Positions 1 to 64,000 of a stretch of DNA of 64,000 nt are shown piece after piece (position 1 is the stretch's first letter; each line of letters begins with the position of its first letter). The translations under genes were made by a program, and so were the position numbers. The notes under the pieces were generated by a model. That model was not told the origin of the DNA, did no database searches, and was given only the letters and a program-made list of their open reading frames with translations. Where the stretch lies: positions 1 to 64,000 of the forward strand of contig CAIYVZ010000088.1 in the NCBI GenBank assembly GCA_903929755.1, read 5' to 3'. This DNA comes from an uncultured Acidobacteriia bacterium. Its GTDB lineage: Bacteria > Acidobacteriota > Terriglobia > Bryobacterales > Bryobacteraceae.

Positions 1-1
1 C

Positions 2-130
2 CTGCTGACCGTCACGCAAACCTGCCGCATGCAGAACCGTCACCCTCTCGACTACCTCAACAGCGCCATCCGCTCACACCGCCTGGCACAACCGCCCACG
101 TCCCTACTCAAGAATTCCCGCCCTACCTGA
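2..130 (+). mobile_element. C-terminal end of a probable IS66-family transposase (partial)
   Basis: An open frame enters from the left edge and stops at the TGA at 128-130. Its 42 residues contain L-L-T-V-x-Q-T-C-R-x-Q-N-R, then P-L-D-Y-L-N-S-A-I-R-S-H, and end near Q-P-P-T-S-L-L. That order (T-C-R-x-Q-x-R, then a D/E-F/Y-L helix, then P-x-S-L-L) is how many IS66 TnpC transposases end. Only the tail is visible, so I cannot tell whether the element is intact outside the window. It fits the debris-rich neighbourhood to its right. Confidence 0.5.
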
Positions 131-194
131 ACTGTTACCCAGGAAGAGCTTGCGGAAATCGAACTCCCGGAGATATTTTCTGGCAGCGACGCGA

Positions 195-3100
195 TCAATC
201 GGCATTGGGCACTCCGGAGACAGCCTTGCCGCCGTTGGCGACATCGTTTGCTACTAAAGCGCTCCTTACCAAACCATTCCCTACTAAACCCAGGGAACAA
301 ATGATGTGGGTTTCGAATTCCTGGTCACCGTCCTCTTTGATGACGCTGAGACGGGAGTCTTCGCGAAGAGACATTGCCAGTTTGGCGAGATCCTCGTCTG
401 TCCCGCCAGATTTCAGTTCCCGGTTCAGGCTCTCGGCGGCCGATTCGCGAAGGGGGTAACGGTAGACATCTTCCATGGTCCGCTGCAAGGGAATGGTGTC
501 GAAGAGTGTACCCCTCACCTCGTCTGTGTAGCGCTTGAGGCGTTCAAAGGTTCGGAAGCGAGCACCGGAGGGACGACCGAGACCGCCGCCGAGTGTTTTG
601 TCATCCTCGGCCAGACCTGTCACTGCGCCGTGTACCAGGGAGTGGTGGTTGGGGAGTTTGGGGACGGCGGGGGTGCCGGGATCGCATTCCGCGGCTCGGA
701 GGATTTTGTATTGGGAGTCGGTTACGCGGTTTCCATGAGCATCAACCCAGGCTAGAGAGTCGCTGCCGGAAGGGGTTTTTAGGTAGACGAGAACGCCGGA
801 GGTTGCGGCGGCGTTCCCAGTGCCCGTTGCGCTGGGGACCAGGGACCCGGCTAGTGTACTGGCCACTCTCTTACGGTCGCGGTTTGGTACGGCGGTGGTG
901 ACAGCGGGTTCCTGCCCCTGCTGATACGCCCCGGTTTCGCGGGCGGAGAAGACTACGTTGGGCATGTCGGGGATGGTCTTCTTCAGCGTGGGGTCGGCGT
1001 CGATGGCGTTCTTCCAGATCTGCCAGGCGTAGGAGGCAAGGTCGATTTCGGAGTCGCCGGCTTCTTCGCCGTCGAGGAGGCCGGACTTTTCGTGATAGAG
1101 GTCGGTGACGGCTTTGTTGTGTTTGTCGTCATCGAAGAAGGCTTCATCGGTGCCGACGACTTCGGAGTTCTGGCGGAGGCGGCCCTGAACTTTGGCGCGG
1201 AGGCGGATGATCTTTTCGACGCCATCGGCGGGGAGGAAGCTGTAACAGAGGATTTTGTCGGACTTCTGGCCGATACGATCCACACGGCCAGCGCGCTGGA
1301 TGAGGCGGATGATGGCCCAGGGGAGGTCGTAATTGACAACGACGAAGCTGTCCTGGAGGTTCTGGCCTTCGCTGAGGACGTCGGTGGCGACGAGCACACG
1401 AATTTCCGAGTTGGTTTTGACGAACTCCTGTTTTTGATTGCTGACGGGACTGAAGCGCCAGGCCATTTCAGTGGCGCTCTCGGTTTGGCCTGTGACGCCG
1501 GACACGCCTTTGACACCGGCGGCATTGAGTTGGTCTTCGAGGAAGGCGACGGTGTCGCCGAACTGGGTGAAGATGAGGACCTTGTCGTTTTTGTGTTTTT
1601 CGCGAGTGAGGCGGATGAGGGCTTTGAGCTTGGCGTCGCGGGCCGGGTCCCAGGAATTGCATTTGGTGAAGATGTTCATGAGGGAACGGGCGTCGCGGAG
1701 GAGGCTGGCGGCAAGTTCTGGTTTGAAGAAAGCGGGGCGAATCCAGGCGAAATGGGACTTGCGGTTTTCGGTGTAAAGCTTGTAGATTTTGGCGGCGCGA
1801 TTGCGGAAGTCCTGCTCGGTGCGGAGGACACAAGGTTCGTCTTCGTCAAGCAGCGGCTCGTCCGCGTCGGTTTGGCGGGTGTCAAGAAGGCTTGCGTCCT
1901 GGGTGCCGATGGGAAGGGGCAGGCCGTTCTCTACGGCGTGGAGGTAAATGAAGTTGCGGAGAACGTGGCGCTCGACGGAGAGGAGGAAGGAGTAGCCGCT
2001 GCTTTCGAGGCGCTTGAAGAGATTGGTGCGACAGAAGCCCATGAGACGGGTGCCCGCGTTGGAGAGATTGGCCAGGATTGTGTCTTCGGAGGCGGTTGGT
2101 GTGGTCTTGGGTTTGGGGAGGACAAAGTTGCCGAGGCCGTAGCGTGGCAATGAGAGGTTGTTGATGAGATCGACGACGTCCGGCGCGTAGAGTTTTGCGT
2201 GCTGGTCATTGGGGTCGGTGTCATCGACCTTGAAGGGAACTTTTTTGGGGAGACGGTCGGGGAAGTAGGATCTGGTGCCGTCATTGAACAGGAGGTAGCG
2301 ACGTCCGGTTTCCGGGTCGGTTTGGGCGTAGTTGTCTTTGATGAAACCTCGGGTGCGGCGGACCATATACAGGCGCATCAACTCGCGCCAGTCGTCCGGG
2401 TAGGGGCTTTTCTCAAAGGCAGCGAGGGTGCGGACGCCGCACTGGTGCTTTCGATTGAACTCAATTCCGGTCATTTCGGAAAGGAGTTGCTGGGGGCCGA
2501 CTCCGAGATCCAGATCGGGCGGGACGAAGAGCCGGAGTTGACTGGCGAGGTCGAGGTAGTCCTTGTTAAAGGGGGTGGCGGAGAGCAGGATGCACTTGCA
2601 GCCGTTCTTCTGGATGTATTCGGCGACGGCTTTGTAGACTTTGCCCTCGCGGTTGCGGAGGTTGTGGCTTTCGTCGAGGATGATGAGGCGGTAGCGGCGG
2701 AGTTCGGCGAGTTGGGTGATGGCGCGAGAGTAGGAGATGACGCGGGCGGAGGGAAGGCGGTATTGGTGGCAGTAGTCCTCCCACATGGACTTGAGGTTGA
2801 GGGGACAGAGGATGAGAGTTTCGAGGAGGAGGTCGTCGGAGAGAACGCGGGCGAGGGCGGTTGCCATGAGGGTCTTGCCGAGACCGACCACGTCGCCGAG
2901 GAGGACGCCGCCGCGTTTGTGGACGTGGTGGGCGGCGATTTTCACAGCTGCGGCCTGGAAGTCGAAGAGTATATTGCCGAAGTCTTTGGGGATGTGATGC
3001 TGGACGATACCTTCGCGGGCTTCCTGCGAGAGGTGCCAAGCCATTTTTATGTAGATGTGGTGCGGGGGGATGGCGTCTTCGCGGGCCCAGCTTTGCTGGA

Positions 3101-3782
3101 TGATTTCGACGATCTCCTTTGAGATGTCGAGGCACCATTTGTCTTTCCAGCGCTCTTCGAACCAGGTGGAGAGCTTGACGCACGAGTCATGGTCCATGAC
3201 ATCAACGTTGAGTTCGCCCTGCATTGCGAGGCCGGCAAAGGTGAGGTTACTGCTGCCGAGGAAGGCGATGGCAGGGTTGACGGGGTCGGTGCGGTGGCAA
3301 AGGTAGAGTTTGGCGTGGAGGGAGTGGCGGAGGAAGAGTTTGACGACTACTTTGCCCTGCTGGATCTGGCGGGCGAGGCGGCGGAGGCCAGCTTCGTCGG
3401 CATCGGTGGGGGCTCCGAGGGTTAGTTGGCGGCGGAATTCCTGAGCGAGGCGTTTGCGGAGACGAAGGGCGGTTGCCTGATCGAGGTCGGTGTCGGTCTG
3501 AATGAGACGGTAGGCTTCGGCGAGATCCTGTTCGGGGAGGCGCTGCATGCCGACGAGGAGACGGCAGCATTGGCCGTCCTGCCCGGACCAGGATTCGATT
3601 TGCTGGTCAAGCTGCCGCCAGCCCCGAAGGTTGAAATAGCCAACGCAGAAGTCTCCACGGACGGAGTTGGCCATGGCGGTCTGGAGCGCGGGGAGGAGTT
3701 GCTTATCGATGTTGTCGAAGATACGGGGCAAATTCAGGTCTCCTTGCTGCATCGCTTGGGACGCAACCATGGATTTCATCAT
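195..3782 (-). CDS. PLD-like nuclease domain fused to SNF2/DEAD-box helicase
   Basis: A 1195-residue cytoplasmic protein if started at the ATG at 3780-3782. A phospholipase D-like domain lies near residue 155 (H-A-K-L-Y-L, then G-S-S-N-L-T). A superfamily 2 helicase follows: Walker A G-D-V-V-G-L-G-K-T (about 295), D-E-S-H box, S-A-T-P motif III, then a helicase C lobe with V-A-T-D-V-L-S-E-G-x-N-L and a Q-R-A-G-R-V-D-R-I-G-Q motif VI. This HepA/SNF2-like layout with an N-terminal PLD domain occurs in standalone defence-type helicases; a defence role here is inferred from TA modules and IS debris around it. The frame stays open to 4097, but that extension is PIN-toxin debris, so I reject the longer start. 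No convincing Shine-Dalgarno (SD) sequence is seen at 3782; 3770 and 3752 are alternatives. Confidence 0.85.
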   Translation of the reverse strand: MMKSMVASQAMQQGDLNLPRIFDNIDKQLLPALQTAMANSVRGDFCVGYFNLRGWRQLDQQIESWSGQDGQCCRLLVGMQRLPEQDLAEAYRLIQTDTDLDQATALRLRKRLAQEFRRQLTLGAPTDADEAGLRRLARQIQQGKVVVKLFLRHSLHAKLYLCHRTDPVNPAIAFLGSSNLTFAGLAMQGELNVDVMDHDSCVKLSTWFEERWKDKWCLDISKEIVEIIQQSWAREDAIPPHHIYIKMAWHLSQEAREGIVQHHIPKDFGNILFDFQAAAVKIAAHHVHKRGGVLLGDVVGLGKTLMATALARVLSDDLLLETLILCPLNLKSMWEDYCHQYRLPSARVISYSRAITQLAELRRYRLIILDESHNLRNREGKVYKAVAEYIQKNGCKCILLSATPFNKDYLDLASQLRLFVPPDLDLGVGPQQLLSEMTGIEFNRKHQCGVRTLAAFEKSPYPDDWRELMRLYMVRRTRGFIKDNYAQTDPETGRRYLLFNDGTRSYFPDRLPKKVPFKVDDTDPNDQHAKLYAPDVVDLINNLSLPRYGLGNFVLPKPKTTPTASEDTILANLSNAGTRLMGFCRTNLFKRLESSGYSFLLSVERHVLRNFIYLHAVENGLPLPIGTQDASLLDTRQTDADEPLLDEDEPCVLRTEQDFRNRAAKIYKLYTENRKSHFAWIRPAFFKPELAASLLRDARSLMNIFTKCNSWDPARDAKLKALIRLTREKHKNDKVLIFTQFGDTVAFLEDQLNAAGVKGVSGVTGQTESATEMAWRFSPVSNQKQEFVKTNSEIRVLVATDVLSEGQNLQDSFVVVNYDLPWAIIRLIQRAGRVDRIGQKSDKILCYSFLPADGVEKIIRLRAKVQGRLRQNSEVVGTDEAFFDDDKHNKAVTDLYHEKSGLLDGEEAGDSEIDLASYAWQIWKNAIDADPTLKKTIPDMPNVVFSARETGAYQQGQEPAVTTAVPNRDRKRVASTLAGSLVPSATGTGNAAATSGVLVYLKTPSGSDSLAWVDAHGNRVTDSQYKILRAAECDPGTPAVPKLPNHHSLVHGAVTGLAEDDKTLGGGLGRPSGARFRTFERLKRYTDEVRGTLFDTIPLQRTMEDVYRYPLRESAAESLNRELKSGGTDEDLAKLAMSLREDSRLSVIKEDGDQEFETHIICSLGLVGNGLVRSALVANDVANGGKAVSGVPNAD

Positions 3783-3886
3783 AAGGGGTGGAGAGGCACA
3801 CGGTACTTGGTGCTTGGGTGCCGACGGCAGAACCGCTTGATGGCTGTCATCCTCCTCAAATCGTGGAGCGCGAACTCGCACCGGAC

Positions 3887-3924
3887 CGGATGGCCTGGCG
3901 GTTTGGCGGGTGGAGATGTTTTGA
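3887..3924 (+). pseudogene. Remnant of the 3' end of a second terminase nuclease gene
   Basis: The bases ending in a TGA at 3922-3924 read L-A-V-W-R-V-E-M-F-stop, against L-A-V-W-R-A-E-M-F-stop at the end of the terminase nuclease gene (7466-7468). About 34 of 38 bases match around this point, including several bases after the stop. Similarity is lost upstream. This looks like a recombination scar or the tail of a deleted second copy. The match is short, so chance or gene conversion cannot be excluded. Confidence 0.35.
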
Positions 3925-3956
3925 GGGGGGACTTCACAGCCACACTGTTTTTTGTG

Positions 3957-4132
3957 ACGACGATGGAGTCGTCCGATCCGAACTTTCGTCGCAATCTCCC
4001 ACGCCGATGCGGCGCTGACCAGCATGGTAATTGCCGGATCGGAGATCAGGCGAGCAGCGACCGGTGACAACGCCGGATCGCCAGCCAGGCACGGCAATAG
4101 TGCGTGCGTATCCAGCAGGGCAGCGTGGAACC
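3957..4132 (-). pseudogene. VapC-type PIN toxin remnant (N-terminal half)
   Basis: Read on the minus strand the frame gives L-L-D-T-H-A-L-L, then L-A-G-D-P-A-L-S-P, then V-S-A-A-S-A-W-E-I-A-T-K. This is the typical first half of a PIN-domain VapC toxin, with the first acidic residue (D in L-L-D-T) and the W-E-I-A-T-K helix. After about residue 55 the similarity stops, and the frame runs on without a stop into the helicase gene. The second half, with the remaining catalytic acids, is missing, so it cannot be an active toxin. No ATG or GTG start remains in the expected place. Confidence 0.6.
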
Positions 4133-4285
4133 CTACTCCCAGCCTGCCAGTTCATCGGCGGGGAGAGGCGCAAAGCATTCGGGACCAATAAACAAAACCC
4201 CCGTCAGCGCGCCTGGCTGCCGTTTTTCTTTGATCTCGCCAATCGCAACAAGACGTGCGACTGGCTTAGCTGCAAACACAAGTAG
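4133..4285 (-). pseudogene. Antitoxin remnant (Phd/VapB-like C-terminus)
   Basis: The minus-strand frame ending at the TAG at 4133-4135 reads K-P-V-A-R-L-V-A-I-G, then A-P-L-P-A-D-E-L-A-G-W-E-stop. This is the usual C-terminal pattern of Phd/YefM-type antitoxins that precede vapC genes (K-P-V-A-R-L-V, a linker, A-P-L-P-x-x-L). It directly abuts the PIN remnant in the correct order, so the two are one dead TA module. No N-terminal DNA-binding part is visible upstream. The rest of the stretch up to about 4437 shows no gene. Confidence 0.5.
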
Positions 4286-4439
4286 GCAAGCCGATTGACA
4301 ATCGGCCGCAGCTTACCAAGCCGCCCCACAAGCGCGCCGCTCTCTCCGGCGTACCCCTGCGCTCAGGTTCAGGCCGCAATGCTGGTGAGTCGTGCGAGCC
4401 CCACGTTCGTGTCGCACACCCAGCAGCGGTGGCGCACGC

Positions 4440-4461
4440 GCATCGATTATACAATTGATGC
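4440..4461 (+). promoter_or_regulatory. Palindromic operator and -10 box of vapBC; leaderless start likely
   Basis: The 22 bases before the antitoxin ATG form an imperfect palindrome (outer arms GCATC and GATGC, inner ATT and AAT). A good -10 element, TATACAAT, lies inside it at 4448-4455. A start site 6-8 bases downstream would fall on the ATG at 4462, and no SD sequence is present. The simplest reading is a leaderless mRNA repressed by VapB or VapBC binding over the -10 box, as type II TA systems usually autoregulate. The -35 element is not obvious. Confidence 0.5.
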
Positions 4462-4707
4462 ATGCGCACCACCGTCGATATTGATGACGAGGTTTTGGAA
4501 CGTGTCAAGCTTCGGGCGAAGCATCAGCACCTGACAACTGGCCGGCTGATTTCCGATCTGGTCCGGCGGCAACTGGATCAACCCCCGGAAATTGTGATGA
4601 CCAATGGTGTACCTGTGCTGCGTCGCCGGAGCGAGCATGGCGTCCTGACGGAAGCCCAGATCCAGGAGATGTTCGACAAGCTTTTGTACGAGGAAAGTGG
4701 ACTGTGA
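4462..4707 (+). CDS. vapB: VapB-like antitoxin
   Basis: An 81-residue protein opening with M-R-T-T-V-D-I-D-D-E-V-L, the classic start of ribbon-helix-helix VapB antitoxins: a beta strand for DNA contact, then helices with L-I-S-D-L-V-R-R. The C-terminal half, with V-P-V-L-R-R-R and an acidic helix, would wrap the toxin. Its last codons overlap the toxin start by four bases (GTGA), which couples translation. It should bind the palindrome just upstream. The family assignment is firm; the cognate partner is inferred from the overlap. Confidence 0.85.
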   Translation: MRTTVDIDDEVLERVKLRAKHQHLTTGRLISDLVRRQLDQPPEIVMTNGVPVLRRRSEHGVLTEAQIQEMFDKLLYEESGL

Positions 4708-5138
4708 GGGTGGCACTCCTGGACGTCAGCGTCCTGTTTGCATTGATCTATGAAAGCCATCCGCGGCATTCCGATGTGCACGCCTGGTTTGCGCAGTCAG
4801 GGACCGACGGTTGGGCGACGTGTGCGCAGACGCAGATGTCGGTAATGCGCCTACTGGGCTCCAGCTTCGCCGAAGATCTGAACCTGACAATGGCGACGGC
4901 GGCGGCACTGGTACGCACACTGTGCGAACACCGGGATCACCACTACTGGCCTCAGGATATTGTGCCGTCTGGTAATGAGGCCTTTCATTGGGATCTCGCC
5001 AGGGGGCGGAATCAACTGCCGGATTTGTATCTGCTGGCTTTGGCGGTGCGGCAGGGGGGAGTGCTGGTAACGCTGGACCGGAGAATTGCCGTCCACGCCG
5101 TGAAGGGGGCGGGGGCGGAACATCTGGTGGTGTTGTAG
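4704..5138 (+). CDS. vapC: VapC-like PIN-domain ribonuclease toxin
   Basis: A 144-residue PIN protein started by GTG inside the antitoxin stop (GTGA overlap). The first acidic residue is Asp7 in A-L-L-D-V-S-V-L-F-A-L. Q-L-P-D-L-Y-L-L-A-L-A (about residue 110) and T-L-D-R-R-I (about 128) supply the later acids. The family normally has an acidic or polar residue in the T-x-x-x-x-x-R-L-L segment; here it reads Q-T-Q-M-S-V-M-R-L-L. Length is normal, so it looks intact. PIN toxins cleave tRNA, rRNA or mRNA; the target here is unknown. Confidence 0.85.
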   Translation: MRVALLDVSVLFALIYESHPRHSDVHAWFAQSGTDGWATCAQTQMSVMRLLGSSFAEDLNLTMATAAALVRTLCEHRDHHYWPQDIVPSGNEAFHWDLARGRNQLPDLYLLALAVRQGGVLVTLDRRIAVHAVKGAGAEHLVVL

Positions 5139-6035
5139 GGTGCGAGCTACTGGTTGTTCGTTTCTATGGAAACAGATGCGAAATCTTCCAGCTCAAAGAT
5201 TCTTCGAGGGATTTCATTTTCCGCAGTCCGGCATTTTCGCAGCCCGGCGGGGCAGGAGATCCAAACGTCCTATTGCGTTCAGGGCGATCAACGGACTGGA
5301 ATCAGAAACGACGCGCACTGGCTATATCGTCGGCGGAACGGATCTCAGCCCTGAGGTCTTCGTCCGTGAGACTGAAGTAGGGAATATCGCGACCGCCGCG
5401 CGACGCAGGAAAGCCTCTCGCGTTTCTACGAGGAGTCCGGCAGCCTTGCCGCTGGAAATACGACTCTGCCGCTAAAATTCCAGCACGATTAGCTCGCTGG
5501 CGGACTGGTTGAGGGGCTGAGGCAGGAACTCACCGATGCCCTCGGCAATTTGCAGGTTCATGATGTAACCGTCTGGCTTCATTATTGCAGTGCTGGATAC
5601 GGCAGCGCACAAGGTGTGGCGCGCCGAGCATGTTGCGAATTCGGCGACGCATTTTGGCCTTCTGGCGCCAGGCCAATTGATGACTCAGCAGGATCGTGAG
5701 TGGGTTCTGAATTGAGCTAGGTCGAGAAGTTCGACTGCGTCGGCATGCCGGTGGGGCAGGAATTGGGTTCCCGACCTCTTGTGGTCACAGAACAGCACGC
5801 ATCTGCAGAAGGCGGTCATTTTCACGCTCCGGCGGGAATCCGGATTGGGCATAAGAACCTGGGCTTGATGCCCTGCGGCATGGGGCTAACCAGTTCGGTG
5901 CCCGAAGGCCAGTCACGCGGATTTTTCTTTATTTTCAAATCGCTTTAAGTCTTTTCCGTTCAGGCTGTTACGGGTTACCCCGTGGGCGGCAGGGGGCGTC
6001 TGTTCCGAAATGGGCGTGGTATCCCGGAAGCAGAT
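5139..6035. other. Gene-poor stretch, no convincing gene
   Basis: Nearly 900 bases without a frame that I can tie to a family. Two short minus-strand frames look coding-like but lack a start or full length. One (about 5293-5427) contains G-R-D-I-P-Y-F-S-L-T-D-E-D-L-R-A-E-I. The other (about 5473-5565) contains M-N-L-Q-I-A-E-G-I-G-E-F-L and ends S-E-L-I-V-L-E-F-stop. They may be debris of small genes. The GTG at 5982 would extend the terminase ATPase into this stretch, but the ATG at 6036 has a better SD sequence. Confidence 0.4.
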
Positions 6036-6872
6036 ATGAGGAGACGAACGAAAGATCGGAGCGGGTGGGTGGACGAGTGGGTGCCGGGGGAAGTGTGCGC
6101 GGACGGCGGCGTGGGAGATCCGGTGGAGTTTGCGCGGCTGATGGGATTTGAGGCGGATGAGCACCAGGCGACGGTGCTGCGGTCGAAGGCGAAGCAGGGG
6201 ATTTTGAACTGTACGCGGCAGTGGGGGAAGTCGACGACGGCGGCGGCGAAGGCGATTTGTGTGATGGTGTCGAAGCCGGGGTGTCTGGTGGTGGTGGCGA
6301 GTCCTTCGAAGAAACAGTCGGCGGAACTGGTGCGACGGGCGGAGGGGATGGTGGCGAAGCTGGGGATGAGGGTGCGGCGGGACGGGGTGTTTGATGTCTC
6401 GATGGTGCTGCCGAACGGGTCGCGCATGGTGGGTTTACCGGGGCGGGAGGCGACGGTGCGAGGGTTATCGCGGGCAAGCCTGGTGCTGATTGACGAGGCT
6501 TCGAGGGTGAGCGACGCGATGTACCGGGCGCTGCGGCCGATGCTGGCGCTGGAACAGGGGAGTATCTGGCTGATGAGCACGCCGTGGGCGACGACGGGGT
6601 TCTTCTATGAGGCGTGGGCGCATGGGGGCGAGGCGTGGGAAAGGGTGTCGGTGAAGGCGACGGAGTGTGCGCGATTTTCGCAGGAGTGGCTGGAGGGGGA
6701 GCGGAAGGACTGGTCGGCGGAGGAGTTTCAGAGGGAGTATATGGGCCAGTTTCAGCAGGATGAGAGGTCGGCATTTGATGCGGAAGTGGTGGATGAGGCG
6801 ATGGATGACGGGGTGCCTCCACTGGAATTCGGGATACCGGAATTCCGAAAAGAAAGATTGAGGTGGCGGTAA
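6036..6872 (+). CDS. Terminase large subunit-like ATPase (separate ATPase gene)
   Basis: A 278-residue protein carrying only the motor half of a phage terminase large subunit. Walker A is the atypical C-T-R-Q-W-G-K-S-T (about residue 60), Walker B is L-V-L-I-D-E-A-S-R (about 145), and a coupling motif S-T-P-W-A follows (about 180). The start at 6036 is chosen for the GGAAG six bases upstream; a GTG at 5982 would add 18 residues. The stop overlaps the next gene as TAATG. There is no small terminase, portal or capsid gene nearby, so this is an orphan, perhaps domesticated or a phage or island relic. Walker motifs are intact, so it may be expressed. Confidence 0.75.
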   Translation: MRRRTKDRSGWVDEWVPGEVCADGGVGDPVEFARLMGFEADEHQATVLRSKAKQGILNCTRQWGKSTTAAAKAICVMVSKPGCLVVVASPSKKQSAELVRRAEGMVAKLGMRVRRDGVFDVSMVLPNGSRMVGLPGREATVRGLSRASLVLIDEASRVSDAMYRALRPMLALEQGSIWLMSTPWATTGFFYEAWAHGGEAWERVSVKATECARFSQEWLEGERKDWSAEEFQREYMGQFQQDERSAFDAEVVDEAMDDGVPPLEFGIPEFRKERLRWR

Positions 6873-7468
6873 TGTTTGCAATTGGGCTGGATTTGGGGCA
6901 AAAGCGGGACCATACGGCGATTGTGGTGGTGGAGCGGCAGAGGCGGCATCCTTTCCTGGTGGGTCCGGACAAAGAGCTGCTGGTTCGTGCGGCGGAGCGG
7001 TTGCCGCTGGGGATGACGTACGGGGAGATTGTGGATGTGGTGCGGCATGTGGTGCGGGTTTTGTGTTCGCAGCTGGGGCCGCAGGAGGTGTGCAAGATGG
7101 CAGTGGATGCGACGGGGGTGGGGAAACCCGTGGTGGACGCGCTGCGGGATGCGCAACTGGGGTGCTCGATGACGGCGGTGACGATTACGAGCGGGGACAG
7201 GCAACATTACCGGAGTAAGGAGGGGTCGTCAATGAATGTGCCGAAGCAGAATTTGATTGCCGGGCTGCAACTGGCGCTGGACCAGAGGACGCTGCGGATA
7301 TCGAGGAAGATGGCGGGGGCGGGGACGCTGCGGCGGGAGTTACTGGATGTGCAGATGCAGCGGCGGGAGACGGGTGGGGTGCGGATTGGAGCGGCGGAGG
7401 GTGGGGGGCGGCATGACGATTTGGTGATTGCGCTGGCTTTGGCGGTGTGGCGGGCGGAGATGTTTTGA
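6872..7468 (+). CDS. Terminase nuclease-domain protein (RNase H-like fold)
   Basis: A 198-residue protein matching the C-terminal nuclease half of terminase large subunits. M-F-A-I-G-L-D-L-G-Q opens the RNase H-like fold with the first catalytic Asp (residue 7), A-V-D-A-T-G-V-G-K-P supplies the second acid (about 75), and H-D-D-L-V-I-A-L-A-L-A the last (about 183). The ATG at 6872 overlaps the upstream TAA as TAATG, with GAGGTGG seven bases before it, so I prefer it to the GTG at 6863. In most phages both halves are one protein; here they are two translationally coupled genes. The last codons recur as a fragment near 3.9 kb. Confidence 0.7.
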   Translation: MFAIGLDLGQKRDHTAIVVVERQRRHPFLVGPDKELLVRAAERLPLGMTYGEIVDVVRHVVRVLCSQLGPQEVCKMAVDATGVGKPVVDALRDAQLGCSMTAVTITSGDRQHYRSKEGSSMNVPKQNLIAGLQLALDQRTLRISRKMAGAGTLRRELLDVQMQRRETGGVRIGAAEGGGRHDDLVIALALAVWRAEMF

Positions 7469-7528
7469 GGGAGGACGCGCGATACTGTTTGGGCGGCGAC
7501 GGCGGCGAGATTCGGCGATTTTACCGGC

Positions 7529-8110
7529 TTAGCTTGCGGGGGCGAATTCCACCCGCTCGTAGAGGTCGCCGAGAGTGAGGGTGCAGCCGATCGCGGCGAG
7601 GTGGATTTGAGTGTCCGGGGATTTGGATTCGCGGAAGAGCCAGGTGCCGTCGGGCTGACGGACGTGGTGCTCGGCGCGGATTTCGTTTTGGGCGAGGAGG
7701 AGGTATTCGGCGAAGGAGGGGAGAGTACGATACGCCCTGAATTTCTCCCCGCGGTCATAATTTTGCGTGGACTTTGAGAGGACTTCGACGATGACGGTCG
7801 CGTCTGTGAGCGTGTCGCGGTCCGCGTCCAGGAAGCGGGCTGGTTCGCAGAAGACGACGATATCGGGGTAAGTGAGAGTCTTTTCCTGCTTGCTATAGAG
7901 GCGGAGGTCACTGCCAGCGGCGGCGCAAGATTTGCCACGGAGCTGGCGATTCAGACTGGAACCAACTTCCATTGCGATCAGGGCGTGGTTGCGGCCCCCG
8001 CCAGCCATGGCGTAAATCTGGCCATCAATATATTCACTGCGAAACTCGGCCGCACGTTCGAGATCCAGGTACTGCTGAACAGTCAGAAGGGGGAATGTTT
8101 GGGTCGCCAT
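7529..8110 (-). CDS. Uma2 family endonuclease-like protein (DUF820)
   Basis: A 193-residue protein of the Uma2/DUF820 family (PD-(D/E)XK restriction-endonuclease fold). Visible family features are T-V-Q-Q-Y-L-D-L-E at the start, F-R-S-E-Y-I-D-G-Q-I-Y-A-M-A-G (about 23-38), a catalytic-type Y-P-D-I-V-V-F-C (about 81), and I-V-E-V-L-S-K-S-T-x-x-Y-D-R-G-E-K-F (about 106-123). Length is normal. Function in vivo is unknown; the family is often multi-copy in Cyanobacteria and Acidobacteria. It is followed upstream by a radical SAM gene fragment. An internally deleted copy of both lies near 15.1-15.5 kb. Confidence 0.85.
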   Translation of the reverse strand: MATQTFPLLTVQQYLDLERAAEFRSEYIDGQIYAMAGGGRNHALIAMEVGSSLNRQLRGKSCAAAGSDLRLYSKQEKTLTYPDIVVFCEPARFLDADRDTLTDATVIVEVLSKSTQNYDRGEKFRAYRTLPSFAEYLLLAQNEIRAEHHVRQPDGTWLFRESKSPDTQIHLAAIGCTLTLGDLYERVEFAPAS

Positions 8111-8131
8111 GAGTTTTGCTACCTTACCGAA

Positions 8132-8670
8132 TTATCGCAGGTTCTGACGACCTTTTTCTCCTCGGTGCGCGTGAGCGTGTGGCTCGTACATACAGAACGG
8201 GTCGGAGCCAAGAGGGTTGCCAGTGGCGGCGAAGGCTCGGGCACGGGAGCCGCCGCAGAGGGTCCGGTAGTCACAGACACCGCAGCGATCTTCGAACCGG
8301 GTGGGTTCGTGGAGCTGGCGGAAGAGGGGGGCGTCGCGGCAGATATCGACGATGTTGTCGTTCAGGACGCTGCCGACGGGCAGGGGGAGGAAGCCCGCGG
8401 GGCAGATGTCGCCGGTGTTCGAGATAAACATGATGCCGTGGCCGTCGCGGATGCCGTAGCTGCGGGTTGCGCCGGACTGGCGGATTTGTTCGCCGGTCAT
8501 ACCTTCGGAACGCATGCGTCCGAGAACGACGCGGCGGAAGGAAGGGGCTTCTGTGGTGGCAACGGTGAAGTTGGCCTGGCGGTCGGTCGCGTCGATCCAT
8601 CTCATGAGGGTTCACCCTCTTCGGGGGTGAGAGGCTGCGCAACGAGCGTCGCGCGTCCTTTGGGTTCGAA
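8132..8670 (-). pseudogene. Truncated and frameshifted radical SAM/SPASM gene
   Basis: The minus-strand frame 8132-8605 matches, almost residue for residue, the C-terminal 40% of the intact radical SAM gene at 29320-30408 (for example G-I-M-F-I-S-N-T-G-D-I-C-P-A-G-F and D-R-C-G-V-C-D-Y-R-T-L-C-G-G). Homology continues upstream through Q-P-L-T-P-E-E-G-E, but one base is missing near 8607 relative to the intact copy, creating a stop. It ends near 8670. The radical SAM core with its CxxxCxxC cluster is absent. The C-terminus also runs on for about 12 residues past the intact stop. It is a non-functional fragment. Confidence 0.85.
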
Positions 8671-8699
8671 GGGCGTGTATTTTCAGGGCCGCAGACTAC

Positions 8700-9089
8700 T
8701 CAGACTTCATCGAACAGCAGAACCGGATAGTCCTTTGAGGACTTGAGGGTGCGCTCAATGGTAGGCCACACTCTCTGATGAGCGGGCGTGGCGATCCATT
8801 TTTGGCGCAGTTCTTCGCTTTCGTAGATCAGCTCAAATCTGTAGTTGATGGATGGCGGGGGGCCCTGGACGACCTGACGGAGCCGGAGCAGCTTCAGCGA
8901 AATATAGCCCGGGTGCTTGCGTGCTTCGACCGAAAAAATATTGTGAAAATTGTCCAGTAATTCCTTCTCCCGGGAGGGGTCGACTTCCATCTCCACAAAC
9001 AGCTGAATGGGTGGTTTGGTCGCGGCACGGACCAAACCAGAGATCGCAGTGCCCGCCAGAAGCGCCTTCAACTGGGTTCGTCTATTCAT
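8700..9089 (-). CDS. Exported ABM-domain (dimeric alpha-beta barrel) protein
   Basis: A 129-residue protein. It opens M-N-R-R-T-Q-L-K-A-L-L-A-G-T-A, a twin-arginine-like signal, followed by a ferredoxin-like fold of the antibiotic biosynthesis monooxygenase (ABM) type: F-V-E-M-E-V-D-P-S-R-E-K-E-L-L-D-N-F (about 31-48), a conserved H-P-G-Y-I-S-L-K-L-L-R (about 58-69), and W-I-A-T-P-A-H-Q-R-V-W (about 98-108). Such domains often act as small cofactor-free oxygenases or binding proteins. It diverges from TonB receptor 1. Its substrate cannot be told from sequence. Confidence 0.7.
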   Translation of the reverse strand: MNRRTQLKALLAGTAISGLVRAATKPPIQLFVEMEVDPSREKELLDNFHNIFSVEARKHPGYISLKLLRLRQVVQGPPPSINYRFELIYESEELRQKWIATPAHQRVWPTIERTLKSSKDYPVLLFDEV

Positions 9090-9218
9090 TTTTCCGTTCC
9101 TCCAGGGGCAGCCGCGGCAAGCGGTTCGCGCCCGATTCTGCGATTCAGTTGTATTTCGGACTGAGTATACCGGCGGTACGCCACGGATGCAATACCGGTT
9201 CAGCCCGCTGAACTGACA

Positions 9219-9247
9219 TTGACTTTAGCAGACAGCTCAAATAGGAT
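9219..9247 (+). promoter_or_regulatory. Candidate sigma-70 promoter for TonB receptor 1
   Basis: TTGACT at 9219-9224 and TAGGAT at 9242-9247 are separated by 17 bases, a good housekeeping promoter geometry. Transcription would start near 9254, giving a leader of about 46 bases before the ATG at 9300. Because the -35 box sits at 9219, an in-frame start there is unlikely to be used. Confidence 0.4.
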
Positions 9248-9299
9248 CGACAGCGACAGGGGAAACCGGGAGAGCCGGCCTTTTGTACGAGGAGACACC

Positions 9300-12200
9300 A
9301 TGCAACGTTTGCGATTCTCATTTATAGCGTTTCTGGCTCTTGCCTGCGTTCTGAGCGGCCAGGATTTTCGCGCTCATATTCAGGGAATAGTCAGCGACTC
9401 AAGCGGGGGAACAATTCCCGGCGCATCCGTCGCGCTGTCGAATATCAACACCGGGGTGCGCGTGACCTCATCCACAAACGAAACGGGTGCGTACCGGTTC
9501 GACTACGTAGATCCGGGCACCTATACGCTGACGGTGGAGCAGACCGGCTTCGCGAAGTTCTCGCAGGAAAGGTTCGTGGTTCAGGCGGGAGGGGACATCA
9601 CGATCAACGTGCCCTTACAGCTTGGCGGCGTGAGTGAAACGGTGACGGTGGATGCCAGTCCGGTGGCGGTGCAGTTCAACAACACCAACGTCACGATGAC
9701 TGTCGATACCAAGATGGCGCAGGATCTGCCGCGCTTTGAGCGCAATCCCTTTAAGCTCTCGCTGCTCGATCCGACGGTGGTGGAGACACGCCGGGGCGAA
9801 ATGAACCCCTACAACAGTTACGCGCCCAACAGCGTTGAGATGGGCGGCATGACCAATCTGAAGAACGAACTGCAGGTGGACGGCAGTCCGGTCGGCATCG
9901 CTTATAAGGCGGCATGGGTGCCCAATACGGATTCGGTGCAGGAAACCATTGTGCAGAAGAACGCCGTAGACGCGAGCGTGGGCCACAGCGCGGGTGGAAC
10001 GATCAGCATCGTGACCAAGTCGGGCACCAATGAATGGCACGGTGTGGCTTCGTGGCTGGGCCGCATTCCGGCGCTGAACGCGGTAACGGACCGGACGACC
10101 AACACGTTTACCGCCGCCAGAAACAACATTTACGGGGGCGCCCTGGGTAGCCCGATCATCAAGAACAAGCTGTTCAGCTTCTTCAGTTTTGAAGCGCAGC
10201 GTTTGCGGACGCCGAGCACCACCTTGTGGACGGTGCCGACTCCCGCCGAGATTACCGGAGACTTCTCCCAGAGCCTGAACACGAACGGCGCGCCGCGTAC
10301 CATCTACGATCCGTTCACGACGACGTTCGACCCGGCAACGGGCGCGGTCACGCGGCAGGCTTTTGTGGGGAACAAAGTGCCCGCTTCACGCTTCGACCCG
10401 CTCGGCGCGCGCTGGATGGCCGATCTGACCCCTTTCGTTGCCAACCGCACGCCCGACAATGTGACCGGGCAAAACAACTACAGCTTCGTCAACACGGGAC
10501 GGACCAACTACTGGGATCTTTCGGAACGCGTCGACTACTACATCAACCCGAAGGTCCGGGTCTTTGCGCGACCTAGTCTCTACCGGACCAATGTGCTGAC
10601 GGTTCCCCCGGATCAGTTGCTGAAAAATGAGCTTTTCACGCAGTCGGGCAGCACTCGCAACGGCTTCACCCTTCCGGCGCAGGCTCTGTGGATGGTCAAT
10701 TCCACCACGGTGATCAGCATCAGCGGAGATTACCGTAATTTCGTGGACCAGTTCACGTCGCCGAACTCGGAAGTGGATAATTACGGCAAGTTCTGGTCCG
10801 GGAACAACTGGTACGCGCCGTTCGCAATGAAACCGGGGGTGTATCCGAACTACATGCCGGGCGTACTTCTGACGAACGGAACCACCACCGCGCTGACGCT
10901 GGGTTCACCGGGCAACCACTGGCAGCAGCGGCCCGCGGGCCAGAGCTTCGCGGTGAATGCGTCCCAGCAGCGCGGTAAGCACTTCCTGCGTACGGGTTTC
11001 GAGATGCGCCACGAAGGCGGCAAACTGCTGGCCGTCCAGGGCAACCAGTTTGCCTTCAACTCCACCATGACGGCGAGCACGTTCATCAATCCGAACACCC
11101 GCCTGAACGGCGATCAGTTCGCGACCCTGCTCCTCGGCGCCATAGATGATGCCAGTCAGGCTGTCGCCGCACCGGTCAATCAGAACCGCATTACCTATTA
11201 CGGCGCCTATCTGCAGGACGATTACAAGCTGAGCGCCAGGATTACGCTGAATCTCGGTTTGCGCTACGAGTACGAAACGCCGTGGCACGACGCGCTGCAC
11301 CAGCAATCGATCGGCCCGGACTTCAAGGTTGCGACTCCCGGCGTTTCGGCGGCTCCGCCCACCGTTCCGTCGTCGATTACTTCACTGCTGAATGTTCCGT
11401 ACAGCTATACGGGTTCGTGGGTTGGAACCTCCGACTCAAATCCGGGTGTCTGGCCCTCTCAGAAGCTGGTGTTCGCGCCGCGCGTCGGCATCGCATACCG
11501 GATGGACGACAAGACCGCCATTCGCTTCGGCTATGCGCGGTATGTAACGCCTTCGGAACTGAACTACGTGGGACGCTCTTATGGTAGTTTTGAAGCGCTG
11601 AACTTCATGCAGCCGCCCTATCCGGGGTACGACGCCTCGCAGAATCCACTACCGCTGAATAACGGAGTTCCGCAGCAATTCGTTTCCAACCCCTATGCGA
11701 AGAATCCGATCGTGGCGCCTCCGGGCGCCACTGCCGGCGCGGCCATCGGCCTGGGTGCCGCGAATATCGCCTGGGCGGGCGCGAACTTTGTGCGTCCGGT
11801 GAATGACCGCTTTAACCTGACCGTCTCAAGGCAGATCCCGGGGAAGATTGTCGTGAACGGGACCCTCTTCATGAACCGGGGCCATGATCTGACGTACTCG
11901 CGGAACCTCAACCAGGTGGATCCGAACATTATCTATAAATATGGCAGTGCTACCTCGGCCACGGTAGCCAATCCGTTTTATAACTATCTGACTCCGGCAC
12001 AGTTCCCTGGACCTCTGCGCAATCAGGCGAATGTGCCCATGACGGCGTTGCTGGTCCAGCGTCCGCAGTACGGCAATTTGTGGGAAACCTTCGCCTCGGG
12101 CGTGGGCGAACAATACTATAGCGGCGACTTGCGGGTGCAGCGCCCGTTTGCGAATGGCTTCAACTTCCTGTTCGGATATTCGTATATCCGCGAGAAGTGC

Positions 12201-12809
12201 CAGTGCATTACGGCCAGCACCAGCGCACAGGCGATCGTGCCTTACTTCCCCAACGCGATAGAAAGTTACAACAATCACTTCAACTGGGTGGACAGCATCA
12301 ATCCCCACCATCGCTTCACGGCGGCCGGAACCTATCAGCTTCCGTTCGGCAAGGGGCGCTCCTTCATGAGCAACGCGTCGACCATCGTGGACGGAGTTCT
12401 CGGCGGCTGGCAGCTTGCCGGGTCCTGGACGGCCAATTCCGCACCGTATCTGGAATTCCCTGCCCTGACTGTCTCCGGCGATCCGACGATCAGTAATCCG
12501 ACTCCCGCACGATGGTTCGATACTTCGAAATTCGCACAGTTGTCACCGTATATCATGCAGACGAACCCCGACCACTATCGCGATTTACGCGGACCGATCT
12601 ACTGGAATATCGACGGCACGCTTTCCAAGCGTTTCAAGGTTACCGAAAAGTTCAACGCCGAGTTGAAGGCGGAAGCCTACAATTTGACGAACCGCCTTAA
12701 CAGAGCCAATCCGGATCTCGGCGTAACCAGTCCGACCTTCGGCCAGTCTCTGCGGCAGAACATCACCGTGGGGCGCCAGGTTGAGCTGGGAATGCGGGTC
12801 ATATTTTAG
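9300..12809 (+). CDS. Oar-like TonB-dependent receptor 1
   Basis: An outer-membrane protein of 1169 residues. A signal peptide (about 1-22, ending in L-S-G-Q) leads to a carboxypeptidase-regulatory-like Ig domain (about 25-105: G-I-V-S-D-S-S-G-G-T-I-P-G-A). A plug domain follows, with V-D-G-S-P-V near 195, and then a long barrel ending in M-R-V-I-F, the aromatic-terminated OMP signature. The ATG at 9300 has GAGGAG about eight bases upstream; the in-frame TTG at 9219 lies over a promoter. This Oar/Cna-B receptor type is abundant in Acidobacteriota and probably imports plant-derived or aromatic compounds, but the ligand is unknown. The secreted cupin gene follows in the same direction. Confidence 0.9.
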   Translation: MQRLRFSFIAFLALACVLSGQDFRAHIQGIVSDSSGGTIPGASVALSNINTGVRVTSSTNETGAYRFDYVDPGTYTLTVEQTGFAKFSQERFVVQAGGDITINVPLQLGGVSETVTVDASPVAVQFNNTNVTMTVDTKMAQDLPRFERNPFKLSLLDPTVVETRRGEMNPYNSYAPNSVEMGGMTNLKNELQVDGSPVGIAYKAAWVPNTDSVQETIVQKNAVDASVGHSAGGTISIVTKSGTNEWHGVASWLGRIPALNAVTDRTTNTFTAARNNIYGGALGSPIIKNKLFSFFSFEAQRLRTPSTTLWTVPTPAEITGDFSQSLNTNGAPRTIYDPFTTTFDPATGAVTRQAFVGNKVPASRFDPLGARWMADLTPFVANRTPDNVTGQNNYSFVNTGRTNYWDLSERVDYYINPKVRVFARPSLYRTNVLTVPPDQLLKNELFTQSGSTRNGFTLPAQALWMVNSTTVISISGDYRNFVDQFTSPNSEVDNYGKFWSGNNWYAPFAMKPGVYPNYMPGVLLTNGTTTALTLGSPGNHWQQRPAGQSFAVNASQQRGKHFLRTGFEMRHEGGKLLAVQGNQFAFNSTMTASTFINPNTRLNGDQFATLLLGAIDDASQAVAAPVNQNRITYYGAYLQDDYKLSARITLNLGLRYEYETPWHDALHQQSIGPDFKVATPGVSAAPPTVPSSITSLLNVPYSYTGSWVGTSDSNPGVWPSQKLVFAPRVGIAYRMDDKTAIRFGYARYVTPSELNYVGRSYGSFEALNFMQPPYPGYDASQNPLPLNNGVPQQFVSNPYAKNPIVAPPGATAGAAIGLGAANIAWAGANFVRPVNDRFNLTVSRQIPGKIVVNGTLFMNRGHDLTYSRNLNQVDPNIIYKYGSATSATVANPFYNYLTPAQFPGPLRNQANVPMTALLVQRPQYGNLWETFASGVGEQYYSGDLRVQRPFANGFNFLFGYSYIREKCQCITASTSAQAIVPYFPNAIESYNNHFNWVDSINPHHRFTAAGTYQLPFGKGRSFMSNASTIVDGVLGGWQLAGSWTANSAPYLEFPALTVSGDPTISNPTPARWFDTSKFAQLSPYIMQTNPDHYRDLRGPIYWNIDGTLSKRFKVTEKFNAELKAEAYNLTNRLNRANPDLGVTSPTFGQSLRQNITVGRQVELGMRVIF

Positions 12810-12899
12810 GCGGCGGGATCGACGGCTGGAGCCAGGCCGCACAGGATTACCACCGGGCGTCCCAACGAGCGCCGCGACGGATATAAGGAGATCACAAGA

Positions 12900-13835
12900 A
12901 TGCCGAGATACCATTTATTTACGTTCACGCTGGCTTTCGGGCTTCTGGCGGTGACCGCATTGTCGCAGACTGCTTCGGTCCCGCTGGAGCAGCGGATCGC
13001 CCATTACGATCCCGCGAAAATGCGCGCCAGCACTGCGGTCCACAGCGGCGCCGGAGGTATGCAGTTTGGCAATCTGGTGGACGTCAAATACGTCACCGGA
13101 AACCTTATCTTCTTCCAGCGCGGCGTGCTCAATCCGCACAGCAGCATCGGCGAGCACTATCACAACCGCTGTGAGGAAATGTTCATCATTCTGGACGGCG
13201 AAGCCGAATTCACGATCGACAGCCGTACGACGCTGATCAAGGGACCGGCGGCTGTGCCAGACCGCATGGGGCATGCGCACGCCATCTACAATCCGACAGA
13301 CAAGCCGGTGCAATGGATGAACGTGAATGTGGGAATGGGCCCTAATTACGACGCCTTTAATCTTGGCGACAGCCGGGTCGGCGTTAGTCTGGACGCGATT
13401 CCCCAGTTTCCCAGCATGCGGTTCGATCGCGCGCTGCTGCGTCCGATGGAGGCGATGGACGGAGGCAAGGGCACTGCGCAGTACCGGCGGGGTCTTGAAC
13501 CGACAATTTTTTCGACCCCGTGGGCGTACGTGGATCATCTGGTGCTGCCTCCAGGCGCCAGCACGGGCTCGCGTGCGCTTCCCACGATCAGCGAGGTCTA
13601 CTATGTGATGGCGGGCGCGGGCACGGTTAAGACCGGCTCCGAAACTTCTCCGATCCAGGCGGGTGACGGGATTCCGGTGGATATCAATCAGCCCCGTTCG
13701 TTCGCGCAAAGCGGCTCCGAGCCGCTGGAATTTCTGATCGTCGGCGTCGCGAAAGACATGGACGCCAAGGTCGCGCTGATGAACGCAAAACCGCCTGCCA
13801 GAGGCGGTCGGGCGCTGGCTCCGGCAGGGCGCTGA
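12900..13835 (+). CDS. Secreted bicupin protein
   Basis: A 311-residue protein with a signal peptide (about 1-23) and two cupin halves. The first carries the metal-binding pattern H-S-S-I-G-E-H-Y-H-N-R-C-E-E-M-F (about 80-95), with a later H near M-G-H-A-H-A (about 124). The second (about 200-285) starts L-V-L-P-P-G-A-S-T and has lost most of the histidines, so probably only the N-terminal site holds metal. An SD sequence, AAGGAG, lies about nine bases before the ATG. It lies 90 bases after TonB receptor 1, so it is probably co-transcribed and handles the imported substrate in the periplasm. Enzyme activity is not predictable. Confidence 0.8.
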   Translation: MPRYHLFTFTLAFGLLAVTALSQTASVPLEQRIAHYDPAKMRASTAVHSGAGGMQFGNLVDVKYVTGNLIFFQRGVLNPHSSIGEHYHNRCEEMFIILDGEAEFTIDSRTTLIKGPAAVPDRMGHAHAIYNPTDKPVQWMNVNVGMGPNYDAFNLGDSRVGVSLDAIPQFPSMRFDRALLRPMEAMDGGKGTAQYRRGLEPTIFSTPWAYVDHLVLPPGASTGSRALPTISEVYYVMAGAGTVKTGSETSPIQAGDGIPVDINQPRSFAQSGSEPLEFLIVGVAKDMDAKVALMNAKPPARGGRALAPAGR

Positions 13836-13848
13836 AGAAGGCCGGACG

Positions 13849-14745
13849 TTACTGAGCGGCGACATTACCGGTCAATGCGGATGCAGCACCGGGGCCGAAC
13901 CAGGACCGCCGGTCGGGGCATTTGATCCGGGCGGCCATCTGTTTCAGGTGGCGAACCAGCGACGCGATATTGTCCGAACGGATTTCGGTGATGCTTCCCG
14001 TGATGCCAAGAGCAACCGTGCCGGGCGATTGTTCGGTGAGCACGGGAACGGCCAGACAACGAATGGAAAGCGCTTCTTCCTGATCGTCAATCGCGTAACC
14101 GAGTTGCCGCACGCGCCTCAGTTCTTCCAGCAGAGCGTCTTTGGCAGTTATCGTTCGGTTGGTGTGGGGGATGACGTGGTGACGGCTGAGAAATTTCCGC
14201 TGCGCTTCAGTGTCCATCCACGCGAGCAGCACTTTTCCGACAGCGGTGCACTGCGCGTTGGCTTTCCGACCGGCATAGACATCGCAGGACGAGTGATTCG
14301 GCCCGTCGGCCTTTGCCAGGAACAGAACCTGATCTCCCTCGAGAACGGAAACAAAGGAGGTGAGAGAGAGGGCCGAAGAAATGGGCTTCAGGACATGTAA
14401 CGCAATACCGGTCAGTTCGAGATGACTCATCGGAGCAAACCACGGGGTACTGGCTTGCGGATTCAGCCAATAGCGGCGATCTTCGCCATCACGGATCAGG
14501 TAGCCCAGCGTTTCCAGGGTGGATAACAGGAGCGAGGTTGTGCTCTTGGGGAGGCCGAGTTCCACCGTAATATCGGAAAAACTCAACGGGCGGGAAGACC
14601 TGTTCAACAAGTCCAGGATGGAAAGCGCCCTCCGGACCGAATTTGACGGGCCAGCGTTTTTTCGATCAGGTTTCCCGCGAGGCTCGTGGTGACCGGACAG
14701 CACACGTGAACACTGCATGATATGTTTTGACCCCTTACGCAGCAT
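13849..14745 (-). CDS. IclR-family transcriptional regulator
   Basis: A 298-residue regulator. The winged HTH is at about 38-95 (S-V-R-R-A-L-S-I-L-D-L-L, then L-G-L-P-K-S-T-T-S-L-L-L-S-T-L). An IclR effector domain follows, with the family pattern A-Q-C-T-A-V-G-K-V-L-L-A (about 165) and D-D-Q-E-E-A-L-S-I-R-C-L-A-V-P-V (about 220). The gene is convergent with the cupin gene, 13 bases apart. IclR proteins usually control aromatic or carboxylate catabolism, so the neighbouring receptor/cupin pair is a plausible target. The start at 14745 lacks a clear SD; an in-frame ATG at 14718 has AAGGGG about 12 bases upstream and may be the real one. Confidence 0.85.
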   Translation of the reverse strand: MLRKGSKHIMQCSRVLSGHHEPRGKPDRKNAGPSNSVRRALSILDLLNRSSRPLSFSDITVELGLPKSTTSLLLSTLETLGYLIRDGEDRRYWLNPQASTPWFAPMSHLELTGIALHVLKPISSALSLTSFVSVLEGDQVLFLAKADGPNHSSCDVYAGRKANAQCTAVGKVLLAWMDTEAQRKFLSRHHVIPHTNRTITAKDALLEELRRVRQLGYAIDDQEEALSIRCLAVPVLTEQSPGTVALGITGSITEIRSDNIASLVRHLKQMAARIKCPDRRSWFGPGAASALTGNVAAQ

Positions 14746-14883
14746 TTAAGCTACCACACAATTGCATGCGATACAGGCAGGCGATTGCAGGCGATTGCAG
14801 GTGTTCGGCGACAAGTAGCGAGCCTCCGGCAAAGCCCGAGGGATCTCGCCCGTTGGATTAGACCACCCGGCTGACGACAACTA

Positions 14884-14933
14884 ATGTGACCATCGAGAAT
14901 CGCGCTCAAATAGCGCCGAGGCAATGGTCACAT
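14884..14933. repeat. Perfect 10-bp inverted repeat, 30-bp spacer
   Basis: ATGTGACCAT at 14884-14893 is repeated in reverse complement as ATGGTCACAT at 14924-14933. It lies about 140 bases upstream of the IclR gene, in a stretch (14746-15088) where I see no gene. The wide spacing suits a looped or paired regulator site better than a terminator. Confidence 0.45.
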
Positions 14934-15088
14934 GTAGCTCAAACAAACCTGACTGAAACCACGGGCTGTTAGGGCCGCTCGAATATAATGACCTCTTCGC
15001 CGTCAGCCGCATTCTGACTCCGTTTAGATTACTCAAGACATGTTTGATCTGGTGGTGGTCCGTCTGCCGCAGAAGGGGGGGCTGAGGC

Positions 15089-15280
15089 GGTGGCGAAGGA
15101 GGGGAGAGTAGATACGCCCTGAAGTTCTCCCCGCGATCATAATTTTGCGTGGACTTTGAGAGGACTTCGACGATGATGGTCGCGTCTGTGAGAGTGTCGC
15201 GGTCCGCGTCCAGGAAGCGGCCGGGTTCGCAGAAGACTTCGGAGGCGCGTTCGATTTCAAGATATTGCTGAGGGGGCAGG
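15089..15280 (-). pseudogene. Internally deleted Uma2 gene copy
   Basis: Bases 15089-15239 match 7710-7856 of the intact Uma2 gene at very high identity (for example V-E-V-L-S-K-S-T-Q-N-Y-D-R-G-E on the minus strand). The sequence then jumps to a match with about 8046-8082 near the Uma2 N-terminus, so about 190 bases are deleted. One base is also missing near 15108 (GTAGATACG against GTACGATACG). The C-terminal quarter is absent. It is clearly dead. Confidence 0.8.
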
Positions 15281-15299
15281 ACCTGAGTTTATCTAATTT

Positions 15300-15540
15300 G
15301 CATGCGCGGGGGCGTGGGGCTCGTACATGCAGAAGTGGTCGGAGCCGAGAGGGTTGCCGGTGGCGGCGAAGGCCCGGGCGCGGGAGCCTCCGCAGAGGGT
15401 CCGGTAGTCGCAGACGCCGCAGCGATCTTCGAAGTGCGTGGGGTCGTGGACTGCCGGAAGAGGGGGGCGTCGCGGTAGATATCGACGAGGTTGTCGTTGA
15501 GCACGCTGCCGACGGACAGGGGGAGGAAGCCGGCGGGGGC
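15300..15540 (-). pseudogene. Second radical SAM/SPASM gene fragment
   Basis: These 240 bases match the last 75 or so codons of the intact gene at 29320-30408 with only about a dozen differences. A one-base deletion near 15450 shifts the frame: C-G-V-C-D-Y-R-T-L-C-G-G and L-N-D-N-L-V-D-I-Y-R-D-A-P-L-F-R lie in different frames. Homology ends abruptly at about 15537. It sits directly upstream (in its own direction) of the Uma2 remnant, repeating the order seen at 7.5-8.7 kb. Confidence 0.8.
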
Positions 15541-15672
15541 AACCGCTGCGCATTATTGACAGGCTGCGTAACAGTATCGCTACGGTTTGGGGATTGTGAA
15601 GGGGTCACGGGCATTGGTATCATCGCAGCGCGTCAGCGTGTGATGAATAGAGCCAGCGAGGGAAGTTATTCC

Positions 15673-16980
15673 ATGACAGAACAGAAGGCCCGCAAACTCC
15701 AGCATCCCCCGGGATGGCTGGCGTGGGCGATTTGGGGGCTGGCCGCAGCGTTTTATTTAACCGCATTTTATCTGCGCGCCGCGCCGGCGGTGATGACCGC
15801 CGAACTGATGCGGGACTTCCGAATAGGTGCCGGGCAACTGGGGAATCTATCCGCGTTTTACTTCTACTTCTATGTGGCGATGCAGATCCCCATCGGGGTT
15901 CTGACCGACACACTGGGAGCGCGGAAACTGCTGGTGATCGGGTCTCTGACGGCGGCAGCCGGCACCTTCCTGTTTGGCGCTACCGACAACTTTGCTATGG
16001 CCTGCGCCGGGCGCGCGATTGTAGGCGGATCCACCGCTGTCGGATGGCTGGTATTGCTGCGGCTGACAACTCACTGGTTCTCACCAAAGCGCTTCGCGAT
16101 GTTATCCGGGCTGGGGTTGTTTTTCGGAAATATCGGAGCGCTGGTGGCGCAGGTTCCGCTACGGATTCTGGTGGAACATTTCTCGTGGCGCACGGTAGTC
16201 ATCATGTCCGCCGGACTGGTGCTGGCGGTCGGTGCGGCGGCGCTGGCATTCGTCCGGAACGATCCCTCCGAGCGCGGGTATGACAGTTTTGCGCCGAAGG
16301 ATTTGCGGAACATGCCCAAGGCGAACCTGGCGGATATCCTGGTCGGATTCAAAAAGATTGCGGGCACGCGTAATCCCTGGCTGATCCTGTTCGCGCAGGG
16401 CGGCCTGGTGGGGCCCATGATGACGTTCACGGGCTTGTGGGGTCCGCCGTTTCTAAAGGCTCGGTTCGGGCTGGCCCCCACGGAAGCGGCGACGATCTGC
16501 TCAATCATGATTGTGTGCTGGGCTGCGTGTTGCCCTCTGGCGGGCGCGCTCTCCGACAAGATGGGGCTGCGGAAGCCGGTGTATTTAGGAGGGACAATTC
16601 TGACCGGGATTGGGTGGGCCACCATGTTCTATGTGGACGCACTGCCATTAGCAGCATTCACGGTGGTCGCGGCGCTGACGAGTGTGGCAACGGCGTCGGT
16701 GATTGTCGCGTTTCCGTATGCGCGGGAGTCGGCGCCGCTGCGTTACATGGGTACCGTAACGGCGTCAACCAACATGGGGAATATGTTCGGGCCTTCGCTG
16801 TTGCAGCCGGGGATCGGAATGCTGCTGGACCAGCACTGGGCGGGCCAGACGCTGAAAGGCGCGCATGTGTATGGCGTGGAGGCGTACCACGTTGGATTTC
16901 TGCTGATCCTGGCCTGGTCTGTCGCTTCGTGCGTGCTGATCAGTCTGACTAAAGAAACAAATTGCCGCCAGACCGAATAA
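15673..16980 (+). CDS. MFS transporter
   Basis: A 435-residue inner-membrane carrier of the major facilitator superfamily with about 12 hydrophobic segments. The motif after TM2 reads G-V-L-T-D-T-L-G-A-R-K, the MFS motif A (G-x-x-x-D-x-x-G-x-R-K), and its weaker counterpart G-A-L-S-D-K-M-G-L-R-K lies in the second half (about 290). The ATG at 15673 has GAGGGAAG about eight bases upstream. The frame is open back to 15265, but that part overlaps the antisense radical SAM debris and is not protein-like. The next gene starts one base after the stop, so the two are co-translated. The substrate is unknown; the carboxylate/sugar-acid branch is plausible. Confidence 0.85.
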   Translation: MTEQKARKLQHPPGWLAWAIWGLAAAFYLTAFYLRAAPAVMTAELMRDFRIGAGQLGNLSAFYFYFYVAMQIPIGVLTDTLGARKLLVIGSLTAAAGTFLFGATDNFAMACAGRAIVGGSTAVGWLVLLRLTTHWFSPKRFAMLSGLGLFFGNIGALVAQVPLRILVEHFSWRTVVIMSAGLVLAVGAAALAFVRNDPSERGYDSFAPKDLRNMPKANLADILVGFKKIAGTRNPWLILFAQGGLVGPMMTFTGLWGPPFLKARFGLAPTEAATICSIMIVCWAACCPLAGALSDKMGLRKPVYLGGTILTGIGWATMFYVDALPLAAFTVVAALTSVATASVIVAFPYARESAPLRYMGTVTASTNMGNMFGPSLLQPGIGMLLDQHWAGQTLKGAHVYGVEAYHVGFLLILAWSVASCVLISLTKETNCRQTE

Positions 16981-16981
16981 G

Positions 16982-18688
16982 ATGGATCTGGTGAGCGCGG
17001 TCGGGACAGAGAGCATTCAGGCACAACTGAACCGGATCATGAATTCGGCCACGTTTCAGCAGGTGGACAGGCTGAAGCGCTTCCTCACGTTTGTCGTGGA
17101 AGAAACCGCCGCGGGCCGGGGCGGTCAACTCAAAGAGTACGTGATCGGCGTGCAGGTCTTCGACAAGAACGTGTCGTTCGACCCGCGCACGGATCCGATT
17201 GTCCGCGTACAAGCCCGTCGGCTGCGGGTGCGGCTGGCGAAGTATTACAAGGACGAGGGCGGCCACGACACGCTGCTGATTGAGCTGCCGAAGGGCGGCT
17301 ACACGCCGAGTTTCCGCAAGATGGAACCGGCGCCCGTGAAGAGGTCGATTCCCGGGGCGCTGGCGAGCCGGAATACCGTGACGGTGACGCGCTTTGCAGA
17401 CCAGAGTCCGGCGAATGATTTGGGGTATTTCTGCGGAGGCCTGGGCGACGAAATTGTGCATGCGCTGGTGGCGGGGCAGACTTTGCGCGTCTTGTCGCAA
17501 GAGACCGACGCGGCGATGGTGGTGGGCGGGAGTGTCCGGCGAACCGGCAATACGGTTCGGGTGACGGCGCAGATTGTGGACGGGCCGAGTGGCGCGTATT
17601 TGTGGTCTGAGATTTTCGACGGAGAACTGGACGCCGGAATAGACCTGCAGGAGAGGGTGGCTGCCGGGGTTCGGGGCATGCTGCAAACTGCGGCGGGGGA
17701 TGCTCCACGGCGGGGGACGCTGCGTCCGATTGAGAATCTGGCGGCGCGGAATCTGTATCTGCAGGGACGGTATCACCTGAACCAGCGGACCGAAGACGGC
17801 CTGAAGAAGGCGCTCGATTTCTTCGAAAAAGCGCTGGCTGAGGACAGCCAGTATGCGCAGGCCTCGTCTGGCCTGGCGGACGCGTATGGCCTGATGGGGC
17901 ACTACGGGGTAATGGCTCCGGTGGAAGTTTGGACGAAGACGGCCTCGATTGCATCAACTGCGGTCATGCTGGATGAGAATTCGGCCGAGGCGCATACGTC
18001 ACTGGCGCACGTGAAGTGCACGCAGGACTGGGACTGGCAGGGAGCGCAGCGAGAGTACCTTCGGGCGATTGCGCTGGACCCGAAATATCCGACCGCGCAT
18101 CATTGGTACGCGGTATCGTGCCTGGCGCCAATGGGGAGGCTGGATGAGGCGCTGGAAGAGATTTTAATTGCGCAGTCGCTGGACCCGGTGTCGTCGATTA
18201 TTGCCCGCGAAATTGCAGTGATCCATTACTTTCGACGGGATTATGAGGCAGCCCTGGAGCAGATTGACCACACTGTGGAGTTGAATCCCCATTTCTCGCT
18301 GGCGTACTGGACGCTGGGCTTGATTCAGGAGCAGCAGGGCGAGTTTGAGGAGTCGGTGGCGGCATTTGAGAGGGCAATTCAGTTATCGCCACATAATCCC
18401 AGAATGCGGGGGGCGCTGGGCCGAACGCTGGCGCTATCGGGGAAGAAGAAGGCCGCCGGGCGGATTTTGGCGGAGCTGAAGGAACTTGCCGGGAAGAGGT
18501 ATGTTTCGCCGTTTGACATCGCCTCCATGCACTTTGCGATGGGGGAACGGGAAGAGGGGTATGAGTGGCTGGGCCAGGCATTCCGCGACCGCTGCTTTGA
18601 GTTGTTATGCCTGATGGTGGACCCGCGATTTGATTCGTTGCGGGGAGATGAGCGGTTTATGGAGTTGGCGAAACAGTTGGGCTTGTGA
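16982..18688 (+). CDS. TolB-N-like/TPR regulatory protein
   Basis: A 568-residue soluble protein. The N-terminal 115 residues include R-T-D-P-I-V-R-V-Q-A-R-R-L-R-V-R-L and L-P-K-G-G-Y-T-P, the pattern found before TPR domains in many acidobacterial adenylate cyclase- or CadC-like proteins. About residues 130-235 resemble the TolB/FlgO N-terminal fold (V-T-V-T-R-F-A-D-Q-S, then L-S-Q-E-T-D-A and V-G-G-S-V-R-R-T-G-N-T-V-R-V). TPR repeats fill about 245-520. It starts one base after the MFS stop, which suggests control or sensing of that transport step. No cyclase or kinase domain is present. The partner is unknown. Confidence 0.7.
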   Translation: MDLVSAVGTESIQAQLNRIMNSATFQQVDRLKRFLTFVVEETAAGRGGQLKEYVIGVQVFDKNVSFDPRTDPIVRVQARRLRVRLAKYYKDEGGHDTLLIELPKGGYTPSFRKMEPAPVKRSIPGALASRNTVTVTRFADQSPANDLGYFCGGLGDEIVHALVAGQTLRVLSQETDAAMVVGGSVRRTGNTVRVTAQIVDGPSGAYLWSEIFDGELDAGIDLQERVAAGVRGMLQTAAGDAPRRGTLRPIENLAARNLYLQGRYHLNQRTEDGLKKALDFFEKALAEDSQYAQASSGLADAYGLMGHYGVMAPVEVWTKTASIASTAVMLDENSAEAHTSLAHVKCTQDWDWQGAQREYLRAIALDPKYPTAHHWYAVSCLAPMGRLDEALEEILIAQSLDPVSSIIAREIAVIHYFRRDYEAALEQIDHTVELNPHFSLAYWTLGLIQEQQGEFEESVAAFERAIQLSPHNPRMRGALGRTLALSGKKKAAGRILAELKELAGKRYVSPFDIASMHFAMGEREEGYEWLGQAFRDRCFELLCLMVDPRFDSLRGDERFMELAKQLGL

Positions 18689-18720
18689 AGGGGCGTTGGG
18701 GACCTTCGGGTTTGGGCAAC

Positions 18721-18756
18721 AATGATCCGCCTGCGCACGGGACCAGGCGGATCATT
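18721..18756. terminator. Bidirectional terminator hairpin between convergent genes
   Basis: AATGATCCGCCTG (18721-18733) and its exact complement CAGGCGGATCATT (18744-18756) form a 13-bp stem with a 10-base loop. It sits between the convergent TPR and ThDP-enzyme genes. No U-tract follows on either side, so strength is uncertain. Confidence 0.6.
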
Positions 18757-18795
18757 ACTCTAACACCCGACTCTAACACCCGACTCTAACACCCG
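18757..18795. repeat. Three exact 13-bp tandem repeats at the ThDP gene stop
   Basis: ACTCTAACACCCG occurs three times without mismatch at 18757-18769, 18770-18782 and 18783-18795. The last copy contains the stop codon of the ThDP enzyme gene (CTA on the plus strand at 18786-18788). The others repeat that 3' end outside the gene, next to the terminator stem. Confidence 0.9.
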
Positions 18796-20552
18796 TTGCG
18801 GTAGATGTCGTTGATGTTCCAGTGACCCGGAGTCGGCGTGGGGGCGTTTTCCATGGGGACCTGGATTACTGTAGGCAGGTTGGCGGCCAGGGCTTCTACC
18901 AGAGCCGGACCGAGCTGCTCCGGAGATTCGATGGAGACGCCCCTGGCTCCGTAACCTCTGGCTATGGCGGCGAAGTCCACTCGGTAGGGTTGTCCGTCTC
19001 TGTGGAAGACGCAGCCGAAGTCGGTGCCGTAGTGTTGGTTTTCCAGACCGGCGATGGTGCCGAAGGCAGCGTTGTCCATCACGACGAAGATGACGTTCAA
19101 ACCCGCTTCCATCGCTGTCGCGAGGACGGCCGGGTTGCTGCCGAAGCCGCCGTCGCCGATTAAGGCAACACTGGCTCTGTGGGGCTGCGCCATCTTGACT
19201 CCCAGGGCAGCTGACGGGCCGAAGCCCATAGTGCAAAGGCCGCTGGGGGTGACGAAGGTCCCGGGGACCGTGATGGCGAACTGCTGACCGACCCCGTTCT
19301 TATTCCAGCCAACGTCGGTGACGATGAAACCGTCCTCCGGAATCGCCTTGCGAACTTCCGCAAGGATGCGCTCAGGGCGGAGGGGAAACTGGTCGGAGGT
19401 CCACTGGTGGGCCCAGTTTCCGGCGAAGGCTTTTCTGGACGACGCGATCTCTTCCCTGAGAGTTCCGCGGTCGCGGTGTGTCCGATTTCTCGCCGCTTCG
19501 ACGAGAGCCTGGAGCGCTAGTTTTGCATCGGCGATGACGCCGAGTTCAGTGGGCAGATTGCGGCCGATTTCGGCCAGGTCCGCGTCAATGTGGAAGACTC
19601 GCGTGGGTGGTGAGAAGGTGAAACGGGGGTCCCAGGAACTGGAACTGGCTTCGGCCAGGCGCGTGCCGATGGCGAGGATGAGATCCGCGGTGCGGCATTT
19701 TTCGTTGGCGATGGGCGTGCCCCAGAAGCCGGTCATGCCGAGGAGCAGGGGATGCGCTTCGTGCATGGTTCCCTTCCCCATCAGCGAGTGGGCGACGGGA
19801 ATTTCGAGAAGTTCGGCGAGTTCGGCAAGTGCCGTGGTGGCGCGGGCCGAGATGACACCTCCGCCTGCATAGAGAACAGGATTCTTCGCTTCGGCCAGTT
19901 CAGCGACAATGCGATCGGCAGTGGCGGAATCGATGGTGGGGCGCGCTATCTCGGCTGGAATCTGGCTGAAGGCATTCTCGTCGAGGTCGGCCGAGAACAT
20001 ATCCATGGGCACGTCTACGAGGACGGGGCCGGGGCGACCAGATGCGGCGAGGTGGAAGGCGCGTTCCACGATACGGGGGAAGTCTTCCACACGGTCCACA
20101 CGATAGACGCGCTTACAGAAAGGACGGTAAACCTGGTACTGGTCGGCATCCTGGTGGAGATTCATTTCCTGGTGGGGATGGCGGCCGTAGTAGTGGGACG
20201 GAATGTCTCCGGAAATGACGACCATCGGGATGGAGTCGAGAGCGGCGTTGGCCACACCGGTGGCGGCGTTGGTAAGGCCGGGGCCGAGGTGGGTGAGGAG
20301 CACGCCGGTCTTACCGGAGGCGCGCGCGTAGCCGTCGGTGGCGTGAGCGGCAACCTGTTCGTGGCGTGTGCTGATGAAGCGGATCTTGCTCTTCCCGAGC
20401 GCGTCAAGGAACGCGATGTTGGTGTGGCCGCAGAGGCCGAAGATGACCTCGACGCCGAGACGTTCCAAATACTCGGTCAGCAGATAGGCGGCGATTCTCT
20501 TGCCGGGGGCGGGAGCCTTCACAACGGTTTCAGTTTGCGTTTGCGTAGCCAT
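18786..20552 (-). CDS. Thiamine diphosphate-dependent enzyme, acetolactate synthase-like
   Basis: A 588-residue member of the acetolactate synthase/2-oxoacid decarboxylase superfamily. The ThDP-activating glutamate is Glu65 in S-T-R-H-E-Q. The middle domain (about 205-345) looks like the usual FAD/ADP-binding-like fold. The ThDP/Mg motif is I-G-D-G-G-F-G, continuing to V-M-D-N (about 465-495). It is not clearly IlvB (no IlvH small subunit nearby) and differs from sulfoacetaldehyde acetyltransferase Xsc. It is the last gene of the operon, 12 bases after the SauS-like gene. Decarboxylating a 2-oxoacid to the aldehyde used by that dehydrogenase would make sense; this is inference. Confidence 0.8.
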   Translation of the reverse strand: MATQTQTETVVKAPAPGKRIAAYLLTEYLERLGVEVIFGLCGHTNIAFLDALGKSKIRFISTRHEQVAAHATDGYARASGKTGVLLTHLGPGLTNAATGVANAALDSIPMVVISGDIPSHYYGRHPHQEMNLHQDADQYQVYRPFCKRVYRVDRVEDFPRIVERAFHLAASGRPGPVLVDVPMDMFSADLDENAFSQIPAEIARPTIDSATADRIVAELAEAKNPVLYAGGGVISARATTALAELAELLEIPVAHSLMGKGTMHEAHPLLLGMTGFWGTPIANEKCRTADLILAIGTRLAEASSSSWDPRFTFSPPTRVFHIDADLAEIGRNLPTELGVIADAKLALQALVEAARNRTHRDRGTLREEIASSRKAFAGNWAHQWTSDQFPLRPERILAEVRKAIPEDGFIVTDVGWNKNGVGQQFAITVPGTFVTPSGLCTMGFGPSAALGVKMAQPHRASVALIGDGGFGSNPAVLATAMEAGLNVIFVVMDNAAFGTIAGLENQHYGTDFGCVFHRDGQPYRVDFAAIARGYGARGVSIESPEQLGPALVEALAANLPTVIQVPMENAPTPTPGHWNINDIYRNGC

Positions 20553-20564
20553 TTGATTGTTGTC

Positions 20565-21965
20565 CTAAAAGATTTCCGAGTTATAGAATTCGCCGAAGAG
20601 TTCTTCGTCGCTGGGCCTGTCTTCGGGCAGGGGCTTGCTGACCCAGGTAACGTTCATGTAGTGCTTGAGATGAATATTCTCGTTGGTGATGTTGCCGCCC
20701 CAGATGCCACACCCCATTGATGACGTCATGGGCATCCCGTTGGTGAAGTGGCCGGCATTGGCGCGAGACTGCGGCTGGCGAACCATAATGCGGCTGACGG
20801 GAGCCATCAACGCGAGCTGGTTAATGTGGTCGTCGTTGAACGAATAGATGCCGCAGGAGTGGCCCTTGCCGCCGGTTTCGAAGATGCGACGGATCATGTC
20901 CAGACCGTTCGCGAAACCTTCATAACGGAAGATGGAGAGAACGATGCCGAGCTTCTCGGTGGAGAAGAGATGATCCTTGCCGATCTTGTCTTCCTGCACG
21001 AGGAAGAAGGTCTTGCCTTCGGGGAGATTAATGCCGGCCTTGGCTGCGACTACGGGCGCGGGGCGCGCGATGGTGTCGGGCGTGCGATGGCCTTCCGCGT
21101 CCCAGTAAGCGTTGCGGAGGAGGGTCTTTTCGTCGCCGTTCACGAGATAGCCGCCTTCCTTCTGGAGCTGGGCGAGCATGGCGTCATAGATGGTGGAATC
21201 GACCACGATGTTGCCATCGGCGGAGCAACCCGAGCCGTAGTCGTTGGTCTTGCTGATCCGGGTGTTTTGGGCTGCTTCTTCGATGTTGGCGGTCTCATCG
21301 ATGAGCATGGTCGCGTTCCCGGCCCCGACGCCGTATGCGGGCTTGCCGGAGGAGTACGCGGCACGGACCATGGCCTGACCACCGGTGGCATTGGTGAGGT
21401 CGCAGATAGCCATGATTTCCTGCGAGAGCGGAATACTGGGCTTCTGCACGCACTGCAGCAGGTCTTCGGGAGCGCCGCATTTTTTGAGCGCGGCACGCAT
21501 CATGCGGACGACTTCGTTGGTGGTGTTCTTGCTGGCCGGGTGGGGGCAGAAGATGACGGCGTCCTTACATTTCACCGCGTATATAGCAACAGAAGCGGGT
21601 GTGACGTAGGCGCTGGTGACCGGGATAAGAGAGGCGATGACGCCAGCGGGCTTACCGTACTTGACGATGCCCTTTTCCGGGATTTCTTCGATGACACCGA
21701 TGCTCTTCTGGCGAAGTGCGTCGCGCAGGATACCCAGGATTTTGGCGCGGCGGGTGGGTTCCCGGCTGCCCATGCCGCTTTCATCCACGCTCATGTTAGC
21801 GAGGCGAAGAGCCGCGGTTTCGTTACCGGCAGCCCAGGCGACGGCGCGACAGAGATGATCGACCTGTTCCTGCGTGAGGCTGTCGGCGGCCTGCATGGCG
21901 GCGCGAGCCTTCGCGAGGAGGGTGGCGGCTACTTCTTTTTCTTCGAGTGTGATTTCTCTTGCCAT
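20565..21965 (-). CDS. Acylating aldehyde dehydrogenase, SauS-like
   Basis: A 466-residue CoA-acylating aldehyde dehydrogenase of the EutE/SauS group, giving an acyl-CoA from an aldehyde with NAD(P)+. The catalytic cysteine is probably Cys247 in Y-G-S-G-C-S-A-D-G-N; G-S-G-C-S-A-D-G-N is what I recall from sulfoacetaldehyde dehydrogenase SauS, where acetaldehyde enzymes usually have I-C-A-S-E. A nucleotide-binding segment A-Y-G-V-G-A-G-N-A-T lies about 35 residues earlier. It lies between the citryl-CoA lyase-like gene (21 bases) and the ThDP gene (12 bases). Substrate preference (sulfoacetaldehyde or another small aldehyde) needs biochemistry. Confidence 0.75.
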   Translation of the reverse strand: MAREITLEEKEVAATLLAKARAAMQAADSLTQEQVDHLCRAVAWAAGNETAALRLANMSVDESGMGSREPTRRAKILGILRDALRQKSIGVIEEIPEKGIVKYGKPAGVIASLIPVTSAYVTPASVAIYAVKCKDAVIFCPHPASKNTTNEVVRMMRAALKKCGAPEDLLQCVQKPSIPLSQEIMAICDLTNATGGQAMVRAAYSSGKPAYGVGAGNATMLIDETANIEEAAQNTRISKTNDYGSGCSADGNIVVDSTIYDAMLAQLQKEGGYLVNGDEKTLLRNAYWDAEGHRTPDTIARPAPVVAAKAGINLPEGKTFFLVQEDKIGKDHLFSTEKLGIVLSIFRYEGFANGLDMIRRIFETGGKGHSCGIYSFNDDHINQLALMAPVSRIMVRQPQSRANAGHFTNGMPMTSSMGCGIWGGNITNENIHLKHYMNVTWVSKPLPEDRPSDEELFGEFYNSEIF

Positions 21966-21986
21966 TTTGGTTGTCAGGGGAATGCG

Positions 21987-22751
21987 TTAGAGATTGCGAG
22001 GTGGTTCCCCGTCATATTCAACGGGGATGCGAATGCGCATGGGCTTTTCGCGGGTGTATTCTTCGGAGACTTCGGCGGTGAGGCCGGCGACGCGGCTCAC
22101 GATAAACAGGAGCTTACCGGCGGAAGAAGGGAACCCCATGTCGAAGAGGACAGCGGCGAGAGCGCCATCCACGTTGATGGGGAGAGGCTTCACGCGGGCG
22201 GAAACGGCGGCTTCGAGAGCCGTCATGAATTCCGCACCGGCGGTGGGCAGGCCAGCTTCGCGAGCCATGCGGAAGAGCACGTCGACTCGGGGGTCCGTGG
22301 AATGAACGCGGTGACCGAGCCCGGGTAAACGCCTGCCCTGCGCGCGGGCCGCATCGACGGTCCGGGTTGCGGCTTCTTCAAGGGAGATACCTTCGGTGCG
22401 GGCGAGTTCCAGACCTGCGCCGATCATCTCCATACAAAGAGAGCCGGCACCACCGTGCTCGTCGCCGATGGCGAGGACGCCGGCGGCCACGGCGGCGGAG
22501 TAAGACTGGCGGTTGCCGGAGGCGGCCAGGCGGGCGGTGGCGCAGGAAGGTGCCCCCGCACCGTGGTCGGCTCCGGAGATGAGAATCGCGTTCAGCAGCT
22601 TGCTTTCGGCAGGCGCGGGAAGGCGACCGCGATGCAGCAGGAAGATGGTGTCGGTAAAACTGACACGCTCCATCAGCTCGGTGATGTTGTAGCCACGAAT
22701 CCGGATTGAGTTTTCGTGCGAACTAACGATCGCGGTGCGCCAGGGAGTCAT
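21987..22751 (-). CDS. Citryl-CoA lyase/citrate synthase-fold protein
   Basis: A 254-residue protein of the citrate synthase superfamily, much shorter than citrate synthase (about 430) and close in length to proteins annotated citryl-CoA lyase. It keeps the synthase landmarks I-R-G-Y-N-I-T-E-L-M (about 18-27), G-D-E-H-G-G-A-G (about 96-103) and L-P-G-L-G-H-R-V-H (about 142-150), followed by D-P-R. The His of G-H-R-V-H would be catalytic. It could split or form a citryl-CoA-like thioester. It starts nine bases after the TonB receptor 2 stop, so it is second in the operon. The true substrate is unknown. Confidence 0.75.
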   Translation of the reverse strand: MTPWRTAIVSSHENSIRIRGYNITELMERVSFTDTIFLLHRGRLPAPAESKLLNAILISGADHGAGAPSCATARLAASGNRQSYSAAVAAGVLAIGDEHGGAGSLCMEMIGAGLELARTEGISLEEAATRTVDAARAQGRRLPGLGHRVHSTDPRVDVLFRMAREAGLPTAGAEFMTALEAAVSARVKPLPINVDGALAAVLFDMGFPSSAGKLLFIVSRVAGLTAEVSEEYTREKPMRIRIPVEYDGEPPRNL

Positions 22752-22760
22752 AAGTCCAGC

Positions 22761-25700
22761 TTAGAAGGCGTACTTGAGCGCGAACTGCATGACGCGGGCT
22801 GTGGTGTTATTGCCGGGCGCGCTGCTCTGCGCGAGCGGTGCGATGCGACCAAAGCTGGCGTTGTTCATGGCACCCACGGGAGGCCCAAACATAACGCTGT
22901 TCGGCAGATTGAAGGCCTCGGCGCGGAACTGCATGCTGTGGTGTTCGCGGACCTTGAACGTGCGGGAGAGTGAGAGATCCACGTTCATGACCGGAGGTCC
23001 GGCGATGGTAAAGGGCCGGGTAGTGGCGTATACGCCTTTGGGGGCGTTGGCCGGCGCGGTGAAGGCGTTGACGTTGAGGTAGCTGGTGACGCTGCCATCA
23101 CCGTAAACATTCGGCAGAATCTGCTGGGCACGCTGGCTGCCGGCACCCGTGAGGGCCACATCTGTGCCGTAAGTAACGGACGTCAGGTTGCCTGTCGCCA
23201 TACGGATGATGGGCGCGGCCTGCCAGCCATTCGCCAGCATGTTGAGCATCCTGTTATTGAACTTCGGTGATTCGAGAAGACCGGAGATGTTGACCTGGTG
23301 GCGGTGATCGGAGGCGCAGTTGGAGCGGTCGGCCGAGCGGTTGTTCGGATCCACGTAGTTGGGGCCGGTGATTTCCGTGGTGGAAGGGTCAGCCAGGCAG
23401 TGCGACCAGGTCCAGTTGGTGAGGACGCTGAAGTTGTCAGACAGGCGATGCTGAGCCGAGACCAGGAGGCCGTTGTAGCTGGAGGTAGCGCCGCCATCAA
23501 GCCAGGCGATGGTGGAGTAGGCGGGGCCCCAGGCGGGGTTCGCAAGCGTGAGCAGGCGGCGGGCCGCCGTGTTGGTGGCAGAGGTGCTGGAGCAGGGTCC
23601 GGCGGCAGTGAGACCATACTGACCGGCGATGCAGTTGCCCGGGATGTATACCTGCGGGTTCAATTCACGCCCGGACCAGAGGTGCGCGGTGTGGTTGCCG
23701 ATGTAAGAACCGGAGAGGAGCCACTTGCCAACCTGACGCTGCACGGAAAGGTTCCAGGAATTGGCCTGGGGTGACTTCAGGTTCGGGTCAGAGACGGCAT
23801 AGACACCGCCAGCCGGGAAGAAGCCGAAGCTCTTGGATGTCCCGGAGGTGGTGGTGAAGGGATCGCCACCGGCATAACCCTGCCAGGGATTGGAGAGCGG
23901 GAACGGGCCGCCCGCACGGGTAAGGGTTGCGCCCCATGGCGGGTTGTTGGAGACGCGGGTGTAGAAGAACATGTGGGGCGTGTCATAGAGCAGCCCGTAG
24001 GAAGCGCGAATGGAGGTCTTGCCGTCACCGAACGGATCCCAGGAGAGGCCGATGCGGGGCAGGAAATGCATGGCCTTTTTGTTGTACTGCTGGTTGGGCG
24101 GGGCACCGGAGTCGGTACTGAAGAGGAGACCGGGAGGCGGCGTAAGCGCGGGGGAGGAGACGGGCGGCGTACCGAACTTATTGGCGAGGAAGTTATCCAT
24201 GCTGAAGGTTTCGACGTAGTTGTCGGTGTTGCGCTGCGGGAGATAGGGCTCGAAGCGGAGACCGAGGTTGAGGCTGAGGTGACGGGTGACGCGCCAGGCA
24301 TCCTGAACGTAGATACCGTAGTAGTCGGATTTGTCGTTGTCGTAGAAGGGACGGCCCTGGCTGTAGGCGTTGAGCTGCCCGGTGACAAAGTCAGCATAGC
24401 CAAGGCCGGCCACGCCGCCTGCAGTGCTGTACTGCCCGGTGAAGTTGAGGCCTCCGTTGACGTTGCGGGTATTCTGGGCGTGCATGACGGCGCGGATGTA
24501 CTGGGCACCGATCTGGAGCTGATGTTTGCCGCGCAGCCAGGTTATATCTTCCGCTCCGGAGTAGGCGAGGGTATTGAAGTAGCCGGGGTTGCTGGCGCCA
24601 CCCGCCAGAGTGGCGCCGTTGGTGATGGCGAGGTTCATCTGAGCCGGAATGATGGCCGTGACGGGAATCCCGAAATCTTTGGGCGACTTGAAGGTGGGGA
24701 TGAAGCGGGGGTTCAGGCTGCGATTGGCGGTAATGCGCGAACTGAAGAAGAGGTTGGGGCTAAAGGTGTAGTTGTGACCGACAGCGGTGGACTGAATGTT
24801 ATTCGACTGTCCAGTTGTGCTGCCCGTGAACAGGGGGTTCGAGGGATCGAAGAACAGGGGCGTAAAGTTGTTCGACAGGATGTAACGGACGAACATGGTC
24901 TGCTTGTCGCTGATGGTGTAATCGACCTTGGCGGGGACCTGATACTGACGCTGGTTCGCACCGGCTCCGTAGTTGATGAGACCGCAGGCGTTGAGCTGGT
25001 TGGTGGGCATCAACTTCGCAATGCTCAGGGCGATGGGATCCATAAGAGACGGCGCGATCTTGTTGCCGATGAACGGCCCGATGAGCGTGATGGCTTTCGG
25101 CTGGCACTGGGTGGACGCGATGGTGGTGAAGTCGCCGGCGAGCATGGCGGGCGTCATAGAGAAGCCCGTGGAATCGGCCGGGTTGGACCGCTTGATCGTC
25201 GACTGTTCACCGACGAAGAAGAACAGTTTGTTCTTCATGATGGGGCCCCCGAAGGTACCGCCAAACTGGCTCTGCTTGAGGCTGTCGCGAACGAGCGAGG
25301 TGGCTGTACGTCCGTTGAAGTTGTAGTTGCGGATGTACTCGAAGGCATTGCCGTGGAAGCTGTTGGTGCCGGAGCGGGTGGCGACGGTTACGGAGGCGGC
25401 GGCATGCTGGCCGGTCTGAGCACCGACGGCGCTGGTTTCTACTTTGAATTCCTGCAGAGCGTCCGGGAACGGCAGAGGCTGATTGAGGCCGTTGAAGGGC
25501 TCATTGGCGGTGGCGCCATCGAGCGAGAAGGCGATCTGGTTGGCATTGGCGCCAGCCACCGAGATGGTGATGGTGGGGAAGTTCTTGTTTGAGTTGAGAT
25601 CGTTGGCGACCTCGCCCTGCGTGGTGGCGGCGCCGGCGAGGAGAATCAACTGCGTGGGCTCGCGGGAGGCGAGAGGCAGATTGATAACTTCATCGTGGGT

Positions 25701-26105
25701 AATCACCTGGCCGACGCCGCTGCTGCGGGTTTCTACGGCGAGCGCTTCGGCAGCGACCGTTATCTGCTCACTGACGGCGCCGATTTTCAGGACCGGGTTG
25801 ATGGTGGGATTGGTGCTGACTTCCAGCACGATGCCGGGCTGAACGAAGGTGCTGAAACCCTCCTTGGTGACTTCCATACGGTAGGGACCGATGGGCAGGT
25901 TGGGAAGAGTGTAGGTACCGTCGGCGGAGGAGGACACGCTGCGGGTGAGGCCGGTATCGGTCTGGCTGACCTTAATACTGGCGGCCGGAATGACGGCGCC
26001 AGTGGCATCCTGGACGGTGCCGGAAATTTGTGAGGTGGAGGTCTGCGCCCACGTGGGGGCAGACAGAAGCAGTGCAAGTGACGCGATTCGAACGAAGAAT
26101 CTCAT
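22761..26105 (-). CDS. Oar-like TonB-dependent receptor 2, first gene of the SauS operon
   Basis: A 1114-residue outer-membrane receptor. It has a signal peptide (about 1-20), a carboxypeptidase-regulatory-like domain (about 22-105: I-S-G-T-V-Q-D-A-T-G-A-V-I-P), a plug domain with F-S-L-D-G-A-T-A-N-E-P-F-N (about 195-207), and a barrel with the aromatic-ended C-terminus L-K-Y-A-F. The ATG at 26105 has CAGGAG about six bases upstream. Its stop lies nine bases before the citryl-CoA lyase-like gene, so receptor and three enzymes form one transcription unit. This is unusual, since most such receptors stand next to secreted hydrolases, and suggests that the ligand is the substrate or inducer of the pathway. 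Confidence 0.9.
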   Translation of the reverse strand: MRFFVRIASLALLLSAPTWAQTSTSQISGTVQDATGAVIPAASIKVSQTDTGLTRSVSSSADGTYTLPNLPIGPYRMEVTKEGFSTFVQPGIVLEVSTNPTINPVLKIGAVSEQITVAAEALAVETRSSGVGQVITHDEVINLPLASREPTQLILLAGAATTQGEVANDLNSNKNFPTITISVAGANANQIAFSLDGATANEPFNGLNQPLPFPDALQEFKVETSAVGAQTGQHAAASVTVATRSGTNSFHGNAFEYIRNYNFNGRTATSLVRDSLKQSQFGGTFGGPIMKNKLFFFVGEQSTIKRSNPADSTGFSMTPAMLAGDFTTIASTQCQPKAITLIGPFIGNKIAPSLMDPIALSIAKLMPTNQLNACGLINYGAGANQRQYQVPAKVDYTISDKQTMFVRYILSNNFTPLFFDPSNPLFTGSTTGQSNNIQSTAVGHNYTFSPNLFFSSRITANRSLNPRFIPTFKSPKDFGIPVTAIIPAQMNLAITNGATLAGGASNPGYFNTLAYSGAEDITWLRGKHQLQIGAQYIRAVMHAQNTRNVNGGLNFTGQYSTAGGVAGLGYADFVTGQLNAYSQGRPFYDNDKSDYYGIYVQDAWRVTRHLSLNLGLRFEPYLPQRNTDNYVETFSMDNFLANKFGTPPVSSPALTPPPGLLFSTDSGAPPNQQYNKKAMHFLPRIGLSWDPFGDGKTSIRASYGLLYDTPHMFFYTRVSNNPPWGATLTRAGGPFPLSNPWQGYAGGDPFTTTSGTSKSFGFFPAGGVYAVSDPNLKSPQANSWNLSVQRQVGKWLLSGSYIGNHTAHLWSGRELNPQVYIPGNCIAGQYGLTAAGPCSSTSATNTAARRLLTLANPAWGPAYSTIAWLDGGATSSYNGLLVSAQHRLSDNFSVLTNWTWSHCLADPSTTEITGPNYVDPNNRSADRSNCASDHRHQVNISGLLESPKFNNRMLNMLANGWQAAPIIRMATGNLTSVTYGTDVALTGAGSQRAQQILPNVYGDGSVTSYLNVNAFTAPANAPKGVYATTRPFTIAGPPVMNVDLSLSRTFKVREHHSMQFRAEAFNLPNSVMFGPPVGAMNNASFGRIAPLAQSSAPGNNTTARVMQFALKYAF

Positions 26106-26160
26106 GTGAACTCCTGGAAACTAACCTTGGAATACTGGCCCTGGTGCTGGTTAGGTCCAC

Positions 26161-26190
26161 ACTATCAAGGTTTTTGGCGAATTACAGCAA
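26161..26190 (-). promoter_or_regulatory. Candidate promoter of the receptor/enzyme operon
   Basis: Read on the minus strand, TTGCTG (26185-26190) and GATAGT (26161-26166) are 18 bases apart, giving a plausible sigma-70 promoter with a leader of about 48 bases to the ATG at 26105. The rest of the 204-base divergent gap towards the ThuA gene shows no gene. Confidence 0.35.
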
Positions 26191-26309
26191 AGTAACAGTG
26201 TCGATACGTTAACCCCGGGCAGGGGCGTGTAACGGTATTGAACGGTAAAAATCACCGATTTGACGGCGCGGCAGTGATAAGGTGAACATGCGGATTCAGG
26301 AGGTCTCAG

Positions 26310-27245
26310 TTGATCAGTTTGAGTAAGAGAGCGTTGTTGGGAACTGCGGCAGTATTGCTGGCAGGGGTTTGGGCGATGGCGCAGAATCCTCCGGCTGCGG
26401 GTCAGGGACAAGCCGGTCAAGCGCCAGGCGGAGCACCGGGGCGTGGTCCCGGGGGCAGAGGCCGAGGTGGGCGCGGTGGGCCGCGACTGCGGAAGACCGT
26501 ACTGGTTTGGGCCGATACGCGGAACGGGATCGCCCAGCATGATTCCACGTCGCACGCCATGGCGATGATTGAGCGCCTGGGCTATGAGTCGGGAATGTGG
26601 GATACGTTTATCCGGACCGACTCCGACATCATTTCCTATGCGCCGAAGATGACGACGGGGCAGCCGGCGAGTGGCGGACCCAACCTTGGGAACGTGGACG
26701 CGATCTTCTTTATGGGACACCGCGACATTCAGCTAAGCGACCAGCAGAAGGCGGATTTGCTGAAGTTTGTGCATGACGATGGCAAGGGCTTTGTGGCTGC
26801 GCATGTAGCAATGACTTCAATGAACTCGTGGCCGGAATTCGGCGAGATGCTGGGCGGGGTTTACGACGAGCATCCGTGGGGTTCGGCGGCTGGAACTGTG
26901 ATCAATGAAGACCCGACGTTTCCGGCGACAAAGCATTTGCCGCAGACATTCGCCCTGACGGACGAGTTCTACCAGGCGAAGAACTTCTCACGGGAGAAGA
27001 GCCGAGTTCTCTTGCGCCTGGATCTGTCGAAGATGCCTCCGAATGAGGGTAACCGCAGCAAGAATGGCGATTTCCCGCTGGCGTGGGCCAAGATGTACGG
27101 CAAGGGCCGGGTATTTTATGGATCGTTCGCGCATGCGGCGAAGACGTGGGACGATCCGGATATCTATCACATGTATTTTGAAGCGATGCGGTGGGCACTC
27201 GGGATGACCGAGGGTGATGTGACGCCCCGTCCGTACACACCGTAA
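26310..27245 (+). CDS. Secreted ThuA-like (trehalose-utilization domain) protein
   Basis: A 311-residue exported protein started by TTG, supported by a full AGGAGGT six bases upstream (26298-26304). A signal peptide (about 1-25) is followed by a Gly/Arg/Pro-rich stretch (about 28-58, G-R-G-P-G-G-R-G-R-G-G-R). The ThuA/class I glutamine amidotransferase-like fold follows, with V-D-A-I-F-F-M-G-H-R-D (about 128), F-V-A-A-H-V-A-M-T (about 158) and W-G-S-A-A-G-T-V (about 190). ThuA domains are linked to oxidation or binding of sugars such as trehalose. The PQQ-propeller gene starts 26 bases downstream, suggesting a periplasmic sugar-oxidation pair. Confidence 0.75.
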   Translation: MISLSKRALLGTAAVLLAGVWAMAQNPPAAGQGQAGQAPGGAPGRGPGGRGRGGRGGPRLRKTVLVWADTRNGIAQHDSTSHAMAMIERLGYESGMWDTFIRTDSDIISYAPKMTTGQPASGGPNLGNVDAIFFMGHRDIQLSDQQKADLLKFVHDDGKGFVAAHVAMTSMNSWPEFGEMLGGVYDEHPWGSAAGTVINEDPTFPATKHLPQTFALTDEFYQAKNFSREKSRVLLRLDLSKMPPNEGNRSKNGDFPLAWAKMYGKGRVFYGSFAHAAKTWDDPDIYHMYFEAMRWALGMTEGDVTPRPYTP

Positions 27246-27271
27246 CCCACCTGCCTTAAGGACAAGGACAA

Positions 27272-29218
27272 ATGCGAATCATACTGATGGCGAGCGCCGC
27301 GCTGGCGCTGGCAACGACGACTTGCGCGCAAACGGATTGGCCGACCTATGGCCATGATCTGGCAGGGACCAGATATTCTCCGCTGAAGGAGATCAATGCC
27401 GGGAATGTGACGAAGCTGGAGCGGGCGTGGACTTATCACATGACGGTGGAAGCCGCACCGGCGGTGGTGCCGCCTCCGAATGCGGTGAATGATTCGGCAA
27501 CAGCCGCGCCGCCCGGTGGCGGTAGAGGGCGTGGAGGTCGCGGCGGTCGCGGCGCTTTCGGTGGCGGACGACAGTCGCAGGTTTCGCCTCTGGTGATTGG
27601 CGGCGTGATGTATCTGACGACGGCGTACAACCGGGTGGTGGCACTGGAGCCGGAAACGGCTAAGGAACTCTGGAACTACGAAGTGAAGGATGGAGCTCCG
27701 GCGACGCGGGGTCTGGAATTCTGGGCGGGCGACGGACAGTCCCCCGCGACGATCTTCTTTGGAACCTCGACGGGCAAGCTGATTGCGCTGAATGCAAAGA
27801 CGGGGAAGCTGATCCCGGGCTTTGGTAACGAGGGCATGGTGGATATGAAGCCGGGGGCGCTGAACGGGCTGAAGGATTCCAGCTTCGGGCTGTCGTCACC
27901 TCCGATTGTCTACAAGAACGTGGTGATTACGGGCGCGCATGTGCAGGAGGGCCCGAGTGTGGGGTCGGCCGGCGACACGCGGGCGTGGGACGCGCATACG
28001 GGGAAGCTGCTTTGGCAGTTCCATTCGGTGCCGCGGCCTGGCGAGAAGGGCAGCGAGACGTGGGAGGGCGATGACTGGAAGCAGCGGTCGGGGACCAACG
28101 TTTGGGGCTTCTTCACGGTGGATAAGGAGCGCGGCACTGTCTACATGCCGTTTGGCGAGCCAACGACGGATTACTGGGGCGGCGACCGGAAGGGGAACAA
28201 TCTTTACGGGACGTCTCTGGTGGCGGCCGATGCGCTGACGGGCAAGATGAAGTGGTATTTCCAGGGCGTGCATCATGACACGTGGGATTACGATTTCGCT
28301 GCGCCTCCTGTGCTGTTCGATGTGACGTATAAGGGCAAGAAGATTCCCGCTGTTGCCGAGCTTTCGAAGACCGGTTACCTGTATGTGCTGAACCGAGTGA
28401 CCGGGGCTCCGGTTTATGGCGTGGAAGAGCGCAAGGTTCCCACCGATGATGCGCTGCCGGGGGATGTGGCGTCGCCGACGCAGCCGTTCCCGGTAAAGCC
28501 ACCTTCGCTGGCGCGGAACAGTTTCACGCGGGCGGACATTGCCACGGTGACACCGGAACTACAGAAGTACTGCACGGAGCTGTTTGACAGCATTCCGGGG
28601 GGCATGCATGCGGGCGGGCCGTTCACTCACTACAACACGACACCGAGTGTGATCTTCCCGAGCTCGATTGGTGGCGGGAACTGGAACCCTCCGTCGTTCG
28701 ATCCGACGCTGGGATATCTGTTCGTCAACACGATGGACTTCGGCAGCTTGAACGTGATGGTGAAGAATGAGAACGGCACTTACAGCCGGCAGGGTGTGAA
28801 CGGCGTGAATCGCTTCTGGAATGGGGAAACGAATATGCCCTGTAACCAGCCGCCATGGGGCCGGTTGTTTGCGATCAACGTGAACACGGGCGACATTGCC
28901 TGGCAATCGACGCTGGGGGTGACCGATTCGCTGCCCGCTGACAAGCAGAATACGGGGCGTCCGAATCTGGGCGGGTCTCTGGCGACGGCGGGTGGGCTGG
29001 TGTTCATCGGGGCTACCGACGACAGCCGCTTCCGGGCGTTCGAATCAAAGACGGGCAAGGAAGTGTGGGTGACGAAGATTGATGCGGGGGCGCATTCGGC
29101 TCCGATCACCTTCCAGGGCAAAGACGGGAAGCAGTATATTGTGGTGACCGCTACGGGCGGTGGTTTCCTGGGAGACCGGAGCCGGGCGGACACGATGATT
29201 GCGTTTCGTTTGCCGTAG
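27272..29218 (+). CDS. PQQ-dependent dehydrogenase-like secreted beta-propeller
   Basis: A 648-residue exported quinoprotein-type propeller. The signal peptide ends near A-Q-T (about 20). The fold begins D-W-P-T-Y-G-H-D-L-A-G-T-R-Y-S-P-L, the standard start of glucose/alcohol quinoprotein dehydrogenases, and ends L-G-D-R-S-R-A-D-T-M-I-A-F. PQQ-type blades are visible through W-Q-F-H-S-V-P and Y-F-Q-G-V-H-H-D-T-W-D-Y-D (about 330-342). A Gly/Arg-rich insertion (about 82-98) interrupts the first blade, and the ThuA protein has a similar run. There are no haem CxxCH motifs, so electrons would pass to quinone or a separate cytochrome. The substrate is probably a sugar or polyol. Confidence 0.85.
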   Translation: MRIILMASAALALATTTCAQTDWPTYGHDLAGTRYSPLKEINAGNVTKLERAWTYHMTVEAAPAVVPPPNAVNDSATAAPPGGGRGRGGRGGRGAFGGGRQSQVSPLVIGGVMYLTTAYNRVVALEPETAKELWNYEVKDGAPATRGLEFWAGDGQSPATIFFGTSTGKLIALNAKTGKLIPGFGNEGMVDMKPGALNGLKDSSFGLSSPPIVYKNVVITGAHVQEGPSVGSAGDTRAWDAHTGKLLWQFHSVPRPGEKGSETWEGDDWKQRSGTNVWGFFTVDKERGTVYMPFGEPTTDYWGGDRKGNNLYGTSLVAADALTGKMKWYFQGVHHDTWDYDFAAPPVLFDVTYKGKKIPAVAELSKTGYLYVLNRVTGAPVYGVEERKVPTDDALPGDVASPTQPFPVKPPSLARNSFTRADIATVTPELQKYCTELFDSIPGGMHAGGPFTHYNTTPSVIFPSSIGGGNWNPPSFDPTLGYLFVNTMDFGSLNVMVKNENGTYSRQGVNGVNRFWNGETNMPCNQPPWGRLFAINVNTGDIAWQSTLGVTDSLPADKQNTGRPNLGGSLATAGGLVFIGATDDSRFRAFESKTGKEVWVTKIDAGAHSAPITFQGKDGKQYIVVTATGGGFLGDRSRADTMIAFRLP

Positions 29219-29319
29219 GACGATTCGCGCCAGTTCCGTCGCTGGTCGTAGCGGTGAAATTCGGCCGGGCGGCTGAAAGCAAACAGACCGCCAGTGGGGT
29301 GGACGAAAGCCCTTTCGCC

Positions 29320-30408
29320 TCAGTGGGCGTGAGGCTCGTACATGCAGAAGGGGTCGGAGCCGAGAGGGTTGCCGGTGGCGGCGAAGGCTCGGGCGCGGGA
29401 GCCGCCGCAGAGGGTCCGGTAGTCGCAGACGCCGCAGCGATCTTCGAAGTGGGTGGGGTCGTGGAGCTGGCGGAAGAGGGGGGCGTCGCGGTAGATATCG
29501 ACGAGGTTGTCGTTGAGCACGCTGCCGACGGGCAGGGGGAGGAAGCCGGCGGGGCAGATGTCGCCGGTGTTCGAAATGAACATGATGCCGTGGCCGTCGC
29601 GGATGCCGTAGCTGCGGGTAGCGCCGGACTGGCGGATTTGTTCGCCGGTCATGCCTTCGGAACGCATGCGTTCGAGGACGACGCGGCGGAAGGAGGGGGC
29701 TTCTGTGGTGGCGACGGTGAAGTCCGACTGGCGGCCAATCGAGTCAATCCACTTCATGAGGGTTTCGCCTTCTTCGGGGGTAAGGGGCTGCAGGACTTTG
29801 CCGCGGCCGACGGCGATGAGGAAGAAGAGGCTCCAGCGGGCGATGTGGAAGGGCTTCAGCAATTCGTAGACGGCGGGCAGGCCGGCGGCAGTTTCGGCGG
29901 CGGCAAGAGTGTTGACCTGGACGGGCATTTCCAGTTCCTGAGCCCAGGCGAGAGCTTTCATGGTGCGGTCGAAGGTGCCGGGAACACCACGAATTGAGTC
30001 ATGGTGTTCGGCGGTGGCGCCATCGAGGGAGAGGCCGAGGCCTTCCACGCCGTGTTCCTTGAGACGGACGAGGACTTCGCGGGTGAGGGCGGGGGTGGCG
30101 GCGGGGGTGATGGATGTGCCGATGCCGAGGCGGCGGGCTTCGTCGATGAGCAAGTAGAGGTCTTCGCGGGCGAGAGGGTCGCCGCCGGTGAGGATGAGTT
30201 GGGGGTAGGGGCGACCGAAGCCGGGGATCTGGCGGAGAAAGTCCAGGCTCTGCTGGTGATTGAGTTCGGAGGGGTGGGGCATGGAGATAGCCTCCGCACG
30301 GCAGTGACGACAGGCAAGGGCACAGGCCTGGGTCATCTCCCAGTAAATATTCATGGGGGACTGGGAAAAATCGCGGGCAGCCGCGTGGGAATGGGCTATT
30401 GCACTCAT
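29320..30408 (-). CDS. Radical SAM/SPASM protein (full-length copy)
   Basis: A 362-residue enzyme. The radical SAM 4Fe-4S motif is C-A-L-A-C-R-H-C (about 29-36), after W-E-M-T-Q-A. L-T-G-G-D-P-L (about 74-80) follows as the SAM-contacting GGxP-like loop. The SPASM-type cysteines at the C-terminus are in I-C-P-A-G-F, F-E-D-R-C-G-V-C-D-Y-R-T-L-C-G-G, and P-F-C-M-Y (auxiliary cluster). The order resembles TIGR04053-type and haem-pathway (AhbD/NirJ-like) SPASM proteins. No precursor peptide gene is obvious next to it. Two truncated relatives lie at 8.1-8.7 and 15.3-15.5 kb. It is divergent from the GNAT gene. Confidence 0.85.
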   Translation of the reverse strand: MSAIAHSHAAARDFSQSPMNIYWEMTQACALACRHCRAEAISMPHPSELNHQQSLDFLRQIPGFGRPYPQLILTGGDPLAREDLYLLIDEARRLGIGTSITPAATPALTREVLVRLKEHGVEGLGLSLDGATAEHHDSIRGVPGTFDRTMKALAWAQELEMPVQVNTLAAAETAAGLPAVYELLKPFHIARWSLFFLIAVGRGKVLQPLTPEEGETLMKWIDSIGRQSDFTVATTEAPSFRRVVLERMRSEGMTGEQIRQSGATRSYGIRDGHGIMFISNTGDICPAGFLPLPVGSVLNDNLVDIYRDAPLFRQLHDPTHFEDRCGVCDYRTLCGGSRARAFAATGNPLGSDPFCMYEPHAH

Positions 30409-30472
30409 GGCGATACGGGTACGAGCAATTTTGCTGCCGTAGTGAGGCCGCGAGGAAAGTACATTGGCAGCG

Positions 30473-30958
30473 ATGGGACATGAATTGGAAGTTGTGGCGG
30501 CACAGGCCGAGCATGCGGGCGTAATCCTGGAGATGATTCGGGGGCTGGCGGTCTACGAGAAGCTGGAACATGCGATGACGGCAACGGAAGCAGAGTTGCG
30601 GGAAACGCTGTTTGGGGAGCGACCGGGGGCGGAGGTCTTACTGGCTCGGGCGGGGGGCGAATGGGTGGGGTTTGCGCTGTTCTTTCCAAATTATTCGACG
30701 TTTCTGGCGAAGCCCGGGATCTTTCTGGAGGATCTTTTCGTGAAGCCGGAGGCCCGGGGTAAGGGAGTTGGCGTCGCATTGCTGCGCGAAATCGCGCGAC
30801 TGGCGGTGGCAAGGGGGTGCGGGCGGGTGGAATGGTCGGTATTGGACTGGAATGAGCCTTCCATCGGGTTCTATAAGAAACTGGGGGCGATTCCGATGGA
30901 TGAATGGACGGTATTCCGGCTCACAGGCGATGCGCTGACCCGGTTGGGTGGGGACTGA
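30473..30958 (+). CDS. GNAT-family N-acetyltransferase (SAT1-like)
   Basis: A 161-residue acetyltransferase. The acetyl-CoA site reads E-A-R-G-K-G-V-G-V-A-L-L (Q/R-x-x-G-x-G/A, about 92-103). The N-terminus (I-R-G-L-A-V-Y-E-K-L-E-H) and W-S-V-L-D-W-N-E-P-S-I-G-F-Y-K-K-L-G-A match the diamine/spermidine N-acetyltransferase branch, so a polyamine or thialysine-like substrate is plausible. The ATG at 30473 is chosen; an in-frame TTG at 30464 sits closer to the GAGGAAAG at 30452-30459 and is an alternative. EgtD follows after 21 bases. Confidence 0.8.
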   Translation: MGHELEVVAAQAEHAGVILEMIRGLAVYEKLEHAMTATEAELRETLFGERPGAEVLLARAGGEWVGFALFFPNYSTFLAKPGIFLEDLFVKPEARGKGVGVALLREIARLAVARGCGRVEWSVLDWNEPSIGFYKKLGAIPMDEWTVFRLTGDALTRLGGD

Positions 30959-30979
30959 AGGCGCTAAGCTGGTGAACAG

Positions 30980-31900
30980 ATGAATATTGAAGTTCTCCTC
31001 ACCGAAGCGGAGATTGCACAGGAATTTGCGGAGTCCCTGGAGGCACGCGATCTGCCTGAGAAGTTTTTCTACTGGACACCGATGTCGGTGCGGCGGTGGA
31101 AAGAACTGTCGGAGCGGTCGGAAGAGTCGCTGAAAGCTACGTGGGAATCGCTGGCGGCCAAGGCGGCGGACCTGACGAAGCCGTTTGGGGGGAAAGTTCC
31201 CCTGATCAGCCTTGGAGCGGGAGAAGGTTTGAAAGACCGCGTGTTTTTACGTGCACTGGCGGCGGCGGGCCGGGATGTGAAGTATTTCCCGGTGGACGCG
31301 AGCCAAACGCTGCTGGAAACAGCGGTGGCAGGCGCGGAAGACGACGATATTGAGGTATTGGGGATAAAGGCCGACATCGCGAGCCACATGCATCTGGTGC
31401 TGGCTTCGGATGTGAGCGAAGCGCCGCGTCTTTTCCTGATGGTTGGCAATACGCTGGGCGGGTTTGATCCGATGGACCAGATCAAGCAGGTAGCGGATGT
31501 GATCCAGAAGGGCGATATTTTAGTAATTGATGCCCGGTTGCGGGATGGCGCGCCGCTGCCTCCGCGTGTGGAGCAGCAGAGGTTTGTGTTTGCGCCGCTG
31601 GAAGCAGCCGGCGTCAGTCCGGACGATGGCCAGGTGGAGTTCATGGAAAACCGTGACGACCGTTTGGACGGGTTGTACATGGTGACGCGGCGATTCCAGG
31701 CAGCCAGAGACCTGCGACTGCAGGCGGGCGCCAAGGAAGTGCCGATGGCGCGTGGCGAGCGGATTTTGTTGAATTTCCGGTATCTGTACACGGCGGAGGC
31801 GTTCCGGTGGCTGTTGACGGAACATGCCGGGCTGCGCGTGGTGGGTGAGATGAGCAGTCCGGACGGACGGTTTATCACGGCGGTCTGCATTCGGGCTTAG
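30980..31900 (+). CDS. EgtD-like histidine methyltransferase-domain protein
   Basis: A 306-residue SAM methyltransferase of the histidine-specific (EgtD, DUF2260) type. A SAM-binding loop, L-I-S-L-G-A-G-E-G-L-K-D (about 74-85), is followed by F-P-V-D-A-S-Q-T-L-L (about 103-112) and L-F-L-M-V-G-N-T-L-G-G-F (about 150-161). EgtD trimethylates histidine to hercynine for ergothioneine, but this protein lacks some residues I would expect of true EgtD (N-Y-x-x-x-R region) and no EgtB sulfoxide synthase is in the window. A different amine substrate is quite possible. It follows the GNAT gene by 21 bases and precedes the iron exporter by 43. Confidence 0.7.
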   Translation: MNIEVLLTEAEIAQEFAESLEARDLPEKFFYWTPMSVRRWKELSERSEESLKATWESLAAKAADLTKPFGGKVPLISLGAGEGLKDRVFLRALAAAGRDVKYFPVDASQTLLETAVAGAEDDDIEVLGIKADIASHMHLVLASDVSEAPRLFLMVGNTLGGFDPMDQIKQVADVIQKGDILVIDARLRDGAPLPPRVEQQRFVFAPLEAAGVSPDDGQVEFMENRDDRLDGLYMVTRRFQAARDLRLQAGAKEVPMARGERILLNFRYLYTAEAFRWLLTEHAGLRVVGEMSSPDGRFITAVCIRA

Positions 31901-31943
31901 TTTTTCGTGTGCGACTTAGTCCCTTTCTTGGGACAATCGGGCT

Positions 31944-32900
31944 ATGCGCACTTTTGACAGCCTGACTGAGCGCGAAGCTCTGGCTTTGGCGATATCGCTG
32001 GAAGAAGAAGACGAGCGAATCTATGGCGATTATGCCGAAGGTTTGCGCGTGAACTTTCCTGCTTCGGCAGCGGTATTTGACGGCATGCGCGAGGAAGAGT
32101 CAGAGCATCGCCGCCGGTTGATTGATTTGTACCGGCAGAAGTTCGGCGAGCACATTCCTTTGATCCGCAAGCAGGACGTGAAGGGGTTCGTGCAGCGGAA
32201 CCCGATCTGGCTGCAGCAACCTCTGAATCTGGACGCGGTGCGGGCGCAGGCCGCGACGATGGAGATTGAGACGCGCCGGTTTTATGAAAAGGTCGCGTCG
32301 CGGACCCAGGACGCCAGTATTAAGCAACTGCTGAACGATCTGGCGCAGGAAGAGCGGTCGCATGAGCATCGCGCCGGAGAGCTGGAGAAGGCGGAACTCG
32401 GCGGCGACGTAAAACAGCAGGAAGAAGCGGCGAACCGGAAGCTGTTTGTGCTGCAGATTGTGCAGCCGGGGCTGGCGGGGCTGATGGATGGGTCGGTATC
32501 GACTTTGGCTCCGGTGTTTGCGGCCGCGTTTGCGACGCAGAAGAGCTGGGATGCGTTTTTGGTGGGTATGGCGGCGTCGTTGGGGGCCGGAATTAGCATG
32601 GGGTTCGCCGAGGCGCTGTCGGATGATGGCAGCTTGACGGGGCGAGGTCAGCCGTGGTTCCGCGGACTGGTTTGCGGGCTGATGACGACGATTGGCGGCA
32701 TTGGGCACACGCTGCCGTTTTTGATTCATGATTTCCGGATCGCGACCGGGGCCGCGGTGTGCGTGACGCTGGCGGAACTGGCGGCGATTACGTGGATCCG
32801 GTATAAGTACATGGAGACGCCACCGCTGGCGGCAGCCTTCCAGGTGGGATTAGGCGGAGCTTTAGTTTTTCTTACCGGCGTGCTGATCGGCAATTCCTGA
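31944..32900 (+). CDS. mbfA: Membrane-bound ferritin/VIT1 iron exporter (MbfA-type)
   Basis: A 318-residue fusion. Residues about 1-150 form a ferritin/rubrerythrin-like four-helix domain with the di-iron ligands [25 protein letters not shown] and E-E-R-S-H-E-H. Residues about 165-318 form a VIT1/CCC1 transporter domain ([15 protein letters not shown], then [16 protein letters not shown]). This is the architecture of MbfA, which exports iron under acid or peroxide stress in Bradyrhizobium and Agrobacterium. No Irr box or Fur box is obvious upstream. It is probably the last gene of the run from 30473. Confidence 0.85.
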
Positions 32901-33000
32901 CGTAAGATCGGTGCTGGACCGCGCCGCCGGACTATTACGGTGAGCCCCGTTCGTGAGCACGCAATGCTGCTTCAGCCGGAGCGGCGGGCTTCGGCATCTT

Positions 33001-33030
33001 GCTCAGCTATGGCGAGCTCAGCTATGGCGA
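33001..33030. repeat. 15-bp exact tandem duplication in a gene-free gap
   Basis: GCTCAGCTATGGCGA occurs twice back to back (33001-33015, 33016-33030), in the 318-base interval 32901-33218. I see no gene in that interval; the 71-codon minus-strand frame across it has no family features. Confidence 0.7.
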
Positions 33031-33218
33031 GGCGGACGACAATACCGGCATGTTGCCGAATTCGCGGCGGCCCCAGGTCTTTATAGGCGGTGACTGTGCC
33101 GGCTGAGAACGAGGTGGCCGGTGGAGGGACGGCGGATTGTGCTCCCACTGCCATTGGAGGCGCAGGAACGGCTGATCGCTTGCACAAGAGTCTGGTCGCC
33201 CCTTAACATGGGGAGTTC

Positions 33219-34271
33219 ATGTCGCTCCCGGTAGTGCTTTTGATCCCCGCGTACCAGCCCGGCCCGGAGTTACGGGACGTGGTGCGGGCAACAGCGGGGT
33301 CGGGAGTTGCCGCAACAGTAGTGGTGGACGATGGCAGCGGACCGGGCTATCGGGCGATTTTTGAAGCCGTTCAGCAGGTTCCGGGCGTGCATCTGTTGCG
33401 TCATGCGGTAAATCTGGGCAAAGGCGCCGCGCTGAAGACGGGCATGAACTTCGCGCTGGTGGAGTATCCGGAAATGACCGCCGTAGTGACGGCGGATGCC
33501 GATGGCCAGCATCACCCCGACGACATTGCGCGCGTGTTGAGACGTTTCGACGCGCAACGCGGCGCACTGGTGTTGGGGGTCCGGGGTTTTTCCGGCGACG
33601 TGCCGCTGCGGAGCCGAATTGGAAATGCTCTGACGCGCATGGTAATGCGATTGGTGGTGGGGCACCGGCTCACCGATACCCAGACCGGACTGCGCGCGAT
33701 CCCCCGGGCGCTGGCCGAGAGAATGCTGGTGGTGGCGGCTTCCGGTTATGAATTCGAACTGGAAATGCTGCTGGTGGTGAAGCATCTGGGAATCGGGATT
33801 GACGAAGAACCGATCCGGACGATTTACCAGGAAGGAAATCGGACATCGCACTTCCAGCCGTTCCGGGATTCCACACGGATTTACTTTGTGCTGCTGCGTT
33901 TCGGCTTCCTGTCGATCGCGACCGCGGCGCTGGATAACGTGGCGTTTTTTGCGCTTTTCCACGCGACCGGGGGGATGACGGGCTCCTTGTTCATTGCGCG
34001 GCTGCTTGCGGTGGCTTTTAACTACTCGGTTGTGAGGAAGGCTGTCTTCTTTTCGAGCGCACAACACAAAAAGGCGCTACCGCGCTTTCTTCTGCTGGCC
34101 GGAGCCAACCTGTGTGTTTCTTACGGGCTGATCTCATTTCTGACTGAGCTGCTGTCGATTCCGGTGATGCTGGCCAAGGTCGGGGTGGAAGCCTGCCTGT
34201 TTATTGCAAATTTCGCGCTGCTGAGAGACTTTGTGTTCACCCGCCCGGCGGAGAACGGCGGGCCGGGCTGA
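33219..34271 (+). CDS. GT2 glycosyltransferase fused to a GtrA membrane domain
   Basis: A 350-residue protein. The N-terminal domain (about 1-215) is a family 2 glycosyltransferase of the dolichyl/polyprenyl-phosphate transferase type (L-I-P-A-Y-Q-P-G, V-V-D-D-G-S-G-P-G, A-D-A-D-G-Q-H-H-P-D-D, L-T-D-T-Q-T-G-L-R-A). The C-terminal part (about 225-345) is a GtrA-like domain with four membrane helices. Such fusions probably load a sugar on undecaprenyl phosphate and flip it for use outside. The next gene is a GT-C-type membrane protein that could be the acceptor enzyme, so the two may form one surface-glycan module with the methyltransferase at 36.3 kb. Confidence 0.85.
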   Translation: MSLPVVLLIPAYQPGPELRDVVRATAGSGVAATVVVDDGSGPGYRAIFEAVQQVPGVHLLRHAVNLGKGAALKTGMNFALVEYPEMTAVVTADADGQHHPDDIARVLRRFDAQRGALVLGVRGFSGDVPLRSRIGNALTRMVMRLVVGHRLTDTQTGLRAIPRALAERMLVVAASGYEFELEMLLVVKHLGIGIDEEPIRTIYQEGNRTSHFQPFRDSTRIYFVLLRFGFLSIATAALDNVAFFALFHATGGMTGSLFIARLLAVAFNYSVVRKAVFFSSAQHKKALPRFLLLAGANLCVSYGLISFLTELLSIPVMLAKVGVEACLFIANFALLRDFVFTRPAENGGPG

Positions 34272-34350
34272 GGCGGGGATTTGACAGGGGGCGACGACTG
34301 GGGGCGACCAGCCGGCAAGGTCGCATGACGCCAGGAGAAGATAGAACACG

Positions 34351-36330
34351 ATGAGCCGAAACCGATTGGTTGCCCTGTTGAGCGCAGTTCTTGTGCTGGT
34401 GACTCTGATTTACGCCAACCATTTCAACAACTCATTTCACTTCGACGACTCGCACAGCATTGTAGAGAATCCGTATATTCGCAGCCTGTCGAACCTCCCC
34501 CGGTTTTTCACCGACACCTCCACTTCGAGTGTGTTGCCGCCGAACCGGACGTTCCGACCTCTGCTTTATTGCTCCCTGGCGCTGGACTATGCACTCGGGA
34601 ATTCACTCAAGCCGTTCTACTTTCACCTGACGACTTTTGTCTTCTATCTGGCGCAACTGTGTTTGATGTTCGTGCTGTTCCGCAGGGTGTTCGACAAGGC
34701 CCGGCCAGACCCCCGAAACGTTTTTGCGGCCCTGTTCGCGACGGCGTTTTACGGGGTGCATCCGGCGATGGCCGAAACCGTTAACTACATCATTCAACGG
34801 GCGGACATGTACTCAACGCTTGCGGTGGTGGGAAGCCTGGTGGTCTGGATCTGTTTTCCGGGGCAGCGAAAGTATGGCTTCTATCTCGCGATCCTGGTGG
34901 CCGGCGCACTGTTCAAGCCGCCGGCCCTGATATTTTGCGCGATGTTGTGGCTCTATATCGTCCTGATCGATGGCGAAAGCGCCGGTTCGGCACTGCGACG
35001 TTCCGTCCCGACGCTGGTCACGGTGGGAGTTCTGATCTGGATCAGCGTCGCCATGACGCCGCCGACATTTGTCTCCGGCGCCGTGTCTGGGCTCAATTAC
35101 CGGATCACCCAACCGGCAGTGATTTTTCACTATTTCCGTTCGTTTTTTGCGCCCTTCGACCTTTCGGCAGATTCCGCACGTACGGCCTTCGACAGCATCC
35201 TGAACGGGGAAGCGATCTTCGGCTTCGTTTTTCTGGCCGGGCTGATTGCGCTGGCAGTACGCTGCACGGGGAAGCGCGAGTACCGGCCGATAGCGTTCGG
35301 CATCTGGTGGTTCCTGCTGGCGGTACTGCCAACGTCTTTGCAGGCGCTGGCGGAAGTGGAGAACGACCACCGGATGTTCTTTCCGTTCGTGGGTCTGGCG
35401 ATGAGCGCGGGATGGGCGGGGGCACTTTGGGTCTACTCGCGACCGCTATCAGCGAGAGTGGTCGCGCTGGTTTGCGCGGCGGTACTGCTGGGCTTCGGCT
35501 GGGGCACAAGGGAACGGAACAAAGTCTGGCTTACGGAAGAGACGCTGTGGTTCGACGTTACCCAGAAGAGTCCCACGAATGGCAGGGGGCTGATGAACTA
35601 CGGTCTGAGTCAAATGGCCAAGGGCGAGTCTGTCCGTGCGCTCGACTACTTCCAAAGGGCCTTAGTCTACACGCCGAACTACTACGTCCTTGAGGCGAAT
35701 CTTGGAATCGTGCTGGGAGTTCTGCACCGCGATGCGGAGGCGGAGCAGCATTTCAGACGAGCGGCCGAACTGAACCCCACGGAAGCGACATCGCATTATT
35801 TTTACGCTCGCTGGCTGAACCAAAGGGGCCGGACAAGCGAGGCAATCGCTCATCTGGAGACAATCATCCGGAATAACCCCAGCTACATTGACGCTCCGCA
35901 CCTTTTGATGCTGATTTATTCAGAGGTGCCGGACGCGGAGATGTTGCGAAAGACGGCAAGTGAAACACTGGCGAGGTTTCCCGACGACGCTGCTGCTGCC
36001 ACGTGGCAGGCAAGCGCCGGAAGCCTGAAGCCAACGCCGGACAACTATCTAAACAAGTCTCTCGCGTTCTACCAGCAGGGACGGTTTGAAGACTCGATCC
36101 GGGCGGCACAGGAAGCCCTGAAGCTGAGGCCGGGGTATGCTGCGGCCTGGAACAACATAGCGGCGGCCTACAACTCACAGGGAAAGTGGGATGAGGGAAT
36201 TGCAGCTGGCGAGAAGGCTGTACAGCTCGATCCGAGCAGCCAGTTGTCGAAGAACAACCTGTCGTGGGGAAAGAGCCAAAAGGCGCTGGCGGATGCGAAA
36301 AAGACCGGCGGACGGGTGGCGGGACGGTGA
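34351..36330 (+). CDS. GT-C/TMTC-like membrane protein with TPR domain
   Basis: A 659-residue protein. The N-terminal half (about 1-390) has some ten transmembrane segments. In the first periplasmic loop it has H-F-D-D-S-H-S-I-V-E-N-P-Y-I, the acidic D-D/D-x-H loop and N-P-Y motif of O-mannosyltransferase-like GT-C proteins (TMTC/PMT type). The C-terminal half (about 410-640) is tetratricopeptide repeats (for example A-L-D-Y-F-Q-R-A-L-V-Y, A-A-W-N-N-I-A-A-A-Y). Such proteins are thought to transfer a sugar from a polyprenyl-phosphate donor to a protein or glycan; the TPR may bind the acceptor. Its stop overlaps the next start (GTGA). Confidence 0.75.
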   Translation: MSRNRLVALLSAVLVLVTLIYANHFNNSFHFDDSHSIVENPYIRSLSNLPRFFTDTSTSSVLPPNRTFRPLLYCSLALDYALGNSLKPFYFHLTTFVFYLAQLCLMFVLFRRVFDKARPDPRNVFAALFATAFYGVHPAMAETVNYIIQRADMYSTLAVVGSLVVWICFPGQRKYGFYLAILVAGALFKPPALIFCAMLWLYIVLIDGESAGSALRRSVPTLVTVGVLIWISVAMTPPTFVSGAVSGLNYRITQPAVIFHYFRSFFAPFDLSADSARTAFDSILNGEAIFGFVFLAGLIALAVRCTGKREYRPIAFGIWWFLLAVLPTSLQALAEVENDHRMFFPFVGLAMSAGWAGALWVYSRPLSARVVALVCAAVLLGFGWGTRERNKVWLTEETLWFDVTQKSPTNGRGLMNYGLSQMAKGESVRALDYFQRALVYTPNYYVLEANLGIVLGVLHRDAEAEQHFRRAAELNPTEATSHYFYARWLNQRGRTSEAIAHLETIIRNNPSYIDAPHLLMLIYSEVPDAEMLRKTASETLARFPDDAAAATWQASAGSLKPTPDNYLNKSLAFYQQGRFEDSIRAAQEALKLRPGYAAAWNNIAAAYNSQGKWDEGIAAGEKAVQLDPSSQLSKNNLSWGKSQKALADAKKTGGRVAGR

Positions 36331-37100
36331 ATCCGTTCCTTGTCGATCCGCGGTTGAAAGGTTACGACCTCGGTTCCGCCGCGTGGTTTGATGCGCAGGC
36401 CCGCATGATCCAGCTAAAGCCGCTGATCCGGGAATGCTACGACCTTTGGTATCAGGGCCTGCTGGCGGACGCCGACAGCGTGCCGGGAACGGCCGGGGCG
36501 ATGGTGGAACTGGGAAGCGGGCTCAGTTACATCAAGGAACTACGGCCGGGCGTGGTGACGTCCGACGTGACGCCCGGGCGCGTGGACCTGGTGTTTGACG
36601 GGCGACGACTGCCGTTCCGGGACGGATCCGTGCGCGCCTTGTTCCTGACGCACGTGTTTCACCATATTCCGGATGTTGCGGCGTTCCTGCGGGAGGCGGA
36701 GCGGGTACTGGCGCCGGGTGGGGTGATTTCCATGGTGGACGTGACGCACACGCCGTTCGGGAAGTTTTTCTTTTCGGTATTTCACCCGGAACCTTACGAT
36801 GATCGGGCCAGGGAGTGGAGTTTCCCCGAGGGCCATTCGATGCTCGATTCAAATCAGGCGCTGACGTGGATGGTATTCGTTCGGGACCGGGAACGGTTCG
36901 CCCGCGAGTTCCCGGGGCTGGCACTGGAAACGGTGAGCTTTCTGCCATGGTTCGGGTATCTGCTTTCGGGCGGGGTGAACCTGCGGAGTTTCTTCCCCAG
37001 GGCTCTGATGGGGCTGGTGCGGTGGCTGGACCGTGCACTGCGGCCTCTGGACCGGATTTTCGCAATCCACTGGCGGATTTTGTTGCGGAAGCGACAGTGA
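36327..37100 (+). CDS. SAM-dependent methyltransferase
   Basis: A 257-residue class I methyltransferase (Methyltransf_11 type). Motif I reads M-V-E-L-G-S-G-L-S-Y, then S-D-V-T-P-G, L-P-F-R-D-G-S-V-R-A-L-F, and L-A-P-G-G-V-I-S-M-V-D-V-T-H. GTG at 36327 is taken as start because it overlaps the upstream TGA (GTGA) and gives an N-terminus N-P-F-L-V-D-P-R-L. The in-frame ATG at 36264 would read through the TPR gene end. A membrane-associated C-terminus (L-P-W-F-G-Y-L-L-S-G-G-V-N-L) suggests a lipid-linked or surface substrate. Four bases separate it from the convergent epimerase gene. Confidence 0.75.
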   Translation: MNPFLVDPRLKGYDLGSAAWFDAQARMIQLKPLIRECYDLWYQGLLADADSVPGTAGAMVELGSGLSYIKELRPGVVTSDVTPGRVDLVFDGRRLPFRDGSVRALFLTHVFHHIPDVAAFLREAERVLAPGGVISMVDVTHTPFGKFFFSVFHPEPYDDRAREWSFPEGHSMLDSNQALTWMVFVRDRERFAREFPGLALETVSFLPWFGYLLSGGVNLRSFFPRALMGLVRWLDRALRPLDRIFAIHWRILLRKRQ

Positions 37101-37104
37101 ACGT

Positions 37105-37935
37105 TCAGGCAGCCTGAAGCATTTCCTGAAGGGTGGCGGGCTGTGGGACGAGGATTTGCAGGTTTGACCGGTGGATGCACTGGCGGTCGAGGCGGCCAGC
37201 TTCGAGACCGGCAGTTGTGGCGGGCAGAGGCAGGCGCAGGCGTTCGGCCAGGGACAGCGCAGTCCAGGCCAGACGGTAGCTGACGGGCAACAGCAGTGCG
37301 CGGTGACCGGAGCTTCTGAGGACCGCCTCCACGAGTTCACGCATGGTGGGCATGGCGGGATTGAAGAGGTTGAACGCGTGCTCGCCGGGTGGGGGGGAGG
37401 AGAGGAGGACGCGCAGAGCCTGGCAGTAATCCGCCAGCGCCAGAACGGGGACGGGGCTGCGGCCGTTATCCAGCAGGGGGATGACGGGGGAGGCGGTCAG
37501 GAAGCGGAGTTGCCGTCCGAAGAGCCCGCCCGTGCCGACTACCAGACCGGGACGGACTATGGTGTGGCCTTGCTCCAGAAAGAACTGTTCGATACGGTAT
37601 TTTGCAATGCCGTACTCGCCGGTGGCATCGGGCCGGGCCGAGAAAGAACTGACAAAGATCTGACGGCGGGGACCGGCGGCAAAACAGAGTTGCCGGGCAC
37701 TTTCGATGTTGCGTTGCTGTGCGCCGGGGGTGAAATCGTGGGCTCCATGGACGAGCACGTCGGCTTCGCCGAATAACTTCGGGTCGGGTATTTCGCCGAG
37801 ACGGAAGACCGGGAGTTCGGGACGTGTCGGGTCGGGGGAACTGGCACTGCCCGTAACGAGGTGGCCAGCCCGGAGGAGGGCGCGCTCCAGACTGGAGCCG
37901 AGAAAGCCGCGAATCCCGGTGATGAAAATCCTCAT
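37105..37935 (-). CDS. NAD-dependent epimerase/dehydratase family protein
   Basis: A 276-residue extended short-chain dehydrogenase/reductase. Its Rossmann motif is I-T-G-I-R-G-F-L-G-S-S-L (G-x-x-G-x-x-G), followed by V-L-V-H-G-A-H-D-F and a Y-G-I-A-K (Y-x-x-x-K) catalytic pair near residue 107. It is shorter than sugar-nucleotide epimerases (about 310-340), so it may be an atypical NDP-sugar or lipid-linked reductase. Its ATG overlaps the stop of the oxidoreductase gene by four bases (ATGA). It is the last gene of the overlapping minus-strand trio. Confidence 0.75.
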   Translation of the reverse strand: MRIFITGIRGFLGSSLERALLRAGHLVTGSASSPDPTRPELPVFRLGEIPDPKLFGEADVLVHGAHDFTPGAQQRNIESARQLCFAAGPRRQIFVSSFSARPDATGEYGIAKYRIEQFFLEQGHTIVRPGLVVGTGGLFGRQLRFLTASPVIPLLDNGRSPVPVLALADYCQALRVLLSSPPPGEHAFNLFNPAMPTMRELVEAVLRSSGHRALLLPVSYRLAWTALSLAERLRLPLPATTAGLEAGRLDRQCIHRSNLQILVPQPATLQEMLQAA

Positions 37936-39500
37936 AGGGCTTCGAAGGGGATAGAGGATGCAATCCGGGCCGCATTGGCCATGATGGTGTACGTCAGGTT
38001 TTTGGCTGGCAAACGGGGGAACGCGGCTCCATCGGCCACGAAGATGCGGCGCGTACCGGACAGGCGACCGGCGGGATCAAGTTGATAGCGGCCGGGCTGC
38101 GTGCGCATGGGCAGGGTGCCGGCGTAGTGGATGCCGGCTCCCATGGCGGGGTACTGCCACATGGCGGCAGAGGCGACGCAGCCCATAGACCGCATCGCTT
38201 TCAGCAGGACATCGCGCGCGGGCAACAACGGTTTGGTCCCACAGCGGATTTCGAGAACTCCATCGGGGGCGAGCCGGAGGTCGTTGCCGGCTACCGGGTC
38301 GCAGGGGTAGAACATCATGAGCAGGCCAGTGGCGACGGCGAGGCGCCGCAGTAAGGAGAGGTTCGCGCCGATGGCGAAGGGCAATTGGAAAATGAGGTCG
38401 GAGCGAAGGGGACCGGGACCGCCGTAGATGGAGCCCTGCAGGACCAGACCATCGTGCCGGCAGATCAGGTTCAACTGGCCGAGCGAACTATCGGACGGTT
38501 CGAGAGCCTGCCCGATGCGATTGAGCCGGAAAAGCGGCAGGCAGGCCATGGGGTTATCGAGCAGGGGGAGGCGGGTGTCATGGTCGCGGTTGGATTGCAG
38601 GACCAGTTTGGCGGAGTTGATGGCCCCGGCGGCGAGGATCAGGGTGCGGCCCTGGAAGCGCTGGATTTCGCCCGTTTCGGTGTGGCGGGAAATGACTTCC
38701 ACGTGGTCGGAATGTTCGCGGTAGGAGGCGGCCAGATGGCGGGGTTCGTAAACAATGCGGTTGGCGGCGATGAGTTCATCCAGCGTGAAGGCGGGATTGT
38801 AAATGGCGCGGTCATAAGGCCGGAAGAATTCGTAGTTGCCGTAGCGATAGACGGGGCGGTTGTTGTGCGGGCGGGTGAGGACGGCGAGGCGGGTACGACC
38901 AAGGGAGATGCCCTGAGCGGCGAGGCCGGGCTTCCGGCGCCGGTAGCCGCGCAGGAGATCGGCGGCGAAACGGGAAAGCTGCACAGGGGGCTGGAGGACG
39001 GGCTCATGACCAAAGAGGGGGAACAGGTCATCGTCTTCGCCGGAGATGCCGATGTGCGCGCCCACGTCGTCATAGAAAGGATCGAGTTGGGCGCGGGTGA
39101 CCGGGAAGTCCGTCAGATCGGAGGGGGTGAAGCGATAGACTCCGGCGCCCCAGGCGTTGGCCAGGCCGCCGGCGGCGAAGCTCATGACGGCCTGGAAAGC
39201 CGTTGCGCGATGCGGCGACAGGGTGGCCGCGTCGCGCAAAATGTAGGTCATGAGCGGGGCCTTCAATTTGAGGCTGACGGGTGGATTGTGGAGGTTGTGC
39301 AGGCTCTCAAAGCGCTCGCCGATGAGGAAGTGGAAGAGGTCGGGGGAATGCTGGCGGAGTTCGTTGAGGGTGCCTTCGGTATCCGGCAGGGGTGGAGGGC
39401 GGTGCCCGACATCGAGGACCAGAATACTGCGGGTCCCGGAGAGCGCCCGGGCCGCGGCGACTCCAGCGGCTCCGGAGCCCACCACGATGGCATCAAACAA
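37932..39500 (-). CDS. GMC-type flavin oxidoreductase
   Basis: A 522-residue FAD protein of the glucose-methanol-choline oxidoreductase type. The ADP-binding fold is V-V-G-S-G-A-A-G-V-A-A-A-R-A-L (about 6-20). A second FAD contact is S-F-A-A-G-G-L-A-N-A-W-G-A-G-V-Y (about 107). The C-terminus carries H-Y-A-G-T-L-P-M and V-A-D-G-A-A-F-P-R-L-P-A-K-N-L-T-Y-T-I-M-A-N. These match the catalytic His and Asn region. No signal peptide is evident, so it is cytoplasmic or membrane-associated. It overlaps the hypothetical gene at 39493 by eight bases and the epimerase by four, in strict order. A role in surface sugar or lipid oxidation is guessed from the neighbourhood. Confidence 0.8.
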   Translation of the reverse strand: MFDAIVVGSGAAGVAAARALSGTRSILVLDVGHRPPPLPDTEGTLNELRQHSPDLFHFLIGERFESLHNLHNPPVSLKLKAPLMTYILRDAATLSPHRATAFQAVMSFAAGGLANAWGAGVYRFTPSDLTDFPVTRAQLDPFYDDVGAHIGISGEDDDLFPLFGHEPVLQPPVQLSRFAADLLRGYRRRKPGLAAQGISLGRTRLAVLTRPHNNRPVYRYGNYEFFRPYDRAIYNPAFTLDELIAANRIVYEPRHLAASYREHSDHVEVISRHTETGEIQRFQGRTLILAAGAINSAKLVLQSNRDHDTRLPLLDNPMACLPLFRLNRIGQALEPSDSSLGQLNLICRHDGLVLQGSIYGGPGPLRSDLIFQLPFAIGANLSLLRRLAVATGLLMMFYPCDPVAGNDLRLAPDGVLEIRCGTKPLLPARDVLLKAMRSMGCVASAAMWQYPAMGAGIHYAGTLPMRTQPGRYQLDPAGRLSGTRRIFVADGAAFPRLPAKNLTYTIMANAARIASSIPFEAL

Positions 39501-39897
39501 GGCGGTACCGCCGAACGAGGTAGTGGCCTTTCAGGAATTTCCAGGCGGAGCGCAGGACGGAGGCGATGAGAGCGAGAAGCGCGGCTGGCAGGCTTTCACC
39601 CTGGCTGGCGAAGAAACCGTAGTTTTCCGAGCGAACTTCGGCCAGGTAGAAGAGAATCTGGATTTTTTGGGTCAGGCGTGAGGGGCCGCGCAGGCGGAGG
39701 ACGAGTTCGACGGCCTCGGGATCGAGGTGGCGCCGGACGACGGCGGAGGAGGTGGGGTCGAGGGCGGATTCACCCAAACAGTGGAGATTGGCGGCGATGT
39801 AGCGTTCGACGACTTCGGCGGGCGGAGGGTGGTGGAAAAAAGCGAGGTGGAAGGCCTCGGCCTCGGCGGCGAGAGTGGGGGCGGGAGGTTCGGTCAT
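39493..39897 (-). CDS. Hypothetical protein, first gene of the GMC operon
   Basis: A 134-residue protein of unknown family. It starts with a Pro/Ala-rich tail, then A-E-A-F-H-L-A-F-F-H-H-P-P-P-A-E-V-V-E-R-Y-I-A-A-N (about 12-36), and has a hydrophobic C-terminal stretch with A-L-L-A-L-I-A-S-V-L-R-S-A-W (about 105-118), possibly a membrane anchor. It overlaps the GMC gene by eight bases, which suggests a complex like that of sorbitol- or gluconate-type dehydrogenases, whose small subunit assists export or anchoring. Similar small partners of GMC enzymes (the gluconate dehydrogenase subunit 3 type) are known, but I cannot show that it belongs to them. Confidence 0.6.
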   Translation of the reverse strand: MTEPPAPTLAAEAEAFHLAFFHHPPPAEVVERYIAANLHCLGESALDPTSSAVVRRHLDPEAVELVLRLRGPSRLTQKIQILFYLAEVRSENYGFFASQGESLPAALLALIASVLRSAWKFLKGHYLVRRYRLV

Positions 39898-40117
39898 GCC
39901 ATTGTGGCAATTCTAGCAAGGGGGAGAGTAAATAGATGGCGGAATCGGCACTTTGTGGATGACGTCGATGGAGTTCCACTTTTTCGAGACGTTCTCTAGC
40001 TAGTGCCTGACAGGTTGCGTGATGGCCGATTCCTGGGTTGGGAAGCTGATGAGCATTGATTTAAGAGCCAGACCTTCCGCTGGGCGGAGGTGGTGGGCAT
40101 CGCGGCATTTTTAGGCG

Positions 40118-40432
40118 CTACGTCAATCGTTCAAATTGGGTAATCCGGATTTCCTGATCCGGGAATACGGCACGGATCTCCAGTTTGCCGCCGAGAGCTT
40201 CCACGTATTCCGACATGGTGCTGAGGTAGAGGTCCGTGCGGTGTTCGATCTTGGAGATCTCTCCCTGATTTACTCCCAGACTTTGACCGAGGCTGGCCTG
40301 CGTCATCTTGCGGGCGCGACGCAATTCATCGAGATGCATTCCGGCTATCGTTTGGCTAACTCGCGCGGCAATACGGCTTCTTCGTTCCGCAGGAAGCGCA
40401 TCGATCAGTTCAGAAAATTTCCGAGTTGGCAT
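40118..40432 (-). CDS. HigA-like XRE-family antitoxin
   Basis: A 104-residue helix-turn-helix protein. The XRE fold is M-H-L-D-E-L-R-R-A-R-K-M-T-Q-A-S-L-G-Q, then G-V-N-Q-G-E-I-S-K-I-E-H-R-T-D (about 32-66), followed by L-S-T-M-S-E-Y-V-E-A-L-G-G-K-L-E-I, a usual antitoxin pattern. It starts inside the stop (TAATG) of a HigB-like remnant, so toxin-before-antitoxin order is preserved but the toxin is truncated. The antitoxin is intact and could act in trans. The 220 bases between its end and the hypothetical gene at 39897 hold nothing I can name. Confidence 0.85.
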   Translation of the reverse strand: MPTRKFSELIDALPAERRSRIAARVSQTIAGMHLDELRRARKMTQASLGQSLGVNQGEISKIEHRTDLYLSTMSEYVEALGGKLEIRAVFPDQEIRITQFERLT

Positions 40433-40584
40433 TAGAGTTTTCCTTCTTTCCTGAGTTCTTCCAAATAGTCGGCGTAGAGCCGTTCTGCAAGGGGAACGAA
40501 CGTTTCGTACCAGCGAGCCTGGCCTGTCTTGTCGCCGCCAATCAACAAGATTGCGCGGCGCAGAGGATCAAATACATACTGTAA
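40432..40584 (-). pseudogene. Truncated HigB/RelE-type (Gp49-like) toxin
   Basis: The minus-strand frame ends T-A-A overlapping the antitoxin ATG. It encodes F-D-P-L-R-R-A-I-L-L-I-G-G-D-K-T-G, then R-W-Y-E-T-F-V-P-L-A-E-R-L-Y and Y-L-E-E-L-R-K-E-G. This is the C-terminal third of the phage Gp49-like/HigB toxin family (about 115 residues). A stop codon (TAG at 40585-40587) precedes it and no start is available, so the first two thirds are deleted. It is dead. It shows that the HigA gene once had a partner. The gap to the PIN gene shows no gene. Confidence 0.75.
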
Positions 40585-40628
40585 CTATAGGGACCAGGCA
40601 ACGATTTCCTCCCCGGCGGGATTAAGGT

Positions 40629-41182
40629 TTAGCTCGCCAAAGTCGCCGTAAACCGGGGGAGATCCCGGCACAACCGATGCAGGAGTGCAGTCACAGGCAG
40701 CTGGCGAGCCGCAGCCTGCGCGTTGATCCGGTGGCGAACCAAATCCGGATTTCGAATCGCGTGCCGGAGCAGGAACTCGTCCGGTGTCAGCGCCTCGACT
40801 CCAAACTTACGCAGCGCGGTGACAGGAAAGTCCCGAATATTGTGGGTGACAATGGCACGCGCATGGTCAGACACGGCTGCCGCCAGACGTGTCGATCTTT
40901 GGAATGGTTGGTCATGAATTCGACCAGGTGTCCGTATCCGCTAATCGCCGCATCCTCGAAGGCGGCATCCATCGCGGTTAATCTCCGAGTCGCCTGGGCT
41001 TCCGAATACCCCATCTTGATGAGAGTCGATTTGAGTTCCCGCAAGATGTCCGACGACCACCTCGGGGCATAAAGAGCTGGACTTTCGGCGAGGCGGAGGA
41101 GGGTATCGCACAGGGGCATCGGAGCCAGCACACACGTATCAAGAACGATCTTCGGCAACAGGTCCGGCGCAGGAAAGCTCAT
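40629..41182 (-). pseudogene. PIN-domain toxin with a one-base frameshift
   Basis: Two overlapping frames together give one PIN protein of about 185 residues. The first has K-I-V-L-D-T-C-V-L-A-P-M-P-L-C-D-T-L-L-R (first Asp). The second holds H-A-R-A-I-V-T-H-N-I-R-D-F-P (later Asp) and a long C-terminal helix region. They join at the conserved S-K-D-R-H-V-L-A-A-A: the sequence has GTCTGGCG (minus strand) where GTCCTGGCG is expected, so one C is missing near 40885. Everything else is open, which means either a recent disabling mutation, a sequencing error, or phase variation. It lies 42 bases after an excisionase-like HTH gene, its usual partner. Confidence 0.8.
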
Positions 41183-41224
41183 ACCCCGTACTATAGGTGG
41201 AATCGGGCCGGGATTCTGGCGGAT

Positions 41225-41683
41225 TCAACGTTTCGAGGGAACTGCGGCAGGGACTTCGAGATCGTAGAGACCATCTTCGGTTTCGGCGCGAGTCAGCGCG
41301 TCCAGAATCTCATGGCGCCGGGCGTCCCTCTTTGATTTGTAGGCCAGTAGATCTCCTGCAAGGATTCGGCGATGAGCACCAACTTTATGAAAGGGAATGG
41401 CACCTTGCTCCAAAAGCCCTACGAGGAACTGCCGGGAGACACCAAGGATACGACCAGCCTCAGCTGTTGTGAACTGCGCATCCTGCTGCACAATTGACAG
41501 AGACCGGGCCTCGCCCAGGACGCAAAGCATTTTGGAGAGAAACTCGGCTAAAGATGGGGGTAATCCGGTTGACGAACCATCCGGCGAGACCAGCTTCGCA
41601 CTGCTCTGCCGCATCTCGCCATAAAGCCGGACGACATCCTCCTTTTCGGTATCCGATACGGGTTTTTTGTCTGCGATTCGCAT
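41225..41683 (-). CDS. Excisionase-like (MerR-type HTH) DNA-binding protein, likely antitoxin
   Basis: A 152-residue protein. The helix-turn-helix is F-T-T-A-E-A-G-R-I-L-G-V-S-R-Q-F-L-V-G-L-L-E-Q-G-A-I-P-F-H (about 70-98), followed by V-G-A-H-R-R-I, the standard excisionase/AlpA wing. Residues 1-60 form a helical N-terminal domain, common where such proteins act as antitoxins or repressors beside a PIN gene. The PIN gene starts 42 bases downstream, so the pair is a TA-like module. Four 9-bp repeats lie just upstream of its start and are its probable operator. Confidence 0.75.
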   Translation of the reverse strand: MRIADKKPVSDTEKEDVVRLYGEMRQSSAKLVSPDGSSTGLPPSLAEFLSKMLCVLGEARSLSIVQQDAQFTTAEAGRILGVSRQFLVGLLEQGAIPFHKVGAHRRILAGDLLAYKSKRDARRHEILDALTRAETEDGLYDLEVPAAVPSKR

Positions 41684-41702
41684 GATTGCCGCCCAAAAAC
41701 AT

Positions 41703-41738
41703 CATACGCTATAAACGCCACAAACGCCATATACGCTA
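41703..41738. repeat. Four 9-bp iterons upstream of the HTH antitoxin
   Basis: Four direct repeats without gaps occupy 41703-41738: TCATACGCT, ATAAACGCC, ACAAACGCC, ATATACGCT (consensus A-Y-A-W-A-C-G-C-Y). They lie 20-55 bases upstream of the HTH start and about 50 bases before the divergent dCTP deaminase gene. Spacing near one DNA turn minus one base suits a cooperatively binding wing-helix protein, so an autoregulatory operator is likely. Confidence 0.7.
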
Positions 41739-41786
41739 ACCGTAGAGAACATTGCCTGCCACGTGTCATGATGTTGGTTTCGCATC

Positions 41787-42911
41787 ATGAGTTCCGTTAC
41801 AGGTAGTGGCCGCGGCGTTTTGCCGTATCAGGCTCTCGAAAAATTGGTCTCGACAGGGGTAATTCGGGCTCGGAACCCGATTCTGCCGGAGCAGATCCAG
41901 CCTTCGTCGATCGATCTTCGGCTGGGGCATGAGGCTTATCGAGTCCGGGCCAGTTTTCTGGCGGCGGGGTCGGCTACCGTTACCAGCAAGCTGGAACAGT
42001 ACCGGATGCACACCATTGATTTGACGCGTCCGGCAGTGTTGGAAAAGGGCTGCGTCTACATTGTGCCTCTGCAGGAAGAACTTTCACTGCCGGCGGATAT
42101 TTCGGGGAAAGCGAATCCGAAGAGTTCCACCGGACGACTGGATATTTTTACCCGCCTGATTACGGACGAGGGTCGGCAGTTCGAGATCGTGCCGAGCGGC
42201 TATAAGGGCCGACTGTATGCGGAAGTGGTGCCCCGGACTTTCTCCGTGGTGGTTCGGCAGGGTGAACGGTTGTCGCAGCTTCGGTTGTTTCAGGGCGAGT
42301 ATCGGCCTTCGGACCAACTGCTGCGGAATCTGGAGAGTGTGGAAGCTCTGGTTTTTCATCCGGATGAGTCTCGCGCGGAAGCCGAGATCCAGAACGGGCT
42401 TCGGTTATCGGTGGATCTGGAAGGAATTGACGGGTCTTCGGTGATTGGGTACCGGGCTCGCCGGAATGCGCCTTTGGTGGATCTGGCACGGATTCAGTAC
42501 TACAATCCGGCTGAGTTCTGGGAGCCGATCTACCGGAACGAGACCAAGACACTCATTCTGGACACGGAAGATTTTTATATTTTGGCATCGCGGGAGAAGG
42601 TTCGGATACCGGCGATGTATGCGGCCGAAATGGTGCCGTACGACCCCACGATTGGCGAGTTCCGGATCCACTATGCCGGGTTCTTCGATCCAGGTTTTGG
42701 ATACGGGTCGGCGGGCGAGATTAGCGGGACACGGGCGGTGCTGGAAGTACGGTCGCACGAGGTGCCCTTCATTATGGAAGATGGCCAGGTGGTGGCCAGC
42801 CTGGTGTTTGAAGAACTGCTGGAACGGCCCCGCGTGCTGTACGGCGAGGGAATTGGCAGTTCCTACCAACGGCAGGGCCTGAAGCTGAGTAAGCACTTTA
42901 AGACGACCTAA
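41787..42911 (+). CDS. dcd: dCTP deaminase, long bimodular form
   Basis: A 374-residue protein twice the length of Escherichia coli Dcd (193). Two dUTPase/DCD-like domains are visible: one with Q-P-S-S-I-D-L-R-L-G, K-A-N-P-K-S-S-T-G-R-L-D (about 110), and a second after about 200 (I-Y-R-N-E-T-K-T-L-I-L, then F-D-P-G-F-G-Y, E-V-R-S-H-E-V-P-F). The long two-domain dCTP deaminase is known from alphaproteobacteria. It deaminates dCTP to dUTP on the way to dTMP. The next gene starts immediately after the stop (TAAATG), which suggests co-translation. Confidence 0.9.
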   Translation: MSSVTGSGRGVLPYQALEKLVSTGVIRARNPILPEQIQPSSIDLRLGHEAYRVRASFLAAGSATVTSKLEQYRMHTIDLTRPAVLEKGCVYIVPLQEELSLPADISGKANPKSSTGRLDIFTRLITDEGRQFEIVPSGYKGRLYAEVVPRTFSVVVRQGERLSQLRLFQGEYRPSDQLLRNLESVEALVFHPDESRAEAEIQNGLRLSVDLEGIDGSSVIGYRARRNAPLVDLARIQYYNPAEFWEPIYRNETKTLILDTEDFYILASREKVRIPAMYAAEMVPYDPTIGEFRIHYAGFFDPGFGYGSAGEISGTRAVLEVRSHEVPFIMEDGQVVASLVFEELLERPRVLYGEGIGSSYQRQGLKLSKHFKTT

Positions 42912-43868
42912 ATGCAAGAAAAACAATTCGATGTAGTCGGCGTTGGCCTGAATGCCACCGACACGATGCTGAAGGTCCCGCACTTCCCCGCGTTCGGGGG
43001 CAAGGTGCCGTTCCACGGCGAAGAATATTCGGTGGGTGGCCAGGTTGCCACCGCCATTGTCGCGTGCGCAAAGTTGGGCCTGCGGGCGAAATATATCGGG
43101 ACGATTGGCGACGACGAGCGTGGCCGGATCCAGATGGAGAGCCTGCAGACCTCGCACGTGAACATTGATCACGTGCAACTGCGGAAGAACTGCCCGAACC
43201 AGTCTGCGTACATCATTATCGATGAAGCGACGGGGGAGCGGACGGTGCTGTGGAGCCGCGCGGATTGCCTGGCAATTTCGCCGGACGAGATCACGGATGA
43301 CCAGATTGTCGGTTCGCGCCTGCTGCATATCGACGGGCACGACACGAAGGCCGTGGAACATGCCGCACGGATTGCCCGGGCCAACGGCATTCCGGTGACG
43401 GTGGATGTAGACACCATCTACAAGGGCTTCGACCTGGTTCTGCCTTATGTGGACTATCTGATCGCGAGTTCGGAATTCCCGGGGCGCTGGACCGGTATTG
43501 AAGACCCCTTTGAAGCCCTGAAGTCGATTCAGGAAAAGTTCGGCATGAAGGTGGCCGCGATGACGCTGGGCGCGCATGGTGCCCTGGCTCTGATTGAGGG
43601 CAAGTTCGTCTATTCGCCAGGGTTTGTGGTGAATTGTCTGGATACGACAGGCGCGGGCGATGTGTTTCACGGCGGGTTCTGCTATTCAGTGCTGCAGGGG
43701 ATGCAGATTGACGAGGCGCTGATGTTCTCGAACGCCCTGGCCGCACTGAACTGCACGGCGGTTGGCGCGCGCGGGCGACTGGCAACGGTTGACGAAGCGA
43801 AGACGCTGGCGGCGCGGGGCGAGCGGCGCACGCACCAGGAAATTGCCCGCCGGGTTTCAATTTCCTGA
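42912..43868 (+). CDS. PfkB-family carbohydrate kinase
   Basis: A 318-residue ribokinase-like kinase. Substrate-binding G-G is in Y-S-V-G-G-Q-V-A-T-A (about 41-50). The C-terminal PfkB signature is D-T-T-G-A-G-D-V-F-H-G-G-F (about 244-256), with the catalytic Asp in G-A-G-D. L-K-V-P-H-F-P-A-F-G-G-K places it in the branch that includes ribokinase- and fructokinase-like sugar kinases. The exact sugar is unknown. It starts at the base after the dCTP deaminase stop, with no room for its own SD. Confidence 0.85.
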   Translation: MQEKQFDVVGVGLNATDTMLKVPHFPAFGGKVPFHGEEYSVGGQVATAIVACAKLGLRAKYIGTIGDDERGRIQMESLQTSHVNIDHVQLRKNCPNQSAYIIIDEATGERTVLWSRADCLAISPDEITDDQIVGSRLLHIDGHDTKAVEHAARIARANGIPVTVDVDTIYKGFDLVLPYVDYLIASSEFPGRWTGIEDPFEALKSIQEKFGMKVAAMTLGAHGALALIEGKFVYSPGFVVNCLDTTGAGDVFHGGFCYSVLQGMQIDEALMFSNALAALNCTAVGARGRLATVDEAKTLAARGERRTHQEIARRVSIS

Positions 43869-43886
43869 TCGTTGCTATCCTGAGGT

Positions 43887-44558
43887 TTGTTCCCGCTTCG
43901 CGACGACCGACCTACACATACAGCGCCGATCGTCACCACGCTGCTGATAATTGCGTGCGCGCTCGTCTTCGTTTTTGAACTGCTGCTGGACGATTACTCG
44001 CGCAACCATTTCATGACGATGTACGGCGTGGTGCCGGCGCGACTTCATCTGCAAACGCTGCTCACCTCGATGTTCCTGCACGGCGGGTGGAGCCATATCA
44101 TCGGCAACATGCTTTTCCTCTGGGCGTTTGGCAAGAGCCTGGAAGACGCGATGGGGCACACGAAATTCCTCGGTTTCTACGTAAGCTGCGGGGTACTTTC
44201 AGCCCTGGTCCATATTGCGGTCAATTTCTACTCGCGCGTACCGACCGTGGGAGCCAGCGGCGCGATTGCGGGCGTGATGGGCGCGTATCTGCTGACATTT
44301 CCGAAGGCGAATATCAAGACTCTGGTGTTTGTCCTGTTCTTTGTCACGACAGCAGACCTGCCGGCGCCCCTGATTCTGATCTACTGGTTCCTGATTCAGC
44401 TTTCGAGCGGGTATGGCGCCATTGCCCACACGCAGGTGACCGATGCAGGCGTGGCATGGTTTGCCCACATTGGCGGATTCCTGGCGGGCATGGTGCTGGT
44501 GAAGGTGATGGGGACGCGAGACCGCTATTACCGTCGCCGCGACATTTACTGGAATTAA
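43887..44558 (+). CDS. Rhomboid-family intramembrane serine protease
   Basis: A 223-residue membrane protease with about six transmembrane segments. The serine is in V-G-A-S-G-A-I-A-G-V-M-G-A-Y (about 134-147). The histidine is in W-F-A-H-I-G-G-F-L-A-G-M (about 197-208). An early F-L-H-G-G-W-S-H-I-I-G-N-M motif (about 63-75) supplies the rhomboid HxxxN-like loop. The start at 43887 is TTG and is inferred from the family N-terminus F-P-L-R-D; the SD (TGAGG) is unusually close. It lies 18 bases after the PfkB stop and 15 before the BshB1 gene. Confidence 0.85.
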   Translation: MFPLRDDRPTHTAPIVTTLLIIACALVFVFELLLDDYSRNHFMTMYGVVPARLHLQTLLTSMFLHGGWSHIIGNMLFLWAFGKSLEDAMGHTKFLGFYVSCGVLSALVHIAVNFYSRVPTVGASGAIAGVMGAYLLTFPKANIKTLVFVLFFVTTADLPAPLILIYWFLIQLSSGYGAIAHTQVTDAGVAWFAHIGGFLAGMVLVKVMGTRDRYYRRRDIYWN

Positions 44559-44573
44559 GAGGGGTTCACAATT

Positions 44574-45281
44574 ATGGTCGACTTACTGGCGATTGCGGCG
44601 CATCCGGACGATGTGGAACAGACTTGCGGCGGCACGCTGCTGAAGATGGCGGAGGCCGGTTATACGACCGGCATTATCGACCTGACGGCAGGTGATATGG
44701 GCACGCGCGGCACACCGGAGACTCGTGTAGCGGAGTCTGAGGCTGCGGGCAAGATCCTGCAGGTCTCGCACCGGGAGAATCTGCACTTCCCCGACGCCCG
44801 GTTGGAGAATTCGATGGCCGGGCGGATGACTCTGGCGCACCGGATTCGGGAACTGCGACCGCGCACGGTGATTCTGCCTTATTGGGATGGCCGGCATCCG
44901 GACCATTACCGCACTTCGGAGATTGGGTATGAAGCATGCTTCCTGGCTGGATTGCGGAAGATTGACCAGTACACGGAACCGCATCGGCCTTACAAGATCC
45001 TGTACTCATCCATCTATGCGAATGTGACGCCGACCTTCGTGGTGGACATTACGAAGCATTTTGACCGGCGCATGGAGTCGTTGCTGGCGTATCCGTCGCA
45101 GTATGGGCAGGTGACTGAAGGTGGCCATCTTTTCCCCGATGAGGCAGAGATTCGGGACCGGTTATCGGCGATGGCACGGTTCTATGGGAACCTGATCGGT
45201 GTGAAATACGGCGAGCCCTACGTGATGAAGGAAACGATGCGGATCGACGATGTAGTATCGATGCCGGTTCGGAGCATTTAA
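44574..45281 (+). CDS. bshB1: Bacillithiol-type deacetylase (LmbE/PIG-L family)
   Basis: A 235-residue zinc deacetylase. The metal motif is A-A-H-P-D-D-V-E-Q-T-C-G-G (H-P-D-D, about 8-20), with a second site G-R-H-P-D-H (about 102-107). The family members named BshB1 remove the acetyl group from GlcNAc-malate in bacillithiol synthesis; the D-L-T-A-G-D-M-G-T-R-G segment matches that branch. BshA and BshC are not in the window, so the pathway is only suggested. It lies 15 bases after the rhomboid gene and 13 before SCO1. Confidence 0.85.
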   Translation: MVDLLAIAAHPDDVEQTCGGTLLKMAEAGYTTGIIDLTAGDMGTRGTPETRVAESEAAGKILQVSHRENLHFPDARLENSMAGRMTLAHRIRELRPRTVILPYWDGRHPDHYRTSEIGYEACFLAGLRKIDQYTEPHRPYKILYSSIYANVTPTFVVDITKHFDRRMESLLAYPSQYGQVTEGGHLFPDEAEIRDRLSAMARFYGNLIGVKYGEPYVMKETMRIDDVVSMPVRSI

Positions 45282-45294
45282 GGTCCACCGAAGA

Positions 45295-45843
45295 ATGCGT
45301 ACGCTCCTGATCTTCGCGCTGCTGACGCTGAGTGCCTGCAAGCGGGCACCGGAGTTGCAGCGTTTTGGACAGGTGCCACCTTTCGAACTGGTCTCGCAGA
45401 CGGGACAGAAGACCACGCTCGCCGATTTGAAGGGCCACGTTTGGGTGGCGGATGCGATCTTCACGAACTGCCAGGGACCGTGTCCGATGATGACGAGCAA
45501 GATGCGCGGGGTGGCGAAGGAAGTGGAGTCGCTCGCCGATGTTCGAATCGTCTCGCTGACGGTGGATCCCGAGCATGACAGCCCAGAAGTGCTGACGGCC
45601 TATGCGAAGGAGTTCCAGGCGAAGCCGGCGCAGTGGTTGTTCCTGACGGGGGCGAAGGAAGTGCTGAATCAGGTGAGCCAGGATGGCCTGCACCTCAGCA
45701 AAGTGGACGGCTCGCTGGAACACGGAACGCGGTTCGCGTTGGTAGACAAGACCGGCGAAGTCCGCGGTTACTACCGGCCTTTTGAGAAGGCGGAGATGAA
45801 GAAGCTTGTCTCGGATATTCGGGATCTTGCGGAGCCGCGATAA
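45295..45843 (+). CDS. SCO1/SenC-type copper-binding thioredoxin-fold protein
   Basis: A 182-residue exported lipoprotein-like protein: a short signal ends L-S-A-C-K (lipobox-like, about 12-16). The copper motif is T-N-C-Q-G-P-C-P-M-M (C-x-x-x-C), and the distal His is in E-H-G-T-R-F. V-D-P-E-H-D-S-P-E is the SCO hallmark between them. SCO1 proteins deliver copper to cytochrome oxidase or protect from copper stress. No cox genes are adjacent; the following genes are Cys-rich exported proteins, which supports a metal role. Confidence 0.85.
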   Translation: MRTLLIFALLTLSACKRAPELQRFGQVPPFELVSQTGQKTTLADLKGHVWVADAIFTNCQGPCPMMTSKMRGVAKEVESLADVRIVSLTVDPEHDSPEVLTAYAKEFQAKPAQWLFLTGAKEVLNQVSQDGLHLSKVDGSLEHGTRFALVDKTGEVRGYYRPFEKAEMKKLVSDIRDLAEPR

Positions 45844-45852
45844 ACAACTGTA

Positions 45853-46233
45853 ATGAATAATCGTGCTATACTTGCCTTGGTGCGGCGCAGTGTAGCCATT
45901 TTGATGACGTTGCTGGTTAGCCTCTGGCTGATCTCCCCGGCATTTTCTGCGCCTTCGCAAGAGACTCCGTCGTGCTGTAAGCGCGGAGGCAAGCACCAGT
46001 GCTCCATGGGTAAGGCGCGGGGCGACGGCGCAGTGTTCTCCAGCGCAGCCTGCCCTCAGTTCCAGTGGCAGGGCGCTTCAGTGGTCCAGCATTCTGTGGA
46101 CGCGGCAAAGCCGTCTGTCCAGCTGGCCGCGATCCAGGCAGAAACGGCCGCAATAGCGGAACCTTCCAACGCGGCTGACCGACTGCAGGTTCGGAACCTG
46201 CAGTCACGCGGACCGCCCGCGTCGCGCCTCTAA
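45853..46233 (+). CDS. Small exported Cys-rich protein A
   Basis: A 126-residue protein of unknown family. A strong signal peptide (about 10-32, V-A-I-L-M-T-L-L-V-S-L-W-L-I) is followed by S-C-C-K-R-G-G-K-H-Q-C-S-M and one more Cys. Three cysteines and nearby His/Met would suit Cu(I) or another soft metal. The rest is Ala/Gln-rich and low in complexity. It lies nine bases after the SCO1 stop. The C-C-K-R signature recurs in the next protein, so the two are probably related. No clear SD is seen. Confidence 0.65.
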   Translation: MNNRAILALVRRSVAILMTLLVSLWLISPAFSAPSQETPSCCKRGGKHQCSMGKARGDGAVFSSAACPQFQWQGASVVQHSVDAAKPSVQLAAIQAETAAIAEPSNAADRLQVRNLQSRGPPASRL

Positions 46234-46283
46234 ACGCAACCCTCCCCGTAGTTTGTCTTCGTACCCCCATTTGAAGGGAAGTA

Positions 46284-46685
46284 ATGTTCTCGTATTGCCG
46301 TCGATACGGCATGAGACTTTGGCGCGTTGTAGCGATTCTTGCTGCGCTCGCGCTGCTGGCCCCTTTTGCCTCGGCTGTTATCTCGCTGGTCCCGGACAAG
46401 GGCTGCGAGATGGAGTGCTGCAAGAGGAGCGCCGCCAAAGACTCGTGCCACCGAGCTAAGCATTCGCGCCACGAAAGTGGTCCGAAGTTCTCCGCCGAAG
46501 TTTCGTGCGGGGAGTGCTGCGCTGTGCCTCCGGGTATCGCGGCGATAGATGTTGAATTCCCCTCCGCTTGCGCACAGACGACGCCACAGACTTTTTCTAA
46601 GCCTGCGAGCGCTGCTGCGCGGCGCACAACATACTTCTCCCCTGTTGCTCACTGTCTGTTTCAACGGCCTCCTCCGGCCTGCTGA
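46284..46685 (+). CDS. Small exported Cys/His-rich protein B
   Basis: A 133-residue protein. It has a signal peptide (about 11-31) and a cluster C-E-M-E-C-C-K-R-S-A-A-K-D-S-C-H-R-A-K, then H-S-R-H and C-G-E-C-C. With at least nine Cys and four His it looks built to bind a metal. The ATG at 46284 is preceded by AGGGAAG; M-R-L-W at 46311 is an alternative. It resembles protein A in the C-C-K-R block and sits 50 bases before TonB receptor 3. I know no named family for it. Confidence 0.65.
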   Translation: MFSYCRRYGMRLWRVVAILAALALLAPFASAVISLVPDKGCEMECCKRSAAKDSCHRAKHSRHESGPKFSAEVSCGECCAVPPGIAAIDVEFPSACAQTTPQTFSKPASAAARRTTYFSPVAHCLFQRPPPAC

Positions 46686-46734
46686 CGAATTCGCGGTACT
46701 TCGCTCGTCAGCTCAGCACACAGGGAGAAATAAT

Positions 46735-49509
46735 TTGAAAACGACAGGATTACTATTTCTTGCGGCGATCAGTGCGTCTTTGACGCCCGCGCAGGAAACG
46801 ATACATTACGCAAGCATCGGAGGCCGCGTGACGGACCCGAGCGCAGCGGTTGTGACGAATGCGAAGGTGACGGCCACCGACACGGATACGAAGTTGACAA
46901 ACAATGCGACCACCGACCGCGAGGGCAGGTTCCGGTTTCCGATTCTGAAGCCTGGCGGGTACCAGATTACGGTAGCGAAAGACGGCTTCTCGACACAGAC
47001 GCAGAACATAACCCTGACGGTGGGGTCGGCATTTGATGTGCCCGTGACATTGACGATTGGGAACGCCGGGACGACGGTGAATATTGAGTCGTCGAGCGAA
47101 CTTCTGGAGACGTCGCGAACGCAGATCTCCGGAACCGTATCGCAGGCCGAAGTGGCGAACCTGCCGATGAATGGCCGGAACTTTCTGGATTTGGCGCTGC
47201 TGGTTCCCGGGGTGTCACCGACCAATACGGCCAGCACGCAGTTGTTTGCGGAGACGTCGGCTTCGCCGGGACAAGGCATCTCGGTGGGCAGCCAGCGGAA
47301 TTTTTCGAACAGCTTTATTGTGGACGGTTTGTCGTCGAATGACGACGCGGCGGGGCTGATCGGAACGTTCTACAGCGTGGGTGTGGTGAGTGAATTTCAG
47401 GTGGTGACTTCGGGCGGCCAGGCAGAGTTTGGACGCGCGCTGGGCGGGTACATCAGCATGGTGACCAGGAGTGGCGGGAACACAGTGCACGGCGATGCGC
47501 AGGGTTATTTCCGCAACCAGAGACTCAACGCCAACAATGCGCTCTCTGCCGCGAAACTGCCTATGACCCAGGCGCAGTATGAAGCTAGTCTGGGCGGACC
47601 GGTGGTTCGAGACCGCACCTTTTACTTTGGAAGCTTTGAGCAGAGACTGCTGAATCAGAGCGGGCTGGTGACGATTCTGCCGGCGAATGTGACTGCAATT
47701 AACAGCCGCCTGGCGGCAGCTGGTTTCAAGGGTGCCCCCATAGCGACCGGGTTGTATTCGAATCCGGTGCACAACGTAAATTTCCTGGGGAAGGTGGATC
47801 ATCGGTTCAGCAATCGCGATGATTTCAATCTTCGGTACAGCGTTTACCACGTGGTGAGCAGCAACTCACGAGGCGCGGGGGCGTTGAGTGCGCCAACGGC
47901 TTCGGCGGGGCTGGACAACACGGACCATACGCTTGCGGCGGGGAACGTCTACACGCTGTCACCAAAGATGGTGAACGAGACGCGGGGACAGTTCACTTAC
48001 AGCGACCTGAAAGCGGAGCCGAGCGACCAGGCAGGGCCATCTATCAGCATCTCGGGTGTGGCGAGTTTTGGACGGTTGTCGGGCTCACCCACGGGACGGC
48101 TGAATAAGTTATATGAAGTGGCTGACAACTTTAGCTGGCAGGTGGGATCGCACGCGTTCCGGGCCGGAATCGACTATCTGTATAACGATTTGACGATTAC
48201 CTATCCCCGGTCAGTGAAGGGCGCGTATTCGTTTTCGTCGCTGGCGAACTTCCTGAGCGGCACCTATAACAACGCGGGGTATACGCAGACGTTTGGAAAT
48301 ACGGTAGTGGGGCAGACGAATGCCAATGTTGGTTTCTACGCTCAGGACGAATGGAAGATTACGCCAAAGCTGACGCTCAATGCCGGGCTTCGCTATGACC
48401 TGCAGTGGCTGCAGACGATTGCCACCGACACGAATAATGTGTCGCCACGGGTTGGCCTGGCATGGTCACCGGGCGGGTCGCGAAACACGGTGTTGCGGGC
48501 CAGCTATGGCCTCTACTACGACCGCGTGCCGCTGCGTGCGCTGGCGAACGCGCTGTTGTCTTCAAACAACACAACGAACCTGACTGCGGCAAGCCAGATC
48601 AGCCTGAGCCTTTCACCCACGCAGGCCGGGGCACCGGTATTTCCGAACGTGCTGACCAATGTTCCGGCGGGGGCGCTGGTGAACTTTACGACGATGAAAC
48701 CGAACCTGCAGAATGCGTATTCGACGCAGGCGAGCGTGGAAGTGGAGCGAAAACTGGGACGGTACGGGACGGTGTCGGCGGCCTTTGAACGCCTGCGGGG
48801 CCTGCATCTGATTATCGCCATGAACCAGAATGTTCCGACGTGTACAGCGGCGGGCACGAACAACGGGTGCCGCCCGAAGCCGAACTTCGCGAATAACAGC
48901 CAATATTCTTCGCTGGCGGATTCGAAGTACAACGCACTGCATGTTTCCTATACGGCGAAGCCGACCAAGTGGGCCACGTGGCGCGTGTCCTGGGATTACT
49001 CGAAGGCGTTCGATAACGTGGGCGAATTCTTCTTCAGCGGGCCGGTGGATCAGTACAACATCTGGCGGGACTGGGGACGGTCGGACGACGACCAGCGGCA
49101 CCGTTTAGTGACCTCTGGAACTTTCCAGCTACCGGCAAAGTTCCAGTTGAGCGGCATGGTGCAGTATTACTCGGCGCTGCCCTTGAATCCGACGACGGGC
49201 GTAAGCACGATACAGGGAACCACGGCGCGTCCGCTTGTCAACGGCGATTATGTCCAACGTAACTCAGCCGCAGGGTTCGATAATTTTGTGGTGAACACCC
49301 GACTGAGCCGTATGTTTCGGCTGACCGAGAAGCTGCGACTGGAGGGGATCGCCGAAGCCTTCAACGCGCTGAACCACCGCAATAATCTGATCCCGAACGG
49401 CGTCTTCGGAACGGGTGCGTATCCGGCTACACCGGCGGCAACATTCGGCGTTCCAGGCGCGGCAGGCGACCCTCGCGGAGTGCAGTTGGCGCTGCGATTG
49501 AAGTTTTAG
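46735..49509 (+). CDS. Oar-like TonB-dependent receptor 3
   Basis: A 924-residue outer-membrane receptor started by TTG at 46735, with AGGGAGA six bases upstream. The frame is open back to 46549, but that extension overlaps protein B in another frame. Features in order: signal peptide (about 1-20); carboxypeptidase-regulatory-like domain (about 27-105, G-G-R-V-T-D-P-S-A-A-V-V); plug region with N-L-P-M-N-G-R-N-F-L-D-L-A (about 142) and F-I-V-D-G-L-S-S-N-D-D (about 193); barrel with C-terminal A-L-R-L-K-F. Its place in a Cys-rich/SCO1 cluster makes metal or metal-chelate uptake possible, but this receptor family more often takes organic ligands. Confidence 0.9.
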   Translation: MKTTGLLFLAAISASLTPAQETIHYASIGGRVTDPSAAVVTNAKVTATDTDTKLTNNATTDREGRFRFPILKPGGYQITVAKDGFSTQTQNITLTVGSAFDVPVTLTIGNAGTTVNIESSSELLETSRTQISGTVSQAEVANLPMNGRNFLDLALLVPGVSPTNTASTQLFAETSASPGQGISVGSQRNFSNSFIVDGLSSNDDAAGLIGTFYSVGVVSEFQVVTSGGQAEFGRALGGYISMVTRSGGNTVHGDAQGYFRNQRLNANNALSAAKLPMTQAQYEASLGGPVVRDRTFYFGSFEQRLLNQSGLVTILPANVTAINSRLAAAGFKGAPIATGLYSNPVHNVNFLGKVDHRFSNRDDFNLRYSVYHVVSSNSRGAGALSAPTASAGLDNTDHTLAAGNVYTLSPKMVNETRGQFTYSDLKAEPSDQAGPSISISGVASFGRLSGSPTGRLNKLYEVADNFSWQVGSHAFRAGIDYLYNDLTITYPRSVKGAYSFSSLANFLSGTYNNAGYTQTFGNTVVGQTNANVGFYAQDEWKITPKLTLNAGLRYDLQWLQTIATDTNNVSPRVGLAWSPGGSRNTVLRASYGLYYDRVPLRALANALLSSNNTTNLTAASQISLSLSPTQAGAPVFPNVLTNVPAGALVNFTTMKPNLQNAYSTQASVEVERKLGRYGTVSAAFERLRGLHLIIAMNQNVPTCTAAGTNNGCRPKPNFANNSQYSSLADSKYNALHVSYTAKPTKWATWRVSWDYSKAFDNVGEFFFSGPVDQYNIWRDWGRSDDDQRHRLVTSGTFQLPAKFQLSGMVQYYSALPLNPTTGVSTIQGTTARPLVNGDYVQRNSAAGFDNFVVNTRLSRMFRLTEKLRLEGIAEAFNALNHRNNLIPNGVFGTGAYPATPAATFGVPGAAGDPRGVQLALRLKF

Positions 49510-49525
49510 GACAAGGAGAGAAACG

Positions 49526-50605
49526 ATGCTGGCACTGGCTGTTATTGCGTTAACTCAATTGGCATTTACGGACTTCAAGCCGGTTGTGGCCGACGCGCCG
49601 AACCGGGAACCGCGAATGGCCGTCTCGGGTCACACGGTGGCGCTGGCATATGGTTCCGGGAACGGAATCTATGTGGCGACATCGGTTGATGACGGGACGA
49701 CATTTGGGAAGCCCGTACAAGTGGGCACGGCTTCCGTAGTGCCACTCAGCCGGCACCGGGGGCCGCGGATTGTCTTCGCAAAGGGCGCGATGGTGGTGAC
49801 GGCTGTGGTCGGCGAAAAAGAGGCTGCGGGGACTCATGCGCATGGTCTTCCGGCGGATGGAGACCTGTTCGCCTGGCGCTCGGCGGACGGTGGCAAGACA
49901 TGGGGGAGACCTTCAAGAGTCAACGATGTTCCGGCAGCTCCCCGCGAGGGTTTGCACACGCTGGTGGCGAAGCCGAACGGAGACCTGTTCGCTGCCTGGT
50001 TGGATCTGCGTCAGGAGGGGACCCGGTTGTATGGCGCGTCGTCAAAGGACGGCGGCCTGACATGGGGCGCCAATGTGAAGCTGTATGAATCGCCCGACGG
50101 GACGATTTGCCAGTGCTGCCATCCGAATGCCTCGGTAGCAGGTGACGGAACGCTGGAAGTCATGTGGCGGAATTGCCTGGACGGAGCCAGAGACTTCTAC
50201 CTGATTCGCGCCCTGGATGGCCAGACGTTTGGGAAAGCGCAGAAACTGGGTGAAGGGACATGGAAGATCAATGCTTGTCCGATGGACGGCGGCGACCTGA
50301 CGCATGTGGATGGAAAGACTGTTTCGGTGTGGCGGCGTATGGAGGATATCTACATCGCCGAACCGGGCAAGGCTGAAGTTAAGGTTGGTCCAGGCCACGA
50401 TGTTATGGCCGCCAGTACCGGACATTCGCTTTGGCTGCTGTACGTGCAGGGCGGGAAGGCGATGTTGTGGAACGACGGGAAGATACAGCAGGTCGGGGAA
50501 GATGTGACTTTCCCTGCCCTGGTGGCATTGGGCGACGGGCGGTTACTCGCGGCCTGGGAGCAAGGTGGAGCAATCGTGGTGAAGAAGGTCGGTCAGCAGC
50601 AATAG
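49526..50605 (+). CDS. Exported BNR/sialidase-like propeller with C-Q-C-C-H motif
   Basis: A 359-residue protein. A short signal (about 1-14) leads to a six-bladed sialidase-type propeller with Asp-box-like S-x-D-x-G-x-T-W segments (S-A-D-G-G-K-T-W, S-K-D-G-G-L-T-W). Around residue 194 it carries T-I-C-Q-C-C-H-P-N-A, three Cys and a His in seven positions, unusual for a sialidase. The sialidase catalytic Arg triad and Tyr are not evident, so the enzyme role is doubtful. It starts 16 bases after TonB receptor 3 and is the last gene of the cluster. Metal binding is inferred from the motif and neighbours. Confidence 0.7.
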   Translation: MLALAVIALTQLAFTDFKPVVADAPNREPRMAVSGHTVALAYGSGNGIYVATSVDDGTTFGKPVQVGTASVVPLSRHRGPRIVFAKGAMVVTAVVGEKEAAGTHAHGLPADGDLFAWRSADGGKTWGRPSRVNDVPAAPREGLHTLVAKPNGDLFAAWLDLRQEGTRLYGASSKDGGLTWGANVKLYESPDGTICQCCHPNASVAGDGTLEVMWRNCLDGARDFYLIRALDGQTFGKAQKLGEGTWKINACPMDGGDLTHVDGKTVSVWRRMEDIYIAEPGKAEVKVGPGHDVMAASTGHSLWLLYVQGGKAMLWNDGKIQQVGEDVTFPALVALGDGRLLAAWEQGGAIVVKKVGQQQ

Positions 50606-50794
50606 CTGCTGCCTGACGGCCATTTTGGGCCAGGTGGCTGGCTGGCGCCCGACGACTTCCACCAGGTTATTCGGAGCGAGATCCATGCGGAGGAGATGCA
50701 GGCCCCATTGCGGTAGAACCTGACCGTTGGCGGTCGTTTCCCTGCCCCAAAGCCGCGGCGGCGAAAAGCAGCCCAGACCGGCGAAACGAATCAT
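50543..50794 (-). CDS. Small ORF after the DUF6152 gene, doubtful
   Basis: An 83-codon frame. Its ATG overlaps the stop of the DUF6152 gene (ATGA) and it runs about 63 bases into the 3' end of the convergent propeller gene. It contains L-P-Q-W-G-L-H-L-L-R-M-D-L-A-P-N-N-L-V-E, which has a real-protein look, and a hydrophobic L-L-L-L-T-D-L-L. I recognise no family. The overlap supports translation, while the antisense end argues against it. It may be the remnant of a larger gene. Confidence 0.3.
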   Translation of the reverse strand: MIRFAGLGCFSPPRLWGRETTANGQVLPQWGLHLLRMDLAPNNLVEVVGRQPATWPKMAVRQQLLLLTDLLHHDCSTLLPGRE

Positions 50795-51234
50795 TTCTTC
50801 CCTTGCGGCGTGGCCTCTTCGATGGGCTTGGCGTCCGGTGGTGGTGCGCCAGGCCCGGAGGAGCCGAGGAAGAGTTTGCGGCCATCGGTCAGCGTGATGT
50901 TGCGGCCATTGGCGCGAAGCTGGGTATGGTCGCGAGCCTGGTAGCCATCGACGATGACCTCGGTACCAACCTTGACTGAGTCGCGCGTGACACCACGGCG
51001 AAGGAGCGAGTTGGGGCTGCCGCCTTCAATCATCCAGACTTCCGTGCCGCCGCTGGGTTTCGTGACTTCGACGTGGATCCAGGAGTGCGGATTCACCCAC
51101 TCCACTTTGATGATCTTGCCACGAAGAAGAACGGGCCTGTTGGCATCGAATTCGCCCCCAAAAGCATGGTGGGCCAGCGCAGCCGGGACGCTGATGGCGA
51201 ATAGGGCGAGGGTGGCGAGGATGGATTTGCGCAT
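50791..51234 (-). CDS. DUF6152 family exported protein
   Basis: A 147-residue exported protein. Its signal peptide ends at A-L-A-H-H-A-F. Mature residues start H-H-A-F-G-G-E-F-D, and the family core follows: G-K-I-I-K-V-E-W-V-N-P-H-S-W-I-H-V-E-V, then S-P-N-S-L-L-R-R-G-V-T-R-D-S-V-K-V-G-T. These features match DUF6152, common in Acidobacteriota and proteobacteria next to WEGDTLVID-type secreted proteins. Function is unknown; the fold is probably an OB-like beta barrel. It lies 11 bases after the paralog gene at 51246. Confidence 0.8.
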   Translation of the reverse strand: MRKSILATLALFAISVPAALAHHAFGGEFDANRPVLLRGKIIKVEWVNPHSWIHVEVTKPSGGTEVWMIEGGSPNSLLRRGVTRDSVKVGTEVIVDGYQARDHTQLRANGRNITLTDGRKLFLGSSGPGAPPPDAKPIEEATPQGKK

Positions 51235-51245
51235 GGGAAGTCCTT

Positions 51246-52271
51246 CTATTTCTTAGCAGCCTGCTCGGCCTCGCGCAAGCGGGCTCCGCGCAGGATGTCA
51301 CTCATCGAGTAGTTTGCTTCATGACAGGCGTATTCGTACATGGGTTCGCTGGTCTGGGGCCAGGCGTACTCGCCGGTCCAGGGGCGGTCCCAGGTGTCGG
51401 GATCGTCGAGGGTGAAGCGGTAGAGCAGCGTTTTCGCGTCCAGGCGGGAGATACGCTCCACCACATGGAGGTTTTCGGTCGCATTGCGGAAGCGGGTCTT
51501 ATCGGTGAAGTTGGTGGTGTCGATGACCAGCGTGTCGCCTTCCCAGTGACCGACGGAATCGCCCAGCCACTGGCGAATTGTTTTGGGGAGATGCTCCGAG
51601 TTCATGCGAATGATGCGGGCGTCGTGCACCATTTCGGTGAGGATCATCACCGAATCTTTCGTCTGCACAATCTGGTGGAGGTTGTTGTAGAAGTAGTTGG
51701 GCAGCGCAGGGGGCCCCGACGTGGAGGCAAAACCGAGCAGGCAGCGCTCGCCTAAGGGGCGGCGCTCAGGATCGTCATAGGCTCCCGCAGGCTCCAGGCC
51801 AGGGTCTTTGCTTTCCAGCGCATCGGAAGTGGGCGCAAGGGCGCGCTGAGCGGCGATGCGGGCGCGGGCTTTCTGGTTCAGCGGCGGCACTCGACCATCG
51901 GCGGGATCGACCAGGATGGAGGCGCGCTTCTCACCGCGAACCACGGTGAGGGAGTTCCCCATGTCGAGCCAGAACGTGTTGTAGCCACCCACATTGCCGG
52001 CGGCTCCGCCGGAGCCATCGCCACCTTTGGGCGGGGCTTTTCGATCCGCTGCGATAGGTTGGTCACCGGCGGCGTTCTGGGCGGCAATCAGCTTTTCGGC
52101 GGCTTCGGCTTCGGCCTTACTGAGAACCAGTCTGGAGCCGGCCGCGCGTTCCAGCGGCGTAAGAGTGGCCGCGTCGTACATGCCCTGAAAGTCGGGATGG
52201 CCATCGGGGAGACGCGGCGTCTGCGCGGTGCAAGTAAGCGCAAGGGCCGTGAAGGCGAGAAGGATTTTCAT
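51246..52271 (-). CDS. Exported WEGDTLVID-type hypothetical protein 1
   Basis: A 341-residue exported protein. Signal peptide about 1-17, then a Pro/Gly/Ala-rich N-terminal third (L-P-D-G-H-P-D-F-Q-G-M-Y-D near 20). The conserved core has S-V-G-H-W-E-G-D-T-L-V-I-D-T-T-N-F (about 235), H-V-V-E-R-I-S-R (about 262) and W-T-G-E-Y-A-W (about 290). The same core is in the next gene. Members are secreted, abundant in soil Acidobacteriota, and of unknown function. The order is protein 2, protein 1, DUF6152 with gaps of 12 and 11 bases, so the three form an operon. Confidence 0.8.
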   Translation of the reverse strand: MKILLAFTALALTCTAQTPRLPDGHPDFQGMYDAATLTPLERAAGSRLVLSKAEAEAAEKLIAAQNAAGDQPIAADRKAPPKGGDGSGGAAGNVGGYNTFWLDMGNSLTVVRGEKRASILVDPADGRVPPLNQKARARIAAQRALAPTSDALESKDPGLEPAGAYDDPERRPLGERCLLGFASTSGPPALPNYFYNNLHQIVQTKDSVMILTEMVHDARIIRMNSEHLPKTIRQWLGDSVGHWEGDTLVIDTTNFTDKTRFRNATENLHVVERISRLDAKTLLYRFTLDDPDTWDRPWTGEYAWPQTSEPMYEYACHEANYSMSDILRGARLREAEQAAKK

Positions 52272-52283
52272 CAGATAAGCTCC

Positions 52284-53108
52284 TTAGCGGAAAAGCGGCT
52301 TCTTGCGGAATGGACCGTAGACAAGTTCTTCCACAAATTCGACGCATTTGAAGTCCATCACCCGGGCGTTTTTCTCCTGACGGCGATAGAGCGCCATGCT
52401 CATTTTCCAGGGACGGGTGAAGACGTTGGCGTCTTCAATCGTGGCCTCGTAACGGATAACGTCGGGGCTGGTGCGGGTGTAGCGTTCCACGACGTGAAGC
52501 GCTTCGGAATGGAAGTTGCCGGAGCGGTCGAACCAGGTGGAATCGTTGAAACCGGTGACGTCGATGACCAGCGTGTCGCCCTCCCAGCGGCCCACGGACT
52601 GGCCCATCCAGGAATCCACCGGAGCGGGGCCTGGGTCTCTGAAATAGATATCGCGGACGGCCCCGGCATATTCGTAGGTGAAGAAGACGCCCTTCGCGGA
52701 CTGCAGGATCTGGAACGGGTACGGCATATAGGTGGCGCGCGGAACGCCAGGCAGGTAGCACTTGATTTCAGGATCGCGTTCGAGCCATTTTTCGCGATTT
52801 TCGTCGCGTTTGGCAAGGGCCTCGGGCTTGTAGGGGAGCGGGCCACCATCGACAACGCCGACACCAGGCGGGACGGAGCCGACAGCTCCGAGCGCGAGGA
52901 CGGGGGCGGCTGGTACGGGGCCATAGGGGCCTTTCTGCGTAGCCAAAGCCGGGCGCGCCATGTGCATTTCGACATCGTAATTGGCCTCATTGATTACTTG
53001 CCAGATGCCGTTGAGGTCAGGGTGCGTGCTGCCAGCGACTCGGGGAGCGCGCCAGGTTTGGGCCGACACGCTGAGAACGAATAGAAATACAATGCAGAGT
53101 TTCTTCAT
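52284..53108 (-). CDS. Exported WEGDTLVID-type hypothetical protein 2
   Basis: A 274-residue exported protein started at the ATG at 53108, where M-K-K-L-C-I-V-F-L-F-V-L-S-V-S-A-Q is a good signal peptide; the open frame extends back to 53162 without protein-like content. The core matches protein 1: S-V-G-R-W-E-G-D-T-L-V-I-D-V-T-G-F (about 180) and H-V-V-E-R-Y-T-R (about 207), with W-K-M-S-M-A-L-Y (about 238) replacing the W-T-G-E motif. Upstream it carries P-D-L-N-G-I-W-Q-V-I-N. It is first in the three-gene run ending with DUF6152. Function unknown. Confidence 0.8.
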   Translation of the reverse strand: MKKLCIVFLFVLSVSAQTWRAPRVAGSTHPDLNGIWQVINEANYDVEMHMARPALATQKGPYGPVPAAPVLALGAVGSVPPGVGVVDGGPLPYKPEALAKRDENREKWLERDPEIKCYLPGVPRATYMPYPFQILQSAKGVFFTYEYAGAVRDIYFRDPGPAPVDSWMGQSVGRWEGDTLVIDVTGFNDSTWFDRSGNFHSEALHVVERYTRTSPDVIRYEATIEDANVFTRPWKMSMALYRRQEKNARVMDFKCVEFVEELVYGPFRKKPLFR

Positions 53109-53197
53109 CGAGGCAGAGATCAGGCTAGCAGTTTTTTGGGATCTGCGCTGAAGTACCGCCATTCCAGCCAGTAGCCGGGTGGTGTTCGGACGGTGAG

Positions 53198-53227
53198 CCC
53201 CTCACGGTTCACGGCTACCGTGAGGGG
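53198..53227 (-). terminator. Terminator-like hairpin after the dienelactone hydrolase gene
   Basis: CCCCTCACGG (53198-53207) and CCGTGAGGGG (53218-53227) make a perfect 10-bp stem with a 10-base loop, between the end of the hydrolase gene (53306) and the start of the next minus-strand gene (53108). A GC-rich stem without a clear U-tract. Confidence 0.55.
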
Positions 53228-53305
53228 TGGATGAACGCCGCGCTCCGGGTTGCTTGCGGGAAAGCTCAGCAGCTATTGGGAATGCAGGTCGCGACCGACC
53301 GCGGC

Positions 53306-54163
53306 TTAGAGAGCTTTGCCGTACAGCGCCAGCAGACGACTCCAGGCTTTCTCGGCGAGGGCTTCGTTATAGACCTGCGAGTCGGGCGGGCACCAGCCGT
53401 GGGCGGCGCCGTAGACTTCGATTTCGGCCGAGAGTTTGGCGGCTTCGAAGGTTTCCTTGAGGGTGTCCTTGTCCTTGGGGGCTCGCTTGTCGTCGTTGTC
53501 GGCGATGGCGATCAGGAAAGACGCCTTTGTCTTCGCGGCCTGCAGGTGGGGGCTGTTGGGGGTGGCGGTGACGAGGCCGCCACCGTGGAAGGAGCCGACA
53601 GCTCCCACGCGGTCGGGGACGGCGGCGGCGGTGCGGAAGGCGATGGGGCCACCCATGCAGTAGCCCTGCGTGCCGACCTTCTTGCTCTTGTTCACAGAAG
53701 GCTGCTGGTCCAGCCAGGCGATGAAGGCCTTCGCGTCGGTCATGTGAGTGCCTTCGTTCAGGCCCTGGGCCAGAGGCATCATCTGGGCGATTGGCGGGTT
53801 CGGGCCACCGCCGGGGCTCGGAGCCTTCTGCGCGCGGTAGAAGGGGTTCACCACCAGCACGGAATAGCCGGATTCGGCGAGGCGCTTGCCCATCTGCCGG
53901 AAGGCGGGGCGCAGGCCAAAAATGTCGGGCCAGATGAGAACGGCCGGGGCGTTGCCGGTGGCTGCGTGCACGAAATAGCAGTCGGCGGTACCATCGGGCG
54001 TCTTGATTTCTACGTTGCTTTCGGTCACCGCCGCGGCGTTGGCGACGGCGGGCAGCAGCATGGACATGCTGGCTCCCAGAATGGCGCCAAATTGTTTGCG
54101 GGTTACCAGACCGCGGGCTTCGTAATCCTGCCGGTCGTCTTCAAAATGATCCAGATCACACAT
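53306..54163 (-). CDS. Dienelactone hydrolase family protein
   Basis: A 285-residue alpha/beta hydrolase. The ATG at 54163 has GAGGAGAG about eight bases upstream. The N-terminus C-D-L-D-H-F-E-D-D-R-Q-D-Y is followed by T-R-K-Q-F-G-A-I-L-G-A-S-M-S-M (about 20-34), a twin-arginine-like or membrane signal inserted after a 20-residue cytoplasmic lead, an arrangement seen in other secreted members. The catalytic triad is Cys in G-Y-C-M-G-G (about 162), Asp in A-D-N-D-D, His in A-H-G-W-C. The role could be chlorocatechol or lactone hydrolysis, but the family is broad. It lies 59 bases after FtsK. Confidence 0.85.
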   Translation of the reverse strand: MCDLDHFEDDRQDYEARGLVTRKQFGAILGASMSMLLPAVANAAAVTESNVEIKTPDGTADCYFVHAATGNAPAVLIWPDIFGLRPAFRQMGKRLAESGYSVLVVNPFYRAQKAPSPGGGPNPPIAQMMPLAQGLNEGTHMTDAKAFIAWLDQQPSVNKSKKVGTQGYCMGGPIAFRTAAAVPDRVGAVGSFHGGGLVTATPNSPHLQAAKTKASFLIAIADNDDKRAPKDKDTLKETFEAAKLSAEIEVYGAAHGWCPPDSQVYNEALAEKAWSRLLALYGKAL

Positions 54164-54222
54164 AGAGTCTCTCCTCAGGTAGCAGGGTACAACACTGCCG
54201 GGTCCGCGTTGTGTAAATTTGC

Positions 54223-56685
54223 TTAGAGGACCGGCTCTACCTCTCGAACCCAATCCGGACTCTTCAACACTTCGCGCGGTTTGCTGCCGTCGGGCGGGCC
54301 GATGATGCCGTCTTTGTACATCATGTCGAGAATGCGGGCGGCTCGGCCGTAGCCGAGGCGGAGGCGGCGCTGGAGCGTGGAAGTGGACGCTTTGCCCATC
54401 TCCAGAACCACGCGAATAGCGTCTTCATACATGGGATCCTGATCGCCCACGTCGACCACTTCGCCATCCTGCTCGCCGTCGTCGGTAGGCGGCGCGATGA
54501 GGTAGCTCTGGTCGTATTCCGGCTTTGCCTGCTTCTTCCAGAAGTCGACGACCCCGGTGATTTCGGTTTCCGTGACGAACGCACCGTGGACGCGGGTGAG
54601 GCGCGAGGAACCGGGCGGCAAGTACAGCATGTCGCCTTTGCCCAGCAGGTGTTCCGCGCCCATCACGTCGAGAACGGTACGGCTGTCCACTCTGGTAGCG
54701 ACCCGGAACGAAATGCGGGCCGGGAAGTTGGCTTTGATAATGCCGGTGATCACATCGACGGACGGGCGCTGCGTGGCCAGCACGAGGTGCATGCCGACGG
54801 CGCGCGCCATCTGCGCCAGACGCGTGACGGACTCTTCCACGTTACGGCCTTCCAGGATCATCAGATCGGCCAATTCGTCGATGAGAATCAGGATGTAGGG
54901 CAGCGGTTTGAGTTCGTCGACCGGCTCCCGGTTTTCCTGCTCCTCAAAGAGGCTGCGGGGCTGATTCCTGAGGAGCGCGACCTTCTTGTTGAACTGATCA
55001 ATGTTGCGGGCACCGTGTTCGGCGAGGAGGCGAAGGCGGCGCTCCATTTCGAGAACCGCATTCTTCAGCGCATTAGTAGCCTTGCGGGGGTCGGTGATGA
55101 CCGGCGTCAGCAAGTGCGGAATCCCTTCGTACATGCCGAGTTCCACGCGTTTGGGATCGACCATGATCATGCGGACCTCATCGGGAGTCGATTTATAGAG
55201 AACCGACATGATGAGGGAGTTGATCATAACCGATTTGCCCGAGCCGGTAGAACCGGCGATCAGAGCGTGGGGCATGGTTTCGAGCGTGGCGACTTTGATG
55301 CGACCGTTGATATCCTTGCCCATGGAGATGGTGAGGTGCGAGGGCGAGGCTTCGAATTCTTCAGATTCCAGGACGGCGCGCAGGCTGATGACGTCGCGCT
55401 TGCGATTCGGGACTTCGATACCGATAGTCGGGCGACCGGGGATGCGTTCAATCAGGATGGATTCGGCCTGGAGCCCGAGGCAGAGATCTTCGTGCAGCGC
55501 GATGATGCGACTGTATTTGATGCCCGCTTCGGGTTTGAACTCGAAGGTGGTGACGACGGGGCCGGGATTGATCTGAACCACGGAGCCAAGAACGTTGAAC
55601 TCCTCGAACTTGGCCTTGATGGCGGCAGCAGTGTCTTTTAGCTCCTGTTCGTCGAAGGCGGAACGTACCGGAATCTCATTCAGCAGATCGGTGGAAGGTA
55701 GCCGGAAAATGGTGGGGAGCTTCGGGGCCGTGTCGCGCTTGGCGACGACCTTGGCAAAGGGGAATTCCACCACGTTGCCGGGAGTTGGATCCAGGTCATC
55801 CAGACGACGAATGGGGATGTCGTCAGAGTCAGCTGCCGCAACCTCGTCGGCCAGAACTTCCTGAGCCAGCATTTCGGGCGGGTCTTCCCAGGGCATGGTT
55901 TCCACGACCGGCTCGGGCGTACGGTTGCGAGTCCGCGCAGTGGGCATGGGCTGGGGAACGATGGGCGGCGAGTCGTCGTAAGAGACCACAGGTTCCATCT
56001 CGTTAGCAACCACCTCAGCCACAACCACGGGCGCTGGAAGAAGTGCTCTGCGCTGCAGCCGGGCTTCATGGCGCGCGACGGTGGCCTGCTGCCGGCGCTC
56101 CAGATAGGCGCGCCAGGTTGCGCTCAGACGCCGGAAGAAGGTAAAGATCGGCACAAACCATCGGCTAAATGCAGCGAGCGTGAAGGTAGAGACAACATAG
56201 AGGGCCAGAATCAGGATGGTGGCCAGAACGACCACCGTGCCTGCCAGATTGAGCACCGGCAAGAGCGATTCAGCGATGAGGAAGCCGACAGCGCCGCCGG
56301 GAGTGATGGTGTTTTCGAAGAGACGCCAGTCCGGCAAGAGAGCGGCGAGACCGGCGGCGGAACCGAGAAGGAGCGCTGAACCGGCGAGCTTAATGCCAGG
56401 CGCGTCAATCGCTTCCGAGCGAATCCACTTCCAGCCGAGGGCGAAGAGAAGGAAAGGAAAAACCATGGCGGCGAAGCCGAAGGACTGAAGGAAGAAATCG
56501 GCGAAATACGCGCCAACAGGTCCGATCAGGTTCAGGGCTTTGCCTGGTCCGGTAACGGTATTCAGTGAAGCGTCTGCAGGGTGAAAGGACGCAAAGCTAA
56601 GCAGGGCAAGTATCCCTGTCGCAAGAAACACTACGCCGACCGCCTCATTGAGGCGTTCAGATTGGGTGGGAGTAAAAAGCTTCAT
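54223..56685 (-). CDS. ftsK: FtsK/SpoIIIE DNA translocase
   Basis: An 820-residue protein that moves chromosomal DNA to the septum. The N-terminus has four or five transmembrane segments (about 20-180), followed by a Pro/Glu-rich linker. The motor has Walker A A-G-S-T-G-S-G-K-S-V-M-I (about 460), Walker B I-L-I-L-I-D-E-L-A-D-L (about 600) and H-L-V-L-A-T-Q-R-P-S-V-D-V-I-T-G (about 635). The C-terminal gamma winged helix (L-Q-R-R-L-R-L-G-Y-G-R-A-A-R) that reads KOPS sites is present. Normal length for the short-linker form. The amidase gene is 30 bases upstream. Confidence 0.95.
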   Translation of the reverse strand: MKLFTPTQSERLNEAVGVVFLATGILALLSFASFHPADASLNTVTGPGKALNLIGPVGAYFADFFLQSFGFAAMVFPFLLFALGWKWIRSEAIDAPGIKLAGSALLLGSAAGLAALLPDWRLFENTITPGGAVGFLIAESLLPVLNLAGTVVVLATILILALYVVSTFTLAAFSRWFVPIFTFFRRLSATWRAYLERRQQATVARHEARLQRRALLPAPVVVAEVVANEMEPVVSYDDSPPIVPQPMPTARTRNRTPEPVVETMPWEDPPEMLAQEVLADEVAAADSDDIPIRRLDDLDPTPGNVVEFPFAKVVAKRDTAPKLPTIFRLPSTDLLNEIPVRSAFDEQELKDTAAAIKAKFEEFNVLGSVVQINPGPVVTTFEFKPEAGIKYSRIIALHEDLCLGLQAESILIERIPGRPTIGIEVPNRKRDVISLRAVLESEEFEASPSHLTISMGKDINGRIKVATLETMPHALIAGSTGSGKSVMINSLIMSVLYKSTPDEVRMIMVDPKRVELGMYEGIPHLLTPVITDPRKATNALKNAVLEMERRLRLLAEHGARNIDQFNKKVALLRNQPRSLFEEQENREPVDELKPLPYILILIDELADLMILEGRNVEESVTRLAQMARAVGMHLVLATQRPSVDVITGIIKANFPARISFRVATRVDSRTVLDVMGAEHLLGKGDMLYLPPGSSRLTRVHGAFVTETEITGVVDFWKKQAKPEYDQSYLIAPPTDDGEQDGEVVDVGDQDPMYEDAIRVVLEMGKASTSTLQRRLRLGYGRAARILDMMYKDGIIGPPDGSKPREVLKSPDWVREVEPVL

Positions 56686-56715
56686 CCGCTGGCGGCAGAA
56701 GAGAGCAGAGCCTTA

Positions 56716-58131
56716 TTAGTATGGCACTTTCCCGGTCGCGGTGCCAGAAGATGGCTGCCAGCCCCCCAGAGCCTGCTCCAGAAGGAGCACGACCGCCAGT
56801 GCGATGTCTTCGCGCCAGGGTGCGGCGGCAACCTGCACCCCGATGGGAAGACCTTCGGGCGAAGTGCCGCACCGGACTACGGCGGCGGGCCAGCCGGTGA
56901 GATTGTGCGTCATCGTATAGCTGAAGCCGGGGAAGACATTGTCGTGAATGGTGTGCCCGTGGGGGACGGCGGGGGAGGAGGCGACAGGGGACAACAGAAC
57001 GTCGCAGGTGTTGAGATACGCGTGCATTTCGGTGCGAAAGGCATCGATTTCGGACCAGTATTTGGCAAACCCCGCAATATCCGTCCTGTGCTGCTCCAGT
57101 TTGGCCAGCCAGCCCTGAAGGAGAGGGTGGGTTTGGTGGCTGCCGATGGACGTAAGAAAGTCGCGCAGCCCGTCTCCGCCATCCGGGCCTAAGAACTTCA
57201 TTTCCAGGTCGTAACTGCGACTGATGGCCGCGGGGTGGCGCTCTTCAACCTGGGCTCCGGCCTGCTGGAGCGCGAGGGCGGCGTTGCGGACGGTAGCTGC
57301 GGTAGCGGGGTCGGCGGCAAGAATTCCGTTGTCAGTAAAGAAGGCGACGCGGAGCTGGTTGAGGGCGGGCGGAGCGTGGAGCGGCATGGGGACATGGGTC
57401 CGGTCCTCGCCATCGCTGGTGATGAGGAGAGGGAGCATGGCGATAAGGTCTTCAACCCGGCGGGCCATGGGGCCGATCTGCCAGAGGGTTTCGATCCAGC
57501 CACCGGGGGGCGGAACGTGGCCTGTGCGGGGCAAGCGTCCCGAGGTGGGTTTCAGGCTGGCGACGCCACAGTAATGGGCGGGCAGACGGACGGAGCCTGC
57601 TGCGTCACTACCGAGACCGAAGGGGGAGCCACAGGCGGCGAGGAGGGCGGCTTCGCCTCCGCTGGAGCCGCCGGAGGTGCGGGTCAGGTCATAGGGATTG
57701 TTGGTACGACCGCGAAAGAGATTATCGCTTTCGAAGGCGAAGAGGAGGTCGGGCAGGTTGGTGTGGGCGAGAGGGATGGCTCCGGCAGCCCGGAGTTTGG
57801 CGACCAAAGCGGCATCGCGGGGGGAAGGCGGGTTATCGCGGTAACCGAGGGTTCCGGCGGTGCAGACGGTGCCTGCTACGGCAATGGAATCCTTCACCGA
57901 AAAGGGAACGCCTTCGAAAGGGCGCAGTTCCCTGCCCTGGGAGCGGCGGGAATCGGCGACATCGGCGGCGAGGAGGGCGGAATCGGCCCAAACTTCGGCG
58001 GCGGCATTGAGAGCAGGGTTCACTTCGGCGAGGCGATGGAGGTGCAACGTAACCAGTTCGCGGGATGACATTTCGCGGCTGCGAATGAGTTGCGCCTGGG
58101 CCACGCCGGAGAGAGAAAGGACGGAGTTCAT
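56716..58131 (-). CDS. Amidase signature family protein
   Basis: A 471-residue amidase. The Ser-cisSer-Lys triad is visible: Lys in F-S-V-K-D-S-I-A-V-A-G (about 75), cis-Ser and Ser in T-S-G-G-S-S-G-G-E-A-A-L-L-A (about 148-161), with L-G-S-D-A-A-G-S-V-R (about 170). The substrate is not predictable; it could be Glu-tRNA amidotransferase A-like, but no GatB or GatC is near and the C-terminal domain differs. The start at 58131 has TACAAT (58141-58146) about ten bases before it, so the mRNA may have almost no leader. The histidine kinase start is only 24 bases away on the other strand. Confidence 0.85.
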   Translation of the reverse strand: MNSVLSLSGVAQAQLIRSREMSSRELVTLHLHRLAEVNPALNAAAEVWADSALLAADVADSRRSQGRELRPFEGVPFSVKDSIAVAGTVCTAGTLGYRDNPPSPRDAALVAKLRAAGAIPLAHTNLPDLLFAFESDNLFRGRTNNPYDLTRTSGGSSGGEAALLAACGSPFGLGSDAAGSVRLPAHYCGVASLKPTSGRLPRTGHVPPPGGWIETLWQIGPMARRVEDLIAMLPLLITSDGEDRTHVPMPLHAPPALNQLRVAFFTDNGILAADPATAATVRNAALALQQAGAQVEERHPAAISRSYDLEMKFLGPDGGDGLRDFLTSIGSHQTHPLLQGWLAKLEQHRTDIAGFAKYWSEIDAFRTEMHAYLNTCDVLLSPVASSPAVPHGHTIHDNVFPGFSYTMTHNLTGWPAAVVRCGTSPEGLPIGVQVAAAPWREDIALAVVLLLEQALGGWQPSSGTATGKVPY

Positions 58132-58155
58132 GGAACCCCGATTGTAGCGGGGATA

Positions 58156-59472
58156 ATGAGTAAGTTGAATCGGCCCTCCCCTACAATCCGACTTCTGGCC
58201 GGCCTGGCAGTAACGCTGCTGGCGGTGGGCGTGTACTCCACGTACACATTTGTCCAGCTGGGTGCGCTTCGGCAGCTGCAAACCGAGACCATCGACCGGA
58301 ACCGGCGGGACAGCCTGTTGCTGCTTCGCATCCAGAACGGCCTGAACGCCGTAGCGCTCGCGATGCGGGACATGCTGGATACCGAGGCGCTGGCCGAGGG
58401 GCCACAGTATCCGCTGGCAGCCTGGAAGCCTCAATTCCGCAGGCTCCGCACGGATCTGGAAGACGCCCTCCGGCAGGAACGAAGGGTTTCGGTGCGGGCC
58501 ACAGCGTCGGGACAGGATCAGTATCTGGTGGACTCTTTCCGCCAGTTCTGGGACGCGCTGGATCGGATGTTTGAGAGGTCCGAAGTAAGCGAGGGAGAGG
58601 CGCGGACCGCGATCCGGCTGTCCCTGCAGGCAAGACACGCAGCAATCAGCACAGCCGTAGCCCGGTTGCTGATCCAAAACAATGAAAGCGAGCAGGAGGC
58701 ACAGGCCCGTACGAGTCAGATTTATCGTGGCGTCCAGCTCAACGTGTTCGTTTTTTTGGCCGCGATGGTAATTGTGATCGTGCTCACCAGCCTGTACCTG
58801 GTGCAGTATAACCGCCGGTTATTCCACAAGGTGGAGGAGTTTTCGGAGCGGCGCAGCGAACTGGCGCAGCAACTAATCGGAATGCAGGAAAGCGCATTTG
58901 CCTCAATCTCCAGAGAGCTGCATGACGATTTCGGCCAGATTCTGACTGCGATCGGGGTGATGCTGCAGAGGGCGGACCGCAAGGCCGGGGATCTGCTGGA
59001 AGTGCGTGAGGTGGTGCAGGCAACGCTGGACAAGGTGAGGGCTCTTTCGAGGGCACTGCATCCGGTGGTATTGGATGAAATCGGCCTGGAGGGTGCGTTT
59101 GACGACTATCTGCCCGAGTTCGAGAAACGAACGGGCATTGAAATCTACTATGAGAAGTGTGGTGTGGCGCGCGAACTGGACCGGGAGGTGACGATTCACC
59201 TTTACCGGATCATGCAGGAAGCGCTAAATAATGTGGCGAAACACTCAGGTTCGAAGTCTGCCAGAGTGATGCTGGATTATGCGACGGAAGCGGTTACGCT
59301 GGAGATTGAGGATCAGGGCCGTGGCCTGGGCAAGATAACCGGCGGCCTGGGTATGGTGTCGATGAGGGAGCGGGCAGGGATGGTTCACGGGAAAATTGAG
59401 TTTCTGGAGCCGGAAAGTGGCGGAGCCCGGGTGCGGGTGACGATACCTTTAAAGGACAACTATGCCGGATAA
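58156..59472 (+). CDS. Sensor histidine kinase, NarL type (HisKA_3)
   Basis: A 438-residue membrane kinase. Transmembrane helices at about 11-31 and 195-217 flank a periplasmic sensor loop of about 165 residues with no recognisable domain. A phospho-acceptor helix follows with S-R-E-L-H-D-D-F-G-Q-I-L (His about 262), and a HATPase_c domain with A-L-N-N-V-A-K-H-S (N box), I-E-D-Q-G-R-G-L (G1) and G-G-L-G-M-V-S-M-R-E-R-A (G2). This is the NarX/DegS type. The upstream open frame to 58090 is discarded. Its end overlaps the response regulator start by 11 bases. Confidence 0.9.
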   Translation: MSKLNRPSPTIRLLAGLAVTLLAVGVYSTYTFVQLGALRQLQTETIDRNRRDSLLLLRIQNGLNAVALAMRDMLDTEALAEGPQYPLAAWKPQFRRLRTDLEDALRQERRVSVRATASGQDQYLVDSFRQFWDALDRMFERSEVSEGEARTAIRLSLQARHAAISTAVARLLIQNNESEQEAQARTSQIYRGVQLNVFVFLAAMVIVIVLTSLYLVQYNRRLFHKVEEFSERRSELAQQLIGMQESAFASISRELHDDFGQILTAIGVMLQRADRKAGDLLEVREVVQATLDKVRALSRALHPVVLDEIGLEGAFDDYLPEFEKRTGIEIYYEKCGVARELDREVTIHLYRIMQEALNNVAKHSGSKSARVMLDYATEAVTLEIEDQGRGLGKITGGLGMVSMRERAGMVHGKIEFLEPESGGARVRVTIPLKDNYAG

Positions 59473-60085
59473 GCCGCTGACTGTGCTGCTGGTGGACGAC
59501 CACGCCCTGGTGCGCCGCGGCTTTTGCCGCATGCTGGAAGACGAACCCGGCATCCGCGTTGTGGGCGAGGCTGGCGACGGGCACGACGCGGTGACACTGG
59601 CGAAGGAGCTGAAGCCGGATGTCGTGGTGATGGATTTCGCGCTGCCCAGCATGAATGGCGCGGTGGCGGCACGCCGGATGCTGGAGACGAATCCGCAACT
59701 TGCCGTGCTGATTCTGAGCATGCACGCGGAGCCAGGGTACGTACGTACCTGTATGGATTCCGGCGCCCGGGGTTACTTACTGAAGAATGCGATGGACCTG
59801 GAGCTGGTTTCCGCAGTCCGGCGCGTGGCGGCAGGGGAGCAGGTTTTGGATCCGCGACTGGGCAAACCGGCGGTGGGCGCGGATGTGAGCCTGACCACCC
59901 GGGAACTGGAAGTGCTGCAGCTGATTGTCCACGGAAAATCGAATAAAGACATTGCGACGGTGCTGGGACTGAGCGTGAATACTGTGGCGGTGCACCGTGC
60001 CAACATTATGCAATCGCTGGGGATTCACAATACTGCGGAGCTGGTAGTCCACGCGATTCGTAATGGACTGGTAAGTATTGCTTGA
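59462..60085 (+). CDS. LuxR/NarL-type response regulator
   Basis: A 207-residue regulator. The receiver domain has V-D-D-H-A-L-V-R-R-G-F (acidic pair), phospho-acceptor Asp59 in V-V-V-M-D-F-A-L-P, Ser in L-I-L-S-M-H, and Lys in Y-L-L-K-N-A. A LuxR HTH (about 140-203) has L-T-T-R-E-L-E-V-L-Q-L-I-V-H-G-K-S-N-K-D-I-A and S-V-N-T-V-A-V-H-R. It is the partner of the kinase it overlaps. Its stop overlaps the TTG of the ASPIC/UnbV gene by two bases, so the exported protein is co-translated and probably under the same input. Confidence 0.95.
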   Translation: MPDKPLTVLLVDDHALVRRGFCRMLEDEPGIRVVGEAGDGHDAVTLAKELKPDVVVMDFALPSMNGAVAARRMLETNPQLAVLILSMHAEPGYVRTCMDSGARGYLLKNAMDLELVSAVRRVAAGEQVLDPRLGKPAVGADVSLTTRELEVLQLIVHGKSNKDIATVLGLSVNTVAVHRANIMQSLGIHNTAELVVHAIRNGLVSIA

Positions 60086-61740
60086 AGCGCCGCAGCTTCC
60101 TTCTGGGTGGGTTGGCGAGCGCCGGATTACGGGCGGCGGGCGGCCCTGACCCCGGATTTCGGCTGGCGGATATAACGCGCGCGGCGGGCCTGGACTTCCG
60201 GCACAACAGCGGGGCCTTTGGGGCAAAGTATCTGCCGGAAACGCTGGGGCCCGGGTGTGCCTTCCTCGACTTTGACGGCGATGGTCTGCTGGATATTCTG
60301 ATCCTGAACGGGAGCGACTGGCCCGGCCACGGGCGCGGCGGCGGTGCGGGCCTGCGCCTTTATCGCAATAACGGCAATGGAACATTCACGGATGTGACGC
60401 AAAAGGCCGGGCTGGCGGTGCCTTTGTACGGCATGGGGGTGGCGGTGGGGGACTTCAACAACGACGGCTTCCCCGATATCTACGTGACAGCCGTTGGCCA
60501 GAGCCGGCTCTTCCAGAACACAGGCAAGGGAACGTTCGTGGATGTTACGCAGAAGAGCGGTCTGGGCGGACGTACGGGCTTGAGTACCTCGGCGCTTTGG
60601 TTCGATTATGACCGCGACGGGTTACTGGACCTGTTTGTTTGCAACTACGTGCAGTGGTCGGCGGATCACGACGTCTTCTGCAGTGTGGATGGCAAGAATA
60701 AGTCGTATTGCACGCCGGAGGCGTACCACGGCTCCACCTGCTGGCTGTTCCGGAACCGGGGAAACGGCACTTTTGAAGACGTCACGGCGAAGAGTGGCAT
60801 CTTCGATACCAGTTCCAAGAGCCTGGGCGTGGCGATGCTGGATATGGGCGGAGATGGTTGGCCAGACCTGTTCGTAGCAAACGACACGCAGCCGAACAAG
60901 CTGTATCGCAACCAGAAAAACGGGACGTTCGAGGACATTGCCGTGCAGGCAGGTGTGGCGTTCAGCGACGATGGAAAAGCGCGTGCGGGGATGGGGGTGG
61001 ATGTAGCGGACTTTGATAATTCCGGTACAGCGGGGATCGCCATCACCAATTTCGATGACGAGATGATGGCGCTGTATCACGCCGGGAAGAACGGAGCCTT
61101 TGTGGATGTAGCGGGGCGTGCCGGGATTTCGGTGCCTTCGCGCCGGCGGCTGGGCTTTGGCTGCTGCTTCGCCGACATGAATCTGGACGGGCACCTGGAT
61201 CTGGTGGCGGTGAACGGGCACATTGACGAGACGGTCCGGAATATCGCAGGCAATCACGGCTATGCGCAAGCTCCGCATTTGTTCCTGAATGACGGCCACG
61301 GCGGCTTTCGGGATGTGGCCACTGAAGTGGGGGGGGGCTTCGCAACACCCAGGGTGGGCCGGGGGCTGGCTTATGGCGATATTGACGGGGACGGCGACGT
61401 GGACCTTCTACTGACCACCAACGGGGGGCCCGCCTATTTGTACCGCAACGACGTGGCGGCGGGGGCGAAAAGTTTGCGGCTGAAGCTGCGCGGGGTGAAG
61501 TCAAACCGGGAGGCGATTGGCGCAGTGGTACGAGTGACGACGGCCGAAGGAACGCAGTCCCGCATGGTGAAGACCGGGTCGAGCTATTTATCGCAATCGG
61601 AGCTGGCACTGACGTTTGGCCTTGGCAAAAGAGACCGGGCAGAGCGCGTGGTAGTGCAGTGGCCCTCGGGCGGCGTGCAGGAATTCAAGGGAGTTGCCGC
61701 CGGGCGCTTTGAATTGGTTGAGGGCGGACGGCTCGGTTAG
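60082..61740 (+). CDS. Exported ASPIC/UnbV (CRTAC1-like) FG-GAP propeller
   Basis: A 552-residue protein that begins at TTG overlapping the regulator stop (TTGA). The start M-K-R-R-S-F-L-L-G-G-L-A-S-A is a twin-arginine signal. FG-GAP/VCBS calcium loops repeat through the body (D-F-D-G-D-G-L-L-D, D-F-N-N-D-G-F-P-D, D-Y-D-R-D-G-L-L-D, D-I-D-G-D-G-D-V-D). The C-terminal ASPIC/UnbV domain has G-A-V-V-R-V-T-T, then S-Y-L-S-Q-S-E, and V-V-V-Q-W-P-S-G. Such proteins are frequent in Acidobacteriota and are thought to bind glycans or act in secretion. Link to a two-component system is unusual and suggests regulated surface function. Confidence 0.9.
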   Translation: MKRRSFLLGGLASAGLRAAGGPDPGFRLADITRAAGLDFRHNSGAFGAKYLPETLGPGCAFLDFDGDGLLDILILNGSDWPGHGRGGGAGLRLYRNNGNGTFTDVTQKAGLAVPLYGMGVAVGDFNNDGFPDIYVTAVGQSRLFQNTGKGTFVDVTQKSGLGGRTGLSTSALWFDYDRDGLLDLFVCNYVQWSADHDVFCSVDGKNKSYCTPEAYHGSTCWLFRNRGNGTFEDVTAKSGIFDTSSKSLGVAMLDMGGDGWPDLFVANDTQPNKLYRNQKNGTFEDIAVQAGVAFSDDGKARAGMGVDVADFDNSGTAGIAITNFDDEMMALYHAGKNGAFVDVAGRAGISVPSRRRLGFGCCFADMNLDGHLDLVAVNGHIDETVRNIAGNHGYAQAPHLFLNDGHGGFRDVATEVGGGFATPRVGRGLAYGDIDGDGDVDLLLTTNGGPAYLYRNDVAAGAKSLRLKLRGVKSNREAIGAVVRVTTAEGTQSRMVKTGSSYLSQSELALTFGLGKRDRAERVVVQWPSGGVQEFKGVAAGRFELVEGGRLG

Positions 61741-61749
61741 GGACAGCTC

Positions 61750-61902
61750 ATGACCTGTCCCAAATGCCGGGTAGCGATGAAGCAGGAGAACCCGGGTCAT
61801 CTCTCGCATGGAAACCGGAAGTGGCGATGTCCCGACTGCAAAAGGGTGCGCATGCAGAAGCCGAAAAACCTGAAGGCGCCGAAGGACCAACACGGGGAGT
61901 AG
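61750..61902 (+). CDS. Small zinc-ribbon protein
   Basis: A 50-residue frame beginning M-T-C-P-K-C-R-V-A-M, with the second pair C-P-D-C-K-R at residues 28-31. The pattern C-P-x-C, 20 or so residues, C-P-x-C is a zinc ribbon, and the remainder is basic (K-P-K-N-L-K-A-P-K). It is too short for routine ORF calls. It begins nine bases after the ASPIC/UnbV stop and sits 63 bases before PFK. Small zinc ribbons of this type can be RNA- or DNA-binding. Function unknown. Confidence 0.55.
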   Translation: MTCPKCRVAMKQENPGHLSHGNRKWRCPDCKRVRMQKPKNLKAPKDQHGE

Positions 61903-61965
61903 GCACCGGATCCCGGCCATCTTACAATAAGAGTTCGAACTCATTCCGTTTTACAGGGAGAAGCA

Positions 61966-63150
61966 ATGAAAGCAGGAAAGATCGGTATTTTGACGGGCGG
62001 CGGAGACGTCCCTGGCCTGAATGCCGTTATTAAGACCGTCACATACCGCGCAGGAGAGTTGGGTCGCCAGGTCACCGGCATTCGCCGTGGCTGGGAAGGC
62101 CTGACGCACCTGGACTGGGCTGACGCCGCTTCGGCAGAGCGCTACGTCCGCCCGCTGGACCGGCAGAACACGCGCAGCATTGACCGCACTGGCGGTACGT
62201 GGCTGCACAGTTCGCGCACGAATCCGCTGAAGATGAAGAAGGTCCCGGCGTTTCTGGCCGGCGAAAGCTTCACCGCCTCCGAGCACACCAAAAGAGGCGT
62301 CACCTCCACCGTCTACGATATGACCCCGCAGGTTCTGAAGAACCTGGAAAAGCTGGAGATCGAATATTTGGTCGCCATCGGCGGCGACGACACGCTTAGC
62401 TACGCGTCGCATCTGGATCGTCTGGGCGTGAAGGTTGTCTGCGTGCCGAAGACGATGGACAACGACGTCCGCAACACCGAATATTGCATCGGTTTCTCCA
62501 CGGCCGTTACGCGCGCAACGGACGCAATCGACCGGCAGCGGACCACCATCGGCTCGCACGAACGCATCGGCGTGTTTCGTATTTTCGGGCGCGACGCAGG
62601 CTACACGGCGCTCTACACGGCGTACGTGAATTCCATGCGCTGCGTGATCCCCGAATACAAGGTTGATGTGGATAAGCTCATCAGTCTGCTCGCGGAAGAC
62701 AAGAAGAACAACCCCAGTTCCTACTCGCTGGTGCTGCTCTCCGAGGGCGCTGAATGGATCGGTTATGAAGTGCAGGAATATGGCCGCCCGGACGGGTATG
62801 GTCACCGCAAGAAGATGAACATTGCGGAGATTCTGGCGGATAAAATCCAGGGCCAGACGGGCGAAGAGACCGTAGTGAGCGATTTGACTTACGATCTGCG
62901 CTCGGGGGCTCCGGACTTTGTGGACCGCATGGTGGCAGCGACGTTCGCCGGGATGGCGATCGACACCATTCAGGCGGGCAAGAGCGGCCTGATGATGGCG
63001 ATCAACCGCGGTTGCTACGCCGCGGTACCGATTCCGGATCCGGCACTGGGACCCCGCGCGGTGGATATTGCCAGCATGTACAACACGGACCGTTACCGGC
63101 CTAGCTATGCGAACAAAGAAGGTCTGCCGATCTTCCTGACGCGGCCGTAA
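61966..63150 (+). CDS. 6-phosphofructokinase, PPi-type active site
   Basis: A 394-residue phosphofructokinase: G-I-L-T-G-G-G-D-V-P-G-L-N (about 7-19), A-I-G-G-D-D-T (about 138-144), P-K-T-M-D-N-D-V (about 165-172, catalytic Asp in D-N-D). The pair G-G-D-D plus P-K-T-x-D-N-D marks pyrophosphate-using enzymes, where ATP-dependent PFKs have G-G-D-G and G-T-I-D-N-D. So reversible, PPi-linked phosphorylation of fructose 6-phosphate is expected. The SD GGGAGAAG lies about five bases before the ATG. The methyltransferase gene follows closely. Confidence 0.9.
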   Translation: MKAGKIGILTGGGDVPGLNAVIKTVTYRAGELGRQVTGIRRGWEGLTHLDWADAASAERYVRPLDRQNTRSIDRTGGTWLHSSRTNPLKMKKVPAFLAGESFTASEHTKRGVTSTVYDMTPQVLKNLEKLEIEYLVAIGGDDTLSYASHLDRLGVKVVCVPKTMDNDVRNTEYCIGFSTAVTRATDAIDRQRTTIGSHERIGVFRIFGRDAGYTALYTAYVNSMRCVIPEYKVDVDKLISLLAEDKKNNPSSYSLVLLSEGAEWIGYEVQEYGRPDGYGHRKKMNIAEILADKIQGQTGEETVVSDLTYDLRSGAPDFVDRMVAATFAGMAIDTIQAGKSGLMMAINRGCYAAVPIPDPALGPRAVDIASMYNTDRYRPSYANKEGLPIFLTRP

Positions 63151-63155
63151 GCGAA

Positions 63156-63830
63156 GTGAGCTGGCGTTTTTGGGAGCGTTCGCGAGCTGAAAAGCCCGCG
63201 GGCGCTCCGCCTGCTTTACCTGCCGCGCTTACACCCCAACTCAGCCGCGAAATTCGGGACAGTTTTAACGAAGCTTCGCACGATGAGGAGCACTTCCCGT
63301 CCACTATCGATCCCCGGATTCAACATGTCCAGGTTTTGCTAAAGTTCTTCGGAGATCTGACCGATAAACGTGTGTTGGATGTTGGATGCGGCAAAGGGCG
63401 ATTCGCCCGGGTTTTGTCGGAGAGCAATCCCCGTGTGGCAGTCTCTGGGCTGGATATCTCGGAGGCCATGTTGGCGTGTGTACCCGCCGGCGTGGGAAAG
63501 GTAGCGGCTTTGATGACCGATTTGCCTTTTGCCGCATCGACATTCGACGGTGTGTACGCGACGGAATCGCTGGAGCATGCCGTAGAGATTGAGCGTGCCG
63601 TGGCCGAGATGTGCCGCGTGCTGAAGCCGGGCGGACGGCTGGTGATTATCGACAAGAACGCCGAGCACTGGGGCCGCTTTAAGACCCCGGCGTGGGAGCG
63701 CTGGTTTGAACGGCGTGAGCTGGAGAAATTACTGGAGCGGGATTGCCGTAAGGTCCACAGCGAGTTCATCTCGTACTGGGAGGACGTGACGCCCGATGGT
63801 CTGTTCCTGGCGTGGTTTGCAGAGAAATAA
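63156..63830 (+). CDS. SAM-dependent methyltransferase
   Basis: A 224-residue class I methyltransferase started by GTG five bases after the PFK stop. Motif I is V-L-D-V-G-C-G-K-G-R-F-A (about 73-84), then G-L-D-I-S-E-A-M-L (about 97), L-P-F-A-A-S-T-F-D-G-V-Y (about 122) and L-K-P-G-G-R-L-V-I-I-D-K (about 154). The Methyltransf_11/25 pattern fits; the substrate is unknown. Residues 1-55 form an extension rich in Pro/Ala and charged residues. Confidence 0.8.
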   Translation: MSWRFWERSRAEKPAGAPPALPAALTPQLSREIRDSFNEASHDEEHFPSTIDPRIQHVQVLLKFFGDLTDKRVLDVGCGKGRFARVLSESNPRVAVSGLDISEAMLACVPAGVGKVAALMTDLPFAASTFDGVYATESLEHAVEIERAVAEMCRVLKPGGRLVIIDKNAEHWGRFKTPAWERWFERRELEKLLERDCRKVHSEFISYWEDVTPDGLFLAWFAEK

Positions 63831-63851
63831 GCCCGATATACTCGTGAGCGA

Positions 63852-64000
63852 ATGAACGCCTTTCTGCGCAGCACCCTTGCCCTTGCGATTCTCTCGGCTT
63901 CTTTAGTGGCCGCAGATGTCGAGAAGCGGCTTTACGTGACCGACAAGACCGGCATCAGCATTTACGACATCGACCACGGGCACAAACTGCTGCGGCAGAT
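63852..64000 (+). CDS. Exported propeller protein, 5' end only
   Basis: A gene starting at the ATG 63852 and running off the window after about 49 codons. The signal peptide L-R-S-T-L-A-L-A-I-L-S-A-S-L-V-A-A is followed by K-R-L-Y-V-T-D-K-T-G-I-S-I-Y-D-I-D-H-G, the opening blade of a YVTN/NHL-like repeat propeller. The remainder is not in the window, so the family cannot be fixed. Confidence 0.65.
   Translation, partial: MNAFLRSTLALAILSASLVAADVEKRLYVTDKTGISIYDIDHGHKLLRQ

Follow-up and report, generated by a model that had tools for sequence, protein, structure and literature searches.

Plants are rich in quinate, shikimate and esters of the two, chlorogenic acid among them, and the described bacterial route for their use proceeds by aromatisation to protocatechuate and is thereafter oxygen-dependent. 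Quinate-fermenting anaerobes are known but, to our knowledge, have been described without genes. The citryl-CoA-lyase-like (CCL) and HMG-CoA-lyase-like (HMGL-like) families both cleave 3-hydroxyacyl-CoAs, releasing acetyl-CoA. C1 of quinate is a tertiary carbinol with a CH2 on either side, so that opening of the ring would yield a 3-hydroxyacyl-CoA suited to both lyase families. Here we analyze a 64,000-nucleotide stretch of DNA from an uncultured Acidobacteriia bacterium (the window), which carries an operon that we propose, with moderate confidence, to encode the lower part of a non-aromatising catabolism of hydroaromatic acids from plants, namely quinate and shikimate and probably esters of these.

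All four ORFs between 18786 and 26105 lie on the minus strand, with gaps of 9, 21 and 12 bp (Table 1), as the earlier note had reported, and family models bear out the enzyme classes that it had named from the sequence alone. The order TBDR-CCL-ALDH-ThDP is kept in four close relatives (loci L042-L045) and CCL-ALDH-ThDP, with no joined receptor gene, in many further loci; the catalytic trio of CCL, ALDH and ThDP enzyme is found repeatedly in several phyla. Given this conserved gene order the adjacency is not due to chance, and the suggestion of a conserved operon leading from aldehyde through acyl-CoA to a lyase is supported. The note had named a lack of this adjacency in relatives as grounds for refutation, a check that its proposal passes. 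Inside the four-gene stretch, which we regard as a real operon in the sense of a predicted transcription unit, neither a promoter nor a terminator could be made out convincingly, and no sigma-70 match was found in the divergent intergenic region.

Table 1. Features of the operon and its surroundings, in window coordinates
Feature	Position	Strand	Remarks
TonB-type outer-membrane receptor (TBDR)	22761-26105	-	1114 aa; first in operon
Citryl-CoA-lyase-like protein (CCL)	21987-22751	-	254 aa; citrate-synthase fold
Acylating aldehyde dehydrogenase (ALDH)	20565-21965	-	466 aa
ThDP enzyme	18786-20552	-	588 aa; three TPP_enzyme domains
Divergent intergenic region	26106-26309	.	presumed promoter region of both units, from gene layout
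Secreted ThuA-family protein	26310-27245	+	PF06283, 122 bits; divergent from operon
PQQ-type quinoprotein dehydrogenase	27272-29218	+	PF01011, 624 bits
MFS transporter	15265-16980	+	PF07690, 154 bits; cluster C11; ORF overextended at 5' end
IclR-family regulator	13849-14745	-	nearest PcaR/PcaU/PobR; TIGR02431, 143 bits (below cut-off of 285)

The ALDH has 220 relatives in named genomes, the best 80 of which (61-89% identity) make up our set of loci. A 3-dehydroquinate dehydratase (DHQase I/II) or shikimate dehydrogenase, families that HMMs confirmed, lies within 10 kb in 34 of these 80 loci and in none of 40 control stretches (0.67 Mb, taken solely from the window's phylum). These loci are spread over Thermodesulfobacteriota, Bacillota, Pseudomonadota, Chloroflexota, Actinomycetota and Acidobacteriota, and the carriers of the cassette include anaerobes (Desulfofustis, Synergistales, Clostridia). 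One of the 34 is acidobacterial: at L051, a locus of the window's own clade, a type II DHQase and an ALDH with 76% identity to that of the window are divergently arranged. At four Chloroflexi loci DHQase II adjoins orthologues of the CCL, the ALDH (66-67%) and the ThDP enzyme (66-73% identity). L118 (Steroidobacter) has a PQQ protein and a carboxylesterase together with DHQase/ShikDH. Zn-type and Gfo/Idh/MocA dehydrogenases adjoin several loci, and related loci have a TIM-barrel neighbour akin to IolI, QuiC1 and AsbF, the nearest solved relative being the isomerase IolI. In the cultured Desulfosediminicola flagellatus (L119), genes for a 2-oxoacid/2-oxoglutarate ferredoxin oxidoreductase (KorABC) and SucCD come after the ThDP gene and share its strand; this is the one locus where the pair stands beside the cassette. 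The Desulfofustis genes C52, C47 and one of 385 aa were considered as a possible 2-oxoacid oxidoreductase, but C52 and the 385-aa gene look like Gfo/Idh/MocA-type proteins, so that the KorABC-SucCD observation comes solely from L119.

The lyase gives a second line of evidence. The CCL scores 134 bits against Citrate_synt (PF00285) and 283.2 bits against the NCBIfam citryl-CoA lyase NF004869 (cut-off 212), and its catalytic His99, His147 and Asp195 are invariant in an alignment of 17 relatives, while the HMGL-like protein of related loci reaches NF004283 with 290.8 bits (cut-off 246). Across the 80 loci a CCL-like gene occurs in 33, an HMGL-like gene in 25 and both in none, a mutual exclusion with a Fisher p=5e-7 on clustered calls, and the two have switched at least four times along the ALDH tree. 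We propose that the CCL is a homocitryl-CoA lyase, predicted to release acetyl-CoA and 2-oxoglutarate instead of acting on citryl-CoA.

In the ThDP protein the motif FGLCGHTN places His43, within the PYR-domain G-H motif, in line with His28 of cyclohexane-1,2-dione hydrolase (CDH) and with the IolD histidine, a position held by Gly/Ala in ALS/GCL; His43 is invariant in 34 orthologues. The second CDH histidine, His31, corresponds to Ile46 and is also absent from IolD. By eye CDH His76 also seemed an appealing match for window His88, a pairing that was not borne out by the alignment. Overall identity is higher to ALS/GCL (32%) than to IolD (27-28%), and the acetolactate synthase model TIGR00118 is missed at 423.6 bits (cut-off 538). 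We propose that the protein is a hydroaromatic 1,2-dione ring hydrolase. Decarboxylation of a 2-oxoacid, the role first suggested for it, is not favoured, given the ring-hydrolase G-H motif and the presence of the same cassette beside dehydroquinate genes in anaerobes.

In the proposed pathway quinate would be oxidised to 3-dehydroquinate, and shikimate could join the route by way of dehydroshikimate, with a dehydroquinate dehydratase working in the hydration direction. 3-Dehydroquinate would then lose its C3 hydroxyl to give 1-hydroxy-4,5-dioxocyclohexane-1-carboxylate, a 1,2-dione; this dehydration and its dehydratase we infer, as we do all substrates and intermediates, the directions of the steps and the transfer of the assignment to the window operon. 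The IolD/CDH-like ThDP enzyme would cut the dione between C4 and C5 to give homocitrate semialdehyde, the ALDH, as a putative CoA-acylating homocitrate-semialdehyde dehydrogenase, would convert this to homocitryl-CoA, and the CCL, or the HMGL-like protein in other lineages, would yield acetyl-CoA and 2-oxoglutarate. Because the ring would be opened before aromatisation, neither a dioxygenase nor oxygen would be required. QuiC-like genes are found in 10 of the 80 loci, so that aromatisation to protocatechuate is encoded nearby in some of them as well. More tentatively, and with slightly less than an even chance of being right, we suggest a cross-phylum, oxygen-independent, non-aromatising quinate/shikimate route in which a ThDP enzyme hydrolyses a 1,2-dione derived from dehydroquinate and two unrelated lyase families, one of citrate-synthase fold and the other an HMG-CoA-lyase TIM barrel, interchangeably cleave catabolic homocitryl-CoA to acetyl-CoA and 2-oxoglutarate.

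The genes around the operon offer candidates for uptake, the upper steps and regulation. The receptor combines an OMP_b-brl_4 barrel (594 bits) with CarboxypepD_reg (71 bits) and is Oar/SusC-like; orthologues at the same place (78-80% identical) occur in L042-L045 only, and it probably takes up the substrate or a plant ester. The PQQ protein, of a type present in 22 of the 80 loci, has as its best NCBIfam model TIGR03074 (glucose/quinate/shikimate family) and is a candidate periplasmic quinate dehydrogenase, though at 469 bits it misses the cut-off of 832. ThuA is found in 19 of the 80 loci and never together with the TIM-barrel or a cupin neighbour, and this complementary distribution makes it, as a tentative guess, a candidate for the dehydratase/isomerase step. 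The MFS transporter, relatives of which directly follow the ThDP gene in L042, L043 and L045, is a candidate importer, and the IclR-family protein a candidate regulator.

For the lineage of the window itself, the tie to quinate is less direct. The window has no DHQase or shikimate dehydrogenase. That its genome has no protocatechuate 3,4-dioxygenase (PF00775) and no type II DHQase counts in favour of the proposed pathway. The sole match to a TIM-barrel query in this genome was weak (22.8 bits, at C173) and was rejected as a QuiC/TIM-barrel dehydratase, as the genes around it look like ones for sugar biosynthesis and respiratory complexes. Most Acidobacteria loci likewise lack aro-type genes and have PQQ, ThuA, TBDR and MFS neighbours instead. 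These neighbours, and the lack of the TIM-barrel and type II DHQase genes, would also suit a pathway in which the window's Acidobacteria use another oxidised cyclitol or keto-sugar (e.g., an inositol or quinate analogue) supplied by the PQQ enzyme and ThuA, with quinate used only in other phyla. We consider this unlikely, however: the Chloroflexi orthologues beside DHQase, the DHQase of the same-clade L051 and the combination at L118 all argue against it, and the lyase would still require a tertiary 3-hydroxyacyl-CoA.

Two further alternatives are improbable, to about the same degree. After extradiol cleavage of protocatechuate or gallate, 4-oxalocitramalate would be decarboxylated to citrate semialdehyde by the ThDP enzyme, then turned into citryl-CoA by the ALDH and into acetyl-CoA and oxaloacetate by the lyase. 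This is an exact chemical match to citryl-CoA lyase; the QuiC-like genes also favour it, as does a LigB-type dioxygenase gene that adjoins an RraA/LigK-like aldolase in the window genome (G000:C11). However, no ring dioxygenase or Lig hydratase/hydrolase cluster recurs in the 80 loci, the cassette occurs in anaerobes, the ThDP motif is of the ring-hydrolase type, and KorABC-SucCD in L119 suggests 2-oxoglutarate rather than oxaloacetate. Alternatively, quinate and shikimate might be used without dehydration, by retro-acyloin cleavage of 3-dehydroquinate or its oxidation to a 5-hydroxylated dione, giving acetyl-CoA and 4-hydroxy-2-oxoglutarate or its semialdehyde. The Zn-type and Gfo/Idh/MocA dehydrogenases and the kinship of the TIM barrel with an isomerase would fit, but L119 has 2-oxoglutarate-processing genes and a hydroxy-oxoglutarate aldolase was not seen among the recurrent neighbours.

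The homocitryl-CoA reading also departs from the sulfonate route of the earlier note. The window ALDH has the active-site motif GSGCSADGN, and its top-scoring model is the SauS model NF047625, the cut-off of which (600 bits) is reached neither by this protein (456.2) nor by its relatives in L121 (478) and L119 (451). Annotated plasmid relatives were set aside, being less than 44% identical and on a separate branch. Import of a 2-oxoacid or sulfonate, with ThDP decarboxylation to an aldehyde that a SauS-like dehydrogenase converts to (sulfo)acetyl-CoA, is thus rejected as very improbable in spite of that best model, since no sulfonate gene family recurs among the neighbours of the 80 loci, where dehydroquinate dehydratases and shikimate dehydrogenases recur instead, and since no sulfopyruvate decarboxylase or Xsc model lies above its cut-off among the matches listed for the ThDP protein.

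A search of the open literature, subscription journals and preprints apart, found no description of a pathway of this kind, and the non-aromatising route is apparently both widespread among bacteria and undescribed. If it is correct, the cassette would supply genes for anaerobic quinate fermentation, and substrates could be given to three families that hundreds of genomes now label as acetolactate synthase, sulfoacetaldehyde dehydrogenase and citryl-CoA lyase. A catabolic role of homocitryl-CoA would also become directly testable.

Of the known systems, myo-inositol catabolism (IolG, IolE/IolI, IolD, IolA) shares a ketone made on a cyclohexane polyol, a TIM-barrel dehydratase/isomerase, hydrolytic ring opening by a ThDP enzyme with the same G-H motif to give an aldehyde acid, and a CoA-acylating dehydrogenase. 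However, the low identity to IolD and a score of 258.8 bits against TIGR04377 (cut-off 715) led us to reject IolD membership, and the inositol route ends in an aldolase, whereas the proposed one ends in a retro-Claisen CoA lyase and has shikimate/quinate neighbours. CDH (Azoarcus, PDB 2pgn) likewise cleaves a 1,2-dione with ThDP and has its His28 position kept here, but with the His31 replacement it is a 182-bit relative and no close homologue. Citryl-CoA lyase (PDB 6hxp; NF004869) shares the short citrate-synthase fold, the His/His/Asp residues and a score above the cut-off, but the operon has no citryl-CoA synthetase partner and its context suggests homocitryl-CoA. HMG-CoA lyase (NF004283) is similarly matched at related loci, although there the HMGL-like gene occupies the place of the CCL beside quinate genes and no leucine degradation context was seen. 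SauS shares the acylating ALDH branch and the active-site motif, but the window ALDH falls under the family cut-off and sulfonate genes are absent nearby. The QuiA/QuiB/QuiC route via 3-dehydroshikimate and protocatechuate has the same upper part, with quinate/shikimate oxidation and DHQase genes, but differs in that the proposed ring opening would precede aromatisation.

The four minus-strand ORFs of the operon, separated by gaps of 9, 21 and 12 bp, lie as the earlier note described them, and its family assignments are borne out by HMM searches of all four proteins. The first is a CarboxypepD_reg/outer-membrane barrel protein (the TonB-type receptor, TBDR), the short citrate-synthase-fold protein (CCL-like) scores above the cut-off of the 'citryl-CoA lyase' model, and the three-domain ThDP protein falls under every equivalog cut-off among the models shown. 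The window is part of contig C88 in a 6.86 Mb genome; among named genomes, the closest to it are MAGs of Acidobacteriia/Bryobacterales. This genome encodes a full citrate synthase elsewhere, at contig C147; the short protein of the operon is not the housekeeping enzyme. A TPR protein is encoded convergently with the operon, and 19 clustered loci likewise have a relative of it close to the cassette (cluster C8). The window also holds near-identical dispersed repeats (89–97%). In the copy at 29.3 kb the repeat overlaps a radical SAM gene at its 3' end, and the remaining copies accordingly resemble fragments of genes.

Scanning named genomes with an alignment of the acylating aldehyde dehydrogenase (ALDH) gave 220 relatives, and the best 80 of these 220 loci, many of them from MAGs of uncertain taxonomy, were analyzed with mechanically called ORFs. 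The ThDP gene is present at most of the 80, at a median of 23 bp from the ALDH gene, and the CCL-like gene, where present, lies at 21 bp. The complete TBDR-CCL-ALDH-ThDP order is preserved in four close relatives and CCL-ALDH-ThDP in more distant Acidobacteria and Opitutae; the same three genes occur in other orders in Chloroflexi, Alphaproteobacteria (Pelagibacterium) and Acidimicrobiia. Acidobacteria also have another form of the cassette (L073, L074, L079, L084, L103, L105). With ALDH about 64–69% and ThDP just 43–45% identical, it carries a CaiB/BaiF-type CoA-transferase (cluster C12, assigned by eye), and in L103 and L105 also a CCL-like gene; it is probably a sister pathway with a different substrate.

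Once the ORFs from every locus had been grouped by similarity to one another and representatives identified by HMM, the neighbours pointed to hydroaromatic acids: type II and type I 3-dehydroquinate dehydratase (DHQase), shikimate dehydrogenase and a QuiC-like 3-dehydroshikimate dehydratase recur, as do HMG-CoA-lyase-like (HMGL-like), xylose-isomerase-like TIM-barrel, cupin and carboxylesterase families. By tblastn, DHQase or shikimate dehydrogenase is found in 34/80 loci against 0/40 control stretches (0.67 Mb, all from the window's phylum), and on the ALDH tree such loci are spread over Thermodesulfobacteriota, Bacillota, Pseudomonadota, Chloroflexota, Actinomycetota and Acidobacteriota. Two loci tie this association to the window. 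L051, a member of the window's clade, carries a gene for a type II DHQase, divergent from an ALDH gene whose product is 76% identical to the window's; L118 (Steroidobacter) combines shikimate dehydrogenase, DHQase II, ALDH, ThDP and an HMGL-like gene with a PQQ dehydrogenase and a carboxylesterase, the latter two also a feature of the Acidobacteria loci. Shikimate kinase/dehydroquinate synthase-like genes (cluster C22, assigned by eye) occur in some cassette neighbourhoods (L104, L101, L096, L116 and others).

The CCL-like gene is present at 33 of the 80 loci, the HMGL-like gene at 25, and both at none (Fisher p = 5e-7 on cluster calls, which overstates independence as the loci are related), with at least four switches between them by parsimony on the ALDH tree. 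Both lyase families free acetyl-CoA from 3-hydroxyacyl-CoA, and the shared step is therefore retro-Claisen cleavage; the catalytic residues of the CCL are intact in the alignment. In quinate and 3-dehydroquinate, C1 carries OH and COOH and is flanked by two CH2 groups. Ring opening beside a ketone, followed by acylation, would turn this centre into a 3-carboxy-3-hydroxyacyl-CoA, which is why we propose homocitryl-CoA as the intermediate: quinate or shikimate would pass through dehydroquinate, a 1,2-dione and homocitrate semialdehyde to homocitryl-CoA, to be cleaved to acetyl-CoA and 2-oxoglutarate. At one locus only, in the complete genome of Desulfosediminicola flagellatus (L119), the equipment for using 2-oxoglutarate is at hand: downstream of the ThDP gene, on the same strand, come a 2-oxoacid:ferredoxin oxidoreductase (the alpha subunit passes its cut-off at 529 against 411; beta and gamma stay under theirs, with 2-oxoglutarate or 2-oxoacid models nearest), succinyl-CoA synthetase (both subunits above cut-off) and a TRAP transporter.

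Features and their coordinates in the window and in compared loci
Feature	Position	Strand	Source
TPR protein	16982-18688		window
Dispersed repeat	8166-8638		window
Dispersed repeat	15303-15538		window
Dispersed repeat	29323-29791		window
Further repeat pair	7709-7855 with 15092-15237		window
Radical SAM gene	29320-30408	minus	window
KorABC + SucCD between ThDP and TRAP transporter genes	L119:15124-19787		Desulfosediminicola flagellatus
RraA/LigK-like aldolase, LigB-type dioxygenase, DUF1932 oxidoreductase in a row	L136:5264-8054 (around 23 kb of contig C11)		window genome

Forming the 1,2-dione from 3-dehydroquinate would require loss of the C3 hydroxyl, and variants of the quinate/shikimate route that skip dehydration stand as a rival. 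A TIM-barrel protein, closest among solved structures to IolI and Lmo2234, with QuiC1 and AsbF as weaker matches, is encoded in 16/24 HMGL-type loci; a genome search did not find it in the window genome. Since ThuA (at 19 loci), the TIM barrel (at 20) and the cupin (at 8) never occur together at any of the 80 loci, ThuA is, as a lead only, a possible substitute in the window's lineage.

In Acidobacteria the substrate may also be a different cyclitol. A chemically attractive rival starts from protocatechuate, with 4-oxalocitramalate decarboxylated to citrate semialdehyde and then converted to citryl-CoA; the window genome does encode a LigB-type dioxygenase adjoining an RraA/LigK-like aldolase, but extradiol genes do not recur among the 80 loci and the cassette is present in anaerobic lineages. 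The gene row on contig C11 is a probable extradiol protocatechuate/gallate cluster. The sulfonate route of the earlier note is unlikely, since SauS, the nearest model to the ALDH, is matched at 456 bits, under its cut-off of 600, and the neighbours indicate hydroaromatic acids.

The ThDP enzyme was compared with authentic IolD (L124–L126, above the IolD cut-off), with IlvI and Gcl of E. coli, and with the N-terminal part of cyclohexane-1,2-dione hydrolase (PDB 2pgn). IolD identity was itself rejected (258.8 bits vs a cut-off of 715). His43 of the window protein aligns with the IolD His and with His28 of the hydrolase, a position held by Gly in IlvI and Ala in Gcl, and the Gly-His pair is invariant in 34/34 aligned orthologues. 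No pathway in which quinate is connected with homocitryl-CoA, with citryl-CoA lyase or with ring opening by a ThDP enzyme was found in the open-access literature; if confirmed biochemically, the proposed route would be a new pathway. Judged from the single position of His43 and the genomic context, the ThDP protein probably works like IolD and cyclohexane-1,2-dione hydrolase and belongs to neither family; the hydrolase also has a His31, whereas the window protein does not. As proposed, the route would extend ring hydrolysis of the inositol type to hydroaromatic acids and finish with a CoA lyase.

Follow-up and report, generated by a model that had tools for sequence, protein, structure and literature searches.

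We report that two Cys-rich exported proteins encoded in tandem in an uncultured Acidobacteriia bacterium, here called A and B, are probably metal-sensing leader peptides that act in series, and that regulated stalling on them probably controls an operon of a TonB-dependent receptor and a beta-propeller protein. The window, the whole stretch of 64,000 nucleotides that was analysed, is part of contig 88 of a 6.86 Mb genome, and the ORF check confirmed the five same-direction genes that the earlier note had placed at 45295-50605, all on the plus strand: an SCO1/SenC lipoprotein with a CxxxC motif (45295..45843), A (45853..46233, a predicted exported leader peptide or uORF of the RGPP family, family alignment A5), B (46284..46685, a second one, on the RPPP branch of the same family, family alignment A6), a TonB-dependent receptor of the Oar/OMP_b-brl_4 type with a TTG start (46735..49509), and an exported four-Cys beta-propeller with a sialidase-like fold (49526..50605). 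Downstream, at 50791-53162 on the minus strand, lie convergent genes for a DUF6152 protein and two exported proteins, and these two (51246-52271 and 52284-53162) are related to each other. The basis computed here consists of conservation, placement, an RNA fold common to three genomes and family links, from which we infer stalling by A and B, by analogy with known arrest peptides, as well as copper as the ligand, the direction of control and metal binding by the propeller.

Protein A has 126 residues with 4 Cys and 2 His, and protein B has 133 residues with 11 Cys and 4 His; neither gave a significant match in Pfam or NCBIfam, and the literal string CCKR occurs in both, as the earlier note had observed in proposing a shared C-C-K-R block. 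The two are homologous (hhalign probability 96.8%) and, judged by sequence comparison, belong to one fast-evolving exported family. In its alignments, every member has a visibly hydrophobic N-terminal segment, after which come a Cys/His block, a middle part that varies freely and a constant end. In A, the metal-ligand block CCKRGGKHQC (residues 41-50, 45973..46002), Cys67 (46051-46053) and an arrest-like RGPP motif four residues before the stop (residues 119-122, 46207..46218) hold all the invariant columns of the family alignment, namely C41, C42, G46, H48, C50, C67, R119, G120, P121 and P122. In B, the corresponding elements are the metal-ligand block CEMECCKRSAAKDSCH (residues 41-56, 46404..46451), in which C55 is invariant and C46 nearly so, a second Cys cluster CGECC (46506-46520) with the invariant C75, and an arrest-like RPPP motif two residues before the stop (residues 128-131, 46665..46676), wherein R128-P131 are invariant and the preceding Q127 is nearly so.

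A search of 121 genomes of the same family yielded relatives of both A and B, and searches of 297 genomes across the phylum found the A/B family also in other families, where the motif reads RGPP or RAPP. The genomes of these relatives are named in the collection as Bryobacterales or Acidobacteriota, and some records bear taxonomic names that cannot be relied on; two records titled Bordetella parapertussis and Acidimicrobiia (L191 and L194) contain loci of the acidobacterial type and are probably MAGs with a wrong label. Same-family tandem uORFs, either A-A or B-B, are recurrent (L134, L136, L149, L172, L213, L215, L218, L221, L233 and L234), and two in series are therefore not peculiar to the window.

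The terminal RGPP of A and RPPP of B had been overlooked in the earlier note. As RGPP, RPPP or RAPP, the form that defines the arrest class when it lies near the C-terminus of a short exported ORF, the motif occurs 1-11 residues from the stop in 126 of 128 unique family members across Acidobacteriota, a count that is not independent because the motif is part of the collecting profiles and because related genomes were counted. Among the 80 named loci, RGPP ends all A (33/33) and RPPP ends all B (19/19), and the codons of the motif vary synonymously, which argues that the peptide, not the RNA, is under selection there. Although A and B share only 50-57% identity with their two nearest relatives (L125 and L126), as against 83-87% for the TonB receptor and the propeller, the strings SRGPPA in A and LFQRPPPAC in B are unchanged among the three genomes. 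The arrest cores of ApdA, ApdP, SecM and CruR are RAPP, RGPP or RAGP ends, the arrest of CruR at RAPP has been shown in vitro, and in arrest mutants the Arg is irreplaceable, Gly is fully active, being at least as good as Ala, and Pro is partly active (PMC12992588). The A/B family keeps to this set of permitted residues and has a matching architecture, which suggests ribosome arrest.

This conservation bears directly on the proposal of the earlier note that A and B are mature exported proteins capturing or detoxifying copper at the cell surface and that the propeller is a metal scaffold. The conserved Cys/His block and the export signal of both proteins, together with the copper-island context of propeller relatives, would fit such a role, which however leaves unexplained the invariant R-x-P-P just before the stop, the low identity of A and B relative to their neighbours and their fixed place directly before the TonB and propeller genes, and we regard it as very unlikely. 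Moreover, surface detoxification is less likely than regulated uptake, because BfrG/CrtA, the TonB receptor that has been studied under such a leader, transports copper and is itself repressed by it (PMC9426467, PMC12914433). Capture or storage was therefore rejected as the main reading on the terminal motif, the rapid drift and the operon position. The leader-peptide reading is preferred because conservation is essentially confined to the ligands and the terminal RxPP, with rapid drift elsewhere, and because the place before the TonB and propeller genes is fixed.

That placement is recurrent. For the 125 of the 128 uORFs with enough flank, the next gene encodes a TonB receptor in 95, another uORF in 15, a propeller in 8, a DJ-1/PfpI protein in 2 and others in 5, the last including PepSY_TM twice and CcmH once, and these counts, like those of the motif, are not independent. 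The earlier note had suggested looking for genomic co-occurrence of the propeller with A/B-type proteins, and it was found: an A/B-type uORF immediately precedes 38 of the 39 complete receptor genes of the propeller-neighbouring type, and in the sole exception (L141) a uORF lies about 490 bases upstream. In one locus (L164), B heads the propeller and A heads the TonB gene, and the order uORF(s)-TonB-propeller is kept also in two other families of the phylum (L288 and L289). The A/B family therefore occupies the CruR/CutF-type position before TonB or PepSY_TM genes. Family A uORFs with RGPP stand directly before a PepSY_TM gene in L217 and L219, and in two distant genomes an unexpected target, a DJ-1/PfpI-family gene, directly follows A/B-type uORFs (L052:1880-2728 and L251:2059-2901).

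The junction between B and the receptor gene carries an RNA feature that might connect the two. The first-ATG version of the TonB ORF (46549) overlaps B, and two relatives place the start at TTG 46735; we take this TTG, and not the ATG inside B, as the start, because the Shine-Dalgarno sequence and the start region are conserved in L125 and L126. The Shine-Dalgarno sequence GGGAGA (46723..46728) is invariant in the three genomes, and in the minimum free energy (MFE) fold of 46650-46765 it is paired with a stretch of B (46652..46659) shortly ahead of the RPPP codons, enclosing a hairpin (46681..46712, z -2.8) with the B stop codon (46683-46685) in its 5′ arm, while the outer pairing is missing from the centroid structure. 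Within the three close genomes in which this pairing was examined, the two relatives fold like the window with partly different base pairs (z -1.8 in L125 and -3.8 in L126), and the hairpin stands at the same place in L126 and in a variant form in L125. Since the pairing partner lies shortly ahead of the arrest motif, stalling of the ribosome at that point should release the TonB Shine-Dalgarno. Across the 39 loci, the mean fold z is -1.13 after the uORF stop, compared with -0.27 at TonB stops (p = 7e-4) and -0.06 inside TonB genes (p = 1e-4), although not every locus is strongly structured 3′ of the uORF. The gap between A and B, where A ends 50 bases before B, has no unusual structure (z +0.7). 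A promoter scan gave results at chance level, and the 9 terminator-like sites observed against 5.5 ± 2.4 expected are uninformative.

Based on these findings, our best reading, drawn by analogy, is that A and B would be CruR/CutF-like copper sensors that control an importer in the outer membrane, probably one for copper. In Bordetella pertussis, the uORF CruR precedes the TonB receptor gene bfrG; control by copper depends on the Cys motif of CruR, and expression depends on its RAPP (PMC9426467). Under copper scarcity, the ribosome would stall on RGPP of A or RPPP of B, with the N-terminus of the nascent chain already outside; stalled at RPPP, it would cover the pairing segment and the hairpin arm, so that the pairing between the B codons and the Shine-Dalgarno would open, the TonB receptor and the propeller would be made and copper would be taken up. 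Upon binding of copper to the CC..H.C block, the stall would be relieved and the ribosome would leave, whereupon the Shine-Dalgarno would be masked, or Rho would terminate transcription, and the operon would be shut. The propeller might act as a periplasmic Cys-site metal protein partnering the receptor, and the neighbouring SCO1 might pass copper to cytochrome oxidase. By analogy, the stalled state is likely the ON state, matching CruR, because a stall on B would free the TonB Shine-Dalgarno; low copper likewise keeps the CruR-controlled receptor on. Rho may be involved, the uORFs being somewhat C-rich (rut-like), a real but small excess over TonB that is not decisive.

The family is defined by Cys/His residues and the motif alone, and DJ-1/PfpI and CcmH genes after a few members hint at redox or cytochrome biogenesis, so that A and B might be arrest peptides sensing another cue, such as a soft metal (zinc or silver), periplasmic redox or Sec export. 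We consider a non-copper cue unlikely, as the SCO1 neighbour, the PepSY_TM partners, the copper-island propellers and a weak kinship with DUF2946 point to copper. PepSY_TM is the third gene of the cruR-bfrG operon. As for the kinship, A and B of the window do not match DUF2946 (PF11162), the curated cut-off being missed, and weak matches were obtained for 6 of 24 A relatives (best E 0.0015) and 1 of 18 B relatives (best E 0.0022).

The SCO1 protein itself has the features of an SCO1/SenC copper chaperone, with a PF02630 match of 84.9 bits against a cut-off of 22.8, the lipobox LSAC and the CxxxC motif NCQGPC. The earlier note had counted it as a cluster member; among the loci examined, however, it adjoins A only in the window, L125 and L126, and it was therefore rejected as a core member. 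It nevertheless fits functionally, because SCO occurs in some crtA copper-import operons (PMC12914433) and because, in a genome from a different family of Acidobacteriota, a CusF-SCO1 fusion gene (L290:7972-9255) immediately precedes a propeller gene.

The receptor carries CarboxypepD_reg, OMP_b-brl_4 and TonB barrel domains, and the propeller that follows it falls just below the cut-off for BNR_2. Its AlphaFold2 model is confident (pLDDT 92.5), and the closest solved structures found by Foldseek are sialidases and other sugar-active propellers. The protein carries CQCCHP at residues 195-200, and two Cys sites, CQCC (residues 195-198, 50108..50119) and the C251 motif CPMDG (residues 251-255, 50276..50290), which, from strand order, would sit in consecutive inter-blade loops of the model. 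C195, C197, C198 and C251 are invariant in 31/31 Acidobacteriota homologues and also in homologues from Bacteroidota and Proteobacteria. The residues invariant over 16 homologues are the start Met, G177, C195, C197, C198, R215, D223, W246, C251, P252, G255 and W269, with the two sites conserved across three phyla; they include no Tyr, no Glu and a single Arg, and the GH33 catalytic set (the Arg triad, the Tyr/Glu nucleophile pair and the acid Asp) is not conserved across this broad alignment. A canonical sialidase was rejected on this ground, in support of the earlier note, which had held that the propeller is not a sialidase.

Beyond the phylum, in Bacteroidota and Proteobacteria, the four-Cys gene, annotated as hypothetical or as 'sialidase family protein', lies inside a copper-resistance island in all six of the plasmids inspected (L119-L124): together with genes for a multicopper oxidase and RND efflux in Runella, copper ATPases in Adhaeribacter, DUF326 and heavy-metal-transport genes in Spirosoma, CusA and copper oxidase in Pseudosulfitobacter, CopC in Methylomagnum and multicopper oxidase fragments in Roseivivax. 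These plasmid propellers support the copper link of the earlier note and a copper-type reading of the cluster at 45295-50605. Propellers without a TonB neighbour within Acidobacteriota have mixed neighbours, CusF in L187 being the sole copper match among those scanned, and a second, more distant propeller gene lies in the same genome as the window (contig 95, L287:5924-7132) with neither a recognised uORF nor a TonB neighbour. These mixed neighbours, the export, the sialidase fold and the Asp-box sequences would also suit a glycan-binding or hydrolytic receptor partner, wherein the four Cys could pair as two structural disulfides. We hold such a partner to be plausible and yet the less probable case, since CxCC, with its adjacent Cys, would be unusual as a pattern for disulfides, the Arg triad and the Tyr/Glu pair are not conserved and the context in other phyla is that of copper islands. 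Going by its sequence, the propeller is probably a metal site and not a sialidase, and copper binding by the branch in the window is likely, though not established. Taken as a whole, the earlier note keeps its copper link and its non-sialidase propeller and loses copper capture or detoxification by A and B, against which ligand and RxPP conservation, drift and the fixed operon place all speak.

Copper-responsive RAPP/RGPP uORFs before TonB genes are known in principle and have been surveyed across Gram-negatives, and the A type may sit unnamed in the lists of that survey (PMC12992588). In the literature, we found no description of the RPPP branch, of tandem use, of an Acidobacteriota family with its own ligand block, of Shine-Dalgarno pairing inside a second uORF or of a four-Cys propeller as partner, and nothing beyond general surveys on the propeller in copper resistance or on acidobacterial uORFs. 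More tentatively, it is possible that the arrangement forms an Acidobacteriota-wide regulon, in which tandem nascent-chain copper sensors, RGPP then RPPP, of different stall strengths, with B codons acting as anti-Shine-Dalgarno, would control an Oar-type importer and a Cu-propeller of a new family shared with the copper islands of Bacteroidota and Proteobacteria. The proposal would turn "unknown Cys-rich exported proteins" into a regulatory mechanism open to testing, in a major soil phylum whose members are hard to grow, and naturally occurring arrest peptides that end in RPPP or stand in tandem and carry a metal-ligand block would be useful for learning how a stall of the ribosome is set or relieved by metal. 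In copper-resistance plasmids, the label 'sialidase family protein' is probably wrong, and the family is a candidate new copper protein family.

Compared with known systems, A and B resemble CruR as short exported uORFs with a Cys metal motif and a C-terminal RxPP near the stop, standing immediately before a TonB receptor gene, and PepSY_TM and SCO genes occur in related operons, as with CruR (DUF2946)-bfrG/crtA. However, their sequences lie below the DUF2946 cut-off, they carry a CC..G.H.C or CxMxCCK block instead of CxxC, their ends read RGPP or RPPP where that of CruR reads RAPP, they often come as a series of two, a short gap of 49 nt with Shine-Dalgarno pairing replaces the 162-nt Rho region, and the receptor is of the Oar type (CarboxypepD_reg/OMP_b-brl_4), followed by a propeller. 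Similarly, CutF of Rhodobacter capsulatus is an exported nascent copper sensor with a C-terminal Pro motif, and a stem-loop masks the Shine-Dalgarno of the next gene (PMC9973294), a masking that is predicted here; its target, however, is a multicopper oxidase that copper turns on, whereas A and B would act on a TonB receptor, with the opposite sign expected. With SecM, ApdA and ApdP (PMC10951299, PMC10951233, PMC12992588), A and B share the exported leader peptide and an R-x-P-P/RAGP core near the C-terminus, and the exposure of the next gene's Shine-Dalgarno by the stall, as in the control of secA by SecM, is proposed for A and B as well; those peptides are protein-export monitors, in contrast to A and B with their conserved metal-ligand block at the head of metal-type operons. 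The propeller, in turn, shares its fold and Asp-box sequences with GH33 sialidases and BNR_2, and differs from GH33 sialidases in that the catalytic set is not conserved and four invariant Cys with R215, D223, W246 and W269 are found instead.
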